Made by a program: the position numbers and the translations under genes. A model generated the notes under the pieces. It saw only the letters and a program-made list of their open reading frames with translations. It had not been told where the DNA came from and ran no database searches. A stretch of DNA of 64,000 nt from Hydrogenovibrio halophilus DSM 15072 (lineage in GTDB: Bacteria > Pseudomonadota > Gammaproteobacteria > Thiomicrospirales > Thiomicrospiraceae): contig NZ_KB913033.1 of the NCBI RefSeq assembly GCF_000384235.1, positions 1,309,164 through 1,373,163 on the forward strand, read 5' to 3'. How positions within the stretch are numbered: position 1 is the stretch's first letter; each line of letters begins with the position of its first letter. Positions 1-64,000 of the stretch are shown piece after piece.

Positions 1-1160
<1,160 letters not shown>

Positions 1161-1221
1161 AAAGCTCCTTTTCTCATTCCAGCGATCGGTTGTTTCCGTT
1201 AGGGCGTGTTTCGCCTATGGG

Positions 1222-3750
1222 TTATTGAAACAGTTCCTGGGTGATCTTTTCCATCTCTGTGGCTTCCACGCTGGGGATTTCGGGCGCGTTGTCTTCGCGG
1301 AAAATTTCAAACACGGCCCCTGGCGTGTCGGCGGGCACGGCCTGTCCGGTATTGGGATCAATCGGAATATTGACCAGGCCTGGTGGCGTGGGGATCGGCG
1401 TATTGGCATAAGGTTCGAGCGCTGCCTTCATGTAGTCGATCCAGATCGGCAGCGCCGCGCGCCCGCCGACTTCCGAGCGACCCAAACTGGTCGGGCTGTC
1501 AAATCCGACCCACACGGTGGTGGCAATGTGCGGGTTGAAGCCTGAGAACCAGGCGTCCACCTGATTGTTGGTGGTGCCGGTTTTGCCGGCAATGTCGTCG
1601 CGTCCCAGCTGCTTGGCCTTGCGCCCGGAGCCATAGGCAATCACGTCCTGCATCATCGAGGTGACCAGATAGGCATTCTGCGGGGTGATGGTGCGCGGTG
1701 CATAGGCGGGGTCGTTGTCTTCGCACTGGTATTGGCAAGCGGTTTTGGGATTGGCCTGATAGATCAGATCGCCATTGAAGTCGCGTACCCGGTCGATCAG
1801 ATAAGGCTCGATCCGGTAACCGCCGTTGGCAAAGGTGGCATAGCCGCGCACGACTTCCTGCGGGGTGAGTTGAACGGTGCCCAGCGCCAGCGACAAATTG
1901 CGGCTGGCGTCCAGTGCCGGTTCCGGAAAGCCGAAACGGCGGAAGTAATCGGCTGCGGCGTTGACGCCAATGCGCTGCAACAGCCGGATTGAGACCAGAT
2001 TGCGCGAATAGGCCAGCGCCTTGCGCAGGCGTGTGGGCCCGTAAAAACGACCGGAATAGTTCTCCGGCTTCCAGGTGGCTTCCAGGTTGCGGTCCTGAAA
2101 GACCACGGGCGCGTCGTTGATCACGGTGGCGACCGTCATGCCTTCTTCCAGGGCGCTGGAATACAAAAAGGGTTTGATGTTGGAGCCGACCTGACGCTTG
2201 GCCTGAGTGACCCGGTTGTATTTGCTTTTGAAATAATCGTAACCGCCCACCAGCGCCTGAATGGCGCCGGTACGGGCGTTGACGGAAATCAGCGCGCCTT
2301 CCACTTTCGGGTTTTGCGCCAGCTGCCAGCGTTGATCTCGTTGATGCACGTACATCAGATCGCCGGAAGACAAGACGTCATTCATGGCTTCCGGTTTTGA
2401 ACCTGTTTTGTTGACGCTGATGAAGGGTTTGGCCCAGCTCAGGTCTTCCAGCGACAGGGTGGTGGACTCGCCGTTTTCCAGTAGCAATTCGGCGCTGTCT
2501 TCGCCGGTGGCGGTGACGGCGGCGGCCAACAGGTCCCCGTAAACAGGCATCTCATCCAGTCGTTCCAGCAGGGCATTCTGATCGCTCATCTGGCTGGGTG
2601 ACAGGTGGTCGCTGGGGCCGCGATAACCGTGGCGGCGTTCATAAGCCTGAAGTCCCTGACGCAATGCCTGGTTGGCAACGCCCTGGAGCTGACTGTCAAC
2701 GGTGGTGACAATGGTCAGGCCGTTTTCCAGCGCCTGTTCGCCGAATTGTTCCAGCGCAAAGCGCCGGGCCAGTTCGGCAATGTAGCCGGCTTCGATGTCA
2801 ATGCGGGCCCCGGTCAGTTTGGCGTGCACCGGCGTGGCTTTGGCGGTCTCAAACTGTTCGTCGGTGATGTAGCCGTTCTTGTGCATCTGGCGCAGCACGT
2901 AATTGCGCCGGATCATGGCCCTTTCCGGGTCGTAAATGGGATTGTAGTGCGAAGGGGCTTTGGGTAGGCCGGCGATCATCGCGTATTCGTTCAGGGCGAG
3001 TTCGTCGATGGGTTTGCCGTAATAGGTTTGTGCGGCGGCCGCAGCGCCGTATGAGCGATAGCCCAGAAAAATCTTGTTCAGGTACAGCGCCAGAATTTCC
3101 TGTTTGCTCAGATAGTGTTCGATTTTGTAGGACAGCACGATTTCATTGAACTTGCGCAAAAACGTGCGTTCCCGCGACAGAAAGAAGTTGCGCGCCACCT
3201 GCATGGTGATGGTAGAGCCGCCGGACTGTTTGCTGCCGGTGGTGATCAGCTCGAACACCGCGCGGGCAATCCCCATGTAATCCACGCCGCCGTGCTCGAA
3301 AAAGTTGTCGTCTTCGGCGGAAATGATCGCTTGGGTCATCAGCGGCGGAATTTCGTTGTAGTCGAGAGGCAGGCGTTTCTGGGTGCCGATTTCGGTGATC
3401 AGTTGGCCGTCCTGGGTTTCGATGCGCAAAGGGACTTTGTAGGTGACGTCTTTGAGATCACGCGGATCGGGCAGGGTTGGCAGCAGTGTCCAGACATACG
3501 CGCCCACCACCAGCGGTGGTACCACAAAGCACAGTATCAGCGCGGCCCAGATGATCCGGCGACGTCTGCGACGACGCCCGGGATCTTTTTTCTGATCTTG
3601 CTTTTGGTCTTTCTCCGTGTCTTCCTTTTCCGGCGGCGTAGACGGCGGCTCCGTTGGGGCCCCCGTGTTTTCCGAAGGGGATGGCGCGGACGAATCCGCC
3701 AGTCGGGTCAGATCAATGCGTGGGTCGGGATTGGGGTCGGAATGACTCAT
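1222..3750 (-). CDS. mrcA: Penicillin-binding protein 1A (bifunctional transglycosylase/transpeptidase)
   Basis: The 842-residue class A PBP polymerises and cross-links peptidoglycan at the outer face of the inner membrane. A charged, Pro-rich cytoplasmic tail (about 65 residues, ending in a run of Arg) precedes one membrane segment (IIWAALILCFVVPPLVVGAYVW, about residues 66-87). The glycosyltransferase GT51 domain shows EDDNFFEHGGVD with the catalytic Glu, and GGSTITMQVARNFFLS. The transpeptidase domain shows the SxxK motif in GSNIKPFLYSS and KTGTTNNQVDAWFSG as the KTG motif. The length is usual for gammaproteobacterial PBP1A. One exact ACCAGGCCTGGT lies near the C-terminus (read PGLV). The cytoplasmic tail is longer than in E. 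coli. Confidence 0.95.
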   Translation of the reverse strand: MSHSDPNPDPRIDLTRLADSSAPSPSENTGAPTEPPSTPPEKEDTEKDQKQDQKKDPGRRRRRRRIIWAALILCFVVPPLVVGAYVWTLLPTLPDPRDLKDVTYKVPLRIETQDGQLITEIGTQKRLPLDYNEIPPLMTQAIISAEDDNFFEHGGVDYMGIARAVFELITTGSKQSGGSTITMQVARNFFLSRERTFLRKFNEIVLSYKIEHYLSKQEILALYLNKIFLGYRSYGAAAAAQTYYGKPIDELALNEYAMIAGLPKAPSHYNPIYDPERAMIRRNYVLRQMHKNGYITDEQFETAKATPVHAKLTGARIDIEAGYIAELARRFALEQFGEQALENGLTIVTTVDSQLQGVANQALRQGLQAYERRHGYRGPSDHLSPSQMSDQNALLERLDEMPVYGDLLAAAVTATGEDSAELLLENGESTTLSLEDLSWAKPFISVNKTGSKPEAMNDVLSSGDLMYVHQRDQRWQLAQNPKVEGALISVNARTGAIQALVGGYDYFKSKYNRVTQAKRQVGSNIKPFLYSSALEEGMTVATVINDAPVVFQDRNLEATWKPENYSGRFYGPTRLRKALAYSRNLVSIRLLQRIGVNAAADYFRRFGFPEPALDASRNLSLALGTVQLTPQEVVRGYATFANGGYRIEPYLIDRVRDFNGDLIYQANPKTACQYQCEDNDPAYAPRTITPQNAYLVTSMMQDVIAYGSGRKAKQLGRDDIAGKTGTTNNQVDAWFSGFNPHIATTVWVGFDSPTSLGRSEVGGRAALPIWIDYMKAALEPYANTPIPTPPGLVNIPIDPNTGQAVPADTPGAVFEIFREDNAPEIPSVEATEMEKITQELFQ
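1373..1384. repeat. ACCAGGCCTGGT palindrome copy 2 (inside mrcA)
   Basis: Exact core. Read on the minus strand as Pro-Gly-Leu-Val-Asn, in the variable C-terminal tail of PBP1A. Confidence 0.9.
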
Positions 3751-3834
3751 GAGACGGCTGCCAGCTCATCCTGTGAAAACAAAGACGTTATTATATGCAA
3801 TCTGGTGGCAGAATCACAGTTGTTGAACGGACAC

Positions 3835-3858
3835 AAAAAACCCGGCGGGTGCCGGGTT
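3835..3858 (-). terminator. Rho-independent terminator of the small membrane protein gene
   Basis: Read on the minus strand, AACCCGGC and GCCGGGTT form an 8-bp stem around a 4-base loop, followed by a run of T. It lies about 25 bp past the stop of the leftward gene ending at 3884. Confidence 0.85.
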
Positions 3859-3883
3859 CTGTTTGAGCCGATGCGTTGCAGGG

Positions 3884-4099
3884 TTACGAACGCTTGGAAT
3901 AACGACCGGTTTTGATGTCGCTCCACATCAGATACAGGTTGCCGCCCACAATGAACACAATGGAGGCGACCACGGCCGCGACCGAAATGTAAACCTGCAA
4001 GGACTGTGGCAAGATGTTTGCCCAGATACCCAGCACAATGACCAACGGGATCACCACAGTGACCACCAAAACCCCTAGCAATTTAATAAAATTATTCAT
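3884..4099 (-). CDS. Small hypothetical two-helix membrane protein
   Basis: A 71-residue protein I do not recognise. It has two clear hydrophobic segments, VLVVTVVIPLVIVLGIWANIL (about residues 9-29) and YISVAAVVASIVFIVGGNLYLMW (about residues 37-59), and a short basic tail (DIKTGRYSKRS), which suggests a helical hairpin in the inner membrane. The gene is followed by a good terminator and stands apart from mrcA and yicC. The AT-rich upstream region (4100-4255) gives room for its own promoter. It may be a stress-related or accessory membrane peptide, but nothing in the sequence decides this. Confidence 0.7.
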   Translation of the reverse strand: MNNFIKLLGVLVVTVVIPLVIVLGIWANILPQSLQVYISVAAVVASIVFIVGGNLYLMWSDIKTGRYSKRS

Positions 4100-4255
4100 G
4101 TGCTTTCCTCAGACTTTGTTGTGAAAATAACAACACGTCAAAACTATACTCAGCTTTCAGAAAAAATTCAATTACCAAACTTGATCCGGATCAATAAACC
4201 GGTTCTCAATATGGCGTAATTGTGTCCTGCCCCCGTCAGCAGGCGCAACATGCAT

Positions 4256-5125
4256 TTACTCAATGTTCTGAATCTGCTCGCGCATCTGTTCGATCAGCAC
4301 TTTGAGTTCGATGCTGATCTGGCTGATCTCGGTGGCCGGGGATTTGGAGGCAATGGTGTTGGCTTCGCGGTTGAGTTCCTGCATCAGAAAGTCCAGTCGG
4401 CGTCCCACCGGGCCGTCGCTGTCCATGACTCGTTTGACTTCGGTTAGATGCGCGTTGAGGCGGTCGATTTCTTCATCAATGTCCATTTTCTGAATCAGCA
4501 GTGCGGCCTCCTGTGCCAGCCGTTCGGCGCTGACATCCAGAGACGTGCTTTCAAATCTCTGTTTGAGTTTCTGTTGGCTCTGCTGGCGAATCTGGGGCAT
4601 TTTGGATTGCGCCTGTTTGACCTCGGCCCGAGCCTGGTCCAGGCGTTGCATCAGTCCGTTTTTCAGAGCCACGCCTTCGCGTGTTCGGGTCTGCACATGC
4701 TCGATCAGCGCTTCTTTCAGTGTGTCTTGCAATCGACGCTTGAACTGTTCGGGCTTGAGGTCGCCGAATGCGGATTCTTTGACCAGGCCTGGCCATTTCA
4801 GCAGTGCCACCGGGTCAACCTGACCGGCGTCGCGCAGGCTGTGTTGAATCTGTTCAAGGTTGTGGCTGAGCTGGGAAAGCAGGCCGCGATCCAGTTGCAG
4901 GCTGTCCTGTCGGTTGGCGGGTTGCAGTTGCAGGGTGAGGCTGAGCCGTCCACGGGCAAGGTGCTGTTTGACCAGGTCGCGCAGGGCCGGTTCGGCAAAG
5001 GCGGTTTCGGGCGGCAGCTGGTATTGGGTTTCGAGGTAGCGATGATTGACGCTGCGCAAGGTCCAGACGATTTCGCCCCAGTTGTCCTGGAAAGTGCGGT
5101 GGGTGTAGGCGGTCATACTTTTCAT
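4256..5125 (-). CDS. yicC: YicC family endoribonuclease-like protein
   Basis: The 289-residue product starts MKSMTAYTHRTFQDNWGEIVWTLRSVNHRYLE, the standard YicC N-terminus, and ends with the conserved DUF1732 region containing DIDEEIDRLNAHL and GRRLDFLMQELNREANTIASKS. YicC proteins have been described as RNases that affect small RNA turnover. I chose the ATG at 5125 because the open frame runs further upstream, but the family conservation begins exactly there and the length then matches E. coli YicC. It is divergent from rdgB with about 85 bp between starts. A one-mismatch copy of the dispersed palindrome lies at 4782. Confidence 0.93.
   Translation of the reverse strand: MKSMTAYTHRTFQDNWGEIVWTLRSVNHRYLETQYQLPPETAFAEPALRDLVKQHLARGRLSLTLQLQPANRQDSLQLDRGLLSQLSHNLEQIQHSLRDAGQVDPVALLKWPGLVKESAFGDLKPEQFKRRLQDTLKEALIEHVQTRTREGVALKNGLMQRLDQARAEVKQAQSKMPQIRQQSQQKLKQRFESTSLDVSAERLAQEAALLIQKMDIDEEIDRLNAHLTEVKRVMDSDGPVGRRLDFLMQELNREANTIASKSPATEISQISIELKVLIEQMREQIQNIE
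4782..4793. repeat. Palindrome variant ACCAGGCCTGGC (inside yicC)
   Basis: One mismatch from ACCAGGCCTGGT. Read on the minus strand as Trp-Pro-Gly-Leu-Val-Lys. The left flank TTTG matches the extended consensus. Confidence 0.75.
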
Positions 5126-5154
5126 GGGGTTGAAACCTTTTGCTGCGTTGGGTT

Positions 5155-5163
5155 TGCTATAAT
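5155..5163 (+). promoter_or_regulatory. Extended -10 promoter candidate for rdgB
   Basis: TGCTATAAT is a perfect extended -10 element between the divergent yicC and rdgB starts, about 48 bp before the rdgB ATG. No good -35 is at standard spacing, which extended -10 promoters tolerate. Confidence 0.5.
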
Positions 5164-5210
5164 TGTGCCGCTTAAGTAAAACGATGTAAATTGAAATTGG
5201 GCGTTTCTTT

Positions 5211-5855
5211 ATGGCGGAACACGATGTGAGCGAATGGGTGCTGGCCACGGGCAATCCCGGCAAACTGGCAGAAATGCAGTCGTTACTGACCCCACTCGGG
5301 GTGACGTTGCGCCCTCAGAATGACTTTTTCAGCGAGCAGGCCGAAGAAACCGGCCTGTCGTTCATTGAAAATGCGCTGATCAAGGCGCGGTTTGCGGCGG
5401 AAAAAACCGGACTGCCCGCCATGGCCGATGACTCGGGGCTGGAAGTGGCCGCACTGGCTGGCGAACCGGGCATTTTTTCGGCTCGCTTCGGTGAAGGCTT
5501 TCGTGGCCAGCCAGCCAGCGATGCGGTCAACAACGAAAAATTGCTGGACGCCCTGTCTGAGGAGCCACCGGAAAAACGCCAGGCTTGCTATTATTGCGCG
5601 ATGGTCTGGGTGCGTCATGCCAGAGATCCGGTGCCGCGCATCGGACTGGGGCAGTGGTGTGGCGAGGTGCTGACGCACCCTCGCGGCGAGGGCGGTTTTG
5701 GCTATGACCCTTTGATCTGGTTGCCCGATCAGCAATGCTCGGTGGCGGAATTGTCGAAAGCCAGCAAAAACCGGCTCAGTCATCGCGCTCAGGCCACCCA
5801 GGCGCTGCTGAAACAGCTTGCCTCCCACCCGGACACAACCGATTCGAACATTTAA
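5211..5855 (+). CDS. rdgB: XTP/dITP pyrophosphatase (RdgB/HAM1 family)
   Basis: The 214-residue product has the family N-terminus VLATGNPGKLAEMQSLL, which binds the triphosphate. ADDSGLEVAALAGEPGIFSARF follows with the conserved metal-binding Asp pair, then the GEGGFGYDPLIWLP motif and the terminal NRLSHRAQA segment. It cleans the nucleotide pool by hydrolysing ITP, XTP and dITP to monophosphates. The length is slightly above the usual 195-200 residues because of a small insertion around CYYCAMVWVRHARDPVPR. It is followed after 12 bp by the DUF1538 gene, so the two may be co-transcribed. Confidence 0.95.
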   Translation: MAEHDVSEWVLATGNPGKLAEMQSLLTPLGVTLRPQNDFFSEQAEETGLSFIENALIKARFAAEKTGLPAMADDSGLEVAALAGEPGIFSARFGEGFRGQPASDAVNNEKLLDALSEEPPEKRQACYYCAMVWVRHARDPVPRIGLGQWCGEVLTHPRGEGGFGYDPLIWLPDQQCSVAELSKASKNRLSHRAQATQALLKQLASHPDTTDSNI

Positions 5856-5867
5856 TTTGGTCTGATT

Positions 5868-7628
5868 ATGGAAAACAGGAAAATCCCCTACCACGAGGTG
5901 GTGCAGCGAGAACGGTTTGATACCCGGGTCATTGCCTACAGCGAGCTGACCCGCTCGCCGGAGGCCGCATACAGCAAATTCCGGATTACGCCGATGGACG
6001 CTTATCGGTTGCTCAAACCGTATTTGAGCGACCGCATTGGCGATCAGTTGCGCGCGGTTTTGCCTCTGGCGCTGTATCTGGCCCTGTTCCAGATGATCAT
6101 TTTGCGCCAGCATGTGGTGGATGCCGGGGTCATTACCGCCGGGTTGATGGCCGTGGTGATTGGCCTGATGCTGTTTATGGAGGGGCTGCGCCTGGGGTTG
6201 ATGCCGTTTGGCGAGACCATCGGTAACAAGCTGCCGCAGAAATCGACGCTGCCGGTGGTGCTGGGCATTGCCTTTATTCTGGGGATTGGGGTGACCTTTG
6301 CCGAACCGGCCATCGGGGCGCTGAAGGAGGCCGGTTCCAATGTGGTCCCGGAGGACGCGCCCTATTTGTACGCGATGCTCAATTTTTATGCCGAGCGGCT
6401 GGTACTGGTGGTGGGAGCCGGTGTGGGGCTGGCAGCGTTGCTCGGCACCTTGCGCTTTCTTTACAACTGGAGCCTGAAGCCGATGATTTTTGCCACGGTC
6501 CTGCCGGTGCTGGCGCTGACCGTGTATGTGTCGCTGGACCCGGAACTGATCAAGGTCATTGGCCTGGCCTGGGACAGTGGCGCGGTGACCACCGGGCCGG
6601 TGACGGTGCCGTTGGTGCTGGCGCTGGGCATCGGCATTGCTTCGTCTGCGGGCAGTGGCGATCAATCCTTGTCCGGCTTCGGGATTGTGACCCTGGCTTC
6701 TTTGTTTCCGATCATGGCGGTGTTGCTGCTGGGGTTGTATGTGCAGTCGGCGATGACGGTGCCGGAAATTCTGGAACAGGCCAGAAACATCCAGACCGCC
6801 GATCCGAGCTGGTATCAAAAGACGCCGACCGCGGAAATCCTTGGCGGGGTGCGTGCGATTGTGCCGCTGATTCTGTTTCTGGGACTGGTACTGACGTTTT
6901 TGCTGCGTGAAAAAATGCGTGACAGCAAGGTGGTGATGCTGGGGCTGGGCTTTGCAATCGTGGGCATGATCATTTTCAATCTGGGGCTGACTTATGGCCT
7001 GGCCAAACTGGGTGGTCAGGCCGGTTCCATGATTCCGGCGGCGTTCACGCAAATGGACGGCGTGGACGAATCGCCGTTTTACTGGTTCAGCCTGGGCATT
7101 GCGATCACGCTGCTGTTTGCGTTTTTGCTGGGCTTTGGCGCGACCGTGGCCGAACCGGCGCTGAATGCGTTGGGGATGACGGTGGAAAGTCTGACCAATG
7201 GCGCGTTTAAAAAGAAAACCCTGATGACCGCTGTGGCCGTCGGGGTGGGCATTGGCATTGCTGTCGGCGTGGCCAAAATCATTTTTGACTGGCCGCTGGC
7301 CTGGCTGTTGATTCCGACGTATCTGTTCGCGCTGGGACTGACGCTGCTGTCGACAGAAGAATACGTGAACGTGGCCTGGGACAGCGCCGGGGTGACGACC
7401 GGGCCGGTGACGGTGCCGCTGGTGCTGGCCATGGGGCTGGGGCTGGGCTTGGCCGTGGGCGCGATCGAAGGCTTTGGGATTTTGGCCATGGCCTCCATCG
7501 GGCCGATCATTTCGGTGCAGCTGACCGGTCTGGCGATTCGTTTGCGTCTGTTCCTGCGGGAGCGTCGGCGCTTGAAACAGGAAAAGGCGCAGGAACAAAG
7601 CTATCAACAAGGGAGTGTGAAGCCATGA
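5868..7628 (+). CDS. DUF1538 family integral membrane protein
   Basis: The 586-residue polytopic membrane protein of the DUF1538 family is built as an internal duplication. AWDSGAVTTGPVTVPLVLAL (near residue 228) recurs as AWDSAGVTTGPVTVPLVLAM (near residue 505). The upstream segments FAEPAIGALKEAG (near residue 145) and VAEPALNALGMTV (near residue 425) also form a pair. Two repeats of polar motifs set in hydrophobic helices resemble a two-domain transporter, but no substrate is established for the family. The stop overlaps the start of the first P-II gene by ATGA, so translation is coupled. A cytoplasmic N-terminal stretch of about 60 residues precedes the first membrane helix. Confidence 0.85.
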   Translation: MENRKIPYHEVVQRERFDTRVIAYSELTRSPEAAYSKFRITPMDAYRLLKPYLSDRIGDQLRAVLPLALYLALFQMIILRQHVVDAGVITAGLMAVVIGLMLFMEGLRLGLMPFGETIGNKLPQKSTLPVVLGIAFILGIGVTFAEPAIGALKEAGSNVVPEDAPYLYAMLNFYAERLVLVVGAGVGLAALLGTLRFLYNWSLKPMIFATVLPVLALTVYVSLDPELIKVIGLAWDSGAVTTGPVTVPLVLALGIGIASSAGSGDQSLSGFGIVTLASLFPIMAVLLLGLYVQSAMTVPEILEQARNIQTADPSWYQKTPTAEILGGVRAIVPLILFLGLVLTFLLREKMRDSKVVMLGLGFAIVGMIIFNLGLTYGLAKLGGQAGSMIPAAFTQMDGVDESPFYWFSLGIAITLLFAFLLGFGATVAEPALNALGMTVESLTNGAFKKKTLMTAVAVGVGIGIAVGVAKIIFDWPLAWLLIPTYLFALGLTLLSTEEYVNVAWDSAGVTTGPVTVPLVLAMGLGLGLAVGAIEGFGILAMASIGPIISVQLTGLAIRLRLFLRERRRLKQEKAQEQSYQQGSVKP

Positions 7629-8026
7629 GCGCAGAAAAGGAAATGACCATCCTGACCGGTGTGTCGCTGATTACCTGCATGGTGCAAAAGGGCAAGGGCG
7701 AAGAGGTGGTGGCCGCCGCGCGTTCGGCCGGGGCTCAGGGCGCGTCGATTCATTATGGCCGGGGGGCCGGGGTGCGCGAGCGTCTGGGACTGCTCAGCAT
7801 CACCGTGGAAGCGGAAAAGGAAGTGATTCAGATCATGGTGTCCAGACAGCAGGAAGAAGAGGTGTTCGCCGAAATGTTTGAAGCCGGTCAGTTGGACACA
7901 CCGGGCATGGGGATCATGTTTGTCACCCCGCTGGACAAGGCCGCGGCCTACATTCCGCCCAGTGTATTGGAACGGATTGAAAAAGACCGGGTGGTCGCCA
8001 AAAACAAGCGTCAGGAAATTCTATGA
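7625..8026 (+). CDS. P-II-like regulatory protein (first of two)
   Basis: A 133-residue product with the P-II fold signature: an N-terminal beta strand (TGVSLITCMVQKGKGEEVVAAARSAGAQGASIHYGRGAG) followed by RERLGLLSITVEAEKEVIQIMVSRQ. It lacks the classic T-loop with a uridylylatable Tyr in a YRG context, so GlnD-type control is unlikely. P-II proteins act as trimers that bind adenine nucleotides or other small ligands and block or open membrane transporters. The 4-bp overlaps with both neighbours place it in a three-gene cassette with the DUF1538 membrane protein, its likely partner (inference). Confidence 0.85.
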   Translation: MSAEKEMTILTGVSLITCMVQKGKGEEVVAAARSAGAQGASIHYGRGAGVRERLGLLSITVEAEKEVIQIMVSRQQEEEVFAEMFEAGQLDTPGMGIMFVTPLDKAAAYIPPSVLERIEKDRVVAKNKRQEIL

Positions 8027-8481
8027 GTGAGCCGCATTCCTCTTCACAAAGCAAAAAGCGTTTGCCACCGTTGCTGCATGCCAAGCTGATTGGCGCTGTG
8101 GTGGGGCGGGGCGAATCCAAGCGGATCCTTGAGTCGCTGCCTGCCGACCAGGTGATGGCATCGGAATATGTGTCGGTGCGCAATGCCCAGTCCACCATGG
8201 CCGGACAGAGCTGGGAAGAAATGGATTTTCTGCGGCTGGTGGTGCGTCTGGATGACGCTGAAACGGTGTTTTCCCAGGTGTATGACTTGGCCGAAGTGGC
8301 TTCACGCGAAGGGGTGTACGTCTACCAGCACGATCTGCCCCGATGCACCGAATACACTCTGCCGTTGCTGCCGCAGGACGGGCTGGCGGTCAGTGTGCTG
8401 AAAGACCCCGAACAGGGACACGAAGCCGGTCTGGATGATGAACAGATCGAACAGCTCAAAATTCTGGCCAAGAACGAATAA
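8023..8481 (+). CDS. P-II-like regulatory protein (second of two)
   Basis: A 152-residue product. After a 20-residue polar N-terminus it shows LLHAKLIGAVVGRGESKRILESLPADQVMASEYVSVRNAQSTMAG, then MDFLRLVVRLDDAETVFSQVYDLAEVASREGVYVYQHDL. The pattern is that of a divergent P-II-like trimer subunit and resembles proteins found beside DUF1538 genes. The acidic C-terminal extension (EQGHEAGLDDEQIEQLKI) is not part of the P-II core. The start overlaps the previous gene by 4 bp. It may form mixed or separate trimers with the first P-II protein; the sequence does not decide. Confidence 0.75.
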   Translation: MSEPHSSSQSKKRLPPLLHAKLIGAVVGRGESKRILESLPADQVMASEYVSVRNAQSTMAGQSWEEMDFLRLVVRLDDAETVFSQVYDLAEVASREGVYVYQHDLPRCTEYTLPLLPQDGLAVSVLKDPEQGHEAGLDDEQIEQLKILAKNE

Positions 8482-8485
8482 ATTC

Positions 8486-9187
8486 TCAGTTAAACAGGGT
8501 TTCGTCGAGCCCGGCGGCGACAAAATCGGCTTTGGCCGCTTCCTGCATGGGCCAGGGCCCGCACACCAGTACCCGGCAGCCGCTCAGGTCGGGCCGGTCA
8601 GCCAGTACTTGCTGATGCACCAGTCCGGTGTAAAAATCCGAATCCTTTTCTTCCGATAGCACTGGGGTGTAGTGCAACAAGGTGTGCGTGTCGGCCAACT
8701 GAAGCATGCGTTCGTGGTCATACAGATCCTTGCGGGTGCGGGCGCCCCAGTAAAAGACAATGGGCGGATGCGTTTCCAGTGCCAGCAATTCGTCCAGCAC
8801 CGCTTTCATCGGCGCAAAGCCGGTGCCGCCGGCGATCAGAATGATCGGGGAAAAGGTCTCCGCCTTGACCGCTTCGGCGTCCAGATGGTACTGGTCGTTG
8901 GGGCCTTTGACCCGCAAGGCCGCTCCCGGTTCCAATGCGAAAAGCTGCTGCATCCAGGCGCTTTGTTCGTGATCACGGATGTGCAATTCGATCAGGTCGT
9001 CCTGATGATGTGCCGCCGCTATGGAAAAGGGTTTGAGTTCGGTGTCATTGAATCCCAGCATCACATACTGACCGCCACGATAGTGAAACGGTTCGGATGG
9101 CTGCAAAAACAGTTTGCAGGTGTCGTCGGTCAAAGACTGACGACGAACCAGTGTCATGTCCTGCAGATGGGGGGTGCTTAAAGCCAT
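8486..9187 (-). CDS. NAD(P)H-flavin reductase (Fre-like)
   Basis: A 233-residue oxidoreductase of the ferredoxin-NADP reductase superfamily. The N-terminal flavin domain has GGQYVMLGF and KPFSIAAAHHQDD, the RxxS-like flavin contact region in modified form. The C-terminal nucleotide domain has IILIAGGTGFAPMKAVLDELL and ends with VLVCGPWPMQEAAKADFVAAGLDETLFN. The protein matches the length and order of E. coli Fre and reduces free flavins with NAD(P)H. It is tail to tail with the P-II gene with only 4 bp between, and no terminator hairpin is visible there. It precedes xthA on the same strand by 14 bp, so xthA and this gene probably share a transcript. Confidence 0.87.
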   Translation of the reverse strand: MALSTPHLQDMTLVRRQSLTDDTCKLFLQPSEPFHYRGGQYVMLGFNDTELKPFSIAAAHHQDDLIELHIRDHEQSAWMQQLFALEPGAALRVKGPNDQYHLDAEAVKAETFSPIILIAGGTGFAPMKAVLDELLALETHPPIVFYWGARTRKDLYDHERMLQLADTHTLLHYTPVLSEEKDSDFYTGLVHQQVLADRPDLSGCRVLVCGPWPMQEAAKADFVAAGLDETLFN

Positions 9188-9201
9188 GAGGCGTTGGTCC
9201 T

Positions 9202-10029
9202 TTATTTCAGTGCAAAGTCGGTCCAGACCGGCGCGTGGTCGGACGGTTTTTCCATGCCGCGAATGTCGTAGCAGACGCCGCTGTCGGTGGCCTTTTTGAC
9301 CAGGCCTGGTGTCGCCAGCAGGGTGTCAATGCGCAGGCCGCGCTTGGGCTCGGCCTGAAAACCACGGGAGCGGTAATCAAACCAGCTGAAAGTGCGGTCT
9401 TCGTCCGGGTGAATCTGACGGAACGAATCTTTCAGCCCCCAGCCGATCAGCGTCTGCCACCATTCGCGCTCTTCGGGCAAAAAGCTGGCTTTGCCATCGC
9501 GCAGCCAGCGTTTGCGGTTCTGTTCGCCAATGCCGATGTCTCTGTCTTCCGGCGAAATATTGAAGTCGCCCATCACAATCACATTGTCCTCGGGCGAACA
9601 GGCCTGGTTGAGATAGTCCATCAGGTCCTGATAGAACTTTTCCTTGGCCGGAAATTTGGTCGGATGTTTGCGGTTTTCGCCCTGCGGGAAATAGCCGTTC
9701 AATACCTTGAGCGTTTCGCCGCCGGGGGTTTCAAAGCGACCGATGATCATGCGTTTTTGCGCTTCGTCCGTGTCGTGATCCCAGCCGTACTGGTAATCGA
9801 CCAGCTGCACCTGATCCGGATCGAACAGCAGGGCCACGCCGTAATGGGTTTTCTGGCCCATAAACACAGCCTGATACCCCAGTTTTTCCAGGTCCTGAAC
9901 CGGAAATTCATGGTCCTGGACCTTGGTTTCCTGCAGACCGATGATGGCCGGATGCAGTTCGGCTTTGAGCGCATCCAGCTGATGCAGACGCATGCGCACG
10001 CTGTTGACATTGAATGAGACGATTTTCAT
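9202..10029 (-). CDS. xthA: Exodeoxyribonuclease III (AP endonuclease)
   Basis: The 275-residue product begins MKIVSFNVNSVRMRLHQLDAL and shows LQETKVQDHEFP with the metal-binding Glu, GDFNISPEDRDIG, YRSRGFQAEPKRGLRIDTLL and the terminal SDHAPVW. These are the catalytic motifs of the ExoIII/APE family. It removes abasic sites and 3' blocks in base excision repair. Compared with the E. coli enzyme, the segment LATPGLVKKATDSGV occupies a variable stretch and is encoded by an exact dispersed palindrome followed by AAAAA. A second, imperfect copy is at 9599. Confidence 0.95.
   Translation of the reverse strand: MKIVSFNVNSVRMRLHQLDALKAELHPAIIGLQETKVQDHEFPVQDLEKLGYQAVFMGQKTHYGVALLFDPDQVQLVDYQYGWDHDTDEAQKRMIIGRFETPGGETLKVLNGYFPQGENRKHPTKFPAKEKFYQDLMDYLNQACSPEDNVIVMGDFNISPEDRDIGIGEQNRKRWLRDGKASFLPEEREWWQTLIGWGLKDSFRQIHPDEDRTFSWFDYRSRGFQAEPKRGLRIDTLLATPGLVKKATDSGVCYDIRGMEKPSDHAPVWTDFALK
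9299..9310. repeat. ACCAGGCCTGGT palindrome copy 3 (inside xthA)
   Basis: Exact core with left flank CTTTTTG, so the xthA codons read Thr-Pro-Gly-Leu-Val-Lys-Lys on the minus strand. Confidence 0.9.
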
Positions 10030-10147
10030 AAGGAAATGGCTCAGCTAAATAAAAAATGATTATACCAGAGCCCGTTGTCACATTCAGGCACATGACGGTT
10101 CACAACCACAATGCTAAAATGCCTTTAACCATAAATAAGGAATTGCC

Positions 10148-11002
10148 ATGAGCCGTGTGTTTCGTTTGATTATTTCATGCCCCGATCAGGTCGGGATCGT
10201 CGCCAAAGTGGCCGGGTTCATTGCCGAGCAGGGCGGCTCCATCATCGAGGCCAATCATCACACCGATTCGGTCAACCGCTGGTTTTTCATGCGTCACGAA
10301 ATTCTGGCCGAATCGTTGAACAATGATCTGGACGGCTTCAAGCAGGGTTTTGAGGCCATTGCCCGGGATTTTGAAATGCAATGGCAGATCACCGATTCGG
10401 CACGCCCCAAAAAGATCGCGCTGTTTGCGTCCAGGGAATCGCATTGCCTGGCGGATCTGCTTTATCGCTGGCATGACGAAAACCTGCCCGGCGACATTGC
10501 CTGCGTGATCGCCAATCATCCCGATCTGGAGCAGATGGCGCAGTGGTACGAGGTGCCGTTTCATCACGTTCCGGTCACGCCGGAAACCAAGCCGGAAGCG
10601 TTTGCCCGGGCCGAAGCGCTGGTGGCCGAATACGAGGTGGATGTGATTGTGCTGGCGCGTTACATGCAGATACTGCCGCCGCAGATGTGTGCCGATTACG
10701 CCGGGCGGGTGATCAATATCCACCACAGTTTTTTGCCGTCCTTTGTCGGTGCCAAGCCCTATCATCAGGCGTACGAGCGCGGGGTCAAGCTGATCGGCGC
10801 CACCTGCCATTATGTGACCGAAGAGCTGGATGCCGGTCCTATTATTGAGCAGGACGTGATCCGTGTATCGCATTCACACACCATTGACGACATGCGTCGT
10901 CAGGGCCGGGATGTGGAAAAAACCGTCCTTTCCCGCGGCCTGCGCTACCATCTGGAAGACCGGGTGCTGATCCACGGCAATAAAACGGTGGTGTTTGCGT
11001 AA
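10148..11002 (+). CDS. purU: Formyltetrahydrofolate deformylase
   Basis: The 284-residue product has an N-terminal ACT domain (FRLIISCPDQVGIVAKVAGFIAEQGGSIIEANHHTD) and a formyltransferase-type domain with VIANHPDLE, LARYMQILPP, INIHHSFLPSFVGAKPYHQAYERGVKLIGATCHYVTEELDAGPIIEQD. PurU hydrolyses 10-formyl-THF to formate and THF, balancing the one-carbon pool and supplying formate. Asn, His and Asp of the active site are all present. A TGCTAAAAT extended -10 element lies about 30 bp upstream of the start, and the gene is divergent from xthA. Confidence 0.95.
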   Translation: MSRVFRLIISCPDQVGIVAKVAGFIAEQGGSIIEANHHTDSVNRWFFMRHEILAESLNNDLDGFKQGFEAIARDFEMQWQITDSARPKKIALFASRESHCLADLLYRWHDENLPGDIACVIANHPDLEQMAQWYEVPFHHVPVTPETKPEAFARAEALVAEYEVDVIVLARYMQILPPQMCADYAGRVINIHHSFLPSFVGAKPYHQAYERGVKLIGATCHYVTEELDAGPIIEQDVIRVSHSHTIDDMRRQGRDVEKTVLSRGLRYHLEDRVLIHGNKTVVFA

Positions 11003-11103
11003 CGTGCTGGATATCTTGTCCGTAAACTATGAGCCTCATTTTTTGAAGCAGGCGTTTGTTATTTCTGATGACAAAAGGCAGACACTTTGCTAGTATCAAA
11101 AGT

Positions 11104-11385
11104 ATGACAAAACAATTTAACTGGAATCCAGACAAGAATCGCCGGTTAATTCAAGAACGCCGCATCTGCTTTGAAGATGTGGTTTTTGCTGTTCAGCAAG
11201 GAAAATTGTTGGATGACTTGATTCATCCCAATAATCAGAAATACCCTGAACAGAGAATCATGGTCATTGAATTGGATGGGTATGCTTACCTGGTGCCCTA
11301 TGTCGAGAATGAGGAAGAGTTCTTTCTCAAAACCATCATTCCAAGCCGAAAAGCTCGAAAGCGGTATTTAGGAGAAAGGTCATGA
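11104..11385 (+). CDS. BrnT-type (DUF497) toxin
   Basis: A 93-residue protein beginning MTKQFNWNPDKNRRLIQERRICFEDVV, followed by RIMVIELDGYAYLVPYVENEEEFFLKTIIPSRKARKRYL. This matches the DUF497/BrnT RelE-fold family, whose members are ribonuclease toxins. I chose the ATG at 11104 because the family pattern begins there; an upstream ATG at 11056 would add an unconserved tail. Its stop overlaps the next gene's start by 4 bp, the usual coupling of toxin and antitoxin. Confidence 0.8.
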   Translation: MTKQFNWNPDKNRRLIQERRICFEDVVFAVQQGKLLDDLIHPNNQKYPEQRIMVIELDGYAYLVPYVENEEEFFLKTIIPSRKARKRYLGERS

Positions 11386-11666
11386 CACACGAGAATGGCG
11401 AAATGTTAGAGGAAGAGGAAACAGCCGTTTTAGAGGCATTCAATGCCAATGAATATGAGTCAGTTCTAACGGAACAAAGAAAATCCACGTTGGTTGAATC
11501 CGCAAACGCCAGCGTTAAGAAAGACAAACGCATTAATATTCGTATCGCTCAGCGTGACTTGGAAGCGCTGCAGCGAAAAGCGATGCAAGAAGGGATGCCT
11601 TACCAAACCCTCATTGCCAGTATTTTGCACAAATACGCCTCTGGCAGCCTGACAGACTCTCGTTAG
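11382..11666 (+). CDS. BrnA/CopG-like antitoxin of the pair
   Basis: A 94-residue protein. The acidic N-terminal half (ENGEMLEEEETAVLEAFNANEYESV) is the likely toxin-neutralising region. The C-terminal half, RINIRIAQRDLEALQRKAMQEGMPYQTLIASILHKYASG, is a ribbon-helix-helix DNA-binding domain of the kind paired with DUF497 toxins. It would bind the promoter of the pair and repress it. The reading frame overlaps the toxin by ATGA. The gene ends before a strong terminator hairpin at 11749. Confidence 0.8.
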   Translation: MTHENGEMLEEEETAVLEAFNANEYESVLTEQRKSTLVESANASVKKDKRINIRIAQRDLEALQRKAMQEGMPYQTLIASILHKYASGSLTDSR

Positions 11667-11748
11667 AGTTGGTTATGTTTACAGGCCTTGCCTGTTGAAA
11701 AATGCTTGCTTTGAGTGAAGGCAAAGCGCCTTCTTCCAAGTCGGACGA

Positions 11749-11795
11749 CAGGAAAGCGCTCAGAGCAATGGTGCCCTCTCGGCTTTCCTGTTTTT
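11749..11795. terminator. Hairpin terminator between convergent genes
   Basis: CAGGAAAGC and GCTTTCCTG are a perfect 9-bp inverted repeat around a 24-base loop, followed by TTTTT on the plus strand. It sits between the antitoxin gene and the convergent coiled-coil gene. A shorter inverted repeat, ACAGGC/GCCTGT, precedes it at 11681-11695. Confidence 0.6.
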
Positions 11796-11801
11796 GACGG
11801 G

Positions 11802-12098
11802 TTAGTTGTTTTTACTGAATCTGGATTTTGCTTTTTGCATGGCGGCTTTCAATGATTCAAATGCGCTGTTTGCGCCGTCCTTGATGTCTTCCCAGGCGTC
11901 GGAGCTTGAATTTTGCACTTCCTGCAGTTTTTCCCGGGCTTTTTCCTGCGACGCTTCCAGTTCTTCGATTTTTTGCTCGTATTCGATTTTTTTCTCCGCT
12001 TCGGCCATTTTAGCTTTGGCTTTCAGCTGGTCAATTTCTGCGCGCCACTCATCCAGTTGGGCTTGCAGCTTTTGCTCATAGGCTTCTTTCTTGTCCAT
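11802..12098 (-). CDS. Small coiled-coil protein of unknown function
   Basis: A 98-residue, highly charged protein. The first two thirds (KKEAYEQKLQAQLDEWRAEIDQLKAKAKMAEAEKKIEYEQKIEELEA) form a long heptad-like helix, and the tail SSSDAWEDIKDGANSAFESLKAAMQKAKSRF looks amphipathic. It resembles small stress-associated coiled-coil proteins found in many Proteobacteria, but I cannot name it. The ATG at 12098 is preferred over an upstream one because AGGAG stands 9 bases before it. Monocistronic, convergent with the toxin-antitoxin pair. Confidence 0.7.
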   Translation of the reverse strand: MDKKEAYEQKLQAQLDEWRAEIDQLKAKAKMAEAEKKIEYEQKIEELEASQEKAREKLQEVQNSSSDAWEDIKDGANSAFESLKAAMQKAKSRFSKNN

Positions 12099-12206
12099 TG
12101 CATCTCTCCTGGTTTGGGATGTCCAAAGGCCACATAGTGGCAATCCTCTCTTTCCATTAAGCCTATGTGAATGCGGACTGTCAACAGCGGGTGGCGACGG
12201 GGCTTT

Positions 12207-13076
12207 TTAGCGCAGCTGGAACTGGATGGGGACGCTCAGGCGCCAGCTTTGTCTTTGGATGTCTTTGAAAAACGGTTTGAAACGCATTTTCAGGCGCTGT
12301 TGCAGGATTTCCCGCGCGGCATCGTCGAGCGGTCGGTGACCGCTGCTTTCCACGATTTGCAAATCGCTGATGCGGCCGTTTCGATGAATGGTGAAACTTA
12401 GCATGACCTCGCCCTGCATTCGGCGTCTTTGCGCCCGGCGCGGGTATACGTCCTGCGCCAGTTTGGCCAGGGTCTGGTTGAGCTGGTTGAGGTAACGCTG
12501 TTCGGCGGCGTCGATGTCGGCCTGGGAGACGGCCGGTGGTTTGGGCACCGAGGCTTTGGGCACAGGTTTGGGGGCGGTGTCCGGCTTGGACTCTGGCTTG
12601 GGTTCCGGCTTGGGCTCTGGCTTGGGTTCCGGTTTGGGCTCTGGCTTGGGTTCCGGTTTGGGTTCTGGGTTGGGCTCCGGTTTGGGCTCCGGTTTGGGCT
12701 CCGGCTTGGGTTCCGGTTTGGGCTCTGGCTTGGGTTCCGGTTTGGGTTCTGGCTTGGGCTCCGGTTTGGGCTCTGGCTTGGGTTCTGGCTTGGGTTCCGG
12801 TTTGGGCTCTGATTTGGGCTCTGATTTGGGCTCTGATTTGGGCTCTGATTTGGGTTCTGATTTGGGTTCTGATTTGGGTTCCGGCTTTGGCTCTGGTTCT
12901 GGCTCTGGTTCGGCGGTGTCGGTTGGGGTTTCAAACATGCTGAGTTCGACCGGCACTTCCCGTGCGGCTGTGTGATCGGTTGTCTGCGGTGGCCATGTCG
13001 TCCACAGGATCAGCGCCGTGATCATGGCGTAAAGTAAGGCTGTGCCGACAAAGGCTTTGAAGGTCCGGTTCTGCAT
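12207..13076 (-). CDS. tonB: TonB energy-transducing protein with long Pro-Glu-Pro-Lys linker
   Basis: The 289-residue product has one N-terminal membrane anchor ([21 protein letters not shown]), a very long periplasmic linker of about 110 residues made of EPKP/EPKS tetrapeptides, and a C-terminal TonB domain ([50 protein letters not shown]). It passes proton-motive-force energy from ExbB-ExbD to outer-membrane receptors such as the Zn/Fe-type receptor at 48.2 kb. The linker DNA is a 12-bp tandem array and could vary in copy number. It is last in the exbB-exbD-tonB operon, with 10 bp after exbD. Confidence 0.93.
12582..12920. repeat. 12-bp tandem repeat array in tonB
   Basis: On the plus strand, imperfect units such as GGCTCTGGCTTG and GGTTCCGGTTTG follow each other for about 28 units, each coding one four-residue EPKP, EPKS or EPNP block. 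Third-position changes are scattered, so the array is not a freshly expanded homogeneous one, apart from the run of near-identical GATTTGGGCTCT-type units at 12808-12880. Confidence 0.9.
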
Positions 13077-13086
13077 GGTGAACGCG

Positions 13087-13470
13087 TCAGGGCGTGTTTT
13101 CGGTTAAAAATGTCAGGTTGGACAGGTCGTGCGATTTGAGCAGGTCCACCAGGCGGATAAAGTGGCCGAATTCGGCTTTTTGGTCAACCTTGACCACCAG
13201 TGGGGTCTCGGCATCAAGCGGTTGCAGACGGGCGTTGAGATCGTCAAATGGCAAAGGCGTTTCGTCAAAAAACAGCGCGCCCTGGGCATCAATGGCCAGA
13301 TGCACCGGATCGGTCTCCGGCGGGGTGTAACTTTCGGTGTGCTCCGTTTCGGGCAGTGTGATGTCCAGCGAATCGGTGACAATGAAGCTGGCGGTGGTCA
13401 GGACCACGGCCAGCAGCACCAGCATCACATCAATCAGGGGAATGACGTTGATGTCGTCAAAGCGTTTCAT
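13087..13470 (-). CDS. exbD: ExbD-type proton channel subunit
   Basis: The 127-residue product opens [31 protein letters not shown], which holds the single membrane helix with the proton-carrying Asp of the [13 protein letters not shown] motif. A periplasmic domain of about 85 residues follows. It assembles with ExbB to energise TonB. Its start lies 14 bp inside the end of exbB, indicating translational coupling. Confidence 0.93.
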
Positions 13471-13906
13471 GCCGACTCCGTTCCTCTGCGGTCATGGCCT
13501 TGAAATGGCCCATTTTGACGTCCACCTGACGCATCAGCAGGTTGTAGGCCATGATGCTGGGAATGGCGACGGCAATGCCGCCGGCGGTGGCTTTGAGCGC
13601 CATCGCCAGCCCCACCATGATCTGGCCGGTGTCGATGCTTTGCGACATGCCCAGATCGTAAAAGGTGACCAGAATGCCCAGTACCGTTCCCAGCAGCCCG
13701 ACATAGGGCGCGTTGGCACCGACCGTTGAAATCAGGGTGAGGTTGCGGGTCAGGTCCACGTGCAGGGTGGCCGGATGGGTGTAGGTGTCCAGCGCCAACT
13801 GGCGGTAAAACAGAATGCGTTCCAGTGTGAACCAGGTGGCGATAAACGCCATCAGGCCCAACAGGCTGAACACGACCGGATCAAGGTAGGTTTTGAGCAG
13901 TTCCAT
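13457..13906 (-). CDS. exbB: ExbB-type proton channel subunit (MotA/TolQ/ExbB family)
   Basis: The 149-residue product is short for the family but has the core: a first membrane helix (YLDPVVFSLLGLMAFIATWFTLE), then LISTVGANAPYVGLLGTVLGILVTFYDLG and IMVGLAMALKATAGGIAVAIPSIMAYNLL, which are the conserved channel-lining helices. It forms the ring that conducts protons together with ExbD. First gene of exbB-exbD-tonB, divided from tmcA by about 75 bp of AT-rich sequence. The small size is typical of ExbB from TonB systems that lack the N-terminal periplasmic extension. Confidence 0.92.
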   Translation of the reverse strand: MELLKTYLDPVVFSLLGLMAFIATWFTLERILFYRQLALDTYTHPATLHVDLTRNLTLISTVGANAPYVGLLGTVLGILVTFYDLGMSQSIDTGQIMVGLAMALKATAGGIAVAIPSIMAYNLLMRQVDVKMGHFKAMTAEERSRHETL

Positions 13907-13983
13907 AGACGTTCGCTTTTTCGCGTTTAGTTAAGAATGATTATTGTAATCAATACCAGTGATGTTTTAAATGTGCCAATGGC

Positions 13984-16239
13984 CTAAAACCGTTCTTTGA
14001 ACCAGTTTTTCCATTGTTGCTCCAGACTTTTGCGGCTATTGCAGGGGCTGGCGGAGACCACTTTTGACCAGGCCTGGTGTTGCACCCCCTTTTTTAACCA
14101 GGCCTGCGCCATCGGCGAAAGTTCGGTCAGGGTGCCAAGGCTCAGTTGCGCCAGTGTCCAGTCACGCAGGGCCAGCGCGCAGCTTTCAAACGGTCGGCCT
14201 TGCAGATACGCCTTAATCACTGTGTCGTGGTCGAATGCGGCGTCTGGTGTGTTTCCGGCCCAGAGCGCGGGCAGCAACGCCGGGTCCAGATCGTTCAAAG
14301 GACCGGCCAATTGCCAGCTGAGTTCGCGATAAAAGCGGGTTTGCGCGCTTTGGTGGCTTGGGGTCGCATTGTCGGAAACGGGCCGAACCATCATCACCGA
14401 GTGCCGCCCGCTGGCGTGATCCTGTTTTAATCCCAGATGCTGGGGCGCAAACCCATGCCGTTTCCAGAATCGCAGCAATTCGGGGGTGGCGCCGAAACTG
14501 GTGCTCAGATAGGCCTTGTTTTGGGCGTCAGCGCTTTGCACAAACCGTTGCAGCAAGGCGCTGCCCAGCCCGTGGTTTTGCCAGTCCGGCGCAATGGCCA
14601 ATCGCTGAATGCGCCAGCTGTCGGCGGTTTGCCAGTGATCGTCCCAGTTGATCTGGGCCAGTTTTTGCGCGACCAGATGGCCCTGAAAACGGCGACCGGG
14701 CTGGTGTGGCGGCAATTGGCCTTCGGGCAATGCCCAGAGCACGCCGAGCACGGTCCGATCCATTTCCAGCGTCCAGAGCGCTTGCTGGGGCAACGACAGC
14801 AGTCGCATCAAATCATTGGGGCGGTGCTGGTAATGCGCCTGTCCCAGCAGCGCCATGATCTGGCGTAAGTGGTCGGGCGCTTGCAACAATGTCGGAATCG
14901 ACCAGGCCTGGTAATGGGGTTCGCATGCCGTGGTTTGGTGACTGGGGTGGCTTGGGTGTGACGGTGCGTCGCTTGGGTTGACGGGGGCGCCCGGCTCGTT
15001 TGCGTCGCCAAGGCACAGCAGATCGTTGATCGTCTGTTCCAGCGGGTCGCCGGGCGCCCAGCGTATCGGGGCTTGCAGGCGCTGGTGATATACTCGGTCA
15101 AACGTCTGTCGAAGACGCGGCAGCAGTTTGAGCACAAAGCCGCGTCCCGAACCTTCATAGCCTTCGGTGGTGGTGGCCGCGACCACTCTGGGGTAGCGCT
15201 GAAACAAGCGCCAGAGCAACGGTTGCGACAGGTGCGCGGCTTCGTCAATCAGCAGCAGATCCGGCGGGGCAGCGTCTGTGTTTGCCAACAGCGCATCCGG
15301 CGGCTGGTAATGCAGCCGATGGGTTTGGCCAGTTTGCGGGTGGGGCCAGCTGAGCGTATGCGGACCCGTTTCCGCACAGCCCGGTTGCTGTTGCAAAAAT
15401 GACCAGGCCTGGTGAATCTGGGCCGGTCTGGCCGCGCTGATCACCAGTCGGGTTTTGCCGCGCTGCCATAATTGCCAGCAGGCCAGCCCCAGCAAAGTTG
15501 ATTTGCCGCGTCCTCTGGGCGCTTCGATGATCAAGGGCCGTTTGCGGTGGCCGGTGGCCACGGTTTCAATGGTCTGGTACACCCTGGCCTGTTCCGGGGT
15601 AAAGCCCTGCTCGGTGAATTTGGCGGGCTGGCGGGCCGGTGCGGTTTGGGTCGATGACAATCCCAAGTCGTGCGGCCAATTGTCCGGCCAGGAAGGCAAA
15701 CGATTCTGACCGGGCATCTGGGTCAGGGTCAAAGCGCTGGTTGTCGGGGTTTGCAGCCATTGCACAAAACCATGGTTTTCCGGGCCTTGGCCATGACTGA
15801 TAAAAGGACGCATCGCCGGATTGGGTTCGTTCGAGTCCTGAGGTGGCAATCCCAGCAGACAAACGCCGCCGGCGCGGATCATGCCGCTGACAATGGCCAG
15901 GGCTTCGGCCTCAATCCCGTGTTGCAGGTCCAGTACGGCAAAATCGGTTTCCTGCCCCAGTGATTGCTTGAGCTGGGAAGCGGATCGGTGGGTAAGGTAT
16001 TCGGATTCGTGCGCAGGGGGTGGGCCAATGCGCAGGCCTTTGCCTCCGGCTTCGCGCCAGGGCGTGAGCAAAGCATCGATCACTTCCGAGCGCCATTGGG
16101 GCGTGCCCTGAACTCGGATGAGGGCGCGATGACGCCGCTGGTGCAAGCCTTGAAAAAGGGTTTGGCAGCCTTGCAGAAAATCCGTACCATGAAAGTATCC
16201 TTGGGAGAATCCTGGGTCAGTGGAAGGGGTTGCAGGCAT
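13984..16239 (-). CDS. tmcA: tRNA(Met) cytidine acetyltransferase
   Basis: About 750 residues. The order is that of TmcA: an N-terminal DUF1726 region, a helicase-like ATPase module with Walker A APRGRGKSTLLGL (near residue 245) and Walker B LLLIDEAAHLSQPLL, a GNAT acetyltransferase domain with RLAIAPDWQNHGLGSALLQRF, and a C-terminal tRNA-binding part. It makes N4-acetylcytidine at the wobble base of elongator tRNA-Met. The upstream in-frame ATG at 16263 is possible, but the ATG at 16239 lies where a CATG is shared with the divergent gene. Four copies or partial copies of the dispersed palindrome lie inside this one gene, each read with Gln-Ala-Trp. Confidence 0.93.
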   Translation of the reverse strand: MPATPSTDPGFSQGYFHGTDFLQGCQTLFQGLHQRRHRALIRVQGTPQWRSEVIDALLTPWREAGGKGLRIGPPPAHESEYLTHRSASQLKQSLGQETDFAVLDLQHGIEAEALAIVSGMIRAGGVCLLGLPPQDSNEPNPAMRPFISHGQGPENHGFVQWLQTPTTSALTLTQMPGQNRLPSWPDNWPHDLGLSSTQTAPARQPAKFTEQGFTPEQARVYQTIETVATGHRKRPLIIEAPRGRGKSTLLGLACWQLWQRGKTRLVISAARPAQIHQAWSFLQQQPGCAETGPHTLSWPHPQTGQTHRLHYQPPDALLANTDAAPPDLLLIDEAAHLSQPLLWRLFQRYPRVVAATTTEGYEGSGRGFVLKLLPRLRQTFDRVYHQRLQAPIRWAPGDPLEQTINDLLCLGDANEPGAPVNPSDAPSHPSHPSHQTTACEPHYQAWSIPTLLQAPDHLRQIMALLGQAHYQHRPNDLMRLLSLPQQALWTLEMDRTVLGVLWALPEGQLPPHQPGRRFQGHLVAQKLAQINWDDHWQTADSWRIQRLAIAPDWQNHGLGSALLQRFVQSADAQNKAYLSTSFGATPELLRFWKRHGFAPQHLGLKQDHASGRHSVMMVRPVSDNATPSHQSAQTRFYRELSWQLAGPLNDLDPALLPALWAGNTPDAAFDHDTVIKAYLQGRPFESCALALRDWTLAQLSLGTLTELSPMAQAWLKKGVQHQAWSKVVSASPCNSRKSLEQQWKNWFKERF
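14067..14078. repeat. ACCAGGCCTGGT palindrome copy 4 (inside tmcA)
   Basis: Exact core with the full left half-site CACTTTTG. Read on the minus strand as His-Gln-Ala-Trp-Ser-Lys. A partial copy, ACCAGGCCTG preceded by TTTTTA, is only 30 bp away at 14097-14106. Confidence 0.9.
14901..14912. repeat. ACCAGGCCTGGT palindrome copy 5 (inside tmcA)
   Basis: Exact core; read on the minus strand as Tyr-Gln-Ala-Trp-Ser. Confidence 0.9.
15402..15413. repeat. ACCAGGCCTGGT palindrome copy 6 (inside tmcA)
   Basis: Exact core with left flank AAAAATG; read on the minus strand as His-Gln-Ala-Trp-Ser-Phe. Confidence 0.9.
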
Positions 16240-16828
16240 GGCACAGTCAAACCGGTTGAACAATCGAAGTGGACACTATAGCAAAAATCGTAAAAACACT
16301 TGGCAAAACCTGTCAGGCCGGTTCTGGGTGGCTTTGATTGGACTGACTCTGATGGGGTTTTTTGTGAGTACGCAGGCGCAATCCGAAACGCAGAGGCTGG
16401 ATGCCTGGCAGTTGCAGCAAGCGCAGAACCTTGAGGCCATTGGGCAACAGGCCGCGCAGACCGGGCATCCGGTCATGCTGCTGTTTACCCGTTTGCACGG
16501 CGGCGGCTCCGGCACCTTGAAAGAGGAAGCGATTTTGCCGGTGGTGGAAAACGGCCTGCTGGACGGCTACGCAGTGATGCTTGAAGTCACCCTCAACTCC
16601 GGGGGAGAGGTGATCGATTTTTATGGCGAGCCGGTCAGCAAACAGACGCTGGCGGACTGGTACAACATCAGCAAATACCCGACCCTGATCACGCTGGACC
16701 CCTCCGGTGAGGAAGTCAGTGAGCGCATGGAAACCGCGGGGGCCTATGAGTATGTGCCGCATCGGATCAAGAAAATGGTCAATCAGGGCCTGCAGGCCAT
16801 GGGCCAGAGCAAGCGCCTGGATTTTTAA
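16238..16828 (+). CDS. Secreted thioredoxin-fold-like protein without CXXC
   Basis: About 196 residues. A membrane/signal segment (FWVALIGLTLMGFFVSTQAQS) is followed by a domain that reads like a thioredoxin fold: NLEAIGQQAAQTGHPVMLLFTRLHGG, then KEEAILPVVENGLLDGYAVMLEV and WYNISKYPTLITLDPSGEEV with the cis-Pro position. The usual CXXC is absent; the place is occupied by LHGGGSG, and the mature part has no Cys, so redox activity is unlikely. The start is uncertain because the ATG here overlaps the tmcA start on the other strand (shared CATG at 16237-16240). It precedes nfeD by 30 bp and may be its operon partner. Confidence 0.7.
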   Translation: MAQSNRLNNRSGHYSKNRKNTWQNLSGRFWVALIGLTLMGFFVSTQAQSETQRLDAWQLQQAQNLEAIGQQAAQTGHPVMLLFTRLHGGGSGTLKEEAILPVVENGLLDGYAVMLEVTLNSGGEVIDFYGEPVSKQTLADWYNISKYPTLITLDPSGEEVSERMETAGAYEYVPHRIKKMVNQGLQAMGQSKRLDF

Positions 16829-16858
16829 CCGGGCTTTAAACGGGTGTAAGGGAATTTT

Positions 16859-18148
16859 ATGATGAAGCGCTGGATGGGCATTTTGCTGTTGTGGGCATTG
16901 GGGACGACGTTGGCCCTGGCCGAATCCTCGCGGGTTCAGTGGATCATGCTGGAAGGCAGCATCAACCCCGGCTCGGAGTCGTTTCTGCAGGAAGCACTGG
17001 GGACTGCGCAGAATGACGCGTTTGATGTGAGTGTGATTCAACTCAATACGCCCGGGGGATTGAGTACCTCAATGCGCGACATGGTGCAGAGCATTGCCAA
17101 CGCCGATCGGCCGGTTGTGGTATGGGTCGGTCCCAGTGGAGCCCGGGCCACCAGTGCCGGCACCTTTCTGGTGTATGCCAGTCATTTGGCGGCGATGGCA
17201 CCGGGCACGCATTTGGGATCGGCCACGCCGGTGTCTCTGGGCGAGGGAGAAACCCCTTCGGCCAAACAAACCAAAGCGATGGAAGACGCGGCGGCGCTGA
17301 TTCGGGGGCTGGCCGAGCAGCGTGGGCGCAATGCCGACTGGGCCGAAAAAGCCATCACCGACGGCGTCAGTCTGACCGCCGAGCAGGCGCTTGAAAAGGG
17401 CGTGGTTGAATTGGCCGCCGCGTCACGCGCGCAACTGCTGCAAACACTGGATGGGCAAACGCTGGAGGTGAACGGTCGCAGCGTGACCCTGCACACCGCT
17501 CAGGCCCAGGTGGTTGAGCGTACCCCGGATTGGCAGGAGCAGTTTCTGAGTGTGATCACGCATCCGAATGTGGTGTATGTGCTGTTATTGATCGGATTTT
17601 ATGGTCTGGTCTTTGAATTTCTGAATCCGGGGGTGGTGTTTTCCGGTGTCATCGGCGCGGTGGCGCTGGTGTTGGCGTTGTATGGTCTGAACTGGCTGCC
17701 GGTCAATTGGGCGGGGTTGTTGTTGATCGCATTGGGACTGGCGTTTATGGTGGCCGAAGCCTATCAGCCCAGTTTTGGCCTGCTGGGATTGGGCGGTGTG
17801 GCCTCGCTGGCGACCGGTTCCGTGTTGTTGCTGGACATTCAGGCGCCCGGCTATGGCATTGATGGCTCCCTGATCGCGGCCATGACCCTGCTTTCGCTTT
17901 TGCTGGTGGTGGGCGTGGCCTGGATGGCGGCCAAAGCCTATCAGCGCCAGCAGGTGTCAGGCAAGGAAGGTCTGCTGGGGGACACCGTGGTCGCATTGGA
18001 AGATTTTGAACAGGCTGGTTCGGTACTGGCGCAAGGCGAGCATTGGCAGGCGCAATCCGATTCGCCGGTCAAAAAAGGCCAAAAACTGAACGTGACCGGG
18101 CTGGATGGGTTAGTGTTAAAGGTGACAACGCAGGCCCGAAACAAATAG
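16859..18148 (+). CDS. nfeD: NfeD-family membrane-bound serine protease (long form)
   Basis: The 429-residue product starts with a signal peptide (MKRWMGILLLWALGTTLALA), continues with a ClpP/SppA-like protease domain (VIQLNTPGGLSTSMRDMVQ, GARATSAGTFLVYASHLAAMAPGTHLGSATPV with the catalytic Ser in the ATSAGT segment, and the Lys in KAITDGVSLTAEQALEKGVV), then four or five membrane helices and a C-terminal soluble OB-fold domain (GLLGDTVVALEDFEQAGSVLAQGEHW). Long NfeD proteins are encoded next to stomatin-type proteins and are thought to act on membrane-associated substrates with them. The slipin gene follows after 29 bp. Confidence 0.92.
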   Translation: MMKRWMGILLLWALGTTLALAESSRVQWIMLEGSINPGSESFLQEALGTAQNDAFDVSVIQLNTPGGLSTSMRDMVQSIANADRPVVVWVGPSGARATSAGTFLVYASHLAAMAPGTHLGSATPVSLGEGETPSAKQTKAMEDAAALIRGLAEQRGRNADWAEKAITDGVSLTAEQALEKGVVELAAASRAQLLQTLDGQTLEVNGRSVTLHTAQAQVVERTPDWQEQFLSVITHPNVVYVLLLIGFYGLVFEFLNPGVVFSGVIGAVALVLALYGLNWLPVNWAGLLLIALGLAFMVAEAYQPSFGLLGLGGVASLATGSVLLLDIQAPGYGIDGSLIAAMTLLSLLLVVGVAWMAAKAYQRQQVSGKEGLLGDTVVALEDFEQAGSVLAQGEHWQAQSDSPVKKGQKLNVTGLDGLVLKVTTQARNK

Positions 18149-18177
18149 GCTTTGAACAGAGTCAATGAGGAGGCGAT

Positions 18178-18924
18178 ATGTTGGATTACGGTTGGATTGC
18201 ATTGATTGTGCTGGTGGTGCTGTTTTTGGCCAGCGCGATTCGGATTCTGCGCGAGTATGAGCGTGGGGTGATTTTCATGCTGGGGCGGTTCTACAAAGTC
18301 AAAGGCCCCGGGTTGATTCTGTTGATTCCAGTGATTCAACAGATGGAAAAAGTGGACCTGCGCACCGTGGTGATGGATGTGCCCAGTCAGGATGTGATTT
18401 CCCGTGACAACGTGTCGGTGCATGTGAATGCCGTGGTGTATTTTCGGGTGATTGACCCGGAAAAAGCGATCATTCAGGTCGAGTTTTTTCACGATGCGAT
18501 CAGTCAGTTGGCGCAGACCACCTTGCGTTCGGTGTTGGGTCAGCATGAGTTGGATGAAATGCTGTCCGAGCGCGAACGGCTCAATGCCGACATTCAGGCA
18601 TCGCTGGATCAACAGACCGATGCCTGGGGGATCAAGGTCAGCAATGTGGAAATCAAGCATGTGGACTTGGACGAGAGCATGATCCGCGCGATTGCCAAGC
18701 AGGCCGAAGCCGAGCGTTCCCGCCGGGCCAAGGTGATTCATGCCGAGGGCGAAATGCAGGCCTCGCAAAAACTGCTGGAAGCGGCTGAAATTCTGTCGCA
18801 ACAGCCGCAGGCATTGCAGTTGCGTTATATGCAAACGCTGACCGAAATCGCCAATGACCGCTCCAACACCATCGTGTTTCCGCTGGACATGATGGAAAAC
18901 CTGATCAGGCAGTTTAAATCCTGA
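18178..18924 (+). CDS. Slipin (stomatin/SPFH family)
   Basis: The 248-residue product has one N-terminal membrane helix ([16 protein letters not shown]) and an SPFH domain: [67 protein letters not shown] coiled-coil tail rich in Ala and Glu ([36 protein letters not shown]) follows. It forms membrane-bound oligomers that organise lipid or protein domains. It is the partner of the long NfeD encoded just upstream, a conserved pair in bacteria and archaea. Confidence 0.94.
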
Positions 18925-18948
18925 TGGGTCTGCGTTGATGCGATTTTG

Positions 18949-18960
18949 ACCAGGCCTGGT
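18949..18960. repeat. ACCAGGCCTGGT palindrome copy 7 (upstream of mtfA)
   Basis: Exact core with flanks GATTTTG and AAAAAAGG, intergenic. It ends 9 bp before the chosen ATG of mtfA, so it would lie in the 5' untranslated region or ribosome-binding zone. No other Shine-Dalgarno sequence is apparent than AAAAAAGG at its edge. Confidence 0.9.
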
Positions 18961-18969
18961 AAAAAAGGC

Positions 18970-19770
18970 ATGTTTTCAAATCCGTGGCGGGCGTGGCGTC
19001 ATTGGCGGCGTCAGCGTTTTCTGCGCCGTTATGCGATCGGGCACAGTCTGTGGGCGCAGATCATGCGTTTGCCAATGTTTGTCGGCTTGGATGCGGTCGA
19101 GCGGGCCCGATTACGGGAACTGGCCAGTGTGTTTGTGCACGACAAGGTATGGCATCCCAAAGAAACGCTGGTTCTGACCGACTGGCACCGGGCCTTGATT
19201 GCGGCCCAGGCCTGTTTGCCGGGGCTGAACCTGGACGAGAAACGATTGCAGGGCTGGCGCGACATCATTCTTTATCCGGCGCCTTTCTGGGCCGAACACG
19301 AACAGGTGGACGAAGCCGGTGTGGTCACGGCTGAGCGGGCTGTGCTGGATGGCGAGGCCTGGCTGGACGGTCCTCTGGTGCTGGAATGGCAGACGCTTGA
19401 GCACGAAGCGCAACGCCGTCATCCGCACCGAAGCGTGGTGATTCATGAAATGGCCCACAAACTGGACATGGGCAATGGTCGCGCCAATGGCATGCCGCCT
19501 TTGCACCCGGACCAATCCCGCCCGGAATGGACCGAGACGTTTTCACGCGCGTTTGAGAATTTGCAGACACGGGTCGAACACGGCGCCCGGCATCTGTCCC
19601 TGGATGCCTATGCGGCCACAAACCCCGCTGAATTTTTTGCCGTGGCCAGTGAGTTCTTTTTCTGCCAACCGCACGCGTTGCATCAGCACGAACCCGCCGT
19701 TTACGCGCAGTTAAGCGCGTTTTATCGTCAGGACCCCCGTCAACGACTGCCCCACCCAGTGTCATTTTGA
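18970..19770 (+). CDS. mtfA: MtfA-type zinc-dependent peptidase
   Basis: The 266-residue product has the MtfA (DUF980) layout: ARLRELASVFVHDKVWHP near the N-terminus, and the gluzincin motif VIHEMAHKLDMGNGRANGMP near residue 157, with the two His ligands and the catalytic Glu in HEMAH; a later Glu in NPAEFFAVASEFFF would complete the metal site. In E. coli MtfA sequesters the glucose-PTS repressor Mlc and has aminopeptidase activity. I use the ATG at 18970; a TTG 24 bases upstream would put the dispersed palindrome inside the coding sequence as TRPG. Probably on the nfeD-slipin transcript, 45 bp downstream. Confidence 0.88.
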   Translation: MFSNPWRAWRHWRRQRFLRRYAIGHSLWAQIMRLPMFVGLDAVERARLRELASVFVHDKVWHPKETLVLTDWHRALIAAQACLPGLNLDEKRLQGWRDIILYPAPFWAEHEQVDEAGVVTAERAVLDGEAWLDGPLVLEWQTLEHEAQRRHPHRSVVIHEMAHKLDMGNGRANGMPPLHPDQSRPEWTETFSRAFENLQTRVEHGARHLSLDAYAATNPAEFFAVASEFFFCQPHALHQHEPAVYAQLSAFYRQDPRQRLPHPVSF

Positions 19771-19814
19771 CCTTTCTTGCGTTTGCGCAAGTTTCTCCCA
19801 AAAAAAGACTTGTA

Positions 19815-19833
19815 AATGCCAATAATTAGCATT
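19815..19833 (+). promoter_or_regulatory. Fur box upstream of the Fe3+ ABC transporter
   Basis: AATGCCAATAATTAGCATT matches the classic 19-bp Fur box AATGATAATNATTATCATT at all but three defined positions. It is centred in a longer perfect 9-bp inverted repeat (TGTAAATGC...GCATTTACA, 19811-19837). It lies about 90 bp before the binding-protein start, in an AT-rich promoter region, so iron repression of the operon is expected. Confidence 0.8.
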
Positions 19834-19918
19834 TACAATGTTTTTCATTGTTCGATTTGGCGCATGAGGCATTGGTCTTGTGCTGGTTGAGACAGTGAAA
19901 ATACGACAGGAGATAGCC

Positions 19919-20947
19919 ATGAGATTTTCACGCACGGTCACAATGTTGTTGGGGGTGGCGTTGGCCTGGCCGCTGAATATGGCCACCGCGTCCGCGGAAG
20001 AAGTCAACGTCTATTCGGCGCGCAAGGAGCAGTTGATCAAGCCGTTGCTGGAGGAGTTCAGCCGGGCAACCGGGATCGAAGTCAACCTGATCACTTCCAA
20101 AGCCGATGCGTTGCTCAAGCGTCTGGAGACCGAAGGCGAGAATACCCCGGCGGACGTGCTGATTACCACCGATGCCGGACGTTTGCACCGGGCGAAACAG
20201 GCAGGCGTGTTGCAGCCAGCCATCACCGAAGCTTTGCAAAAGCAAGTACCGGCCAACTTGCAGGACAAGGATCATTACTGGTTGGGGCTGACCACGCGGG
20301 CACGTGTGATTGTGTACGCCGAGGACCGGGTGGGCCCTTCTGAATTGAGTACCTATGAAGCCCTGGCCGATGACAAATGGCGCAATCGCATTTGCATTCG
20401 CTCGTCCAATAACATTTACAACCAGTCACTGGTGGCGTCGATGATCGCGCACAAGGGGGCGGAAGCCACGGAAGAATGGGCCAAAGGCCTGGTGAAGAAC
20501 TTTGCGCGCAAACCCGCCGGGGGCGACCGCGATCAGGTCAAGGCGGTGGCAGCCGGACAATGCGACATTGCCGTGGTCAATACCTACTATCTGGGTCAGA
20601 TGATTCACAGTTCCGACCCGGCCCAAAGAGAGGCGGCGGCTCAGATCGACATTTTCTGGCCCAATCAGGATGACCGTGGCGCACACGTGAATGTGAGCGG
20701 CATTGCCATTACCAAAGCGGCGGACAACAAAGCCAATGCACTGAAACTGGTCGATTTCATGTTGTCGCCTGAAGCCCAGGCCTGGTATGCCGAAGTCAAT
20801 CATGAATACCCGGCTGTTGAAGGGGTCGCATGGAGCGACACTCTGAAAGACTGGGGTCAGTTCGAGTCCGATGCCTTGAACCTGAGCCGTCTGGGCGAAC
20901 TCAATACTCAGGCGCTGCAGATCATGGACCGGGCCGGATGGCGCTGA
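19919..20947 (+). CDS. fbpA: Fe3+ ABC transporter periplasmic binding protein
   Basis: The 342-residue precursor starts MRFSRTVTMLLGVALAWPLNMATASA, a signal peptide cut before EEVNVYSARKEQLIKPLLEEF. The mature part has the FbpA/FutA pattern: NTYYLGQM, with the paired Tyr that ligate ferric iron, and GVLQPAITEALQKQVPANLQDKDHYWLGLTTRARVIVY. The start at 19919 has AGGAG upstream and gives a proper signal peptide; the frame is open further back. It captures Fe3+ in the periplasm for the permease and ATPase that follow. A one-mismatch dispersed palindrome (20775) encodes AQAWYAE near the C-terminus. Confidence 0.94.
   Translation: MRFSRTVTMLLGVALAWPLNMATASAEEVNVYSARKEQLIKPLLEEFSRATGIEVNLITSKADALLKRLETEGENTPADVLITTDAGRLHRAKQAGVLQPAITEALQKQVPANLQDKDHYWLGLTTRARVIVYAEDRVGPSELSTYEALADDKWRNRICIRSSNNIYNQSLVASMIAHKGAEATEEWAKGLVKNFARKPAGGDRDQVKAVAAGQCDIAVVNTYYLGQMIHSSDPAQREAAAQIDIFWPNQDDRGAHVNVSGIAITKAADNKANALKLVDFMLSPEAQAWYAEVNHEYPAVEGVAWSDTLKDWGQFESDALNLSRLGELNTQALQIMDRAGWR
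20775..20786. repeat. Palindrome variant CCCAGGCCTGGT (inside fbpA)
   Basis: One mismatch from the core; read as Ala-Gln-Ala-Trp. In this context PEAQAWYA is also a common binding-protein motif, so it may be coincidental. Confidence 0.5.
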
Positions 20948-20968
20948 TCGAATGAGTCATTTCTGACC

Positions 20969-22603
20969 ATGCGTCATTTCCTGCGCTTGAATCGCTGGGG
21001 TTGGCTGACCCTGGCGCTGGTGATTTTGATGAGCACCCCTCTGTGGGTGCTTTTCAGTTTTGTGTTTGAGCCCACAAATGCCAATTGGACGCATTTGTCT
21101 GAGACCCTGTTGCCGCAATATGTGGGCAATTCCATCTGGCTGATGCTGGGGGTGGGCTTCGGTACGTTGCTGCTGGGTGTGCCCACGGCCTGGTTTGTCA
21201 GTCAGTACGAATTTCGCGGGCGTCAGGTGTTGCAATGGGCGTTGTTGTTGCCCATGGCCATGCCCGCTTATATCATTGCCTATACCTATACCGGCCTGTT
21301 GGCGTTCGAAGGTCCGGTGCAAACCGGTCTGCGCGAATTTGTGCCCTTGGAAGTGATGCGGGCGTTTTTTCCGGAAATACGCTCGCTCGGCGGGGCGATT
21401 GTGATGTTTTCGCTGGTGCTTTACCCTTATGTGTACCTGCTCAGCCGTGCAGCCTTTGCCAATCACAGTCAGCAGGCGATGGACGCCAGCCGTCTGTTGG
21501 GGGCGGGGCCGGTGCGCAGCTTTTTTCAGGTGGCTTTGCCCATGGCACGTCCGGCGATCATTGCCGGGCTGACGCTGGCGCTGATGGAAACGCTGGCCGA
21601 TTTTGGCACGGTGGAGCATTTTGGCGTCGCCGCCTTTACCACCGGGATTTACCGCACCTGGACCGGGTTTGGCGATACCGTGACCACCGCGCATCTGTCA
21701 TTGCTGTTGCTGGCCTTTGTGCTGACGCTGATGGCGGTGGAGCTCTGGTCACGGCGTCAGGCCCGTTACTTTTCCTTGTCGACCCCAAAGTCGGCGGCGC
21801 ATCTGCCGCGTCTGCAGGGCAAGTCGGCCTGGATGGCTCTGGGCTGGTGTGCGTTACCGGTGGTGTTCGGGTTTCTGGTGCCGGCGGGGCAATTGCTTTA
21901 TTGGGCCGTGACCACGGCCGAAACCCGACTCAACGCCGAGTTTGCCCAGTTGGTCTGGAACAGTTTCTACCTGGCGCTGATTGCCGGTCTGGTGGTGGTG
22001 GCGCTGGCGACCTGGATGGCGTACGCCAAACGCCTGTTTGCGCATCCGCTGGTAAGGGGCACGGTGCGGGTGGCCATGCTGGGTTATGCGGTGCCTGGAA
22101 CGGTGCTGGCGGTGGCGGTGATGATTCCGTTTGCCTGGATGGACCATCGCATCAATGACTGGATGCAGGCCCAGTTTGGTCTGTCGGTTGGGCTGTTGCT
22201 TTCGGGCACGTTGTTTGCCCTGGTGTTTGCCTATGCGTTCCGCTTTCTCTCGGTGGCGCTGCAAACCATGGATGCGGGACTCAGCCGGGTCAAACCCAGC
22301 ATGGACGAATCGGCGCGCATGCTCGGTGCCGGTTCGGTGGAAATTCTGGGACGGATTCACTTGCCGCTATTGCGCACCAGTTTGCTGACCGCTTTTATTC
22401 TGGTGTTTGTCGAGGTCTTGAAAGAATTGCCCATGACCCTGATACTGCGCCCCTTTGATTTTAATACGCTGGCGGTCCGTGCCTATGAAATGGCCGCGGA
22501 CGAACGTCTGGCCGATGCCGGACTGCCAGCACTTTTGATTGTGATCACCGGGATCATTCCGGTGGTGTACCTCAGTCGCTTGATTGGAAAATCCCATGCA
22601 TGA
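20969..22603 (+). CDS. fbpB: Fe3+ ABC transporter permease (fused two-domain form)
   Basis: The 544-residue membrane protein contains two tandem permease domains of six or so helices each. The EAA loops are visible as AMDASRLLGAGPVRSFFQVALPMARPAIIAG (first half) and SMDESARMLGAGSVEILGRIHLPLLRTSLL (second half), which contact the ATPase. This fused arrangement is characteristic of FbpB/SfuB ferric transporters. It starts 21 bp after fbpA and its stop overlaps the ATPase start, so fbpABC is a single operon under the Fur box. Confidence 0.94.
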   Translation: MRHFLRLNRWGWLTLALVILMSTPLWVLFSFVFEPTNANWTHLSETLLPQYVGNSIWLMLGVGFGTLLLGVPTAWFVSQYEFRGRQVLQWALLLPMAMPAYIIAYTYTGLLAFEGPVQTGLREFVPLEVMRAFFPEIRSLGGAIVMFSLVLYPYVYLLSRAAFANHSQQAMDASRLLGAGPVRSFFQVALPMARPAIIAGLTLALMETLADFGTVEHFGVAAFTTGIYRTWTGFGDTVTTAHLSLLLLAFVLTLMAVELWSRRQARYFSLSTPKSAAHLPRLQGKSAWMALGWCALPVVFGFLVPAGQLLYWAVTTAETRLNAEFAQLVWNSFYLALIAGLVVVALATWMAYAKRLFAHPLVRGTVRVAMLGYAVPGTVLAVAVMIPFAWMDHRINDWMQAQFGLSVGLLLSGTLFALVFAYAFRFLSVALQTMDAGLSRVKPSMDESARMLGAGSVEILGRIHLPLLRTSLLTAFILVFVEVLKELPMTLILRPFDFNTLAVRAYEMAADERLADAGLPALLIVITGIIPVVYLSRLIGKSHA

Positions 22604-23687
22604 ACTGATGATTTCTCAGCTGTCGGTCGCCCACGGTGACGACAAGGTTCTGAAAGATGTGAATCTGCGCATCGATCCGGGCCAGATCGGCTGTCTGCTG
22701 GGCCCCAGTGGTTGCGGCAAAACCACACTCTTGCGCAGCATCGCCGGATTGCAATCGGTGCAAAGCGGTTCGGTGACGCTGGAGGGCGAAGAACTGACCC
22801 GCCCAGGTTTTCAGAAACCGCCGGAAAAACGTCACATCGGCATGGTGTTTCAGGATTTCGCTCTGTTCCCGCACCTGAGCGTGGCCGACAATGTGGCTTA
22901 TGGCCTGCGTGATCTGAAAGGAAATCAACGCAACCAGAGAGTGCAGGAACTGTTGGCTTTGGTCGGGCTGCCGGACAGTGGCCGGCGTTATCCGCATCAG
23001 CTTTCCGGTGGGCAACAGCAACGGGTGGCACTGGCTCGGGCGCTGGCCCCCAAACCCGCTGTGCTGCTGTTGGACGAACCCTTTTCCGGTCTGGACGTGG
23101 AGTTGCGGGAATCCCTGGCGCGCGAAGTGCGCCACATTCTCAAATCAGAGGGCATGACCGCGCTGATGGTCACTCACAACCAGAACGAAGCCTTTGCCAT
23201 GGCCGATCGGGTCGGGGTGATGCAGGAGGGACGTCTGCTGCAATGGGACACGCCCTATAATCTATACCACGAACCGCATCATGCCTTCATTGCCGACTTC
23301 ATCGGTCAAGGCGTTCTGATTACCGGCTCGGTCTGTGACTGTCATCTGGTCCACACCGAGCTGGGTCTGCTCAAGGCGCATCTGCCGCTGGGGTCCCAAC
23401 CGGGAGAAGCCGTGTCGGTGCTGGTGCGTCCGGACGACATCCTGCACGACGACGACAGTGACTGGCAGTTGGAAGTGGTCAATCGAGCCTTTCGCGGCTC
23501 GCATTTTCTCTACACTTTGAAATTGCCCAATGAAGAACTGGTGCTGTGCATGAGTCAATCGCATCACGATCACCCCATCGGCACCAAAATCGGCATTCGT
23601 CTGGAAATGGATCATGCGGTGGTGTTTCACCATCAGCGCAATTTCGAAAACGAGGTGGTGCAGGACCTGACTCTGGTAGATCCGTAG
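22596..23687 (+). CDS. fbpC: Fe3+ ABC transporter ATP-binding protein
   Basis: The 363-residue ATPase shows Walker A GPSGCGKTTLLRSIAG, Q-loop GMVFQDFALFPHLSV, ABC signature LSGGQQQRVALARAL, Walker B VLLLDEPFSGLD and the switch His in MVTHNQNEAFAMADRVGVM. A C-terminal TOBE-like regulatory domain of about 120 residues follows (SVLVRPDDILHDDDSDWQLEVVNRAFRGSHFLYTL). It powers ferric uptake. The ATG at 22596 overlaps the permease stop; an ATG four codons upstream is also possible. It ends one base from the convergent acetolactate synthase-type gene. Confidence 0.94.
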   Translation: MHELMISQLSVAHGDDKVLKDVNLRIDPGQIGCLLGPSGCGKTTLLRSIAGLQSVQSGSVTLEGEELTRPGFQKPPEKRHIGMVFQDFALFPHLSVADNVAYGLRDLKGNQRNQRVQELLALVGLPDSGRRYPHQLSGGQQQRVALARALAPKPAVLLLDEPFSGLDVELRESLAREVRHILKSEGMTALMVTHNQNEAFAMADRVGVMQEGRLLQWDTPYNLYHEPHHAFIADFIGQGVLITGSVCDCHLVHTELGLLKAHLPLGSQPGEAVSVLVRPDDILHDDDSDWQLEVVNRAFRGSHFLYTLKLPNEELVLCMSQSHHDHPIGTKIGIRLEMDHAVVFHHQRNFENEVVQDLTLVDP

Positions 23688-23688
23688 T

Positions 23689-25380
23689 CTATTTGCCTTC
23701 CTGCATCGCCTGCCAGGCAGCCTGGCTCTGCTCTTTGATTTCGTGATTCAAAATACGGTCGTTGTCGCTGTAATCGACCGGCACTTCGATCAGGTGGACG
23801 CCACCGGCTTCATAGCAAGCGTCAATGCGTGACTGCAATTCTTCTGCGGTGCTGATGCGATGGCCGTGTGCGCCATAGCTTTGCGCGTATTCAACAAAGT
23901 TGGCATTGCCCACATCCAGCCCGAAGTCGTCAAAGCCCATGTTGGCCTGTTTCCATTTGATCATGCCAAAGGCGTTGTCGTTCAGCACAATTACCACCAG
24001 ATCCAGTTTCAGGCGCACGGCGGTTTCCATTTCCTGAGAATTCATCATAAAGCCGCCATCGCCGCATATGGCCATGACTTTGCGGTCCGGATGCACCAGT
24101 TTGGCGGCAATCGCCGAAGGCAGCCCGGCGCCCATGGAGGCCAAGGCGTTGTCGAGCAGCACGGTGTTGTGGTGATAGGCCAGATAGTTGCGGGCAAACC
24201 AGATTTTGTAGACGCCATTGTCGAGGGCGATCATGCCGGTGTCGGGCATGTAGCCGCGGATGTCGGCGACCACTCGCTGGGGCAGCATGGGAAAACGGTC
24301 GTCGTCGGCGTGTTTGACGATGTCTTTGTCGATGTAGCGTTTGGCTTGCATAAAGCAGTCAAAATCCCAGTGCATCTGGCGTTCGATCCGTTCTTTGATC
24401 TGGTAGATGGCATTGCCGATGTCGCCGACCACTTCGGCCTGAGGGAAGTAAACCGGATCGATTTCGGCATTGGTAAAGTTGATGTGAATCACTTTGGCAC
24501 CGCCGTGCTGCATGAAAAATGGCGGTTTTTCGATCACGTCATGGCCCACATTGATGATCAGATCGGTATCGCGCAGCGCGCAGTGCACGAAATCGTGATC
24601 AGACAGAGCGGCACAGCCCAGATACAGGTGATGGCGCTCATCGACCACGCCTTTGCCCATCTGGGTGGTGAAAAACGGAATCCCGGTTTTGTCGATGAAC
24701 TGACGCAGCATCTTGCCGGCGGTTTTGCGGTTGGCCCCGGCTCCGATCAGAATTAAGGGGCGTTTGGCTTTTTCGATCATTTGCACGGCGGTGCGTACGG
24801 CTTTTTCCTCGGCCAGCGGGCGGCGGTGCAGGCCCTGCTCAATCACCTGGGAATCGGTGATTTCGGCGGCGATGTCTTCCGGCAGCTCCATGTGTGTGGC
24901 GCCGGGGCGTTCGGTCATGGCAGAACGAAAGGCTTCCCGCACGCGTGAGGGAATGTTGTAGCCACTGTGAATCTGGCAGGTGTATTTGGTGATCGGATGC
25001 ATCATGTCAACCACATCGATGATCTGAAACTGTCCCTGTTTGCTGGTTTTGATCGGCTTTTGCCCAGTGATCATCACCATCGGCATGCCGCCGAGTTGGG
25101 CATAGGCCGCGGCCGTGACCAGATTGGTGGCTCCCGGTCCCAGGGTCGACAGGCACACGCCGGCCATGCCGGTCAAACGCCCATAGGTCGCCGCCATAAA
25201 GCCTGCGGCCTGTTCGTGTCGGGTCAGGACCAGCTTGATTGAGGAATCTTTCAGGGAGTTGAGCAGGTCCAGATTTTCTTCACCGGGAATGCCAAAGATG
25301 TATTCAACGCCTTCGGCTTCCAGCGCTTGCACAAACAGGTCGGAGGCTTTTTGCAGAGCAGGGTGACTGGGCGATGACAT
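23689..25380 (-). CDS. Acetolactate synthase-type thiamine-diphosphate enzyme (large subunit-like)
   Basis: The 563-residue product has the three-domain ThDP layout: FGIPGEENLDLLNSL and RHEQAAGFMAATYGRLTG with the catalytic Glu, the central FAD/Rossmann-like domain (RPLILIGAGANRKTAG), and AICGDGGFMMNSQEMETAVRLKLDLVVIVLNDNAFG, the ThDP/Mg motif. It condenses two pyruvates to acetolactate, or uses a related 2-oxo acid. No small regulatory subunit gene is adjacent, so it may be a stand-alone or catabolic type. I start it at 25380, where AGGAG precedes the ATG; the frame runs open for 84 codons upstream with no conservation. Convergent with fbpC. Confidence 0.85.
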   Translation of the reverse strand: MSSPSHPALQKASDLFVQALEAEGVEYIFGIPGEENLDLLNSLKDSSIKLVLTRHEQAAGFMAATYGRLTGMAGVCLSTLGPGATNLVTAAAYAQLGGMPMVMITGQKPIKTSKQGQFQIIDVVDMMHPITKYTCQIHSGYNIPSRVREAFRSAMTERPGATHMELPEDIAAEITDSQVIEQGLHRRPLAEEKAVRTAVQMIEKAKRPLILIGAGANRKTAGKMLRQFIDKTGIPFFTTQMGKGVVDERHHLYLGCAALSDHDFVHCALRDTDLIINVGHDVIEKPPFFMQHGGAKVIHINFTNAEIDPVYFPQAEVVGDIGNAIYQIKERIERQMHWDFDCFMQAKRYIDKDIVKHADDDRFPMLPQRVVADIRGYMPDTGMIALDNGVYKIWFARNYLAYHHNTVLLDNALASMGAGLPSAIAAKLVHPDRKVMAICGDGGFMMNSQEMETAVRLKLDLVVIVLNDNAFGMIKWKQANMGFDDFGLDVGNANFVEYAQSYGAHGHRISTAEELQSRIDACYEAGGVHLIEVPVDYSDNDRILNHEIKEQSQAAWQAMQEGK

Positions 25381-25471
25381 GAGGGCTCCTTGAAACGGTT
25401 TTTGAGCATTCGTTAAATTACAATAAAATCCTAACAGGTTTGGCTGGCGTCTGCCATTCAAAGGACGCTCT

Positions 25472-26785
25472 TTAAATTTTTTCCGGCACAAATTCAGCAA
25501 AGTACAGGGGCATGACGATGTGCTGTGTTTCTTCAGGGGAAGAGCCCTGTGTGGCTGCGAGTTTAATGGTTTTGTTCGGCTGGCATTTGTTCTTGTAGGA
25601 TTGCAGCGATTTCGCGCGCGTGCGTCGACCACTTTTCACTTCCACAGGGATCAGGTCTCCCTGATCGTTGCTTAAAATGAATTCGATTTCTGCTCTGGCA
25701 TCCTGCCAGGAAAAACTCGGTTCAATGCCCTGGGCCGCAAATTCCTGCTGTACAAAGTTTTCGGCCAGGTACCCTTTGTATTCGTAGCTTTGTTGCTTGA
25801 TTTCCTTGTAGTGACTGCCCAGCATGTGGTTGAGCAATCCGACATCAAGCATGAGCAGTTTGACTTTGTTCTCTTTTTTGTAGGCGGCCAGGGGCGATCT
25901 GGGTATGCCTTCGATCGGATAGTTCAAAAGCACCAGTCGGGTACGATGCAACCAGTGGATCGCACTTTCAAAATCCCCATAACGGGATTTTTTGGGATGC
26001 ACCCCTTTGAATTTAAAACGCTTGACCGAACCGTCCACAATGGAAGAAAGCTGAGAGGGGATGTTGGTAAACACCGATTCAATCAACTGCGCATTCACTT
26101 TGCCAGCATACTTGCCAAAATCCCGGAGGTAGCCTTCGATGAGATTGGCATGAAAAGTGGTGACGTTTTCTATCCGTTCTATCAGGCGATGCGCATCCTT
26201 TTGGAACCATAGGCAAACGGCTTCCGGCATGCCGCCCGTAAAATAATAATCGGTGAGTTGATCCAGCAGGGCCTTATGAGCCACTTTGCTGCGCGATTGG
26301 GTTTCAAACGCCTTGATTAACATTGGGTCGCCCGACGCCCACAAAAATTCTCGAAAGGTGAGCGGTCGCAAATTGTATTGTGCCACCTTTCCCACTGGGA
26401 ATGATTTGAGCAAACCAATATTGGAACCACTGGCCGCGACAAACAGGCCAGGGGCTTTTTCGGCAAAATATTTCAGCGATGTTACCGCTCTCTGGCACTC
26501 GCCAATTTCATCCAGAATCAACAGGTGGGTTTCAGGGTTGAACAACCGACCGGTAAACAGTTCTATGTTTGTGATGATGTCTTCCGGATCCAACGAGTCG
26601 GCAAAGATGTCTCCCAGCCCTGGATTTTCCAGAAAATCCAGATGCAGGACATCTTCAAATTCCCGCCCCAGTAATTCCTTGAGCAGATACGTTTTTCCGG
26701 TTTGGCGAGCGCCATCAATCAGCAAAGGTTTGCGAGTGGGTTGCTCTTTCCAGGCAATCAGTTGATCAAGCAGCTGTCGTTTCAT
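25472..26785 (-). CDS. ATPase of the AAA_14/DUF4143 family
   Basis: The 437-residue product starts MKRQLLDQLIAWKEQPTRKPLLIDGARQTGKTYLL, with Walker A GARQTGKT, followed by LLILDEIGECQRAVTSLKYFAEKAPGLFVAASGSNIGLL (Walker B and sensor 1). The C-terminal DUF4143 nuclease-like domain has GYLAENFVQQEFAAQGIEPSFSWQDARAEIEFILSNDQGDLIPVEVKSGRRTRAKSL, where E...EVKSG is a PD-(D/E)XK-type motif. These genes are scattered accessory genes of unknown role, sometimes linked to mobile or toxin-antitoxin-like settings. It stands alone and has a more AT-rich sequence than its neighbours, suggesting acquisition. Confidence 0.85.
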   Translation of the reverse strand: MKRQLLDQLIAWKEQPTRKPLLIDGARQTGKTYLLKELLGREFEDVLHLDFLENPGLGDIFADSLDPEDIITNIELFTGRLFNPETHLLILDEIGECQRAVTSLKYFAEKAPGLFVAASGSNIGLLKSFPVGKVAQYNLRPLTFREFLWASGDPMLIKAFETQSRSKVAHKALLDQLTDYYFTGGMPEAVCLWFQKDAHRLIERIENVTTFHANLIEGYLRDFGKYAGKVNAQLIESVFTNIPSQLSSIVDGSVKRFKFKGVHPKKSRYGDFESAIHWLHRTRLVLLNYPIEGIPRSPLAAYKKENKVKLLMLDVGLLNHMLGSHYKEIKQQSYEYKGYLAENFVQQEFAAQGIEPSFSWQDARAEIEFILSNDQGDLIPVEVKSGRRTRAKSLQSYKNKCQPNKTIKLAATQGSSPEETQHIVMPLYFAEFVPEKI

Positions 26786-26830
26786 GGTTTATTGGCCGTG
26801 ACTTAAACGATTAATGCGATCATTTTACAC

Positions 26831-26846
26831 TTTTACGCGCGTAAAA
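26831..26846. promoter_or_regulatory. 16-bp perfect palindrome between the ATPase and sdhC
   Basis: TTTTACGCGCGTAAAA is a perfect palindrome, extended outside by CAC on the left and, after two extra A, GTG on the right. It lies in the divergent promoter region, 46 bp upstream of the ATPase start and 151 bp upstream of sdhC, so it is a candidate operator. Confidence 0.5.
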
Positions 26847-26996
26847 AAGTGAATATATGCATTTTTGTGCGCTTTTTTAGGTTTTCTTGGGAGCGGTTGT
26901 TTTCGATTTTGATTGAGACGCGGTTCGGCTTGGCGTAAGATAAATTCATCATAGACGGTCAAGTTGACTGCCTTGTTATGGAATGAAGGACAACGA

Positions 26997-27392
26997 ATGT
27001 ATCAGTTTCCGGGCAAGCGCCCGATCAATCGCAATTTGCTGGCGTTTCGTTTTCCGCTCAATGCGATTCTGTCGATTTTGCACCGTATTTCGGGTGTGTC
27101 CATGGTCGTGTTTGGGTTGCTCGCCTTTGTCTGGGGCGTGGCGCTGGTGTTGCAACCGCCGCGTTTTGAGGCGTTGATGGCGCTGGCGACGACGCCTTTG
27201 GCCAAAATCGGCTGGAGCCTGCTGGCATTGAGCCTGTGGTGGCATTGGCTGACCGGATTGCGGCATTTATTGCTCGAGCACAATGCGTTTGGCCTGCAAA
27301 CCAACGCGCAAATGGGGCAGCGCTCGGCGGTAGGCACGATGGGCGCATTTGCGGTGGGCACGGTGCTGATTCTGTGGGGAGTCTGGGTATGA
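26997..27392 (+). CDS. sdhC: Succinate dehydrogenase cytochrome b556 subunit
   Basis: The 131-residue product starts MYQFPGKRPINRNLLAFRFPLNAILSILHRISGVSMVVFG, with the conserved SILHRISG motif of the quinone and haem region. Two further membrane helices follow, including LRHLLLEHNAFG with a likely haem-ligand His. It anchors the catalytic subunits and carries electrons to quinone. I start at 26997 where the conserved N-terminus begins; 11 codons upstream are open. It overlaps sdhD by ATGA. Confidence 0.92.
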   Translation: MYQFPGKRPINRNLLAFRFPLNAILSILHRISGVSMVVFGLLAFVWGVALVLQPPRFEALMALATTPLAKIGWSLLALSLWWHWLTGLRHLLLEHNAFGLQTNAQMGQRSAVGTMGAFAVGTVLILWGVWV

Positions 27393-27730
27393 GCCGATTG
27401 TTGACGGGGCTCAAGGCCCATTTGTGGCAGCGTTTGAGCGCGTTCTGGCTGCTGATGTATTTTCCACTGGCCGGACTGTATCTGGCCAATCAAACGATTA
27501 CCCAGCATGCGCAGTTGATGGCCGTACTGGCACAGCCTTTGTTTTGGGTGGCGACGCTGATCACCCTGGGGTTGATTGCGGTGCATGCCTGGGTGGGTGT
27601 GCGTGATATTCTGCTGGATTATCTGCCGCGCTCAAGCGTGGGCGTGGCGTTGTTGGCGCTGGGAGCCGGGCTGGGTGTCTGGCTTGGTTTTGCGATTTAC
27701 ACGGCCTGGTCGGTATTGGTGCAGGCTTAA
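27389..27730 (+). CDS. sdhD: Succinate dehydrogenase membrane anchor subunit
   Basis: The 113-residue product MSRLLTGLKAHLWQRLSAFWLLMYFPLAGLYLANQTI has three membrane helices and the motif HAWVGVRDILLDYLP, which holds the haem ligand His and the quinone-site Tyr/Asp of SdhD. The start is fixed by the 4-bp overlap with the sdhC stop and by the length. It completes the membrane anchor of complex II, with 27 bp before sdhA. Confidence 0.92.
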   Translation: MSRLLTGLKAHLWQRLSAFWLLMYFPLAGLYLANQTITQHAQLMAVLAQPLFWVATLITLGLIAVHAWVGVRDILLDYLPRSSVGVALLALGAGLGVWLGFAIYTAWSVLVQA

Positions 27731-27757
27731 CCTTTTGAATGGGCATTTGGGAGCGCT

Positions 27758-29602
27758 ATGACAACGCAAACGGACAATGAATCATCGCGCTTGAGTGACC
27801 CGGGTCAGTGGGACCTGTATCATTTTGATGCGGTGATTGTGGGCGCTGGCGGCGCCGGGCTGCGTTCGGCCCTGCAGTTGGCGCAAAGCGAGCAGAAAGT
27901 GGCGGTGGTGTCCAAGGTGTTTCCGACGCGTTCGCACACTGTGGCCGCGCAAGGCGGCATCAACGCCGCGCTGGGCAATGTCAGCGACGACAACTGGCAC
28001 TGGCACATGTACGACACCGTCAAAGGCAGCGATTATCTGGGCGACCAGGACGCGATTGAATTCATGTGTCGCGAGGCGACCGAAATCGTCCGGGAACTCG
28101 AGCATTTCGGGGTGCCGTTTTCGCGCACCGACGCCGGTAAAATCTACCAACGTCCCTTTGGCGGACAAAGTCAGGACTTTGGCGCGTCTCAGGCCACGCG
28201 CACCTGCGCCGCCGCCGACCGCACCGGCCACGCCATTTTGCACACCCTGTATCAGCAGAACCTGCGCGCTGGTACCACCTTTTTCAACGAAGCCTTTGCC
28301 ATCGATCTGGTCAAGGACACCACCGGTCAGATAGCAGGCCTGGTGATTTTGGACATTGCCAGCGGAGAGACCCGACTGTTGCGGGCGCGTTCGGTGGTGT
28401 TGGCCACCGGCGGGGCCTGTCAGTTGTTTGAAACCAACACCAATGCCAAAATCAATACCGGCGACGGGCTGTCCATGGTGCTGCGTGCCGGGTTGCCGTT
28501 GCAGGACATGGAGTTCTGGCAGTTTCACCCCACCGGCGTGGCGGGCAAAGGCATGTTGCTGTCCGAAGCCGCGCGGGGCGAGGGCGGTTTGCTCCGCAAT
28601 GGCGATGGCAAAGCCTTTATGGTGGACTATGCGCCCAATGTCAAAGACCTGGCTTCGCGTGACGTGGTCGCCCGGGCGATTGCGGTGGAGGTCAAGGAAG
28701 GCCGTGGCTGCGGGCTGAAAAAAGATCATGTGCTGCTGGATCTGACCCATCTGGACGAGGAGGTGATCAAAAAGCGCCTGCCCGGCATTCGTGACATCGC
28801 GCTCACCTTTCTGGGGCTGGACATGTGTGACAGCCCGATTCCGGTGTATCCGACCGCGCACTATATGATGGGCGGCATCCCTACCAATTTTCACGGTCAG
28901 GTTTTGACCCAGACGGCGGCGGGCGAACCCACGCCGGTTGACGGGCTTTATGCGATTGGCGAATGCGCCTGCGTGTCGGTGCATGGGGCCAATCGTCTGG
29001 GCGGTAATTCATTGCTGGACATCGTGGTGTTCGGTCGTGCGGCGGCGCGGCATCTGCAAGCCACACTGGCCGAGCACAAGGCCAGCGACTTTTTTGACCC
29101 GGAACTGGAACTGACGCCCGTGGTGCAGCGTCTGGCGCATTGGACGCAAGCGGTTCAGGCGGAAAAACCCGACGCAAACGAGCCATCCGATGATGACAGC
29201 ATCGCCGCGATTCGTCGGGATTTGCAGGCGGTGATGCAGCGTGACTGCGGCGTGTTTCGGACCGAACAGACCTTGTCCGAGTTGTGCGATACCTTGAACA
29301 ACTTGCAGCAACGTCTGCACCGGGTCACGCTTCAGGACGCCGGGCTGGCGTTCAACCTGGAGCGGCTGGAAGCGATGGAACTGGAAAACCTGATGACGCT
29401 GGCGTTTGCCACCGCGCATTCGGCCAGAGCCCGTACCGAAAGCCGCGGCGCCCATTCGCGCATGGATTACCCGGAGCGAAATGACCAGGCCTGGTTAAAA
29501 CACAGTCTGTATTTTCGGCAAGACCATGCCCTGACCTACAAACCGGTCAACCTGACACCGCTGACGGTGGACGGGTTTGAACCCAAAGCCCGCGTTTATT
29601 AA
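27758..29602 (+). CDS. sdhA: Succinate dehydrogenase flavoprotein subunit
   Basis: The 614-residue product has the FAD dinucleotide motif (FDAVIVGAGGAGLRSALQLAQ), the covalent flavinylation His in TRSHTVAAQGGINAALGN, the substrate loop MEFWQFHPTGVAGKGMLLSEAARGEGG and the catalytic Arg region in RDVVARAIAVEV. It oxidises succinate to fumarate on the cytoplasmic side of the inner membrane. It is 12 bp before sdhB. Near the C-terminus, NDQAWLKHSLYF is written across an exact dispersed palindrome at 29484. In other SdhA proteins this position is usually also aromatic and basic (for example xxxWLKHTL), so the element may sit at a pre-existing match. Confidence 0.96.
   Translation: MTTQTDNESSRLSDPGQWDLYHFDAVIVGAGGAGLRSALQLAQSEQKVAVVSKVFPTRSHTVAAQGGINAALGNVSDDNWHWHMYDTVKGSDYLGDQDAIEFMCREATEIVRELEHFGVPFSRTDAGKIYQRPFGGQSQDFGASQATRTCAAADRTGHAILHTLYQQNLRAGTTFFNEAFAIDLVKDTTGQIAGLVILDIASGETRLLRARSVVLATGGACQLFETNTNAKINTGDGLSMVLRAGLPLQDMEFWQFHPTGVAGKGMLLSEAARGEGGLLRNGDGKAFMVDYAPNVKDLASRDVVARAIAVEVKEGRGCGLKKDHVLLDLTHLDEEVIKKRLPGIRDIALTFLGLDMCDSPIPVYPTAHYMMGGIPTNFHGQVLTQTAAGEPTPVDGLYAIGECACVSVHGANRLGGNSLLDIVVFGRAAARHLQATLAEHKASDFFDPELELTPVVQRLAHWTQAVQAEKPDANEPSDDDSIAAIRRDLQAVMQRDCGVFRTEQTLSELCDTLNNLQQRLHRVTLQDAGLAFNLERLEAMELENLMTLAFATAHSARARTESRGAHSRMDYPERNDQAWLKHSLYFRQDHALTYKPVNLTPLTVDGFEPKARVY
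28333..28344. repeat. Palindrome variant AGCAGGCCTGGT (inside sdhA)
   Basis: One mismatch from the core; read as Ile-Ala-Gly-Leu-Val. Confidence 0.5.
29484..29495. repeat. ACCAGGCCTGGT palindrome copy 8 (inside sdhA)
   Basis: Exact core with flanks AAATG and TAAAAC; read as Asp-Gln-Ala-Trp-Leu-Lys. Confidence 0.9.
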
Positions 29603-29614
29603 CCGAGATCGCCT

Positions 29615-30331
29615 ATGCAATTTTCCATTTATCGTTACCAGCCCCAGACGGATGCCGAGCCCTTTATGCAGACCTTTGAGCTGGACGAGGCGCAGGTCAC
29701 CGACGACATGATGCTGCTCGGGGCGCTGGAGTTGCTGCGCGAACAGGACCCGACCCTGACTTTCCGCAGCTCCTGCAAAGAAGGCGTGTGCGGTTCCGAT
29801 GGCATGAATGTGAACGGGCAGAACGTTTTAAGCTGCATCACCCGGGTCAGAACCCTGAAAGCGCCGGTGGTGATCCGCCCCATGCCCGGTCTGCCGGTGA
29901 TCCGCGATCTGGTGATCGACATGGATTTGTTTTACCAGCAGTACGAAGCGGTCGATCCCTACTTGCAGCCGACCCAGCCCAATCAGACCATCGATCTCGA
30001 TCACGAGTTGCTGCAAAGCCCGGAAGAACGTGAGCGTCTGGACGGCAGTTACGAATGCATCCTGTGTGGCTGTTGTGCCACCAGTTGCCCGTCTTTCTGG
30101 TGGAACCCGGATCAGTTTCACGGCCCGGCGGCTCTGTTGGCGGCACGGCGTTTTGTGGTCGACAGCCGCGACATCACCACCCGCGACCGGCTGGAAAAAC
30201 TCGACGACGTTTACAAAACCTTCCGCTGTCGCAATATCCAGAACTGCACCGCCAGTTGTCCCAAAGGCCTCAACCCCAGCCAGGCCATCAACGAGCTCAA
30301 ATCCCTGATGCTCAAAAAGCAAGTGGACTGA
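29615..30331 (+). CDS. sdhB: Succinate dehydrogenase iron-sulfur subunit
   Basis: The 238-residue product has the plant-type [2Fe-2S] cluster Cys (SCKEGVCGSDGMNVNGQNVLSC), the [4Fe-4S] set CILCGCCATSCP and the [3Fe-4S] set CRNIQNCTASCPKGLNP. It passes electrons from FAD to the membrane haem and quinone. All ten or eleven Cys ligands are present. It is followed after 3 bp by sdhE. Confidence 0.96.
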   Translation: MQFSIYRYQPQTDAEPFMQTFELDEAQVTDDMMLLGALELLREQDPTLTFRSSCKEGVCGSDGMNVNGQNVLSCITRVRTLKAPVVIRPMPGLPVIRDLVIDMDLFYQQYEAVDPYLQPTQPNQTIDLDHELLQSPEERERLDGSYECILCGCCATSCPSFWWNPDQFHGPAALLAARRFVVDSRDITTRDRLEKLDDVYKTFRCRNIQNCTASCPKGLNPSQAINELKSLMLKKQVD

Positions 30332-30334
30332 GGG

Positions 30335-30622
30335 ATGGCGCTCAGCCATTTGGAACGGATCAAAATGCTCAAGCTGGCCTGTCGGCGCGGCAATGCCGAG
30401 ACCGAAGCCCTGTTGCTCGCCTACTGGCAGGATTTGCGCCAACAGGCCCAGACAGGCGCTCTCAGCCACCCAGCCCTGGACAAAACCCTGACCCAGTTCG
30501 AACAACTGCTGCAAACCAATGATCAGGATTTAATGCAATGGTGCCTGCGTCCCGACACCGCTCCCGACGACTGGCAAGACTTGATTGAAAAGATCAGGGC
30601 GGTGTATTTGACCGATCGTTGA
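30335..30622 (+). CDS. sdhE: Succinate dehydrogenase flavinylation factor SdhE
   Basis: A 95-residue protein with LERIKMLKLACRRGNAETEALLLAYWQDL. It carries the SdhE-type RGN(x)E motif (here RRGNAETE), which is required for attaching FAD to SdhA. The C-terminal part is helical (TQFEQLLQTNDQDLMQWCL). It completes the sdhCDABE operon. The 3' end overlaps the convergent symporter gene by 29 bp. Confidence 0.9.
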   Translation: MALSHLERIKMLKLACRRGNAETEALLLAYWQDLRQQAQTGALSHPALDKTLTQFEQLLQTNDQDLMQWCLRPDTAPDDWQDLIEKIRAVYLTDR

Positions 30623-31958
30623 AGTAGCGTTTGGCTTCAGTTCGTACTCTTGGGGCGAGCAGCAGGGTGGCGGTCATGGTGGGGATGGCCATCAGGCCGT
30701 AAAAACCGATGAGGAAGTAGAATACGATTTCAATCGACAGCACCGCGCCCAGAAAGACTGTGGTCAGGTAAAAGTATTTAAAAATGGCCGCTTTGTCTGC
30801 GCCGAACAGATAACCAAAACATTTGTGACCGTAGTACCAGAAGGTAAACACGGTGGTGAGGCTCAAAACCACCACCATCAGCGACACGCCCATGGTGCCG
30901 AATACGCCGATGCCTTCGCCAAATGCGCTCAGGGTCAGGTCAATGCCACTGAGTTCGGTGTCGGGGGTGAGCACGCCGGTGGCCAGGATCACCAGTGCGG
31001 TGGCGGTGCAGATGATCAGGGTATCGATCACCGGCCCCAAGCTGGCGACCAGTCCTTCGCGGATCGGTTCGTCGGTTTTGGCCGCGCCGTGCGCCATCAC
31101 TTCGGTGCCGATCCCGGCTTCATTGGAAAAGGCGCCGCGACTGATGCCAACGATCATCACCCCCAACAGCCCGCCATACATCGCATCGGGTGACCAGGCC
31201 TGGTCAAAAATGGTCATGACAATGCCCGGTAACTCGCCCACAAATTGCGCCAGCACACTGACCGTCATCAGCAGATACAGCGCCACCATGGCCGGCACCA
31301 ATGTGACCGCCACTCTGGCCAGTCGTTGCAGCCCGCCCCAGATCACGCTGGCGACCAGTCCCACCAGCATCAGGCCCAGAAGGCTTTGCCAGATCAGGTC
31401 CGGTTGCGAAGACGGTGCGAGCGGGAGTTGGCTGGTAATGACCTGGCTCAGCTGATTGATCTGAAAAGCGGGCAGGGTGCCGAGCAAACCGGCGATGGCA
31501 AAAAACACCGCCAGCGGTTTCCATTGGCGTCCCAACCCCTGTTCGATGACGTACATGGGGCCGCCTTGCAGTTGCCCATTGGAGTCATGACCGCGGTACA
31601 TGACCGCCAGAGAGCCGGTAAAGAATTTGGTGGAAATGCCCACCAGTGCCGACAGCCACATCCAGAAAATCGCGCCCGGGCCGCCGGCCGACAAAGCCAG
31701 AGCGACCCCGGCCAGATTGCCCAGCCCCAGTGTCCCGGCCAAAGCCGCTGACAGGGCCTGACGATGGGAAATGTCCCCCGCGGCATTGGGGCGGTCATAG
31801 CGCCCGGTGAGCACCGCCAGTGAATGGCGCGCATAACGGAACGGATAGAAACGCCCCTGCAAGGTCAGCCAGAGGCCACCACCGACCAGCAGCACCAGCA
31901 TGGGCGGGCCCCAGATAAAGCCAACGGCGTCTTGCAGAAATTGTGACAGGGTTTGCAT
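30594..31958 (-). CDS. Sodium:alanine symporter (AGCS family)
   Basis: The 454-residue polytopic protein has the AGCS pattern: FIWGPPMLVLLVGGGLWLTLQGRFYPFRY at the N-terminus, then SAALAGTLGLGNLAGVALALSAGGPGAIFWMWLSALVGISTKF, and ISRGAFSNEAGIGTEVMAHGAAKTDEPIREGLVASLGPVIDTLIICTATALVI. It imports alanine or glycine with Na+. About ten membrane helices are visible. The 3' end runs 29 bp into sdhE. It contains an exact dispersed palindrome (31193) read as IFDQAWSPD. Confidence 0.92.
   Translation of the reverse strand: MQTLSQFLQDAVGFIWGPPMLVLLVGGGLWLTLQGRFYPFRYARHSLAVLTGRYDRPNAAGDISHRQALSAALAGTLGLGNLAGVALALSAGGPGAIFWMWLSALVGISTKFFTGSLAVMYRGHDSNGQLQGGPMYVIEQGLGRQWKPLAVFFAIAGLLGTLPAFQINQLSQVITSQLPLAPSSQPDLIWQSLLGLMLVGLVASVIWGGLQRLARVAVTLVPAMVALYLLMTVSVLAQFVGELPGIVMTIFDQAWSPDAMYGGLLGVMIVGISRGAFSNEAGIGTEVMAHGAAKTDEPIREGLVASLGPVIDTLIICTATALVILATGVLTPDTELSGIDLTLSAFGEGIGVFGTMGVSLMVVVLSLTTVFTFWYYGHKCFGYLFGADKAAIFKYFYLTTVFLGAVLSIEIVFYFLIGFYGLMAIPTMTATLLLAPRVRTEAKRYFNDRSNTPP
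31193..31204. repeat. ACCAGGCCTGGT palindrome copy 9 (inside the symporter gene)
   Basis: Exact core, part of the perfect 16-bp palindrome TGACCAGGCCTGGTCA (31191-31206), followed by AAAAATGG. Read on the minus strand as Asp-Gln-Ala-Trp-Ser. Confidence 0.9.
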
Positions 31959-32055
31959 GGCATGGCCTGAATGATGAGTGATTCAAGCCTGTATGCTAAC
32001 GGTTTTTGCCGTTCGTTGGAATGCGAACGTGGGTTAAGTGTGATGTCTTTGAACG

Positions 32056-34197
32056 TCAGATCACCTTGAACTGGCGCGAATAGTTTTCCACGTCTTTGGA
32101 CATCTGGTTCAAGCGCTCGCCCGATTCGTTGACCGACTCATTGCCTTTGACCACCTGATTGGCTTCGTGTGTGATCTGTTCGACCTTGTCGCCGATCATG
32201 GAGACCGCCTGTTCGTGCTCTTTCAAAAAGCTCTGAATCTGTTCGATGGCGCGGGTCACATCCTGCGATTTGCTTTCCAGATCCGCGACCGCATCGCCTG
32301 CCGTGTGAGCCAGATCCACGCCCTGTTGCATCTGCTCAATGCTGGTTTGCATGTCGTCGCCCACTTTGCCGATCATGGTCTGAATGTGACCGATCACTTT
32401 GGAAATTTCTTCGGTGGATTGCGAGGTACGCTGCGACAGGCCACGCACTTCGTCGGCCACCACCGCAAAGCCTCGACCGTGTTCGCCGGCGCGGGCCGCT
32501 TCGATCGCCGCATTCAACGCCAGCAGGTTGGTCTGTTCGGCAATGTCTTCGATGGTGTTCACAATGCCGCCCACATCCTGCGACATGGTTTTGAGCTGAT
32601 CAAAGTTTTCGGTGGCGTTGGACACGCGCTGGGCCATTTCGTTTAAACTGTCGGCCGACTTGTGCACGGTCCGTGAGCTTTCCACGGCCGCGTTGCGGGA
32701 ATCTTCGGCCAGATGATGCACCTGATCGGATTGATCCGAAATCTGCTCCATGGCCCGGGTCAGTTCTTCCACCGCCACGGCCACGTTTTCGGTGGCGGCC
32801 TTCTGGTTGACCGCCGTCTGGGTGACCGTATCGCTTTGCTCATCCAGATTGCGGGCCGCATCGCTCAGATGCTGGGCATCGTATCCCAGATCATAAATCA
32901 GTTCCCGCAAACGGGTCTGCAACTTGGTCAGCGCATTCATCATGCGTCCGGACTCGTCCTGCGCCATCACCGGGGTTTCAAAGTCCAGATCGCCTTCGGC
33001 CATGCGCTCGGCCACGGCCACCGAACTTTCCAGCCGTCGGGACAGACCCGTGGCCAGGAACCAGACCGCAATCAGTGACGCGCCGATCAATACCAGCATT
33101 GCGCCCTGAACGATCCAGAAATGATGGGTAATGGTGCTGGCCACTTTGCTCAGTGGCACCGACACTTCCAGCGCGCCGCGCACGTCACCCAGCTGCCAGT
33201 CGGTTTTGGGCGAATCCGGGTGGCTGTTGTGGCAGGTGACACACGACTGATCGCTCATGATGTCGGCCACCGCATAGCGAAACACCGGCTCGCCCTGCTG
33301 TTGTTCAATCTGGTAAAACGGGGTTTCGGGTTCGGCCTTCAAAGCCTCCAGCGCGGTCTGCTCAAACGCATCCAGCCGGGTTTCGTCTTTGGTTCGGAAA
33401 TTGAACGGGTCCTGGCTGAACAGGCGCAGTTGACCGCCGTTGTCGCCCATATTGCCCAGCGCGCGCATAAAGCTGGCGGGCAGCGGCAAGCTCAGGCCGT
33501 CCTGCTCATGGCTGATGCCAACGCCCGCTTTCTGGCCCACCGGAATCACATGCTCTGAATAAAACTGGCGCGCGTTCTGCGCGTTTTGAATACTGGATTT
33601 GGCCGCCGCCTTGCCCGCCTCGACAATCACCTGATCACGCAGCGTCAGCCCCTGTTGCCACAGCAACGCCAGCACCAGAAGCCAGATGAGAATCAGTGGG
33701 AAAAAGATTTTGGTTTTGAGCGGCAGGGCAGACAGTTTCTGGCCCCAATGCCAGAACCGACCTTTGACACCATTGGGTACCACGCGTCCCTGCTCCAGAG
33801 TCACGTCGTTTTCTCGATTCATTCGCGCATACAAACGTTCGGCGGCACGAATTTCCGCTTCGGAAGGTTGTACCCGAAAAGACAGATAACCGTTTTTGAT
33901 CGGCACAGCGGTGGCTTTGACCCAATAGTAATCGCCATTCTTTCGACGATTTTTGACCAGACCGCGCCAGAATTTCCCAGCCTTCAGTGTCGTCCAGAAA
34001 TCACGAAACGCCTCTTTGGGCATAAACGGGTGGCGAACCATATTATGCGGGTTGCCCAGCAATTCATCGGACTCATAGCCGGAGGCTTTCTCAAAATCCG
34101 GGTTGACCCGGTTGATGGTACCCACCTTGTCTGTGCGGGTAATAATGGCCTTGTGATCGCCTAATTTATATTCGTGTTCGTTTGTGCTTTGGCTCAT
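32056..34197 (-). CDS. Methyl-accepting chemotaxis protein with PAS and CxxCH sensor domain
   Basis: About 713 residues. The N-terminal cytoplasmic PAS domain ([51 protein letters not shown]) is of the Aer type. After the first membrane helix ([17 protein letters not shown]) comes a periplasmic DUF3365/Tll0287-like domain with [20 protein letters not shown], where CVTCH is a c-type haem attachment motif. A second helix, a HAMP region and the signalling domain with [36 protein letters not shown] follow. This suggests a receptor that senses redox state or gases through haem and PAS. The ATG at 34197 starts the conserved part; an ATG 28 codons upstream is unconserved. Confidence 0.9.
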
Positions 34198-34323
34198 GGT
34201 TTCGTTCCTGCCACTTCGCGGAATTGTCATAAAAACCACACTTTTGTGGTGTTTTTGAAAGCAAAGCAAAGGCCGGGCCAAGTCACAGAAAAATCACATG
34301 CGAAAACCTGCGAAGTGTTTTTG

Positions 34324-34335
34324 ACCAGGCCTGGT
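34324..34335. repeat. ACCAGGCCTGGT palindrome copy 10 (intergenic, MCP/hipB)
   Basis: Exact core with flanks TTTTTG and TAAAAAT, making a near-perfect 24-bp palindrome (34318-34341). It lies between the divergent MCP and hipBA genes. Confidence 0.92.
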
Positions 34336-34379
34336 TAAAAATCAGTGGGCGTGAAATGCTTGATGGTCAGGGGTAGAGG

Positions 34380-34410
34380 CAATATGTGAAAACTATGGTT
34401 TCACATATTG
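34380..34410 (+). promoter_or_regulatory. hipBA operator 1: 12-bp perfect inverted repeat
   Basis: CAATATGTGAAA and TTTCACATATTG are perfect inverted arms separated by 7 bases (ACTATGG). It lies 84 bp upstream of hipB. HipB-type antitoxins bind such dyads to repress their own operon. Confidence 0.75.
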
Positions 34411-34416
34411 ATTAAA

Positions 34417-34436
34417 AGTGAATCTATAGTTTCACT
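34417..34436 (+). promoter_or_regulatory. hipBA operator 2: second GTGAA...TTCAC dyad
   Basis: AGTGAATCTATAGTTTCACT shares the GTGAA(N)nTTTCAC arms and the CTAT centre of operator 1, 6 bp downstream of it. Two spaced dyads suggest cooperative binding of HipB. Confidence 0.65.
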
Positions 34437-34493
34437 CCATGTCGTGTTGTTGTAAAATCGTATCCACAATTCAATGAGCAGGCTGGCAATACA

Positions 34494-34796
34494 GTGGATA
34501 AGCGATCAGCAACCTTGTTTCCAAAGCAAAAAGCGATTTTGACGCAACTGGGTGAGAACATTCGGCTGGCGACCAAACGTCGAAAATTGACACAAACGCA
34601 GATGTCCGAACGGACCGGCCTGTCGAAACCAACGCTTAGAAAAATTGAGCGCGGTGAAGGTTCTGTGTCCATTGGACATTATCTTCAGGTCTTGGCTGTA
34701 TTGGGCTTGGCGGACGATCTATCAAAAGTGGCGAGTGACGATGAGTTGGGACGAAAACTACAGGATATTGAACTGCTCAAAGGTCAGTCATCATGA
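34494..34796 (+). CDS. hipB: HipB-like XRE-family antitoxin/repressor
   Basis: The 100-residue product has an XRE helix-turn-helix: LGENIRLATKRRKLTQTQMSERTGLSKPTLRKIERGEGSVSIGHYLQVLAVLGLADDLSKV. It would neutralise HipA and bind the two dyads upstream. The start is GTG (34494), chosen since no earlier in-frame start follows the operators. The stop overlaps hipA by 4 bp. The C-terminal acidic part (SDDELGRKLQDIELLKGQSS) is the likely contact with the kinase. Confidence 0.85.
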   Translation: MDKRSATLFPKQKAILTQLGENIRLATKRRKLTQTQMSERTGLSKPTLRKIERGEGSVSIGHYLQVLAVLGLADDLSKVASDDELGRKLQDIELLKGQSS

Positions 34797-36049
34797 GGCG
34801 TAACATTTTTGTCTACGCCCATTGGCAAGGCATGGATGCACCGCACAAGGTCGGTGTGCTCCATGCAGACCTTGTGCGTGGAGACGAGCATTTCAGCTTT
34901 GCTTATGATCCGGACTGGTTGGCCTCGCCTTACGCACAACAGATTGATCCGGATCTCAAGCTTTTTCATGGGGAGCAGCACAGTCAGAATGATCGAAATT
35001 TCCGTGCATTTCTGGACTCGTGTCCGGATCGCTGGGGGCGTTTGATTATGCAACGCAGAGAGGCCATCCATGCCCGTCAGGAAAGTAGAAAGCCAAAAAA
35101 GCTGATGGAAACCGATTACCTGCTTGGTGTGCATGATGTTCATCGAATGGGAGCGTTACGCTTTAAGTTGGACGAGGCTGGCCCTTTTCTGGATGACAGT
35201 CGAGAGCTGGCTGCCCCGCCCATGGAATCGTTGCAAGCTTTAGAGAATGCGGCCTCAAAAGTCGAAAAGCCCGGGATCGATACATCACCTGATTATTCAA
35301 AATGGCTGAATATGCTGATTTCTCCCGGTTCGTCATTGGGCGGAGCCAGACCGAAAGCCAGTGTGATGGATGATAATAGAGATTTGTGGATTGCCAAGTT
35401 TCCCAGTCGTTACGACGACCACGATGTCGCGGCGTGGGAAATGCTGGTGTATAAGCTGGCAATGGCTGCCGGTGTTCAAATGGCGATTTGCAAAATGACG
35501 CGTTTGAACAGCGAACAGCATACATTTCTGACACAACGTTTTGATCGCGTTGCTGGGCAGCGCCTGCATTTTTCATCCGCCATGACACAGCTCGGATATT
35601 TTGATGGCGAAGCCGGCGCCAGCTATTTGGAATTAGCTGAGTTTTTGATACAGCATGGCGCAAACACCAAGGAAGACTTGGCGCAGTTATGGCGGCGGAT
35701 TGTCTTTTATATTGCGGTGTCCAACACGGACGACCATCTTAGAAATCACGGCTTTATCCATACCCCAAAAGGCTGGATTCTTTCGCCTGCGTTCGACATA
35801 AACCCTGTGGTCGAAGGGGTCGGTCTGCATTTGAATATTGATGATGTGGACAATCGCCTGGATTTTGAACTGGCTTTTTCAGTGATTGATTATTTTCAGT
35901 TGAACCAGGCAACGGCAGAAACCATTTATCGACAGGTTATTGACGCCGTTGATCAGTGGCCGACCATTGCCGAAAAGCTAAAAATCAGTCGGCAACAGCA
36001 AGAAAGCATGGCCCCCGCGTTTATGGCAGAGCGGTTGTCCCTTTCATAA
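34793..36049 (+). CDS. hipA: HipA-family serine/threonine kinase toxin
   Basis: The 418-residue product is close to the usual HipA length. Visible elements are the glycine-rich loop SPGSSLGGARPKASV (near residue 181), FLTQRFDRVAGQRLHFSSAMTQLG, the catalytic loop SNTDDHLRNHGF (near residue 306) and the metal site LSPAFDINP. HipA kinases phosphorylate a translation target (glutamyl-tRNA synthetase in E. coli HipA) and cause dormancy; the target here is unknown. The catalytic residues are intact, so the toxin appears functional. It is the left end of the accessory island. Confidence 0.9.
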   Translation: MRRNIFVYAHWQGMDAPHKVGVLHADLVRGDEHFSFAYDPDWLASPYAQQIDPDLKLFHGEQHSQNDRNFRAFLDSCPDRWGRLIMQRREAIHARQESRKPKKLMETDYLLGVHDVHRMGALRFKLDEAGPFLDDSRELAAPPMESLQALENAASKVEKPGIDTSPDYSKWLNMLISPGSSLGGARPKASVMDDNRDLWIAKFPSRYDDHDVAAWEMLVYKLAMAAGVQMAICKMTRLNSEQHTFLTQRFDRVAGQRLHFSSAMTQLGYFDGEAGASYLELAEFLIQHGANTKEDLAQLWRRIVFYIAVSNTDDHLRNHGFIHTPKGWILSPAFDINPVVEGVGLHLNIDDVDNRLDFELAFSVIDYFQLNQATAETIYRQVIDAVDQWPTIAEKLKISRQQQESMAPAFMAERLSLS

Positions 36050-36117
36050 CACGGTTTCAGCACAATATCTACTTGATCTACTTCCATACGTCATCTTCCT
36101 CTGATGCAAGCCAGCCT

Positions 36118-36216
36118 TCAACTTGTTGAGCGCTGTGATTGGAAAACGCCAGGGTTGACCAGAACATCTTGTATCGCTTCAGGTGAAACAACAAGTTGGG
36201 GCAATGCGTTTGCCAT
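36118..36216 (-). pseudogene. ParE-type toxin remnant (first 32 codons)
   Basis: Immediately after parD, an ATG at 36216 opens MANALPQLVVSPEAIQDVLVNPGVF and stops after 32 codons at TGA (36118). The stretch LVVSPEAIQDV resembles the first strand and helix of ParE/RelE toxins. No continuation is found in any frame to the hipA end at 36049, so the toxin is truncated or frameshifted and the pair is half lost. Confidence 0.5.
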
Positions 36217-36219
36217 CTG

Positions 36220-36480
36220 TTAAATCTGCTTAATTTTTTGGAAAAAAGTGTCCAGCTCTTGGGTGGATGAAATCGTTTTTCCTTCCCCGTTATCCAGTTG
36301 TTGAAGACCGACATTAAGCTTTTGGCGTAAGGCGGATAGTTTGATTTCGTTGACCCAATCTTCATGTAATTCTACAAAACGCAGCGCCTCGCGCACCACT
36401 TCACTGGCATTGTTATATAGACCGGTTTCCACTTTCGATTTAATGCGGTTTTCGAGTTCTGGTGTCAGAGAAATATTCAT
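36220..36480 (-). CDS. ParD-like ribbon-helix-helix antitoxin
   Basis: The 86-residue product starts MNISLTPELENRIKSKVETGLYNNASEVVREALRFVE, a textbook ParD/CopG N-terminal ribbon-helix-helix domain, followed by a variable tail (LSALRQKLNVGLQQLDNGEGKTISSTQELDTFFQKIKQI) that would wrap the toxin. Only a toxin remnant follows. An orphan antitoxin can persist as a repressor or as an anti-addiction gene. Intergenic sequence upstream (36481-36714) holds a copy of the TGGGTGTCC repeat and nothing else I can support. Confidence 0.82.
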   Translation of the reverse strand: MNISLTPELENRIKSKVETGLYNNASEVVREALRFVELHEDWVNEIKLSALRQKLNVGLQQLDNGEGKTISSTQELDTFFQKIKQI

Positions 36481-36640
36481 AATTCCTTCTCCAAAAATGC
36501 AGCGTTTTGCTAAAGAATCACATTAAAAATAAAGATTGTCAATCTTTGTTTTTGGGGTGTTGGCCCAAAAGCTGTAATGTCCCCTTTTGCTCTCAAGCGG
36601 ACTGCGCTGTAGCGTAGATCGCTTATGCAGATACAGCTGA

Positions 36641-36664
36641 AGAAACATGGGTGTCCTTTTTCTA
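36641..36664 (+). repeat. TGGGTGTCC island repeat, copy 1
   Basis: A 23-24 bp sequence with core ACATGGGTGTCCTTTTTC, identical over 23 bases to the copy at 38494. It lies about 50 bp past the 3' end of the higBA operon. Confidence 0.8.
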
Positions 36665-36714
36665 ATGTTTTTCTAACATAAACTCCGCCACTGCCCGAAA
36701 ATACTGCCCGCGCT

Positions 36715-37008
36715 CTAGGCCGCCGCGATTCTTTCAATCCCCTTAAATTCTGAGGAACTGGACAAACTGGCCGCTTCCAGATCGTAAGCCGCTTGCAGGT
36801 TGGTCCAAAACTGCGGCGTGGTTCCCAAAGCCAGGCTTAAACGAATCGCCGTATCCGCCGTAACCGAGCGTTTGCCATGCACAATCTCATTAATGCGTCG
36901 TGGCGACACCTGCATCGCTTTGGCCAGCTTGTTTTGCGAAATCGCCAAAGGCTCCAAAAACTCTTCCAGCAAAACTTCACCCGGGTGAATGTTTTCGACT
37001 CTATCCAT
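36715..37008 (-). CDS. higA: HigA-family antitoxin
   Basis: The 97-residue product reads MDRVENIHPGEVLLEEFLEPLAISQNKLAKAMQVSPRRINEIVHGKRSVTADTAIRLSLALGTTPQFWTNLQAAYDLEAA. This is the VapI/HigA XRE family, with helix-turn-helix at about residues 24-60. It binds HigB and represses the operon through the two tandem palindromes upstream of higB. The toxin gene comes first, 9 bp upstream, as usual for higBA. Confidence 0.92.
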   Translation of the reverse strand: MDRVENIHPGEVLLEEFLEPLAISQNKLAKAMQVSPRRINEIVHGKRSVTADTAIRLSLALGTTPQFWTNLQAAYDLEAASLSSSSEFKGIERIAAA

Positions 37009-37017
37009 CTTGTCCTC

Positions 37018-37299
37018 CTAGTGGTAATCCACAATTTCAATGTTTTCGACACGGCCATCGTTCCAGACAAAGCACAACCGCCATTGCTGATTGATGCGGA
37101 TGCTGTGCTGCCCCTGTCTTTCACCGCTCAAGGCTTCCAGCCGGTTGGCCGGAGGCACCAATAAATCCTCCAGGCACATAGCCGCATCCAGCATTCTTAA
37201 CTTCATTCGCGCTTTGCGCTGAATAGTCTGGGGCAGTTTTTTAGAAAACCGCCCTTTAAACACCTTTTCGGCTTCTTTGTCTTTGAACGTATTGATCAT
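37018..37299 (-). CDS. higB: HigB-family mRNA interferase toxin
   Basis: The 93-residue product starts MINTFKDKEAEKVFKGRFSKKLPQTIQRKARMKLRMLDAA and contains LEDLLVPPANRLEALSGERQGQHSIRINQQWRLCFVW, the RelE-fold core of HigB with the basic and RINxQWR motif. It cuts mRNA on the ribosome. The ATG at 37299 is chosen because the family N-terminus begins there; an ATG six codons upstream would overlap the operator. It is first in the higBA operon. Confidence 0.92.
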   Translation of the reverse strand: MINTFKDKEAEKVFKGRFSKKLPQTIQRKARMKLRMLDAAMCLEDLLVPPANRLEALSGERQGQHSIRINQQWRLCFVWNDGRVENIEIVDYH

Positions 37300-37308
37300 G
37301 ATTGGAGT

Positions 37309-37342
37309 ATAACGCATCGCGTTATATAACGCAAAGCGTTAT
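37309..37342 (-). promoter_or_regulatory. Two abutting 17-bp HigA operators
   Basis: ATAACGCATCGCGTTAT (37309-37325) and ATAACGCAAAGCGTTAT (37326-37342) are perfect 7-bp dyads with 3-base centres that differ only in the spacer. They start 9 bp upstream of the higB start and must overlap its promoter, the classic autorepression layout. Confidence 0.85.
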
Positions 37343-37390
37343 GGGTAAGTGCAGAGGTGATGGGACAAGCCGGGGGTTAGGCTAAAATAA

Positions 37391-37408
37391 TCTGGGTGTC
37401 CTTTTACT
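37391..37408 (+). repeat. TGGGTGTCC island repeat, copy 2 (degenerate)
   Basis: TCTGGGTGTCCTTTTACT shares TGGGTGTCCTTTT with the other copies. It overlaps the stop codon of the truncated HAD gene and separates it from the higBA module. Confidence 0.6.
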
Positions 37409-37589
37409 TAAACCAATAGTCGGTCACGGCTTGAGTGGTCAAGCAAGCGGTCTGCTGCTGATCCTGCTCGGTGACCTCACAGCCCAATGCGGAAAACACG
37501 TTGAATTCGGCTTGTTTCCAAAGCGGTTCGGAATCGACAATCAAACCGTCCATATCGAATATCACCGCTTGCAGTTGGTCAGCACTCAA
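37404..37589 (-). pseudogene. Truncated HAD-superfamily phosphatase (YniC/HxpB-like N-terminus)
   Basis: The 61 residues MSADQLQAVIFDMDGLIVDSEPLWKQAEFNVFSALGCEV are the N-terminus of a hexitol/sugar-phosphate phosphatase of the HAD-IA class with the nucleophile motif DMDG. Such enzymes are normally about 220 residues, so only the first quarter is left. The frame ends exactly at a degenerate TGGGTGTCC repeat, as if the rest was lost by a rearrangement at the repeat. The start overlaps the PNPOx gene's stop by 4 bp, so the two were once an operon. Confidence 0.8.
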
Positions 37590-38140
37590 ACATTCTTCTC
37601 CATAATGTGGCTGGGCAGGCCGTCCAAACTGGTTTGGTTTTTCTGTTCCCAGTATTGCTCAATGCCATCCTCGCCTTTTTTGAGCGCCCATTCGTTCAGA
37701 TGGTCGCGCTCATCGACGTAATCGAAAAATGGCACGCCCATACCGCAAGACGTCTGCACCAAGTCAATGTCCAGCACAAACAACTGGCGCGCGCCCGGCA
37801 GCGGCTGAAACAGACGGTAGAGTTCGTCCCACTGCGGGTCCTTGTGATGCACAACTTTGGCGGAGCCATACAAACGCAAAATCAAAGGCGCACCATCGAA
37901 CGCACAGAACATCAACGTCATACGCGGCTGTTGCTGCACATGGGCGGCGGTTTCATTGCCGCTGCCGGTCACATTCAACCAAACCACCTGATTCGGCGAA
38001 AGCACCCGCAACGAATCCATGCCTTTGGGCGAAAGGTTCACGCGGCTGTCTTGGGTCGCCGTGCCGACAAAATAGACTTTCTGCTGTCGGATGAAATCCG
38101 TCAGCTTGTCGTTTAATGCCTCAAGTTTTTGTCCCATCAT
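37586..38140 (-). CDS. Pyridoxamine 5'-phosphate oxidase-family (flavin-binding split-barrel) protein
   Basis: The 184-residue product starts MMGQKLEALNDKLTDFIRQQKVYFVGTATQDSRVNLSPKGMDSLRVLSPNQVVWLNVTGSGNETAAHVQQQPRMTLMFCAFDG. The RVNLSPKG and GSGNETAAH segments are typical of the PNPOx-like split-barrel flavin or F420-binding family. The substrate is unknown. It heads a former operon with the HAD gene. About 95 bp of it (37801-37900) are repeated in decayed form at 40823, beyond the retron, so two related copies once flanked the retron. Confidence 0.85.
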   Translation of the reverse strand: MMGQKLEALNDKLTDFIRQQKVYFVGTATQDSRVNLSPKGMDSLRVLSPNQVVWLNVTGSGNETAAHVQQQPRMTLMFCAFDGAPLILRLYGSAKVVHHKDPQWDELYRLFQPLPGARQLFVLDIDLVQTSCGMGVPFFDYVDERDHLNEWALKKGEDGIEQYWEQKNQTSLDGLPSHIMEKNV

Positions 38141-38187
38141 GTCATCCTTTAATCGGCGCGAAAGGAGTTAAGCCCGACGCCATTAAG

Positions 38188-38358
38188 TTAGGAAACGCCG
38201 TCCATTAGCGAAGCCAAAGCCACATCTTCATTATAAACACGATAAAGTGTCAACGGCGGCTCATGCACCGTAATATGAAAAGTGCGGCCTACGCCATCAC
38301 CCAACCGCGCATAGTGCGGTGACCCAATATTCTGGAGGCTTTTTACCAAAAAGAGCAC
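38188..38358 (-). CDS. Short open frame, possible gene remnant
   Basis: On the minus strand a GTG at 38358 opens 56 codons: VLFLVKSLQNIGSPHYARLGDGVGRTFHITVHEPPLTLYRVYNEDVALASLMDGVS. The composition looks protein-like (YARLGDGVGRTFHITVHE), and the frame could extend upstream by DQAWLE through the dispersed palindrome at 38364. I do not recognise it, and no ribosome-binding site is clear. It may be the 3' end of a lost gene. The rest of 38141-38543 contains only the dispersed palindrome and an island repeat. Confidence 0.3.
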   Translation of the reverse strand: MLFLVKSLQNIGSPHYARLGDGVGRTFHITVHEPPLTLYRVYNEDVALASLMDGVS

Positions 38359-38363
38359 TTCTA

Positions 38364-38375
38364 ACCAGGCCTGGT
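38364..38375. repeat. ACCAGGCCTGGT palindrome copy 11 (intergenic)
   Basis: Exact core inside the best long copy: 38356-38383 matches the 28-bp symmetric consensus (CACTTTTG, core, CAAAAGTG) at 26 positions. Confidence 0.93.
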
Positions 38376-38493
38376 CAAAAGTGAGTCATGCTGACAAAGT
38401 GCTGGTGTTGTGGTGTTGGGAAGATTCTTTTTTGATTTGTGCCGAACTGAAATATTTGCGTATATTGCCGATTTATTTTACATTCTTCCTAGA

Positions 38494-38516
38494 AGAAACA
38501 TGGGTGTCCTTTTTCT
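38494..38516 (+). repeat. TGGGTGTCC island repeat, copy 3
   Basis: Identical over 23 bases to the copy at 36641 (core ACATGGGTGTCCTTTTTC). It lies 28 bp past the 3' end of the reverse transcriptase gene and marks the left edge of the retron module. Confidence 0.8.
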
Positions 38517-38543
38517 GAGTTCTTTTCTCTTAGCAACTAACAG

Positions 38544-39488
38544 CTAATCAGCTTCCAATTGCTTAACAACATCTAAAATACTAATCTCATATTTAGCCTC
38601 TAATTGAGCAACAAATTGTTTATCAACTCCCCAAATGTAAGCCAAATACCCACGAAGGTAAGGATGTCTTTCATCTTCCAGAGAGTGGTTTAGATAACGA
38701 TGCACTAAACTCTTAATCTCTCTCTTTTTCTTTCTACCTATACCAACACCTCCGTCATTATTTATAACTAAGCCAGTCACATGCCTATTTACTCTCTTCG
38801 ACAGGAAAGTTGTTTTGTTAGTATTTAACGCAAGTTTAGGGTATTGAAGACTACTTAAGATGGATTCCATCGCATTATGAAGGTTTATCAAACTTTGCTT
38901 GTCATTGCTTGAAAAAGTTAAGTCATCGGCATATCTAGTGTACTTAACGCCGGTACTGTCACACTCAGCGGCAATCGTGACATCAAAATCATAAAGAACA
39001 GTATTAGAAATGTATGGAGAACTAGGAGCTCCGATACTCAAAACTATCTCTTCCTTTCTGCTTTGTGAGTAAAAGAACAGACGCGACAAATAGTCTTTTT
39101 CATCATCATCAAGAGAAACCCTTTTATGTTTTTCAATATGCTCAATAAGGTCTGACGGCTTAATGGATGGAAAAAAGTCTTTAAAATCCATCTTTAACAA
39201 ATAAGAACTATCCTTGTGAACCAAAGCATTGTCTCTTATGCTTTTACCTTTAACATATGACATGACACAAGGATGTATCGGTAAATTTATCAAAAATTCA
39301 TATTCGGACACTACTAGGTTTTGAATTTTTTTCAACAACCTAGACGGCTGAGCTATCAGGCGCTTTTTATCACTATTCCGTTTATCAATAGGAAAAGTTT
39401 TATACCTATGAGGTGCACTTCGAACAAAGCTCTTAAGAGTTGATTTATGAACCCCTGTTTTCTCTTTAAGAAAATCAATTAAACTCAC
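38544..39488 (-). CDS. Retron reverse transcriptase
   Basis: The 314-residue RT has retron hallmarks: the NALVH element (NAxxH, retron region X) just before motif A, YLLKMDFKDFFPSIKP with the first catalytic Asp, motif B GAPSSPYISN, catalytic YTRYADDLTFS, and HVTGLVINNDGG (the VTG of region Y that recognises the msr RNA). The length is that of Ec86/St85-type RTs. It primes from a branching G of the msr RNA and makes msDNA. The GTG start (39488) overlaps the effector stop by GTGA. The whole module is visibly AT-rich compared with its neighbours, indicating transfer. Confidence 0.92.
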   Translation of the reverse strand: MSLIDFLKEKTGVHKSTLKSFVRSAPHRYKTFPIDKRNSDKKRLIAQPSRLLKKIQNLVVSEYEFLINLPIHPCVMSYVKGKSIRDNALVHKDSSYLLKMDFKDFFPSIKPSDLIEHIEKHKRVSLDDDEKDYLSRLFFYSQSRKEEIVLSIGAPSSPYISNTVLYDFDVTIAAECDSTGVKYTRYADDLTFSSNDKQSLINLHNAMESILSSLQYPKLALNTNKTTFLSKRVNRHVTGLVINNDGGVGIGRKKKREIKSLVHRYLNHSLEDERHPYLRGYLAYIWGVDKQFVAQLEAKYEISILDVVKQLEAD

Positions 39489-40429
39489 TGTCCTTCTCCC
39501 TTGAGTGCGAATAATCTTTTTCCATCATTTATGTCTGTGTAGAAAGACATCACTTCCATTTCAACAGTGGGTCTATCAAACTTCCCATCTAAAAAAGAGA
39601 ATCTGATGCGTGACTGCATTTCGCTACTAATGTAATACTTTGTAGAACCAACTTGCTTAACAAATATTAAGTCTATTTTTTCCATCACAAACAACAACCT
39701 TTTTAAACTCTTCTGGCTGTGAGGAATTTCCAATGCGTTCAAGTAGTCCACTATTTCTTGAAACGTTAGTGCGTAAAACAAAGCTACTAACTCTTTAATC
39801 AGAAATGCTACATGCCCCTTATGATTCCTATCCAGAGCTTCTGATTTATTAATCCCCTCCAAAAAGGCTTTAATGGTTGAAAAAATATCATCCAAAGCGA
39901 AATCGTTCTGAGTGTTGTCATCTAAAACTTTAAAGTCAACATCATAGACAAGGACTTTGTCTGGTTGCAATTTTCTAAGAGGCCCCATCTGGATATACGA
40001 AATGGCATTTTCTGGGCAATGGGTACTTTCAACAACAACAAAGAACCTTGGAATGATTGAATTATCCATGACGAAAGTCCCCAGCTCTGCTAGTGAACCT
40101 GGGCCTTCAAGAATAACAATGATAACTGACGACAGGAGAGATAAGTCTGTCTGAAACTCAATCAAATCGTCATATATGGCATCGTGTAGCCAGTCCTGAA
40201 AGGATTCAGGGTAAATCGTAAGAAAAGAAGGCCCTTGAGTAGTTAAAACCCCGTTAAGCTTTTCTCTAAAACTTCTAGGGCCAGCTTCATCTGTTTGAGT
40301 TTTAGCTTTACCGCCAAAAAGTAAAATATGATAAGGCTCAAAGAATACTTGAGATTTATCTAAATTCAGAGAATCGATGAACTGATTTCTTGGGTCTATA
40401 TTTGCGTCTGACACGGTTATGGTATGCAC
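39485..40429 (-). CDS. Retron effector, St85/Ec86-type (nucleoside deoxyribosyltransferase-like plus C-terminal domain)
   Basis: A 314-residue protein encoded between the predicted msr-msd and the RT, the gene order of St85/Ec86-type retrons. The central segment SSVIIVILEGPGSLAELGTFVMDNSI resembles the catalytic region of nucleoside deoxyribosyltransferase-like effectors (Glu in GSLAELG). The C-terminal part (HKGHVAFLIKELVALFYALTFQEIVDYLNALEIPHSQKSLKRLLFVMEKIDLIFVKQVGSTKYYIS) looks like a winged helix. In known systems the RT-msDNA holds the effector inactive until a phage trigger frees it, leading to abortive infection. The start is GTG at 40429 with GAGGT 6-10 bases upstream. The family assignment rests on motif and context, not on a search. 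Confidence 0.78.
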   Translation of the reverse strand: MHTITVSDANIDPRNQFIDSLNLDKSQVFFEPYHILLFGGKAKTQTDEAGPRSFREKLNGVLTTQGPSFLTIYPESFQDWLHDAIYDDLIEFQTDLSLLSSVIIVILEGPGSLAELGTFVMDNSIIPRFFVVVESTHCPENAISYIQMGPLRKLQPDKVLVYDVDFKVLDDNTQNDFALDDIFSTIKAFLEGINKSEALDRNHKGHVAFLIKELVALFYALTFQEIVDYLNALEIPHSQKSLKRLLFVMEKIDLIFVKQVGSTKYYISSEMQSRIRFSFLDGKFDRPTVEMEVMSFYTDINDGKRLFALKGEGQ

Positions 40430-40437
40430 TTTACCTC

Positions 40438-40690
40438 AACGGCAGCGCTGAAGGCTTTTTAGCCTTCTAGCGACGTAGGAGCGTAATGAAGGCTAAAAAG
40501 CCTTCAGCGCAGCCTAATGCCAATCAATAAACTAAAGTCTGGCTAAACACCTGACTAAATGAATTCGTTAACTCATTTAACACGTAAAGAGCACTTAAAA
40601 ACTTATCACTTAACGTTAAAAAATGCAACCTGAATCACTAGAAGTTGCTCATCCTAACCTTGTTAATAACATTTTCGCTTGACTTTCTGT
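40438..40690 (-). ncRNA. Candidate retron msr-msd RNA
   Basis: Directly upstream of the effector gene on its strand. It contains the 23-bp perfect inverted repeat at 40445-40510, the expected msd stem. Further 5' the AT-rich stretch holds a short GCAAC/GTTGC hairpin (near 40630-40653) that could belong to msr. I could not assign the a1/a2 closing arms or the branching G, so the ends are approximate. Confidence 0.55.
40445..40510. repeat. 23-bp perfect inverted repeat with 20-base loop (putative msd stem)
   Basis: The arms are 40445-40467 and 40488-40510. They begin GCGCTGAAGGC and end GCCTTCAGCGC; past one mismatch, three more pairs extend the stem outward. Each arm is itself nearly palindromic (GAAGGCT TTTT AGCCTTC), so cruciform or alternative folds are possible. 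It is too long and wrongly placed, before rather than after a gene, for an ordinary terminator. Confidence 0.9.
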
Positions 40691-40773
40691 AGCTAGGCTC
40701 CCATTCTTAATAATGCGAACTGAAATAGACCTCTCCGGCAAAAACATCTCCATCCTACAAAATCATTTTTACC

Positions 40774-40798
40774 TAGAAAAAGGACACCCATATTTCTT
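40774..40798 (-). repeat. TGGGTGTCC island repeat, copy 4 (inverted)
   Basis: In opposite orientation to copies 1-3, matching copy 3 at 22 of 23 positions (one C to T). With copy 3 it encloses the retron as an inverted pair about 2.3 kb apart. Confidence 0.75.
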
Positions 40799-40822
40799 TC
40801 AAATAACAAGAGGGCACTGGCT

Positions 40823-40918
40823 GCGGCTGGAACATGTGGTAGAAGTCGTCCCACTGTGGGTTCTCGCTAGGCACAATTTTCGCGGAGCCATAACAAGCGC
40901 AAAATCAAAAGCGCGCCA
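40823..40918 (-). pseudogene. Decayed fragment of a PNPOx-family gene
   Basis: Nearly every base from 40823 to about 40910 aligns with 37801-37890 inside the intact PNPOx-family gene, at roughly 80% identity by eye (for example CGTCCCACTG, GCGGAGCCATA and CGCAAAATCAAA shared). No open frame of useful length remains. It is the relic of a diverged paralogue, not a fresh duplication, and lies on the far side of the retron. The sequence from 40919 to 40981 shows nothing I can identify. Confidence 0.75.
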
Positions 40919-40981
40919 TAATAATCGGGGTTGGATCATGTCACAAAAAGGCTTTGCTACTCCCCTTTGTCTTTAAAAACC

Positions 40982-40993
40982 ACCAGGCCTGGT
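40982..40993. repeat. ACCAGGCCTGGT palindrome copy 12 (3' of the OlsF-like gene)
   Basis: Exact core with right flank CAAAAGTGGG, 10 bp past the stop of the leftward acyltransferase gene at the right border of the island. Confidence 0.92.
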
Positions 40994-41003
40994 CAAAAGT
41001 GGG

Positions 41004-42731
41004 TTAGGTTGACAGCTCCCCGATGTAGCGCTGGAACTTTTTGGGTTTGATTTGTTGGATGTCGACCAGGATCAGGGCGTCGATGCAGTCGCCGAAGTCG
41101 GGGTCGACGCTGAAGTCGATGAAGCGCATGCCGCCTGGTTCGCACAGTTCGGCGTATTGTTTGAACAGGGTCGGTACTTTGACCTGGTATTGTTCCAACA
41201 GCCGGTTGAGTTTTTTGTAGGCCTCTTTGTAGTCGTCCTGAAAGTTTTCTTTGGCCAGTTGCTTGACCTCGTCGGAGGCACGGAACGGTCTCTTGCCCAC
41301 GGCCATGTTGGCATCGTCGCCAAACTGTTCGCTGAAAAAGGCGACGATCAGTTCCTTGGCCACTTGCGGGTAGGCGTCGGACAGGGTGACCGGCCCGTAA
41401 AAGTAACGGATCTCGGGGTGGCGTTTGATGTAGGCGCCGATGCCGTACCACAGATAATCCAGACTGCGTTTGCCCCAGTAGCGGGGTTGCACAAAGCTGC
41501 GGCCCATTTCCAGTGATTGTGGCAGCCGCTCGATCAATGGCGGGTTGAAGTCAAACAGGCTGGGGGTATAGAGCCCTTCCATGCCCGAGCGTTCCAGAAT
41601 TTGCGCGCATTCGCCAATGCGATAAGCGCCCACGATTTCCAGTTCCTGATCGTCCCACAATACCAAATGCCGAAATTCGGCATCAAACGCATCCAGATCG
41701 TAGGATTCGCCGGTGCCTTCCTCGACGGTGCGAAAGGTCAGTTCGCGCAGTCGACCGATTTCGCGCATCACCGGGGAATCGGCTTCGTAAGCAAACAACA
41801 CGATTTTTTTGCCATCGGCGGTTTCGCCCAGCAATTCGCCTTTTTTCAGGTCTTCGCGCAGGGCGCGGCGATCCATTGGATGCGCCAGGGTGTTTTCGGT
41901 TTCAAACGGGGTTTTGGCCGCCGCCTTTTTGGGATTGGTCAGACGGTACACGTGCTTGCGCATCAGCTTGGCGATTTTTTTGTCGGGCAGGTCGAGCGCG
42001 GCAATGGATTTGAACGGAATCAGGCGGCCAATGTGAAACGCAATCTGCTGGTCGTTTTTATTGAACATTTCCTGCACCAGCATCAAGGTGCCCAGCGGTT
42101 TGTAGACGGAGGAAAGGCCGTAAAACAGGGCCGAATTGCGCGCATCGATGTTGATGGGCAAAACCGGGGCGCTGGTTTTTTTGGCCAGTTTCAGAAAGCC
42201 GCTTTTCCATTCGCCGTCGCGCACGCCATTGGGTCGGATGCGCGAGACTTCGCCCGCCGGAAAGATGATCACCGCTTCTTCGTTTTCCAGCGCCTGAACC
42301 ATGGCCTTGAATTGCTGTTTGTAGCTGGCTTTGGCCGAGAGGTTGTCCACCGACAGAAACAGCGATTCAAACGGTTCGACTTTGGAAAGCAGTTCGTTGG
42401 CGACGATGCGCACGTCCGGGCGCACGCTGCGCACCAGTTTCAGAATCGCCAGTCCGTCGAGCGAGCCGATGGGGTGATTGGCGACAATGACCACACGTCC
42501 GTCGGAGGGAATGTTGTCGAGCTGGCGGTGGTTCACCTGGTAGGAAAAGTTAAAATGCTCTAAACTCTTGTCCAAAAACGCAAAGCCGCGCAGGTGCCGG
42601 TTCTGTTCGATGAAGCCATTGATCTGGTCTTCGTGGGTGAGTTTTTTCAGAAACCCCAGCAGGGCACCCGAACCGGGCTTTTGTTTGAAGTCGGGGTATT
42701 TGTCGAGAATGGTGGCTTCGATGTCGAGCAT
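41004..42731 (-). CDS. Bifunctional acyltransferase, OlsF-like (ornithine lipid synthesis candidate)
   Basis: About 575 residues in two domains. The first (about residues 60-270) is a lysophospholipid acyltransferase with NHPIGSLDGLAILK (HX4D motif) and IIFPAGEVSRI (glycerol-phosphate/acceptor motif). The second (about residues 310-560) is a hemolysin/GNAT-type N-acyltransferase (IGRLRELTFRTVEEGTGESYDLDAFDAEFRHLVLWDDQELEIVGAYRIG). This N-terminal OlsA-like plus C-terminal OlsB-like fusion is the design of OlsF, which makes ornithine lipids in two steps. I start at 42731 (MLDIEATILDKYPDF) because the upstream extension would read through a dispersed palindrome as PGLV. Confidence in the exact lipid product is moderate. 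Confidence 0.8.
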   Translation of the reverse strand: MLDIEATILDKYPDFKQKPGSGALLGFLKKLTHEDQINGFIEQNRHLRGFAFLDKSLEHFNFSYQVNHRQLDNIPSDGRVVIVANHPIGSLDGLAILKLVRSVRPDVRIVANELLSKVEPFESLFLSVDNLSAKASYKQQFKAMVQALENEEAVIIFPAGEVSRIRPNGVRDGEWKSGFLKLAKKTSAPVLPINIDARNSALFYGLSSVYKPLGTLMLVQEMFNKNDQQIAFHIGRLIPFKSIAALDLPDKKIAKLMRKHVYRLTNPKKAAAKTPFETENTLAHPMDRRALREDLKKGELLGETADGKKIVLFAYEADSPVMREIGRLRELTFRTVEEGTGESYDLDAFDAEFRHLVLWDDQELEIVGAYRIGECAQILERSGMEGLYTPSLFDFNPPLIERLPQSLEMGRSFVQPRYWGKRSLDYLWYGIGAYIKRHPEIRYFYGPVTLSDAYPQVAKELIVAFFSEQFGDDANMAVGKRPFRASDEVKQLAKENFQDDYKEAYKKLNRLLEQYQVKVPTLFKQYAELCEPGGMRFIDFSVDPDFGDCIDALILVDIQQIKPKKFQRYIGELST

Positions 42732-42738
42732 AAAAATA

Positions 42739-42750
42739 ACCAGGCCTGGT
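42739..42750. repeat. ACCAGGCCTGGT palindrome copy 13 (upstream of the OlsF-like gene)
   Basis: Exact core with left flank TAAAAATA, 7 bp before the chosen ATG, the same position relative to the start as in mtfA. Confidence 0.9.
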
Positions 42751-42851
42751 AGTTGCCAATCAATTGGATGATTTTGGATCACGCACATGACCGGCGCGTG
42801 ACGAATCAATGAGACTTTTATGAATGTGATCAGAAAAGAGGACTCCCATAG

Positions 42852-43652
42852 ATGGAAATGATTACCCTCACGTATTGGGATTTAGCGGGTCTGTCGGTGA
42901 TCACGTTGCTGGCCGGTGGCTTGTTGTTTTTAAACGGCTTTGACCACACGCGTCAGTTGGCCGTGGCCGCGGTGCGCATGGTGGTGCAGTTGCTGCTGAT
43001 GGGCGTGTGGCTGAGCTGGGTGTTTTACTCGGAAAGTCTCCTGCTGGTGGTGCTGGTGTCACTCATTATGATGCTGTTTGCCGGTTACGAGATTCTGAAG
43101 CGTCAGACCTGGCGCTTTCGCAAACTGGGCTCCTTCTGGGTGGGATTGATGTCGCTGTCGATGACCGCGCTGGTGCTGACGCTGGGCACGCTGACCCTGA
43201 TCATCGAACCCGACCCCTGGTTTCAGCCGCAGTATGCGATTCCGCTGTTGGGGATGATTCTGGGCAACAGCATGACCGCGATTGGTCTGGGGCTGAATAC
43301 TTTGACCCAGAATGCGGTGCAGCAAAAAGACGCGATTGAAGCCCAGCTGGCGCTGGGCAAATCGGCCAAGGAATCGATGGCGTTTTTAAAGCGCCAAAGC
43401 CTGCACACCGCCTTGATTCCGGTGGTGAACATGCTGGCCGCCGCCGGGGTGGTGTCTCTGCCGGGGATGATGACCGGGCAGATTCTGGCGGGCGTGGACC
43501 CGATCGAAGCGGTCAAATACCAGATCATGATCATGTTTCTGGTGGCCACGTCCACCGCCACCGGGGTGATGATCGCGCTCTGGCTGGCACAAAAACGCCT
43601 GTTTGACCCGCGTGAACGCTTGCTGACGGCGCATCTGGTCAAAAATCACTGA
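42852..43652 (+). CDS. FetB/UPF0014-family ABC transporter permease
   Basis: The 266-residue polytopic protein belongs to the UPF0014/FetB family (YWDLAGLSVITLLAGGLLFLNGFDHTRQLAVAAVRMVVQLLLMGVWLSWVF; IPLLGMILGNSMTAIGLGLNTLTQ; VVSLPGMMTGQILAGVDPIEAVKYQIMIMFLVATSTATGVMIALWLA). FetAB in E. coli exports iron and protects against peroxide stress. The partner ATPase gene is not next to it, so its ATPase must be elsewhere. It is separated from selO by about 110 bp. Confidence 0.85.
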   Translation: MEMITLTYWDLAGLSVITLLAGGLLFLNGFDHTRQLAVAAVRMVVQLLLMGVWLSWVFYSESLLLVVLVSLIMMLFAGYEILKRQTWRFRKLGSFWVGLMSLSMTALVLTLGTLTLIIEPDPWFQPQYAIPLLGMILGNSMTAIGLGLNTLTQNAVQQKDAIEAQLALGKSAKESMAFLKRQSLHTALIPVVNMLAAAGVVSLPGMMTGQILAGVDPIEAVKYQIMIMFLVATSTATGVMIALWLAQKRLFDPRERLLTAHLVKNH

Positions 43653-43725
43653 ATCATTTCAACCGTATCTGACCTTTGGCAAAGGACGCAACAGGATTGA
43701 GTCTGGGGCGCGTTAGGCGTAAACT

Positions 43726-43752
43726 AATTCCTGAGTGTTTTACTCAGGAATT
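43726..43752. repeat. 11-bp perfect inverted repeat in the selO leader
   Basis: AATTCCTGAGT, a 5-base loop GTTTT, and ACTCAGGAATT. It ends 12 bp before the selO ATG, just upstream of the GGGAG ribosome-binding site, with no T-run, so it is not a terminator for the upstream gene. Confidence 0.8.
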
Positions 43753-43764
43753 GTCGGGAGCCTC

Positions 43765-45246
43765 ATGCCGTTTCAGTCGCGTTTTACCCAATTGCCGTCG
43801 GATTTTTATCAGTTCAATGCCCCGGAGCCGATGCAGGATGCGCATCTGGTCGCGGTCAATGAGGCCCTGCGCACGCAACTGGGTCTGACTTTGAAAGATG
43901 AAGCGTTGCTGGCTCTGACTTCGGGGCAGCTGACGCATCCGCAATTGGCCGAGCTGGGATTGCGTCCGTTGGCACAGAAATACACCGGGCATCAGTTTGG
44001 CTACTACAATCCGCATTTGGGCGATGGGCGCGGGGTGCTGCTGGGCGAGTGGCAAGCGCCGGACGGCAAGGTATGGGATTTGCATCTCAAGGGGGCAGGA
44101 CGCACCCGGTTTTCGCGCAATGGCGATGGCCGGGCGGTGCTGCGTTCCAGCATCCGTGAATTTCTGGCCTCCGAGGCGCTTTACGGTCTGGGCGTGCCCA
44201 CCACCCGTGCGCTGGCGATTGCGACCAGTGACGAGATGGTGCAACGTGAAATTCTGGAGCCACGGGCGACCCTGTTGCGGCTGACGCCTACGCACATCCG
44301 TTTCGGCCATTTTGAATGGGCGGCGCGACAAAGCGCGACCGCTCGCGATGCGTTGCTGGGCTATGTGATCGATCATTATTTTCCTGAGGCGCAGGGGCAG
44401 TCCTTAAAGCACCAGGCCTGGTACTTTCTGCATTCAGTGTGTCAGCGTACCGCGCGTTTGATCGCGCATTGGCAGGCGGTCGGGTTCAATCACGGGGTGA
44501 TGAATTCCGACAATATGTCGATTTTGGGTGAGACTTTCGATTTCGGGCCCTACGCGTTTTTTGACGATTTTCAGATCGGATTTGTGTGCAATCACTCGGA
44601 CACGGACGGGCGCTATGCTTACAGCGAACAGCCGCTCATCGGCCATTTCAACTGCGCCTTGCTGGCCGATGCTCTGGGCGCGTATTTGAGTGAGGACGAG
44701 CAGAAAAAAGCGCTGGAGAGTTACGTGGACGAATACAACCGCGTGGCGCTGGCACAGATGCTGGTCAAACTGGGACTGGCGGAGCCACCAAAAGAGCGCA
44801 ATCAGCCCGAAGCCGAGGTGCAGAAAGGCGACCGGGCGCTGGTGGCCGATGTGTTTATTATGATGGATCAGCAGCGTGTGGATCACAGCCTGTTTTTCCG
44901 GCGGCTGGCGTGGCTGGGCACCGAACGCGAACCGGAATTGATGGCGCTGCTGGCCGAGCCGGACGCTTTTGCTGACTGGTTTGAATCGCTGCAACAGCGG
45001 ATCTCTGAGGCAGGTTTGTCCCAGACCGACTGGCAGGCACGGATTCGAGCGGCCAACCCGTCGATTGTGTTGCGCAGCTACATCGCTCAGGAAATCATTG
45101 ATGCCGCCGAAAAGGGCGATTACGCGCCTTTGACACAATGGACCCAGGCGCTGCAACGCCCGTTTGACGACCATCCCGAACTGGCCGAGTATCAGCAACC
45201 GCCCAAGCCAGCCCAAAAAAGCATGGTGCTCAGTTGTTCGTCGTGA
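43765..45246 (+). CDS. selO: Protein adenylyltransferase SelO (YdiU)
   Basis: The 493-residue pseudokinase that transfers AMP to proteins. Features are the KYTGHQFGYYNPHLGDGRGVLLGEW segment, DLHLKGAGRTRFSRNGDGRAVLRSSIREFLASEALYGLGVPTTRAL, GVMNSDNMSILGETFDFGPYAFFDDF (with the Asn/Asp metal residues) and the C-terminal VLSCSS with the Cys in place of selenocysteine. SelO protects against redox stress by AMPylating metabolic enzymes. The ATG at 43765 has GGGAG before it; ten open codons upstream pass through the leader hairpin. An exact dispersed palindrome (44411) is read KHQAWYF. Confidence 0.94.
   Translation: MPFQSRFTQLPSDFYQFNAPEPMQDAHLVAVNEALRTQLGLTLKDEALLALTSGQLTHPQLAELGLRPLAQKYTGHQFGYYNPHLGDGRGVLLGEWQAPDGKVWDLHLKGAGRTRFSRNGDGRAVLRSSIREFLASEALYGLGVPTTRALAIATSDEMVQREILEPRATLLRLTPTHIRFGHFEWAARQSATARDALLGYVIDHYFPEAQGQSLKHQAWYFLHSVCQRTARLIAHWQAVGFNHGVMNSDNMSILGETFDFGPYAFFDDFQIGFVCNHSDTDGRYAYSEQPLIGHFNCALLADALGAYLSEDEQKKALESYVDEYNRVALAQMLVKLGLAEPPKERNQPEAEVQKGDRALVADVFIMMDQQRVDHSLFFRRLAWLGTEREPELMALLAEPDAFADWFESLQQRISEAGLSQTDWQARIRAANPSIVLRSYIAQEIIDAAEKGDYAPLTQWTQALQRPFDDHPELAEYQQPPKPAQKSMVLSCSS
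44411..44422. repeat. ACCAGGCCTGGT palindrome copy 14 (inside selO)
   Basis: Exact core; read as His-Gln-Ala-Trp-Tyr. Confidence 0.9.
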
Positions 45247-45256
45247 GTCAGGCGAG

Positions 45257-45544
45257 CTAGGTTTCTTTGTGGTGCTGGATTTTTAAAACCAGAATTTTTT
45301 CAGACTGGGGTAACCAGCGGTAGTAAATCCGGTAACCGGCTTTGCCAAAAGGCTTGTGTAAGATTCGCATGCCTTTGAGTTGCGGCACCTCTTTGCCCAT
45401 TTCCGGGAATAAAGCCAGGTGATCGATTGACGTCGTCAAAGTACGGATGGCTTTGCTGGCGTAGACCTCGCTTTCCTCTGCCAAAAAGCCCCGTAAGCGT
45501 ATCAGGTCCTCACGGGCATGGGCTGTTAAAACGATCCGAACCAT
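45257..45544 (-). CDS. ParE/RelE-family toxin
   Basis: The 95-residue product MVRIVLTAHAREDLIRLRGFLAEESEVYASKAIRTLTTSIDHLALFPEMGKEVPQLKGMRILHKPFGKAGYRIYYRWLPQSEKILVLKIQHHKE has the ParE-like pattern: helix pair, FPEMGKEVPQL, and GYRIYYRW...ILVLKIQHHKE at the end. It acts on DNA gyrase (ParE) or mRNA (RelE), which cannot be told from the sequence. Its ATG directly abuts the antitoxin stop (TAAATG). Convergent with selO, 10 bp apart. Confidence 0.88.
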   Translation of the reverse strand: MVRIVLTAHAREDLIRLRGFLAEESEVYASKAIRTLTTSIDHLALFPEMGKEVPQLKGMRILHKPFGKAGYRIYYRWLPQSEKILVLKIQHHKET

Positions 45545-45841
45545 TTATGAGTTCAATTCTGGGGCCGGTTTTTCATCTTCGGTGAACCAGGATTCCACCC
45601 AAGGTTTGATCTGGTTGTCCCAGTCAAACTGCTCACCGGTTTCTTCAAACGCTTTCCAAGATAGCAGAGCGTCTTTCAGGTCGTCATCCAGATCGTCGCT
45701 TTTGGGCAGATAGTGCGCTTCGAGCACATCAAGGTGCATCGTCAACGCTTCTCGTGCATAAAAAGTTTTGGTTCGTCCGGTCAGTTTGGCCATGGTTTCC
45801 AACCGTGATTCGATGTCTTCAGGCAGGCGAATGGCAAGCAT
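45545..45841 (-). CDS. RelB/ribbon-helix-helix antitoxin
   Basis: The 98-residue product MLAIRLPEDIESRLETMAKLTGRTKTFYAREALTMHLDVLEAHYLPKSDDLDDDLKDALLSWKAFEETGEQFDWDNQIKPWVESWFTED has a ribbon-helix-helix N-terminus (LAIRLPEDIESRLETMAKLTGRTKTFYAREAL) and a long acidic tail that would bind the toxin. I chose the ATG at 45841 because the conserved start is there and AAGGAGG lies before it; the frame is open to 45898 through the operator. It autoregulates via the palindrome at 45875. Confidence 0.88.
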   Translation of the reverse strand: MLAIRLPEDIESRLETMAKLTGRTKTFYAREALTMHLDVLEAHYLPKSDDLDDDLKDALLSWKAFEETGEQFDWDNQIKPWVESWFTEDEKPAPELNS

Positions 45842-45874
45842 AAGGGCCTCCTTTTTCAGTAATGAAGATAAACT

Positions 45875-45891
45875 GCTATACAAAGTATAGC
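45875..45891 (-). promoter_or_regulatory. Toxin-antitoxin operator palindrome
   Basis: GCTATACAAAGTATAGC, a perfect 7-bp dyad with 3-base centre, 34 bp upstream of the antitoxin start and overlapping a TATACA-like -10 region. It fits binding of the ribbon-helix-helix antitoxin. Confidence 0.75.
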
Positions 45892-45918
45892 AAGCCAAGG
45901 CTGGCGTTTGCTATTTTT

Positions 45919-47562
45919 TTAACCCGATAACGCCGCCGTGACGATGGCCTGAGCTTCTTTGAGAATTTCATCCAAATGCGCTTGGCCTTTGAAGCTTTCG
46001 GCGTAGATTTTGTAGATGTCTTCGGTGCCGGACGGGCGGGCGGCGAACCAGCCGTTTTCGGTGGTGATCTTGAGTCCGCCGATGGCCGCGCCATTGCCCG
46101 GTGCGTGGGTCAGTTTGTCCACAATCGGTTCGCCTGCCAGGGTGTTGGCCTTGACCATGCCGGGCGACAGGTTTTTGAGAATGGCTTTCTGTTCGCGGTT
46201 GGCGGGGGCATCAATGCGGCTGTAGACCGGGTGGCCGAATTGTTCGGTCAGCGCCTGATAAAGCTGCCCAGGGTCCTTGCCGGTGACCGCGGTGATCTCG
46301 GCGGCCAGCAGGTTCATGATAATGCCGTCCTTGTCGGTGCTCCAGACGGTGCCGTCGCGTCGCAAAAAGGACGCCCCGGCGGATTCTTCGCCGCCGAATC
46401 CGAATTCGCCCGAGACCAGTCCGTCGACAAACCATTTGAAGCCGACCGGGACTTCGGACAGGATTTTGCCCAGGCTGGCGACCACGCGATCGATCATGGA
46501 ACTGGAGACCAGGGTTTTGCCGATTTTGACATCGGCGGCCCAGTCTTTGCGGTGGGTCAGCAGGTATTGAATCGCGACCGCCAGATAATGGTTGGGGTTC
46601 ATCAGGCCGCTTGACGGGGTGACGATGCCGTGGCGGTCCACATCCGGGTCATTGCCAAAGGCGATGTCAAAACGGTCCTTGAGTTCAATCAGCCCAGCCA
46701 TGGCGAAAGGCGACGAGCAATCCATGCGGATTTTGCCGTCCTTGTCGACGTGCATAAAGCCAAAGGTGGGATCGACGCGGTCGTTGACCACCTCGATGTT
46801 GAGGCCGTAATGCTCGGCAATCGGCTGCCAGAAATCCACGGCGGCACCGCCCATCGGATCGACGCCGATGCGAAGCCCGGCCTGTTTGATCGCGGCCATG
46901 TCGATCACGTTTTCCAGATCCTTGACATAGGGCATGATCAGATCCGCTTCGGTGACATGGGCGCAAGCCATCGCTTCGCTCAGTGGCATGCGGTTGATCG
47001 CGTTCATGTCGGATTGCAGAATCGCATTGGCGCGATTCTGAATCACATCGGTGGCATCGGTGTCGGCCGGACCGCCATTGGGCGGATTGTATTTGAAGCC
47101 GCCGTCCTGTGGCGGGTTGTGGGACGGGGTGATGATCACGCCATCGGCCAGATTGTCCGAGATGTCGGCATTGTGGGTGAGGATGGCGTGCGAAATCACC
47201 GGCGTGGGCGTATAGCGGCCATTGCCCTGAATGATCACGTCCAGTCCGTTGCCGACAAAAACCTCAATGGCGGTGGCATGTGCCGCTTCGGAGAGTGCAT
47301 GGGTGTCCATGCCGATGTAGATGGGGCCGGTGATGCCTTGCTGATCCCGGTATTCGACAATCGCCTGGGCGATGGCGGCGATGTGGTTTTCGTTGAACGC
47401 ACAGGCGCTGGCGCAGCCTCGATGGCCGGAGGTGCCGAAACTGACCGCCTGATCGGGTTGGCTCACGTCCGGGGTCAGGGTGTAGTAGTCGCTGACCAGT
47501 TTGGGGATGTTTTCCAGCAGAGAATGCGGGGCCAGTTTGCCAGCCAGTTCGGAGTGCGCCAT
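45919..47562 (-). CDS. pgm: Phosphoglucomutase (alpha-D-glucose phosphate-specific)
   Basis: The 547-residue product matches E. coli Pgm in length and starts [49 protein letters not shown]. It contains the phospho-Ser loop [20 protein letters not shown] and the metal loop [14 protein letters not shown], then [25 protein letters not shown] and [16 protein letters not shown], which binds the phosphate. It interconverts glucose-1-P and glucose-6-P for glycogen and sugar nucleotides. A 30-codon open extension upstream has no conservation. Monocistronic. Confidence 0.96.
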
Positions 47563-47687
47563 GTGTGAGTCCTTTTTTGTGCAATGGTTTGGTTTCATCT
47601 TAGCGGATTCTTGTGGGGATTTTAAGCGGAGTAAGGGCAGCGGAGGTGACAAGTCGATGAAGCCGTCGTCTGAATCAGTGATTGCTT

Positions 47688-47704
47688 GTGTTATACTATA
47701 ACAC
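47688..47704 (+). promoter_or_regulatory. Zur box upstream of the small membrane protein and TonB receptor
   Basis: GTGTTATACTATAACAC is a 17-bp dyad symmetrical around one base, and its centre TGTTATA(N)TATAACA is exactly the gammaproteobacterial Zur-box core. It lies about 55 bp upstream of the small protein gene, predicting zinc repression of the pair. Confidence 0.8.
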
Positions 47705-47759
47705 TTGAATCGACTGACTTAAGTTCAACAGGTTGCCAGGAATTTGCCCCGATTTTAGT

Positions 47760-48071
47760 ATGAACACGGATCGCTGCTATCACCGCTTTCTTCTGACCGG
47801 ACCGCGCTTTGCGCTGGTGCTGGGGATTCTGGCTGTGTTCTGGCTGGGGCAAACGTTGGCTTTGGTGCATGAAACCGAGCACCCGTTTCATGAGCACAGT
47901 GTTGAATGCGATCTGTATCAAGGCCTGTCACAGCCACTGAGCACGGACGGCATCGGTCCGCCGCCGGTGTTTGCTCTGCTGGGGGCGGAAACCGTCTCCG
48001 TTACCCCGGTTCTTTCCCGTCTGTTTTCTGAACTCCCCGTTTTTCAAGGCCGTGCGCCGCCGTTTTCCTGA
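47760..48071 (+). CDS. Small His/Cys-containing membrane protein (DUF2946-like)
   Basis: The 103-residue product has one hydrophobic segment (RFALVLGILAVFWLGQTLALVH) and then HETEHPFHEHSVECDLYQGL, a His/Cys-rich cluster that could bind metal. Such short DUF2946-type proteins are often encoded before metal-uptake TonB receptors. The Zur box in front and the receptor 142 bp downstream make it a zinc-starvation gene. I start at 47760, where the ATG follows the Zur-controlled promoter region. I would not assign a biochemical function. Confidence 0.7.
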   Translation: MNTDRCYHRFLLTGPRFALVLGILAVFWLGQTLALVHETEHPFHEHSVECDLYQGLSQPLSTDGIGPPPVFALLGAETVSVTPVLSRLFSELPVFQGRAPPFS

Positions 48072-48131
48072 ACGTTGTTTCTTTTGTGTTTTTTGTCATT
48101 GTCTACCGGCCTGAACCCGAATGGGTTTTTT

Positions 48132-48143
48132 ACCAGGCCTGGT
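48132..48143. repeat. ACCAGGCCTGGT palindrome copy 15 (upstream of the TonB receptor)
   Basis: Exact core with left flank TTTTTT, 70 bp upstream of the receptor ATG in the gap after the small zinc-regulated gene. Confidence 0.92.
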
Positions 48144-48213
48144 GGTTCTTGCATGTATTGAGTTCTTCGTTTCGCGCCAAGAGCTCGTTATCAATTTTGT
48201 TCAGGAAAATAAT

Positions 48214-50358
48214 ATGAGCGTATTGAGAAAGAAAGTCTTAGCTCAGGCCATTGCTGTGGTCATGATTCAGGCCGCCGCGAGCAATGCGGCGGTATTAGCC
48301 GCGCAAGCCGAGCCAAGCGGACAGGTTGCGTCCAGCCAGACGGAACTGGCCCCTGTGACCGTTTCCGCCTCCCCCATTCATCCGCATCAGGCGTTTGATG
48401 TGCCTTCGCAAATCAACGGTCTGGATGGCGATCACAAACGCGCCGAGCAAAGCGGCTCTCTGGGCGACACGCTGGATGGCATTGCCGGGGTCAATAATCT
48501 GGGCACCGGCGCACAGTCCGGCAAACCGGTGATTCGAGGCATGTCCGGCAATCGGGTGAAAGTGCTGTCCAACGGTCAGGCCACCGATTTTCAGACCTAT
48601 GGCGTGCGTCATCCCGCCAACATCGATCCGTTTCTGGCGGAGCGTCTGGAGGTAGTGCGCGGCCCGCAAAGCGTGTTGTATGGTTCCGAAGCGTTGGGCG
48701 GTGTGGTCAATGTGCTGTCACCCGCGATTCCGTACGAGCGTGATACCCACGGCGAAGTGATGGGTGAATACAACTCGCAGAACCGTGAAAAAGTGGCCGG
48801 GGCCAAGCTCGGCGCTGGGGGCGACAACTTTGGTATTACCGCTGGGTATGTGCAGCGCAAAGCGGACAATATGACCGTGCCGGATGAAAAAGACCGCGCG
48901 CTGTTGACCGGAGAGGTGCCGCATACCAACTACGATAACCGTTCGACGCATATTGGCCTGGGGTATGACGACGATTGGGGCTATGTCGAGTTGCGTCACA
49001 CTCAGTGGATTGCCAAACAGAATTTTGTGGGCATTCACAAGGAAGGTGACCACTTTCATGCCGAGGCCACAGGGCAGCGTTTGCAAAACGACGAAACCCA
49101 GTTGAAAACCGGGCTGTATCTGGACGACTGGACCTTGAAGGCCGATTGGAGTCATACCCAAAATCGACGGGAATCGGCACACGATCTGCCGTATGAAACC
49201 ATGGCCGCCGACAAGGGCACGGACGACTATCTGGACCTTCGGGTCAAACGCGACGATGTGACCCTGGCGCTGGCGCACCCGAAACTGGGCGATTTTGAAG
49301 GCGAAGTCGGCGTGAGTCTGACCGAAAAGGCGCAGACGCTGAAATCCGGTCACTTGGCGCCCGGTGCCGATGTCAGCCAGCAGGCGGTGTATCTGTTTGA
49401 AGAGGCCGACTACGATCGCTGGCTGGTGCAGTTCGGTGCCCGTTACGATCGCCACGAGGTCAAAGCGCCGATCAATGAGGCCAATCATCATTTTGTCGAA
49501 GACGGTTTTTTTGACGACAGCAATAACGAGCGCACCTTTGAGGTCTTTAGCGGCTCCGTGGGCGCGACCTATCAGCTGGCGGACAATTGGGCACTGGCCG
49601 GGTCGCTGGCACGCGGCTATCGCGCACCGAGCATTTTTGAACTTTATGCAGGCGGCGAACACGGCGGGGTGCAGGCGTTTCAGATCGGCAACCCGGATTT
49701 GAAGGAAGAAACCTCCATCAACACCGACTTGTCGCTGCGTTGGCAGGGTGAACAGGCGCAAGCCAGCGCCACCGTGTATCAGAACTGGGTCGACAATTAC
49801 ATTTATCTGGAGCGCACCGGCAACACCGTGACCGGCGAATCGGGCAATTCTCTGGATGAAATGCAGGCTCAACAGACCGATGCGCAAATCCGAGGGCTGG
49901 AGTTGGCCTATCAGCAGCAATTCACCCAGCACTGGTCGGCCGATGCCGCACTGGAAATCATTGATGGGCGCGACACCGACAACAGCCGTGACTTGCCTCT
50001 TATTCCCGCCAATAACCTGCGTTTGGGCGGGAAGTTTCACCCAGCCGATGGCGATGCGCTGAAAAATCAGACCTTGTCGCTGGGGGTGAAACTGGTGGCG
50101 GCCAAAGACGCTGCCGGACAATACGAACCCTTCTCCCAGTTTGACGACAGTGCTACCGGCACCGCCTCAACCGATGCCTACAGTGTGTGGGATCTGGGGT
50201 ATCAGGCGGATGTGAAATGGGACAAACGCACGCTGAAACTGGGGGCCAAAGTCGAAAACCTGTTCGACACCGCCTATGTGGACTTCCTGAATACTTACAA
50301 AGGCTACTCGCTTAACCCCGGACGGAACTTTCAGTTAAACGCAGCGTTGCAGTTCTAG
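48214..50358 (+). CDS. TonB-dependent receptor, ZnuD-like (zinc uptake)
   Basis: The 714-residue precursor has a signal peptide (MSVLRKKVLAQAIAVVMIQAAASNAAVLA), a plug domain (GSLGDTLDGIAGVNNLGTGAQSGKPVIRGMSGNRVKVLSNGQATDFQTYGVRHPANIDPFLAERLEVVRGPQSVLYGSEALGGVVNVLS) and a beta-barrel ending in NPGRNFQLNAALQF with the terminal Phe. The short loop HKEGDHFHAEATG resembles the His/Asp cluster of ZnuD. Together with the Zur box this suggests zinc import. It depends on the TonB system at 12-14 kb. A terminator follows at 50380. Confidence 0.88.
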   Translation: MSVLRKKVLAQAIAVVMIQAAASNAAVLAAQAEPSGQVASSQTELAPVTVSASPIHPHQAFDVPSQINGLDGDHKRAEQSGSLGDTLDGIAGVNNLGTGAQSGKPVIRGMSGNRVKVLSNGQATDFQTYGVRHPANIDPFLAERLEVVRGPQSVLYGSEALGGVVNVLSPAIPYERDTHGEVMGEYNSQNREKVAGAKLGAGGDNFGITAGYVQRKADNMTVPDEKDRALLTGEVPHTNYDNRSTHIGLGYDDDWGYVELRHTQWIAKQNFVGIHKEGDHFHAEATGQRLQNDETQLKTGLYLDDWTLKADWSHTQNRRESAHDLPYETMAADKGTDDYLDLRVKRDDVTLALAHPKLGDFEGEVGVSLTEKAQTLKSGHLAPGADVSQQAVYLFEEADYDRWLVQFGARYDRHEVKAPINEANHHFVEDGFFDDSNNERTFEVFSGSVGATYQLADNWALAGSLARGYRAPSIFELYAGGEHGGVQAFQIGNPDLKEETSINTDLSLRWQGEQAQASATVYQNWVDNYIYLERTGNTVTGESGNSLDEMQAQQTDAQIRGLELAYQQQFTQHWSADAALEIIDGRDTDNSRDLPLIPANNLRLGGKFHPADGDALKNQTLSLGVKLVAAKDAAGQYEPFSQFDDSATGTASTDAYSVWDLGYQADVKWDKRTLKLGAKVENLFDTAYVDFLNTYKGYSLNPGRNFQLNAALQF

Positions 50359-50379
50359 CCAGCCAGACGTTCCTTTCTG

Positions 50380-50398
50380 CCCCGGCGTTCTGTCGGGG
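50380..50398 (+). terminator. Terminator hairpin after the TonB receptor
   Basis: CCCCGGC and GTCGGGG form a stem with one G-T pair, followed by TGGTTTCTTAT. It shares sequence with the terminator at 51031. Confidence 0.75.
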
Positions 50399-50443
50399 TG
50401 GTTTCTTATACTTGTTTTTTGCTGTTTGGTAGACTACTATCAG

Positions 50444-50459
50444 GTACGTTAAAACGTAC
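50444..50459 (+). promoter_or_regulatory. YefM operator dyad
   Basis: GTACGTTAAAACGTAC has perfect 7-bp arms around two bases, with a further ACGTACG overlapping on the right. It is 15 bp upstream of the antitoxin start. Confidence 0.7.
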
Positions 50460-50473
50460 GTTTGGAGTAGGTC

Positions 50474-50716
50474 ATGACAACATTAAACAGCACCGAAGCG
50501 CGATCTAACTTGTACGGCTTGATTTCACAAGTGAATGAATCGCACGAACCGATCACCATTACCGGTAAAAAGGGCAATGCGGTTTTGCTTTCCGAATCGG
50601 ATTGGCAGTCCATCAATGAAACCCTTTTTCTGTTGAGCGTGCCGGGGATGCGTGAGTCGATTTCCGAGGGACTCAAAACGCCATCCAGCGAATGTTCGGA
50701 ACAACTGGATTGGTAA
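50474..50716 (+). CDS. yefM: YefM/Phd-family antitoxin
   Basis: The 80-residue product MTTLNSTEARSNLYGLISQVNESHEPITITGKKGNAVLLSESDWQSINETLFLLSVPGMRESISEGLKTPSSECSEQLDW has the Phd/YefM fold: STEARSNLYGLISQVNESHEPITITGKKGNAVLLSE as the dimer and DNA-binding half, and the C-terminal helix that wraps YoeB. It represses the pair through the dyad upstream. The stop shares one base with the toxin ATG (TAATG). Confidence 0.93.
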   Translation: MTTLNSTEARSNLYGLISQVNESHEPITITGKKGNAVLLSESDWQSINETLFLLSVPGMRESISEGLKTPSSECSEQLDW

Positions 50717-50979
50717 TGACGTGGAAAATCATCTACACCAAACAAGCGCAAAAAGATGCGAAAAAACTTGCGGCCAGCGGCTTGAAGCCAAAAGCGGAAA
50801 AGCTGTTAAAGCGGATGACGGATGATCCTTTTTTCACGCCGCCTCGATTCGAGAAACTGGTCGGGGATTTGACGGGTGCTTATTCACGCCGAATCAACAT
50901 TCAGCATCGAATCGCCTATCAAGTGTTGGACGATGAAAGAATCATCAAAGTGATTCGGTTGTGGACGCAATACGAATAA
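50716..50979 (+). CDS. yoeB: YoeB-family mRNA interferase toxin
   Basis: The 87-residue product MTWKIIYTKQAQKDAKKLAASGLKPKAEKLLKRMTDDPFFTPPRFEKLVGDLTGAYSRRINIQHRIAYQVLDDERIIKVIRLWTQYE has the Txe/YoeB pattern: PPRFEKLVGDLTGAYSRRINIQHRIAYQV with the catalytic region, and terminal WTQYE (YoeB usually ends W-T/S-H-Y-E; here Gln replaces His). The His near the end is important in YoeB for mRNA cleavage, so activity may differ. The start was chosen at the ATG that overlaps the antitoxin stop. Confidence 0.9.
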   Translation: MTWKIIYTKQAQKDAKKLAASGLKPKAEKLLKRMTDDPFFTPPRFEKLVGDLTGAYSRRINIQHRIAYQVLDDERIIKVIRLWTQYE

Positions 50980-51030
50980 CAGGGCTACGGAAAAGAAGAC
51001 CCCCTTCCTCTTTGGCTTAACCTTTGTCTG

Positions 51031-51057
51031 CCCCGGCGTTCTGCCGGGGTGTTTTTT
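51031..51057 (+). terminator. Terminator after yoeB
   Basis: CCCCGGC, loop GTTCT, GCCGGGG, then TGTTTTTT. The T-run merges directly with the one-mismatch dispersed palindrome at 51058, which ends in AAAAAA. Confidence 0.85.
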
Positions 51058-51069
51058 ACCAGGTCTGGT
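51058..51069. repeat. Palindrome variant ACCAGGTCTGGT (upstream of groES)
   Basis: One mismatch from the core (T for C at the centre). With T6 on the left and A6 on the right it makes a 24-bp near-perfect palindrome (51052-51075). It lies about 200 bp before groES. Confidence 0.85.
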
Positions 51070-51086
51070 AAAAAACACTTCTCTCT

Positions 51087-51146
51087 CTTGAAAAAAAATC
51101 GCCTGACACCATAAAGCTTGACAGCTTTGGAGCAATTCATAAAATG
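51087..51146 (+). promoter_or_regulatory. groESL promoters: sigma-32-like and sigma-70-like
   Basis: CTTGAAA (51087-51093), 15 bases, then CCATAAA (51109-51115) resembles a heat-shock sigma-32 promoter. TTGACA (51118-51123), 17 bases, then AAAATG resembles a sigma-70 promoter whose start would fall in the CIRCE element. Confidence 0.55.
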
Positions 51147-51147
51147 A

Positions 51148-51174
51148 TTAGCACTCTCAGTAGTGGAGTGCTAA
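51148..51174 (+). promoter_or_regulatory. CIRCE operator (HrcA binding site)
   Basis: TTAGCACTC, 9 bases, GAGTGCTAA: the perfect CIRCE consensus, 95 bp upstream of groES. It implies control of groESL by the HrcA repressor, possibly alongside sigma-32. Confidence 0.95.
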
Positions 51175-51269
51175 TTTTTGATGGCGCGGTTGGCTGGTTT
51201 TCAGCCGCCGTGCCATTCTGACAAACGTCAGACACTGGACCCTAACGTGATAAATCAGGAGATAAATCG

Positions 51270-53233
<1,964 letters not shown>

Positions 53234-53265
53234 GCCCTGGCTCTCAAACGTCTGAGAAAGACCGA

Positions 53266-53298
53266 ACCCGCGTCAACGTTGTTGGCGCGGGTTTTTTT
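53266..53298 (+). terminator. groESL terminator
   Basis: ACCCGCG and CGCGGGT form a 7-bp stem with a 13-base loop, then seven T. Confidence 0.88.
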
Positions 53299-53369
53299 GT
53301 TTATTTATGGGTAAGGTGGCTCGTGCTAAAATGCGGTTTTACCCAACAAATTGAAATATGGATGGCTGG

Positions 53370-54431
53370 ATGACACAGGCAAAAATCAAAATCGGGATTG
53401 TCGGCGGCACCGGGTTTACCGGCGTTGAATTGCTGCGTATGTTGAGCACGCACGATCAGGTGCAGGTAGATGTGATCACCGCGCGTTCCGAAGCCGGGAT
53501 GCCGGTGGCGGAGATGTTTCCCAATCTGCGCGGGGTGACCGATCTGGTGTTCCGTGAACCCGAGCTGGAAAGTCTGAGCCAGTGTGATCTGGTGTTTTTT
53601 GCAACGCCGCATGGCGTGGCCATGGAGATGGCTCCGGCGCTGGTCGAAGCCGGGGTGCGCGTGATCGATCTGGGCGCGGATTTCCGTCTGGAGGATCTGG
53701 ACGTCTGGTCGCAGTGGTATGGGATGGAACACAGTGCCGAAATTCTGATGAGACGGGTGGCATACGGCTTGCCGGAATGGTATCGACAGGCCATCAGTCA
53801 GGCCAGAGTCATCGCCAATCCGGGCTGTTATCCCACCGCCATTCTGCTGGGGGCGCTGCCGTTTCTCAAAGCAGGCCTGGTCAAAAGCGACGGCATTGTG
53901 GCCGATGGCAAATCCGGCGTCAGCGGGGGCGGCCGCGGAGCCAAGGTGGCGATGCTGGGCGCGGAAATGAGCGAAAGCTTCAAGGCCTATGGCATCAGCG
54001 GCCATCGTCATCTGCCGGAAATTCAGGAGAAGGCGTCGCAGGTGGCGGAAAAACCGGTGTCTGTGACCTTTGTGCCGCATCTGGTGCCGATGGTACGGGG
54101 CATGGAAACGACCCTGTATCTGCCGCTGACCGACCCCGATTCGCCGCAGTCGGAGGTGGCTGCGCTGCAGTCGCTGCTGGAGGCGACCTATGCCGACGAA
54201 CCGTTTGTGGACGTGATGCCGCCGGACTCTTTGCCGGAAACCCGCAGCGTGCGTGGCTCCAATCTGTGTCGGCTGAGTCTGTCTCGGCCGCAAAACGGGA
54301 ATACACTGGTGGTGACGTCGGTGATCGACAATCTGGTCAAGGGCGCGGCCGGGCAGGCGATTCAGAATATGAACATTCTGTTTGGCTGGCCCGAAGACAA
54401 AGGCCTGCAACAGATCGGGCTGATGCCTTAA
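53370..54431 (+). CDS. argC: N-acetyl-gamma-glutamyl-phosphate reductase
   Basis: About 353 residues: IKIGIVGGTGFTGVELLRMLSTHDQVQVDVITARSEAGMPVAEMFPNLRGV at the NADP-binding N-terminus, FFATPHGVAMEMAPALVEAGVRVIDLGADFRL, the catalytic Cys motif VIANPGCYPTAILLGALPFLKAGLV, and GKSGVSGGGRGAKVAMLGAEMSESFKAYGISGHRHLPEI. It performs the third step of arginine synthesis. The ATG at 53358 is four codons upstream and also possible; a TGCTAAAAT -10 element is at 53324-53332. Its stop codon TAA lies inside the left end of the 224-bp repeat element. A one-mismatch palindrome (53870) encodes KAGLVKS. Confidence 0.94.
   Translation: MTQAKIKIGIVGGTGFTGVELLRMLSTHDQVQVDVITARSEAGMPVAEMFPNLRGVTDLVFREPELESLSQCDLVFFATPHGVAMEMAPALVEAGVRVIDLGADFRLEDLDVWSQWYGMEHSAEILMRRVAYGLPEWYRQAISQARVIANPGCYPTAILLGALPFLKAGLVKSDGIVADGKSGVSGGGRGAKVAMLGAEMSESFKAYGISGHRHLPEIQEKASQVAEKPVSVTFVPHLVPMVRGMETTLYLPLTDPDSPQSEVAALQSLLEATYADEPFVDVMPPDSLPETRSVRGSNLCRLSLSRPQNGNTLVVTSVIDNLVKGAAGQAIQNMNILFGWPEDKGLQQIGLMP
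53870..53881. repeat. Palindrome variant AGCAGGCCTGGT (inside argC)
   Basis: One mismatch from the core, with right flank CAAAAGC as in the full consensus; read as Lys-Ala-Gly-Leu-Val-Lys. Confidence 0.6.
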
Positions 54432-54651
54432 CCCGGAAATTTACCTTCGGTTTCTTCGATTCATAAATTTGCGCCAATATCGCGCAGGCAATTGTTTTCA
54501 CAAGGAAATTTCTGAAGGAGCGTCGTATCAACGATTACGACCGACTGAAGAAACGAAGAACTCGACGCCCGAAGGGGTAAGTCGAGCAATATTTCTTGTG
54601 GAATCAAGGGGCAAGCGAGATGCTGCATCATTTATGAATTTTCCGGGTTAA
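54428..54651. mobile_element. MITE-like dispersed element, copy A (224 bp, after argC)
   Basis: The ends TTAACCCGGAAA and TTTCCGGGTTAA-like (54641-54651) are inverted, with ATTCATAAATT and its inverse further in. Inside are CACAAGGAAAT/ATTTCTTGTG and an extra perfect CTCGAC/GTCGAG hairpin. It has no coding capacity. It shares long blocks with copy B (59535), such as TTGTGGAATCAAGGGGCAAG. Confidence 0.8.
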
Positions 54652-54686
54652 CGCCGTGTCGCAGGGCGTTTGCCATGCCGGAACTT

Positions 54687-54698
54687 ACCAGGCCTGGT
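54687..54698. repeat. ACCAGGCCTGGT palindrome copy 16 (upstream of erpA)
   Basis: Exact core with right flank AAAAAGTG, 115 bp upstream of erpA and close to its probable promoter (TTGTTACAAT at 54723-54732). Between this and the coding sequence the region 54432-54812 holds only this, copy A above and the promoter. Confidence 0.92.
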
Positions 54699-54812
54699 AA
54701 AAAGTGACCCGTCTGCAGGGTTTTGTTACAATAAAATGATTCAGAGGCCTTTGTTTCGTGCAAAGGTCTCTCACGCTGGGGTTTGCCAGCGCGAATCACA
54801 AAGGAGGCAGAT

Positions 54813-55154
54813 ATGTCTGCAATGCCGGAACCTGTAAAATTTACCGACGCCGCGGCCCAGAAGGTCAGTGGCCTGATTGCCGATGAAGGCAACCCGGAGT
54901 TGAAACTGCGGGTGTATATCACCGGTGGCGGCTGTTCGGGCTTTCAGTATGGGTTTACCTTTGATGAAGCCCAGGCCGAAGACGACACAGTGGTGGAAAA
55001 AGAGGGCGTCAAACTGATGATTGACCCGATGAGTTTCCAGTATCTGATGGGCGCGCGCATTGATTATCTGGAGGATCTTCAGGGCGCGCGTTTTGTGATC
55101 GAAAACCCCAACGCTTCCACCACCTGTGGTTGCGGGTCGTCTTTCGGCGTGTGA
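54813..55154 (+). CDS. erpA: Iron-sulfur cluster insertion protein ErpA
   Basis: A 113-residue A-type carrier protein: [106 protein letters not shown]. The three conserved Cys (GGCSG, CGCG) bind the Fe-S cluster handed to target proteins. The ATG at 54813 has AAGGAGG 8 bases upstream; ten open codons before it are unconserved. Confidence 0.95.
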
Positions 55155-55256
55155 CCAACCGGCCCGTTCATCGGGCAAAACAGTCTATTTCCCATCAACA
55201 CGGACAGCGCGGCACGCCTGATTCCGTGTTTTTATTTTCGCGTTAGGAAAACCACT

Positions 55257-56411
55257 ATGGATTACATTCCCGGTCTGGCCGGCGTCCCGGCCACTGAATC
55301 AGAAATTTCATATATCGACGGCGAAAAAGGGCTTTTGACCTATCGCGGTTACGACATCATGGAACTGGCCGAACACTCGTCGTTTGAAGAGACCACTTTG
55401 TTGTTGCTGTTCGGCAAGCTGCCTGCCTACAAGGAACTGTATGATTTTGATGTGAAGCTGCGCAAGGCCAGACGGGTCAAATACAATCTGCGCGAAATCA
55501 TGAAAAACCTGCCGCCGACCACACACCCGATGCACATGCTGCAGGTGGCAGTGGCGAGTCTGGCCAGTTTTTATCCCAGCACCGAATACATGAAAGGCGG
55601 CACCGAAAACCAGGATTACATCAACCAGGTCACGGTCAACATCATCTCGCACATGGGCACGCTGGTGGCGATGTGGGAACACATGCGCAACGGCTTTGAT
55701 CCGGTCGAACCCCGCACCGATCTGACTTATGCGGAAAACTTTCTGTACATGGTCAACGGGGAAGAGCCGGACAAGGATTGGGCCCGTCTGCTGGATGCCT
55801 GTCTGATTCTGCACGCCGAGCACACCATCAATGCCTCCACTTTCACCACCATGGTCACCGGCTCCACGCTGGCCAACCCCTGTTCGGTGATTTCCTCGGC
55901 CATTGCGTCCCTGTCCGGGCCTCTGCATGGCGGGGCCAATCAGAAAGTGATCGAAATGCTGGAGGAAATCGGTCATCCCGAAAACGCGCGCGCCTACATC
56001 GAGAAGCGTCTGAGCGAGAAAAAAGTGATCTGGGGCATGGGCCACCGCGAATACAAAACCAAGGACCCGCGCGCCACGATCCTGCAGAAGCTGTCTTCCG
56101 AATTGCTGGAAAAGAAAAGCGACGAAGGTTCGCTCAGTCATTCGTTTGCCACGGCGATGGAAGTCGAGCGGGTGTGCGAAGAACTGCTCGGGCACAAAGG
56201 GGTCTACCCCAATGTGGATTTTTATTCGGGCATTCTGTACAAGGAAATGGGCTTTGATTCCGGCCTGTTTACGCCGATTTTCGCGGTGGCGCGTTCCGCT
56301 GGCTGGATGGCGCACTGGCGTGAGCAGTTGCAGAACAACAAGATTTTCCGTCCTACCCAGATTTACACCGGGGCCGGTGAGGCCTGCTATGTGCCCATTG
56401 AGCAACGCTGA
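55257..56411 (+). CDS. gltA: Citrate synthase
   Basis: The 384-residue product belongs to the shorter citrate/methylcitrate synthase class. It has GLAGVPATESEISYIDGEKGLLTYRGYDIMELAEHSSFEETTLLLLFGKLP at the start, catalytic His in LHAEHTINASTFTTMVTGST, GPLHGGANQKVIEMLEEIG, His in GMGHREYKTKDPRA and Asp in NVDFYSGILYKEMG. It condenses acetyl-CoA with oxaloacetate in the TCA cycle. A methylcitrate synthase role cannot be excluded from sequence alone, but no prp genes are near. Convergent with anmK. Confidence 0.85.
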   Translation: MDYIPGLAGVPATESEISYIDGEKGLLTYRGYDIMELAEHSSFEETTLLLLFGKLPAYKELYDFDVKLRKARRVKYNLREIMKNLPPTTHPMHMLQVAVASLASFYPSTEYMKGGTENQDYINQVTVNIISHMGTLVAMWEHMRNGFDPVEPRTDLTYAENFLYMVNGEEPDKDWARLLDACLILHAEHTINASTFTTMVTGSTLANPCSVISSAIASLSGPLHGGANQKVIEMLEEIGHPENARAYIEKRLSEKKVIWGMGHREYKTKDPRATILQKLSSELLEKKSDEGSLSHSFATAMEVERVCEELLGHKGVYPNVDFYSGILYKEMGFDSGLFTPIFAVARSAGWMAHWREQLQNNKIFRPTQIYTGAGEACYVPIEQR

Positions 56412-56441
56412 GGCAGTGCGTCTGCTCTAGTGAAAGGACTT

Positions 56442-57563
56442 TTAGGGTAGCCACACCCCGCCGAGCACCGCATTGCGCTGAGCGCCGGTGACACTGGCCA
56501 GCGCAATCGGGCGCTGGGCCAGCCGTTCCCGGGCCAGCCAGGCCATCATGGTCGCTTCCACGGCTTCGGGCGGTACGCCCAGTTGCTCAGAGGTGCCAAT
56601 CTCCGTCCCGTCACCGGCCGCCTTTTGCAATCGCTGCATCAGGGTGGCATTGCGGCTGCCGCCGCCCATCACATACATTTTCTTCGGCCATGCGCCACCG
56701 TTTTCCTGTTTCAGGGCGTTGCTCAGGCTCTGCACCGTCAGCTGGTTGAGGGTGCTCAACAGCGTCAAAGGCGAAGGCGCGGGGCGGGAATAGGTGTTCA
56801 GGCGTTCGGCCACCCACTGGGTATGGAAGGCATCGCGCCCCGTGCTTTTGGGGGCCGGACCGGCAAAATACGGGTCCTGCAGAAAATGTGCCAGCAGGTC
56901 CGGGTCGGGTGAGGTACTGGCAGCCAATTGGCCGTCGGCATCGTAGGGTTTTTGAAAATGCTGCTGGCAGAGTTCGTCCATCAGGCCATTGCCGGGACCG
57001 GTGTCCCAGCCCAGAACCGGCTGTCCTGGCCGAAACAGACTGATGTTGGCAATGCCGCCGATATTGATCAGTGCGCAACCGGCCGCGCAATCGGTTTCGC
57101 TTAATAAGGTTTGATGAAACGCCGGTGCCAGTGGCGCGCCCTCGCCACCCAATGCCATGTCGTCCACGCGGAAGTCGGCCACGGTGGGAATGCCGGTGCG
57201 TTTGGCAATGATGGCCGGATGACCGATCTGCAGGCTCATACCGGCTTCCGGGGCGTGAAAAATCGTTTGGCCGTGACTGCCGATGGCAGAGACTCGGTCC
57301 GGGTGAAGGGACTGGTTGGCCAGCAGGGCATTGGCCGCCGCCGCAAGCTGTTCTCCCAGAGTGCGCGAAAGTTCGGCAAACTCGGACAGAGCCAGTTGCG
57401 GGGCGCGGTTCAGGGCCATCAGTTTGTCGCGCAAGGGTTGGGGATAGGGCAGGCTGACGTGGGCCAGCAGTTGGGGCCGCTCATCAAAACGGACCAGCAC
57501 CGCATCGGTAGCATCCAGGCTGGTGCCAGTCATCAGGCCGATGTAAAGCGGTTTGTCGTTCAT
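56442..57563 (-). CDS. anmK: Anhydro-N-acetylmuramic acid kinase
   Basis: About 373 residues: LYIGLMTGTSLDATDAVLV at the start is the ATP/phosphate loop, then DFRVDDMALGGEGAPLAPAFHQTLL and LINIGGIANISLF, and WDTGPGNGLMDELCQQH, all AnmK hallmarks. It phosphorylates anhydro-MurNAc released from the cell wall while opening the anhydro ring, feeding murein recycling. I use the ATG at 57563, where MNDKPLYIGLM starts; seven codons upstream are open. It follows the LytM peptidase gene on the same strand, a common pair. Confidence 0.92.
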   Translation of the reverse strand: MNDKPLYIGLMTGTSLDATDAVLVRFDERPQLLAHVSLPYPQPLRDKLMALNRAPQLALSEFAELSRTLGEQLAAAANALLANQSLHPDRVSAIGSHGQTIFHAPEAGMSLQIGHPAIIAKRTGIPTVADFRVDDMALGGEGAPLAPAFHQTLLSETDCAAGCALINIGGIANISLFRPGQPVLGWDTGPGNGLMDELCQQHFQKPYDADGQLAASTSPDPDLLAHFLQDPYFAGPAPKSTGRDAFHTQWVAERLNTYSRPAPSPLTLLSTLNQLTVQSLSNALKQENGGAWPKKMYVMGGGSRNATLMQRLQKAAGDGTEIGTSEQLGVPPEAVEATMMAWLARERLAQRPIALASVTGAQRNAVLGGVWLP

Positions 57564-57618
57564 GTCACACTCGCTTTGGGTCACCCCGCATTGATAGATG
57601 GCGTCGTGCGGCTGTGTT

Positions 57619-58935
57619 TCAGTCGAAGCGACGGGCCAGCTGGGTGTGAGGGTTGAGTCGTTCCAGTTGCGCCATCATCAGACCGGCCTGTTGCTGAAAG
57701 CGGTGACGGTGTTTTTCCGGCACCGGATTCGCGTCCGGCAGTTTCACTTTCAGCGGGTCCACATGGCGGCCATTTTTTCGGAATTCGTAATGCAGGTGCG
57801 GGCCGGTGGCCAGGCCGGACTGGCCGATGTAGCCGATGACATCGCCCTGTTTGACCCAGCTGCCTTTCTTGTATTTGCCAAACCGGGACATGTGGGCATA
57901 AACGGTGGTGAAACGGTTGGCGTGTTTGATGTACATCACCCGCCCGTAACTGCGGCTCCATTCCCGTTTGACGATCTGGCCGTCGCCGGTGGCCCGGATC
58001 GGCGTGCCGGTGGGTCCACCGTAGTCGACACCGCGATGGGCGCGCCATTTTTTGAGCACCGGGTGATAGCGTTTGGGTTTGTAGCGCGAGGTGATGCGCA
58101 CATAGTCCACCGGGTTGCGCAGAAAGGCTTTGCGCAGGTTGGCACCGTCCATGTCGTAATAGCCGATGTTCTGTTTGCCCGCCTCGTCCCTTAGCAGAAA
58201 GGCGGTGTGGGTGCTGTCACGGCCGGTGTTGATCTGGGCGGCAATGATGTCGCCGTCCCCGATGTATTCGCCGTCAATATAGCGTTTCTCGTAAATCACG
58301 CGGAAGGGATCCCCAGAGCGTAATTGACGGATAAAATCGATTTCCCAGGCAAACACGTCCGCCAGATTCATAATGGTCCTGGGACTCAGGTCCTGGGCTT
58401 CGGCGCTGAGGTAAAACGAATCGTTGATTTCGCCGGAAGCCGTGGCCAGCCGAATCTCAACCGGGTGCTCGAGCTTTTTCAGCTGAAAAACGCTGTCGGC
58501 GTTGTTGTCGGCGCGGGTCAGGCGGTAGGTGATCGCTTTGCTGGGATGGCGTTCGATTTTCTGCACACGGTTGGCCTGGTCCAGCCAGACGTGCAAGGTG
58601 TCGCCCTGCCGCAACCGGGTCAGCCAGCCGCTGTTTTCGGTCTGACCGATCTGCCAGCTCAGGCGGGAGGAAAGCCCCAGTTCATCCAGCGCTTCAGACA
58701 GGGAGCCGTTGGCGGGAATGGTGACGCTGTGATGGGTCCATTGTTCGGGGCTGGCATCGGTTTGCGACGCTTCGGACGCATTGCTTGTGGCGGCATTGGG
58801 CGGCGGCAAAGGCAAGCTGGCGACATGCTGAGTGGTGGCTTGCTCCGTGGCCGAAGCGGCGGCCAGCTGGACCAGAAACAGGAACACCAGCGCCATGAGA
58901 AGCGTGAATTGTAAAATTGTTCGTGTGGCCGTCAC
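57619..58935 (-). CDS. M23-family (LytM) murein endopeptidase, MepM-like
   Basis: The 438-residue product has a signal segment (LQFTLLMALVFLFLVQLAAASA), a LysM-like/OapA-type middle part (WQIGQTENSGWLTRLRQGDTLHVWLDQANRVQKIE), and the M23 domain: HRGVDYGGPTGTPIRATGDGQI, with the His and Asp metal ligands, and GLATGPHLHYEFRKNGRHVDP, with the HLH motif. It cuts peptidoglycan cross-links and works with anmK in wall turnover. GTG start at 58935. Confidence 0.9.
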   Translation of the reverse strand: MTATRTILQFTLLMALVFLFLVQLAAASATEQATTQHVASLPLPPPNAATSNASEASQTDASPEQWTHHSVTIPANGSLSEALDELGLSSRLSWQIGQTENSGWLTRLRQGDTLHVWLDQANRVQKIERHPSKAITYRLTRADNNADSVFQLKKLEHPVEIRLATASGEINDSFYLSAEAQDLSPRTIMNLADVFAWEIDFIRQLRSGDPFRVIYEKRYIDGEYIGDGDIIAAQINTGRDSTHTAFLLRDEAGKQNIGYYDMDGANLRKAFLRNPVDYVRITSRYKPKRYHPVLKKWRAHRGVDYGGPTGTPIRATGDGQIVKREWSRSYGRVMYIKHANRFTTVYAHMSRFGKYKKGSWVKQGDVIGYIGQSGLATGPHLHYEFRKNGRHVDPLKVKLPDANPVPEKHRHRFQQQAGLMMAQLERLNPHTQLARRFD

Positions 58936-59057
58936 AATTGTGCTCTCACCTTGTTGATCGTTATTCGATGCCTTGCGATGGTGTGATTCCGACCATCGGC
59001 AGGCCCTTGATGCGCCGTTTCTGGCATTCTAGCCGAAACCGGCGCGATGACGCCAGA

Positions 59058-59393
59058 CTAAGCCCCAAAAATTTTCACTCGAATCCGGCAGGTGTGACCC
59101 CCGTCATGCGCTTCGCAGCCCAGAAATTCGTGGCGGTTGACCCGACACCAGTTTTCCATGTCTTTGGGCGCACCCGGGTCCGTGGACTGGACCTCAATGA
59201 CCCAGTCTGGTTGCACGCGGTTTTGGTCGTGGCTTTGGTCGTTTGGATCGGTGTTTTTACAAGCAAGGTTGGTGCCGTTTTTCAATTGACGAATGGTTTG
59301 TTGCAACTTGATCACCGGCATTGGGCACTTTAGGCCGCTGACATCCAGAGGAATGGTTTCAGAAGAAGGTGCGTCGATTTTGTCTGTCTCCAT
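59058..59393 (-). CDS. TusA-family sulfur carrier-like protein with an insertion
   Basis: The 111-residue product has the TusA fold: PLDVSGLKCPMPVIKLQQTIRQLKNGTNLACKNTD, with the Cys-Pro-x-Pro motif that carries persulfide, and STDPGAPKDMENWCRVNRHEFLGCEAHDGGHTCRIRVKIF at the end. Between strands there is a hydrophilic insertion of about 20 residues (NTDPNDQSHDQNRVQPDWV) that standard TusA (about 80 residues) lacks. It probably moves sulfur in tRNA thiolation or sulfur metabolism; the role of the insertion is unknown. Upstream intergenic sequence runs to glyQ and holds the copy B element. Confidence 0.85.
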   Translation of the reverse strand: METDKIDAPSSETIPLDVSGLKCPMPVIKLQQTIRQLKNGTNLACKNTDPNDQSHDQNRVQPDWVIEVQSTDPGAPKDMENWCRVNRHEFLGCEAHDGGHTCRIRVKIFGA

Positions 59394-59461
59394 TGCCTTG
59401 CCGCACCAGTTGGGGGGTGCTTAGGGGGAATTGCCGCCGTGTCACGGCGCAGCCTGTCTGC

Positions 59462-59467
59462 TATAAT
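59462..59467 (+). promoter_or_regulatory. -10 hexamer candidate for glyQS
   Basis: A perfect TATAAT, with TGTCAC as a weak -35 16 bases upstream. It is about 285 bp before the glyQ start, so the glyQS transcript would carry the copy B element in its leader. Confidence 0.45.
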
Positions 59468-59534
59468 ACGGGCATTTTTCGCGACAGGCAATCCTGGGAA
59501 GCGTTTTGACGCGGTTTTAATGCTGTTTTAACTA

Positions 59535-59697
59535 GCCCGAATGTTTTATGAATTTGTGCAGAGGTCACGCAGGAACTTGTTTCCACAAGGCAATTTTTGA
59601 GGAAGTGCCGTATCGGCGATTACGGCCGACTGAGAAAATATGCCTTGTGGAATCAAGGGGCAAGCGAGATCGGCGCAAATTTATGAAATATTCGGGC
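59535..59697. mobile_element. MITE-like dispersed element, copy B (163 bp, before glyQ)
   Basis: Terminal inverted repeats GCCCGAATGTTTTATGAATT (left) and its near-complement at 59672-59697 match at about 22 of 25 positions. Inside, TTCCACAAGGCA and TGCCTTGTGGAA are a perfect 12-bp inverted repeat, with CCGTA/TACGG at the centre, so the whole element can fold as one long hairpin. It is immediately followed by a degenerate dispersed palindrome, GCCAAGCCTGGT (59696-59707). Other sequence from 59398 to 59534 shows only the promoter candidate. Confidence 0.85.
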
Positions 59698-59750
59698 CAA
59701 GCCTGGTAGGTTTTGCCATTGCTTTCAACCATCGAACATAGGAAACCATT

Positions 59751-60692
59751 GTGTCAGATCAAGCCAATTCCGCTGCCACGGATGTGACCACGTTTCAGGG
59801 ACTGATTCAAACCCTGCAGGCCTTCTGGGCATCGCACGGGTGTGTGGTGATGCAGCCTTACGACAATGAAATGGGCGCCGGGACTTTTCATCCGGCCACC
59901 TTTTTGCGTTCCATCGGTCCTGAGCCTTGGCGGGCGGCGTATGTGCAGCCCTGCCGGCGGCCAACCGACGGACGTTACGGCGACAATCCCAACCGTCTGC
60001 AACATTATTACCAGTTTCAGGTGGTGCTCAAGCCTTCCCCGGAAAACATTCAGGAACTCTATCTGGATTCGTTGCGCGCACTGGGCATTGACCCGCTGGA
60101 GCACGACATCCGTTTTGTCGAAGACAACTGGGAATCGCCGACGCTCGGTGCCTGGGGTCTGGGCTGGGAAGTGTGGATGAATGGCATGGAAGTCACGCAG
60201 TTCACCTATTTTCAGCAGGTCGGCGGTCTGGAATGCCGCCCGGTCACCGGCGAGATCACCTACGGTCTGGAGCGCATTGCCATGTATCTGCAGAAGGTCA
60301 ACAGCGTGTACGACCTGACCTGGGTCGACGGGCCTGACAGCAAAGTGACATATGGCGATGTGTTTCACCAGAACGAAGTGGAAATGTCGACCTACAATTT
60401 CGAGAAAGCCAATACCGATCACCTTTTCCGTCAATTTGACGAGTGCGAAGCCGTGTTTGCCACGCTGGTGGAAGATCGGTTGCCGCTGCCGGCCTATGAG
60501 CAGGTTCTCAAGGCCTCGCATGCGTTCAACCTGCTGGACGCGCGTCATGCGATCAGTGTGACCGAGCGGGCCCGCTTTATCGGCCGGGTTCGGGACATGG
60601 CCCGGCAGATTGCGCAGGCCTATTACGACGGTCGCGAGGCTCTGGGCTTCCCATTGGTGAAGTCGGCAAAAAACACGGACAAGGACGCGTGA
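59751..60692 (+). CDS. glyQ: Glycyl-tRNA synthetase alpha chain
   Basis: The 313-residue product starts (GTG) [97 protein letters not shown]. This is the GlyQ catalytic core (class II). It charges tRNA-Gly together with the beta subunit. GTG is accepted because the conserved region begins a few residues later and the length is normal. glyS starts 1 bp after its stop. Confidence 0.97.
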
Positions 60693-60693
60693 G

Positions 60694-62781
60694 ATGACGG
60701 AAAAACGAGAAGATTTTTTGTTGGAAATCGGCACGGAAGAGCTGCCGCCCAATGCACTGAAAACGCTTTCCGAAGCCCTGGGAAAAGGACTGGAGTCGGC
60801 GTTGCAGGACGCCGAGCTGGCGTACGAATCGGCCGAGGTGTTTGCCAGTCCCAGACGCTTGGCCGTGCGCATCAATCAGTGTCAGGTGCGTCAGGCCGAC
60901 AAACAGGTCGAGCGCAAAGGCCCGGCCAAAAAAGCGGCGTTTGACGATCAGGGTCAGCCGACCAAGGCGGCGGAAGGCTTTGCCCGCAGTTGCGGCTTGT
61001 CGGTGAATCAGCTTGAGGAAGTGGATACCCCCAAAGGCGTTTGGCTGGTGGCCCGTCTGACCGAAACCGGCCAGGACACCCCGGCGCTGTTGCCGGCGAT
61101 GATCGAGTCGGCCGTACAACGTCTGCCCATTCCCAAGCGGATGCGCTGGGGCGACTCCGACGTGAGTTTTGTGCGTCCGGTGCACTGGGTGGTGATGCTC
61201 TGGGGCACCGAGACCTTGCCGGTGACACTGTTGGGAAAACAGGCAGGCAACCAGACCTATGGTCACCGTTTTCATGCGCCGGGGGCGATTGCCTTGCCGC
61301 AGCCACGTGATTACGAGCTGGCTTTGCGTCATCAGGGCTTTGTGGAACCGGATTTTGCGCACCGCCGCGCCCGGATCGAAACCATGGTCACGGAAGCGGC
61401 AGAGACCGAAGGTGGTCGCGCTGAAATCGATCCGGCGCTGTTGAATGAGGTGACGGCGCTGAACGAATGGCCCAGTGCGGTGGTCGGCGACTTTGACACA
61501 CGCTTTCTGGCGGTGCCGCCGGAAGCGTTGATTTCGGCGATGAAAGGCCATCAGAAATACTTTCACCTGCTCGACGCCGACGACCGGTTGATGGCCAAAT
61601 TCATTACCATCACCAACATTGAAAGCCGTCGGCCCGAATCGGTTAAGGAAGGCAATGAGCGGGTGATTCGTCCGCGTCTGAGCGACGCCCGTTTTTTCTG
61701 GGATCAGGACCGCAAACAGCCGCTGGACGATTTTCTGCCCCGTCTCAAAACCGTGGTGTTTCAGCAGAAGCTGGGCACTTTGTTTGACAAGGTGGAGCGT
61801 CTGGAAACGCTGACGGTCAAAATCGGGCGTCCTTTGCTGGGCGAAGGCCTGTCGGCGGCACAGCTGGAACGGGCCGCGCGCCTGAGCAAATGCGATCTGA
61901 TGACCGAAATGGTGGACGAATTTCCCGATCTTCAGGGGGTGATGGGCCGTTATTATGCCCAGGCACAGCAGGAAGAACCGGCGGTGGCCGATGCGATTGA
62001 AAGTCAGTATCGGCCCCGTTTTGCCGGGGACGCCTTGCCGGATCATCCGGTGGGGCAGGCCCTGGCGATTGCCGACAAGCTGGACACCATCACCGGCATT
62101 TACGGCATCGGTCAGATTCCGAAGGGCGACAAGGATCCGTTTGCTCTGCGTCGTTCGGCCTTGGGCCTGTTGCGGATCATGATCGAGAAGCAACTGGATC
62201 TGGATTTGATGGCCTTGATCCGGGCCAGCCTGTCGCTGCACCCGCAAGTCACCGACAGCGAGGACACGGTCGAAGCGATTTACGATTTTCTGATCGGTCG
62301 CCTCAAAGCTTATTACGCCGATCAGGGCGTGACCCCGGAACAGTTCGAAGCGGTCCGGGTTTGCCGTCCGGCGCACCCGCTGGATTTCGATCACCGGATC
62401 GAAGCGGTGCGCCACTTTGCCGACATGGACGAGGCGGGGGCACTTTCGGCGGCCAACAAGCGCATTGCCAACATTCTGAAAAAAGTGGATCAGTCTTTGC
62501 CGGAAGAGGTTGATACCCGCCTTTTTGAACAGAACGAAGAAAAAGCCCTGTTTGATGCGCTGGATGCCTTGCGCGAATCGGTCAGCGAGTCCATTGCCTC
62601 GCAGAATTACCGTGAAGCCCTGATTCGATTGGCGGCGATTCGCCAGCCGGTGGACGCGTTTTTTGATCAGGTGATGGTCATGGCCAAGGACGAAGCGGTC
62701 AAACAGAACCGTCTGGCATTGCTGCGTCAGATTTATGACCTTTTCGGGCAGGTGGCCGATATTTCCCGGCTGTCGAACTGA
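60694..62781 (+). CDS. glyS: Glycyl-tRNA synthetase beta chain
   Basis: The 695-residue product starts MTEKREDFLLEIGTEELPPNALKTLSEALGKGLESALQDAELAYESAEVFASPRRLAVRI, continues with MIESAVQRLPIPKRMRWGDSDVSFVRPVHWVVML and MKGHQKYFHLLDADDRLMAKFITITNIESRRP, and ends with DALDALRESVSESIASQNYREALIRLAAIRQPVDAFFDQVMVMAKDEAVKQNRLALLRQIYDLF, the anticodon-binding region. It completes the alpha2-beta2 enzyme. A terminator follows at 62811. Confidence 0.98.
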   Translation: MTEKREDFLLEIGTEELPPNALKTLSEALGKGLESALQDAELAYESAEVFASPRRLAVRINQCQVRQADKQVERKGPAKKAAFDDQGQPTKAAEGFARSCGLSVNQLEEVDTPKGVWLVARLTETGQDTPALLPAMIESAVQRLPIPKRMRWGDSDVSFVRPVHWVVMLWGTETLPVTLLGKQAGNQTYGHRFHAPGAIALPQPRDYELALRHQGFVEPDFAHRRARIETMVTEAAETEGGRAEIDPALLNEVTALNEWPSAVVGDFDTRFLAVPPEALISAMKGHQKYFHLLDADDRLMAKFITITNIESRRPESVKEGNERVIRPRLSDARFFWDQDRKQPLDDFLPRLKTVVFQQKLGTLFDKVERLETLTVKIGRPLLGEGLSAAQLERAARLSKCDLMTEMVDEFPDLQGVMGRYYAQAQQEEPAVADAIESQYRPRFAGDALPDHPVGQALAIADKLDTITGIYGIGQIPKGDKDPFALRRSALGLLRIMIEKQLDLDLMALIRASLSLHPQVTDSEDTVEAIYDFLIGRLKAYYADQGVTPEQFEAVRVCRPAHPLDFDHRIEAVRHFADMDEAGALSAANKRIANILKKVDQSLPEEVDTRLFEQNEEKALFDALDALRESVSESIASQNYREALIRLAAIRQPVDAFFDQVMVMAKDEAVKQNRLALLRQIYDLFGQVADISRLSN

Positions 62782-62810
62782 AGGGTGTGCAAATTCGATT
62801 CGGTTTCAAG

Positions 62811-62832
62811 CGCCCCTCTGCGGGCGTTTTTT
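62811..62832 (+). terminator. glyQS terminator
   Basis: CGCCC and GGGCG form a short stem with a 6-base loop, then TTTTTT. Confidence 0.8.
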
Positions 62833-62876
62833 GTTGGTTGGTTTTGTTGGTTCACAGGGAGTGTCAAAGTCGTTAA

Positions 62877-63443
62877 ATGACCCGTTTTCGCGATATGATT
62901 GTGTTGGACCGAGACGGCGTGGTGAACGAGGATTCGGACGCCTTTATCAAACACCCGGATGAGTGGCGCGCGATTCCCCGCAGCCTGGAAGCCATTGCCC
63001 GATTGAAACAGGCCGGTTTCTATGTGGCGCTGGCGACCAACCAGTCCGGCATCCGGCGTGGCTATTATGACCGGGCCACCTTTTACGCCATGCAGCAAAA
63101 GCTGCAAAGACTGTTGCGTGCGCAGGCTTCGGGCGCTTCGGTGGACTGGGTCGGTTTCAGTCCTTATCTGGGCGAGGATGCCAGCCCGGCCCGAAAACCG
63201 GGGGTGGGCATGTTGCAGGCAATTGAACTGGCGACCGGGCGTGCATTGGCGGGCCGGGCATTTGTCGGCGACAGTCTGGGCGACATTCAGGCGGCGCAGC
63301 GATTTGGCATGCGTCCGATTCTGGTGCGCACCGGCAAGGGCGAGCGCACCCTGAAAACCGGCGATCCGGCCCTGACCTCGGTGCCGGTCTATGCCGACTT
63401 GTTTGAGGCCGTGGACGCATTGCTGGCCGAACCCGAATCATAA
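62877..63443 (+). CDS. gmhB: D-glycero-D-manno-heptose-1,7-bisphosphate 7-phosphatase
   Basis: The 188-residue HAD hydrolase begins MTRFRDMIVLDRDGVVNEDSDAFIKHPDEW, with the DxDG nucleophile motif, followed by ALATNQSGIRRGYYD, RKPGVGMLQAIE and AFVGDSLGDIQAAQRFGMRPILVRTGKGE, the other HAD motifs. It makes heptose-1-phosphate for lipopolysaccharide core. It lies between glyS and plsC, a common order in Proteobacteria. The Zn-binding Cys/His loop of typical GmhB proteins is not evident here, so it may belong to the metal-free subgroup. Confidence 0.9.
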   Translation: MTRFRDMIVLDRDGVVNEDSDAFIKHPDEWRAIPRSLEAIARLKQAGFYVALATNQSGIRRGYYDRATFYAMQQKLQRLLRAQASGASVDWVGFSPYLGEDASPARKPGVGMLQAIELATGRALAGRAFVGDSLGDIQAAQRFGMRPILVRTGKGERTLKTGDPALTSVPVYADLFEAVDALLAEPES

Positions 63444-63455
63444 ACCAGACCTGGT
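63444..63455. repeat. Palindrome variant ACCAGACCTGGT (upstream of plsC)
   Basis: One mismatch from the core (A for G), with right flank CAATTT. It lies between the gmhB stop and the plsC ribosome-binding site (TAGGAG). Confidence 0.7.
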
Positions 63456-63475
63456 CAATTTAGGAGTACAACATC

Positions 63476-64000
63476 ATGTCAAACATTGTGTTAAAAGGGC
63501 AATACAGCGTCTGGTTTGTGCGTTCGGTGTTCTACACCCTGGGCGAGGTGACCAGTATGGTGCTGTTTTCGGTGCTCGGGCAGGTGTTGCAGCCTTTTTC
63601 GGCGTCCATCAAGTACCGTTTTATCCATTACTGGGCCCGGTTTTGCGTGCTCTGGCTGCGCTGGACCTGCGGGGTGCATTATCGCGTGCATGGGCGTGAA
63701 CACATCGATCCGAAACAGGCTGGTCTGATCCTTGCTAGACACGAGTCTACCTGGGAAACCTTTGCGTTTCAGGCGATTTTTCCCCAGCAAACGTTTGTGC
63801 TGAAGCGGGAGCTGTTGAAAGTGCCTTTTTTTGGCTGGGGACTGTCGTTGCTGGAACCGATTGCGATCGATCGGGGATCGGGGCGTCAGGCAATCAAACA
63901 GGTGGTAGAGAAAGGCACGGACCGGCTGGATCGCGGCATCTGGGTGGTGGTGTTTCCGGAAGGCACCCGGATGCCGCCCGGCGAGGCCGGAAAGATCAAG
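63476..64000 (+). CDS. plsC: 1-acyl-sn-glycerol-3-phosphate acyltransferase (partial)
   Basis: The first 175 codons of a PlsC protein: MSNIVLKGQYSVWFVRSVFY, a membrane-associated N-terminus, then GREHIDPKQAGLILARHESTWETFAFQ, where HESTWE is the HX4E form of the catalytic motif, VPFFGWGLSLLEPIAIDRG, and VVVFPEGTRMPPGE (the FPEGTR motif). It adds the second acyl chain to make phosphatidate. AGGAG lies 8 bases before the ATG. The gene runs off the right edge of the window. Confidence 0.92.
   Translation, partial: MSNIVLKGQYSVWFVRSVFYTLGEVTSMVLFSVLGQVLQPFSASIKYRFIHYWARFCVLWLRWTCGVHYRVHGREHIDPKQAGLILARHESTWETFAFQAIFPQQTFVLKRELLKVPFFGWGLSLLEPIAIDRGSGRQAIKQVVEKGTDRLDRGIWVVVFPEGTRMPPGEAGKIK

Follow-up and report, generated by a model that had tools for sequence, protein, structure and literature searches.

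The palindrome at 38356–38383 of the window (the whole stretch of 64,000 nucleotides analysed here) raises the question of why a sequence lying between genes should be symmetrical over about 28 bp, and why its 12-bp centre should recur within genes nearby. The letters of the window read CACTTCTA-ACCAGGCCTGGT-CAAAAGTG and agree with the first-pass annotation, which had described symmetry over about 28 bp with two mismatches. From this and similar copies, that annotation had proposed selection for a protein-binding site of about 24–28 bp and not just for a 12-bp methylation or restriction motif. By analogy with known systems, we consider it probable that the palindrome and its A/T arms represent this genome's dialect of a DNA-uptake-sequence system belonging to the Thiomicrospira/Hydrogenovibrio/Thiomicrorhabdus family.

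Within the window, ACCAGGCCTGGT occurs 16 times exactly and seven times with one mismatch (Table 1). Of the arms described beforehand, the left half CACTTTTG is indeed perfect at 14067 and the right half CAAAAGTG at 40982, and the arm at 54687, AAAAAGTG, is a near match. The copies at 34324 and 51058 do carry T and A arms; the latter has one core mismatch (ACCAGGTCTGGT). Exact copies lie inside xthA and a tmcA-like gene, whereas argC contains only a one-mismatch form (53870), the exact copy at 54687 lying downstream of that gene. A search of the window against Rfam gave nothing above the gathering score.

Table 1. The extended palindrome, copies of its core and two of the genes concerned, in window positions; 'kept' means that the core is unchanged in the relative G005
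Feature	Positions	Strand	Remarks
28-bp extended palindrome	38356–38383	none	Core 38364–38375; two symmetry mismatches; intergenic
Exact core	893–904	none	Within ORF 282–1160 (−)
Exact core	1373–1384	none	Within PBP1A-family gene 1222–3750 (−)
Exact core	9299–9310	none	Within xthA (9202–10029, −); kept
tmcA-like gene	13984–16263	−	NCBIfam match below cut-off
Exact core	14067–14078	none	tmcA-like gene; left arm perfect (CACTTTTG); core of G005 differs by two substitutions
Exact core	14901–14912	none	Within tmcA-like gene; no alignment to G005
Exact core	15402–15413	none	Within tmcA-like gene; kept, aligned piece about 67 % identical
Exact core	18949–18960	none	At gene boundary (18924 / 18946)
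Exact core	29484–29495	none	Within sdhA (27758–29602, +); kept
Exact core	31193–31204	none	Within agcS-family gene (30594–31958, −); kept
Exact core	34324–34335	none	Intergenic; T/A arms
Exact core	40982–40993	none	Directly beyond olsF stop end; right arm CAAAAGTG perfect; kept
Exact core	42739–42750	none	Within olsF (41004–42809, −); kept
Exact core	44411–44422	none	selO/ydiU-family gene (43735–45246, +); kept; in other species sites elsewhere in gene
TonB-receptor-like ORF	48121–50358	+	NCBIfam matches below cut-off
Exact core	48132–48143	none	Start of TonB-receptor-like ORF; kept
Exact core	54687–54698	none	Intergenic, downstream of argC; right arm AAAAAGTG
One-mismatch core	4782–4793	none	
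One-mismatch core	9597–9608	none	
One-mismatch core	20775–20786	none	
One-mismatch core	28333–28344	none	
One-mismatch core ACCAGGTCTGGT	51058–51069	none	TTTTTT/AAAAAA arms; exact in G005
One-mismatch core	53870–53881	none	Inside argC (53358–54431, +)
One-mismatch core	63444–63455	none	Exact in G005

The word is vastly over-represented in the genome to which the window belongs (G000; 2,356,686 bp), with 515 exact copies where base composition would give about 0.19, and none of the reversed-pattern control. The motif was aligned from 546 kb of this genome (23 % of the total, including the window and the search loci), copies fewer than 24 bases from the end of a stretch being dropped; this sample holds 127 exact copies, and 37 one-mismatch copies where 1.6 would be expected. 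Counted outwards from the core, position −1 is uninformative, T stands at −2 in 73 % of the exact copies and A or T at −3 to −5 in 84–89 %; positions −6 and −7 are weaker, C stands at −8 in 51 %, and there is a slight preference for A/G at −12. The smooth fall-off to 14 bp that had been suggested was thus not seen, since the strong positions −2 to −5 are followed by a separate peak at −8 and only a weak preference at −12. The frequency of A/T at −6 to −2 reaches 0.80 in the 254 site arms, whereas 267 decoy ACCAGG words give 0.47 (P 4e-46); it remains 0.78 when only the 170 arms of coding sites are counted (P 3e-32 against decoys). C at −8 is found in 130 of the 254 arms (P 1e-15). Flank information above that of the decoys means that the site spans about 28 bp; taken separately, coding and noncoding copies both show this information. 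CACTTTTG, put forward earlier as the tendency of the left side, matches the consensus only in part, because C at −6 is depleted (13 %); G at −1 reaches only 35 %.

A simple ORF caller places 85 of the 127 sampled copies in coding and 39 in noncoding DNA, three being partly coding; with the last excluded, the noncoding copies are over-represented (39/124, where 7.7 % of the DNA is noncoding). T at −2 is found in 66 % of coding and 88 % of noncoding copies, and C at −8 in 52 and 51 %, respectively. The nearest gene end is a stop codon for 31 of the 39 noncoding copies; an excess between convergent genes (P 0.10) and a deficit between divergent ones (P 0.07) are not significant, each taken alone. 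The sites are more evenly spaced than at random, the coefficient of variation for the first 100 being 0.73 against 0.99 ± 0.10 (P 0.0004), with a single gap of less than 500 bp where nine were expected. The 85 coding copies are spread unevenly over the three codon phases (46, 25 and 14), favouring one, and are read most often as CCA GGC CTG, that is, PGL.

Between species, the core is conserved far above the surrounding DNA. Of the 16 window copies, seven gave no alignment to G005; among the nine that did, in aligned pieces mostly about 80 % identical, the core is unchanged in eight, compared with 12.0 % of 8,974 control 12-mers of equal GC content (P 3e-7). Where the core is exact in only one of the two genomes (14067, 51058 and 63444), the difference consists of substitutions. 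An alignment of 28 selO genes, in which the Hv_SC-1 sequence is incomplete, has sites in four columns, and at column 580 different dialects occupy the same position of one gene: CCAGGCCTGG is present in G002 and G009, the reverse complement of an asymmetric word in G010 and G001, and neither in G000. Column 512 holds ACCAGGCCTGGT, read as YQAW, in four sequences labelled Thiomicrospira; most others have other residues there, and Thiomicrorhabdus chilensis has QAW together with a near-match. In selO no insertion accompanies the words, whose appearance goes together with changes in the protein.

The relatives differ in the word that they carry, and the dialects are mutually exclusive and mostly built on a shared CCAGG..TGG frame. 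Seven of the 11 genomes of the window's genus (g1) are rich in CCAGGCCTGG, and some members have no copy of the window's own word. The asymmetric TCTRCCAGGYTGG, preceded by AAAA, is present in 314, 358 and 315 copies in G010, G001 and G004, respectively, split almost evenly between the strands (140/174, 166/192 and 139/176), and is absent from G000. G007 has neither of these words; in its sampled parts the word is AAAAATCGCCAGGGGTGG, and the top 12-mer falls in 11 of 30 4-kb bins, against a maximum of four in a Markov simulation. In the 18 CCAGGGGTGG copies of this genome an A-rich pair recurs some 13 bases ahead of CCAGG and resembles a second outer segment. Asymmetric words are thus found in four of the 11 genus members, while the word of G000 is palindromic. 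A genome of another genus, G047 (g3; 60 kb of contig 1 sampled), has the palindromic ACCGGCCGGT, often followed by A/T, its top 12-mer falling in nine of 15 4-kb bins. In total, the family has at least five spellings (ACCAGGCCTGGT, CCAGGTTGG, CCAGGCTGG, CCAGGGGTGG and ACCGGCCGGT), four of them in one genus. All dialect words except that of G047 share the frame CCAGG, one or two bases, TGG, to which the g1 words add a preceding A/T tract; the exception keeps only GGCC between the shared outer bases. In several genomes of other genera the A/T excess of the flanks is weak or absent (G071, 0.49 against a background of 0.54; G072, 0.51 against 0.53; G015, 0.57 against 0.53), these figures coming from 6–10 sites each.

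Among the 62 family genomes searched, 27 have at least 100 copies of CCAGGCCTGG (g1, 7/11; g3, 10/32; g6, 9/9; g4, 1/1; g2, g5 and g7 together, 0/9), and 30, most of which were searched for CCAGGCCTGG only, have neither that many nor the other words found here. Within the class sample, high copy number is confined to the Thiomicrospira/Hydrogenovibrio family, the maximum in 365 sampled genomes of other families being 46. No repeated word stood out in samples of G012 (40 kb), G018 (140 kb), G038 (60 kb), G039 (13 kb), G045 (60 kb), G049 (40 kb) or G051 (60 kb), which are small enough for sparse dialects to be missed; G016 was dropped, its only stretch being all N. A SelO search of named genomes returned Thiomicrospira sp. 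WB1 (NZ_LQBN01000001.1) at the head, then Hydrogenovibrio, Thiomicrospira and Thiomicrorhabdus, and then other families; with 35 of the 69 SelO loci scanned, CCAGGCCTGG was present in the fetched stretch of 11 of 23 records from the Hydrogenovibrio/Thiomicrospira/Thiomicrorhabdus group and in none of 12 outgroup records. The NCBI taxonomy places Hydrogenovibrio in the Piscirickettsiaceae and does not list Thiomicrospiraceae, the narrower family name used by GTDB.

USS are evenly spaced, as is the word studied here. Its many copies within and between genes, its dialects with a constant inner core, the adjoining A/T and the noncoding excess lead us to read it as an uptake sequence; the DUS and USS described in the literature likewise number hundreds, within genes and between them, form dialects with a constant inner core, have A/T beside the core and are over-represented outside genes (PMC3630211, PMC1626085, PMC1939737, PMC12616744). 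Like the word here, the USS of Pasteurellaceae combine a short core with A/T-rich flanks, form dialects around a constant inner core and lie mostly in genes, 65 % of copies doing so in Haemophilus influenzae (PMC1939737). Unlike it, they have an asymmetric core with GCGG as inner core and A/T segments on one side, whereas most dialects here are palindromic, are informative on both flanks and have CCAGG..TGG as their usual inner frame. The DUS of Neisseriaceae resemble it in their family-wide dialects, their constant inner core (CTG) and their hundreds to thousands of copies, but are non-palindromic and lack a flanking motif, where the flanks here are informative. Copy number is also lower here than in two Neisseriaceae, for which PMC3630211 gives 2,245 and 3,269 copies. 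The perfect palindrome likewise sets the word apart from known DUS and USS (PMC1939737). Judged by sequence, the word belongs to neither known uptake-sequence family. A 2025 paper gives self-specific DNA uptake as known from two families only (PMC12616744). It is somewhat likely, in our estimation, that Thiomicrospira/Hydrogenovibrio represent a third family that evolved uptake sequences independently, mostly palindromic and with A/T on both sides, and that the switching of the word between symmetric and asymmetric forms within a genus reflects a series of receptor-specificity shifts.

Our working model is that a DNA receptor on the cell surface, which analogy suggests to be a minor type IV pilin, would recognize ACCAGGCCTGGT and its flanking A/T on free DNA, that pilus retraction would import the DNA and ComEC pass it on, and that the DNA of close kin would be preferred as a result of receptor binding. 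As the word is mostly palindromic with A/T on both sides, such a receptor might recognize either strand or work in pairs. Fragments that by chance match better would be taken up and recombined more often, and we infer that molecular drive of this kind could spread the word by point substitution through genes and intergenic DNA; a shift in receptor specificity would then be followed by a genome-wide shift of the word, giving rise to dialects.

The main rival to uptake is a protein that binds the chromosome from within: a dimeric nucleoid-associated, chromosome-organizing or globally regulating protein recognizing the 28-bp dyad every 4–5 kb or so. We regard it as rather unlikely, although dyad symmetry with independent half-sites, conservation in coding DNA and spacing more even than random would all suit a dimer. 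It would be odd for a housekeeping dimer that relatives of the same genus have other, non-palindromic words instead, several family genomes lack such a word in the parts sampled, and the noncoding copies lie nearer to stops than to starts. A DNA-uptake receptor accounts better for dialects that include non-palindromic ones and for copies sited close to gene ends. Hence, of the proposal of a protein-binding site of about 24–28 bp, the part that stands is a dyad of about 28 bp kept within genes; an intracellular protein as its binder is disfavoured. A palindrome made by methylation is also unlikely, and its HIP1-type form, iterated through methylation-directed mismatch repair, is very improbable, for all that the word is a perfect palindrome of high copy number that holds CCAGG and CCTGG back to back. 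Thirty of the 37 one-mismatch variants differ at the two outermost positions of either end, in which they resemble HIP1 as described in PMC4390886, and C5 methyltransferases occur in five of the 11 genomes of the genus (G001, G002, G003 as fragments, G007 and G008). Cyanobacterial HIP1 and the alternate HIPs are, moreover, highly iterated palindromes replaced by another word in some relatives, but they go with matching methyltransferases. A C5 methyltransferase (PF00145) gave no match in G000 or G005; an N6/N4 methyltransferase (PF01555), over the cut-off in six of 14 family genomes, gave none in G000 and in G005 only a piece below the cut-off containing a stop. Enzymes of these two families, the ones searched, accordingly found no support as an explanation for G000. 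Nor are the A/T arms and asymmetric dialects predicted; both lie outside the account of HIPs in the abstract of PMC4390886. The earlier view that the word is more than a 12-bp methylation motif is upheld, inasmuch as methylation leaves the arms unexplained and G000 has no match to the two families.

A word that contains TGG, is abundant and lies within genes recalls the Chi sequence of Escherichia coli, yet a Chi-like recombination signal or a polar segregation signal is scarcely credible for a palindrome, which has no direction. The asymmetric dialects are themselves near strand balance, so polarity of this kind found no support, and the forward copies in G004 show no switch along the genome (25, 23, 34 and 13 per 0.4 Mb and then 44 in the last 0.85 Mb, with the first 100 positions listed). 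Least plausible of all is an RNA hairpin or terminator, or a tiny mobile repeat. The noncoding copies do lie near stop codons, the word has T and A arms, and paired DUS or USS often serve as terminators (PMC12616744); against this, the 3' arm consists of A and not T, two thirds of the sampled copies lie in genes and the core differences between species, being substitutions, argue against a mobile repeat. Complementary cells at −8 to −2 number 354 against 333 ± 17 expected, which is not significant, and the scores of left and right arms correlate at −0.13 (P 0.16), so that this test of covariation lends a hairpin no support. Arms that vary independently argue against a hairpin and are what would be expected of protein contacts.

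Turning to the machinery that uptake would use, ComEC was found in all 14 family genomes searched; since these include the motif-poor G012, G018 and G021, and 10 of 14 controls have it as well, it does not track the motif and is not discriminating. The DUS receptor ComP (ComP_DUS, PF16732) had no match over the cut-off in the same number of genomes (0/14), with one match below it in the motif-poor G018. The GspH family, which covers FimT-like pilins, gave matches only in the motif-poor G012 and G018 and none in the 11 dialect-rich genomes searched. Pilin-like genes with an N-terminal methylation motif are present alike in the motif-rich G000, G005, G010 and G013 and in the motif-poor G018, and no receptor was singled out among them. 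Against the uptake reading stand the failure of ComEC to track the motif, the lack of a receptor candidate from these searches and the weak or missing flank A/T excess in several genomes of other genera, together with the perfect palindrome and a copy number lower than in the two Neisseriaceae. In the literature, searched outside subscription journals and preprints, we found no account of the 12-mer, nothing on highly iterated palindromes in gammaproteobacteria or on uptake sequences in Thiomicrospira, and, for palindromic sequences together with Thiomicrospira, only a paper on a Vibrio phage; a broader search yielded no title on such words in this family among the matches listed, and no published uptake experiment came to light. 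For Piscirickettsia salmonis, which belongs to the same NCBI family as Hydrogenovibrio, there is a study of natural-transformation genes (PMC12955456). If uptake is indeed the function, a third family, of free-living chemolithoautotrophs with a palindromic word, would show uptake specificity to evolve more frequently, and in a greater variety of forms, than has been assumed, and at least five spellings within one family would make the joint change of receptor and genome-wide word directly testable. It would also predict which DNA is able to transform these bacteria.

Other features were also seen in these genomes. In contig 1 of G000, at about 141.5–147.7 kb (L169, 9505–15708), several short ORFs encoding CHPERSRRI-like peptides lie near an ORF (11482–12552 in L169) that we take to be a possible REP-associated transposase, which suggests a second, unrelated family of interspersed repeats. 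In contig 1 of G004 (L055–L058), some words recur about 28 times in three 5-kb bins, where a large repetitive gene presumably lies. The stretch 32431–32553 of the window, in ORF 32056–34281, gave many matches in all five relatives searched, mostly at 73–86 % identity, and probably encodes a domain conserved across a large protein family.
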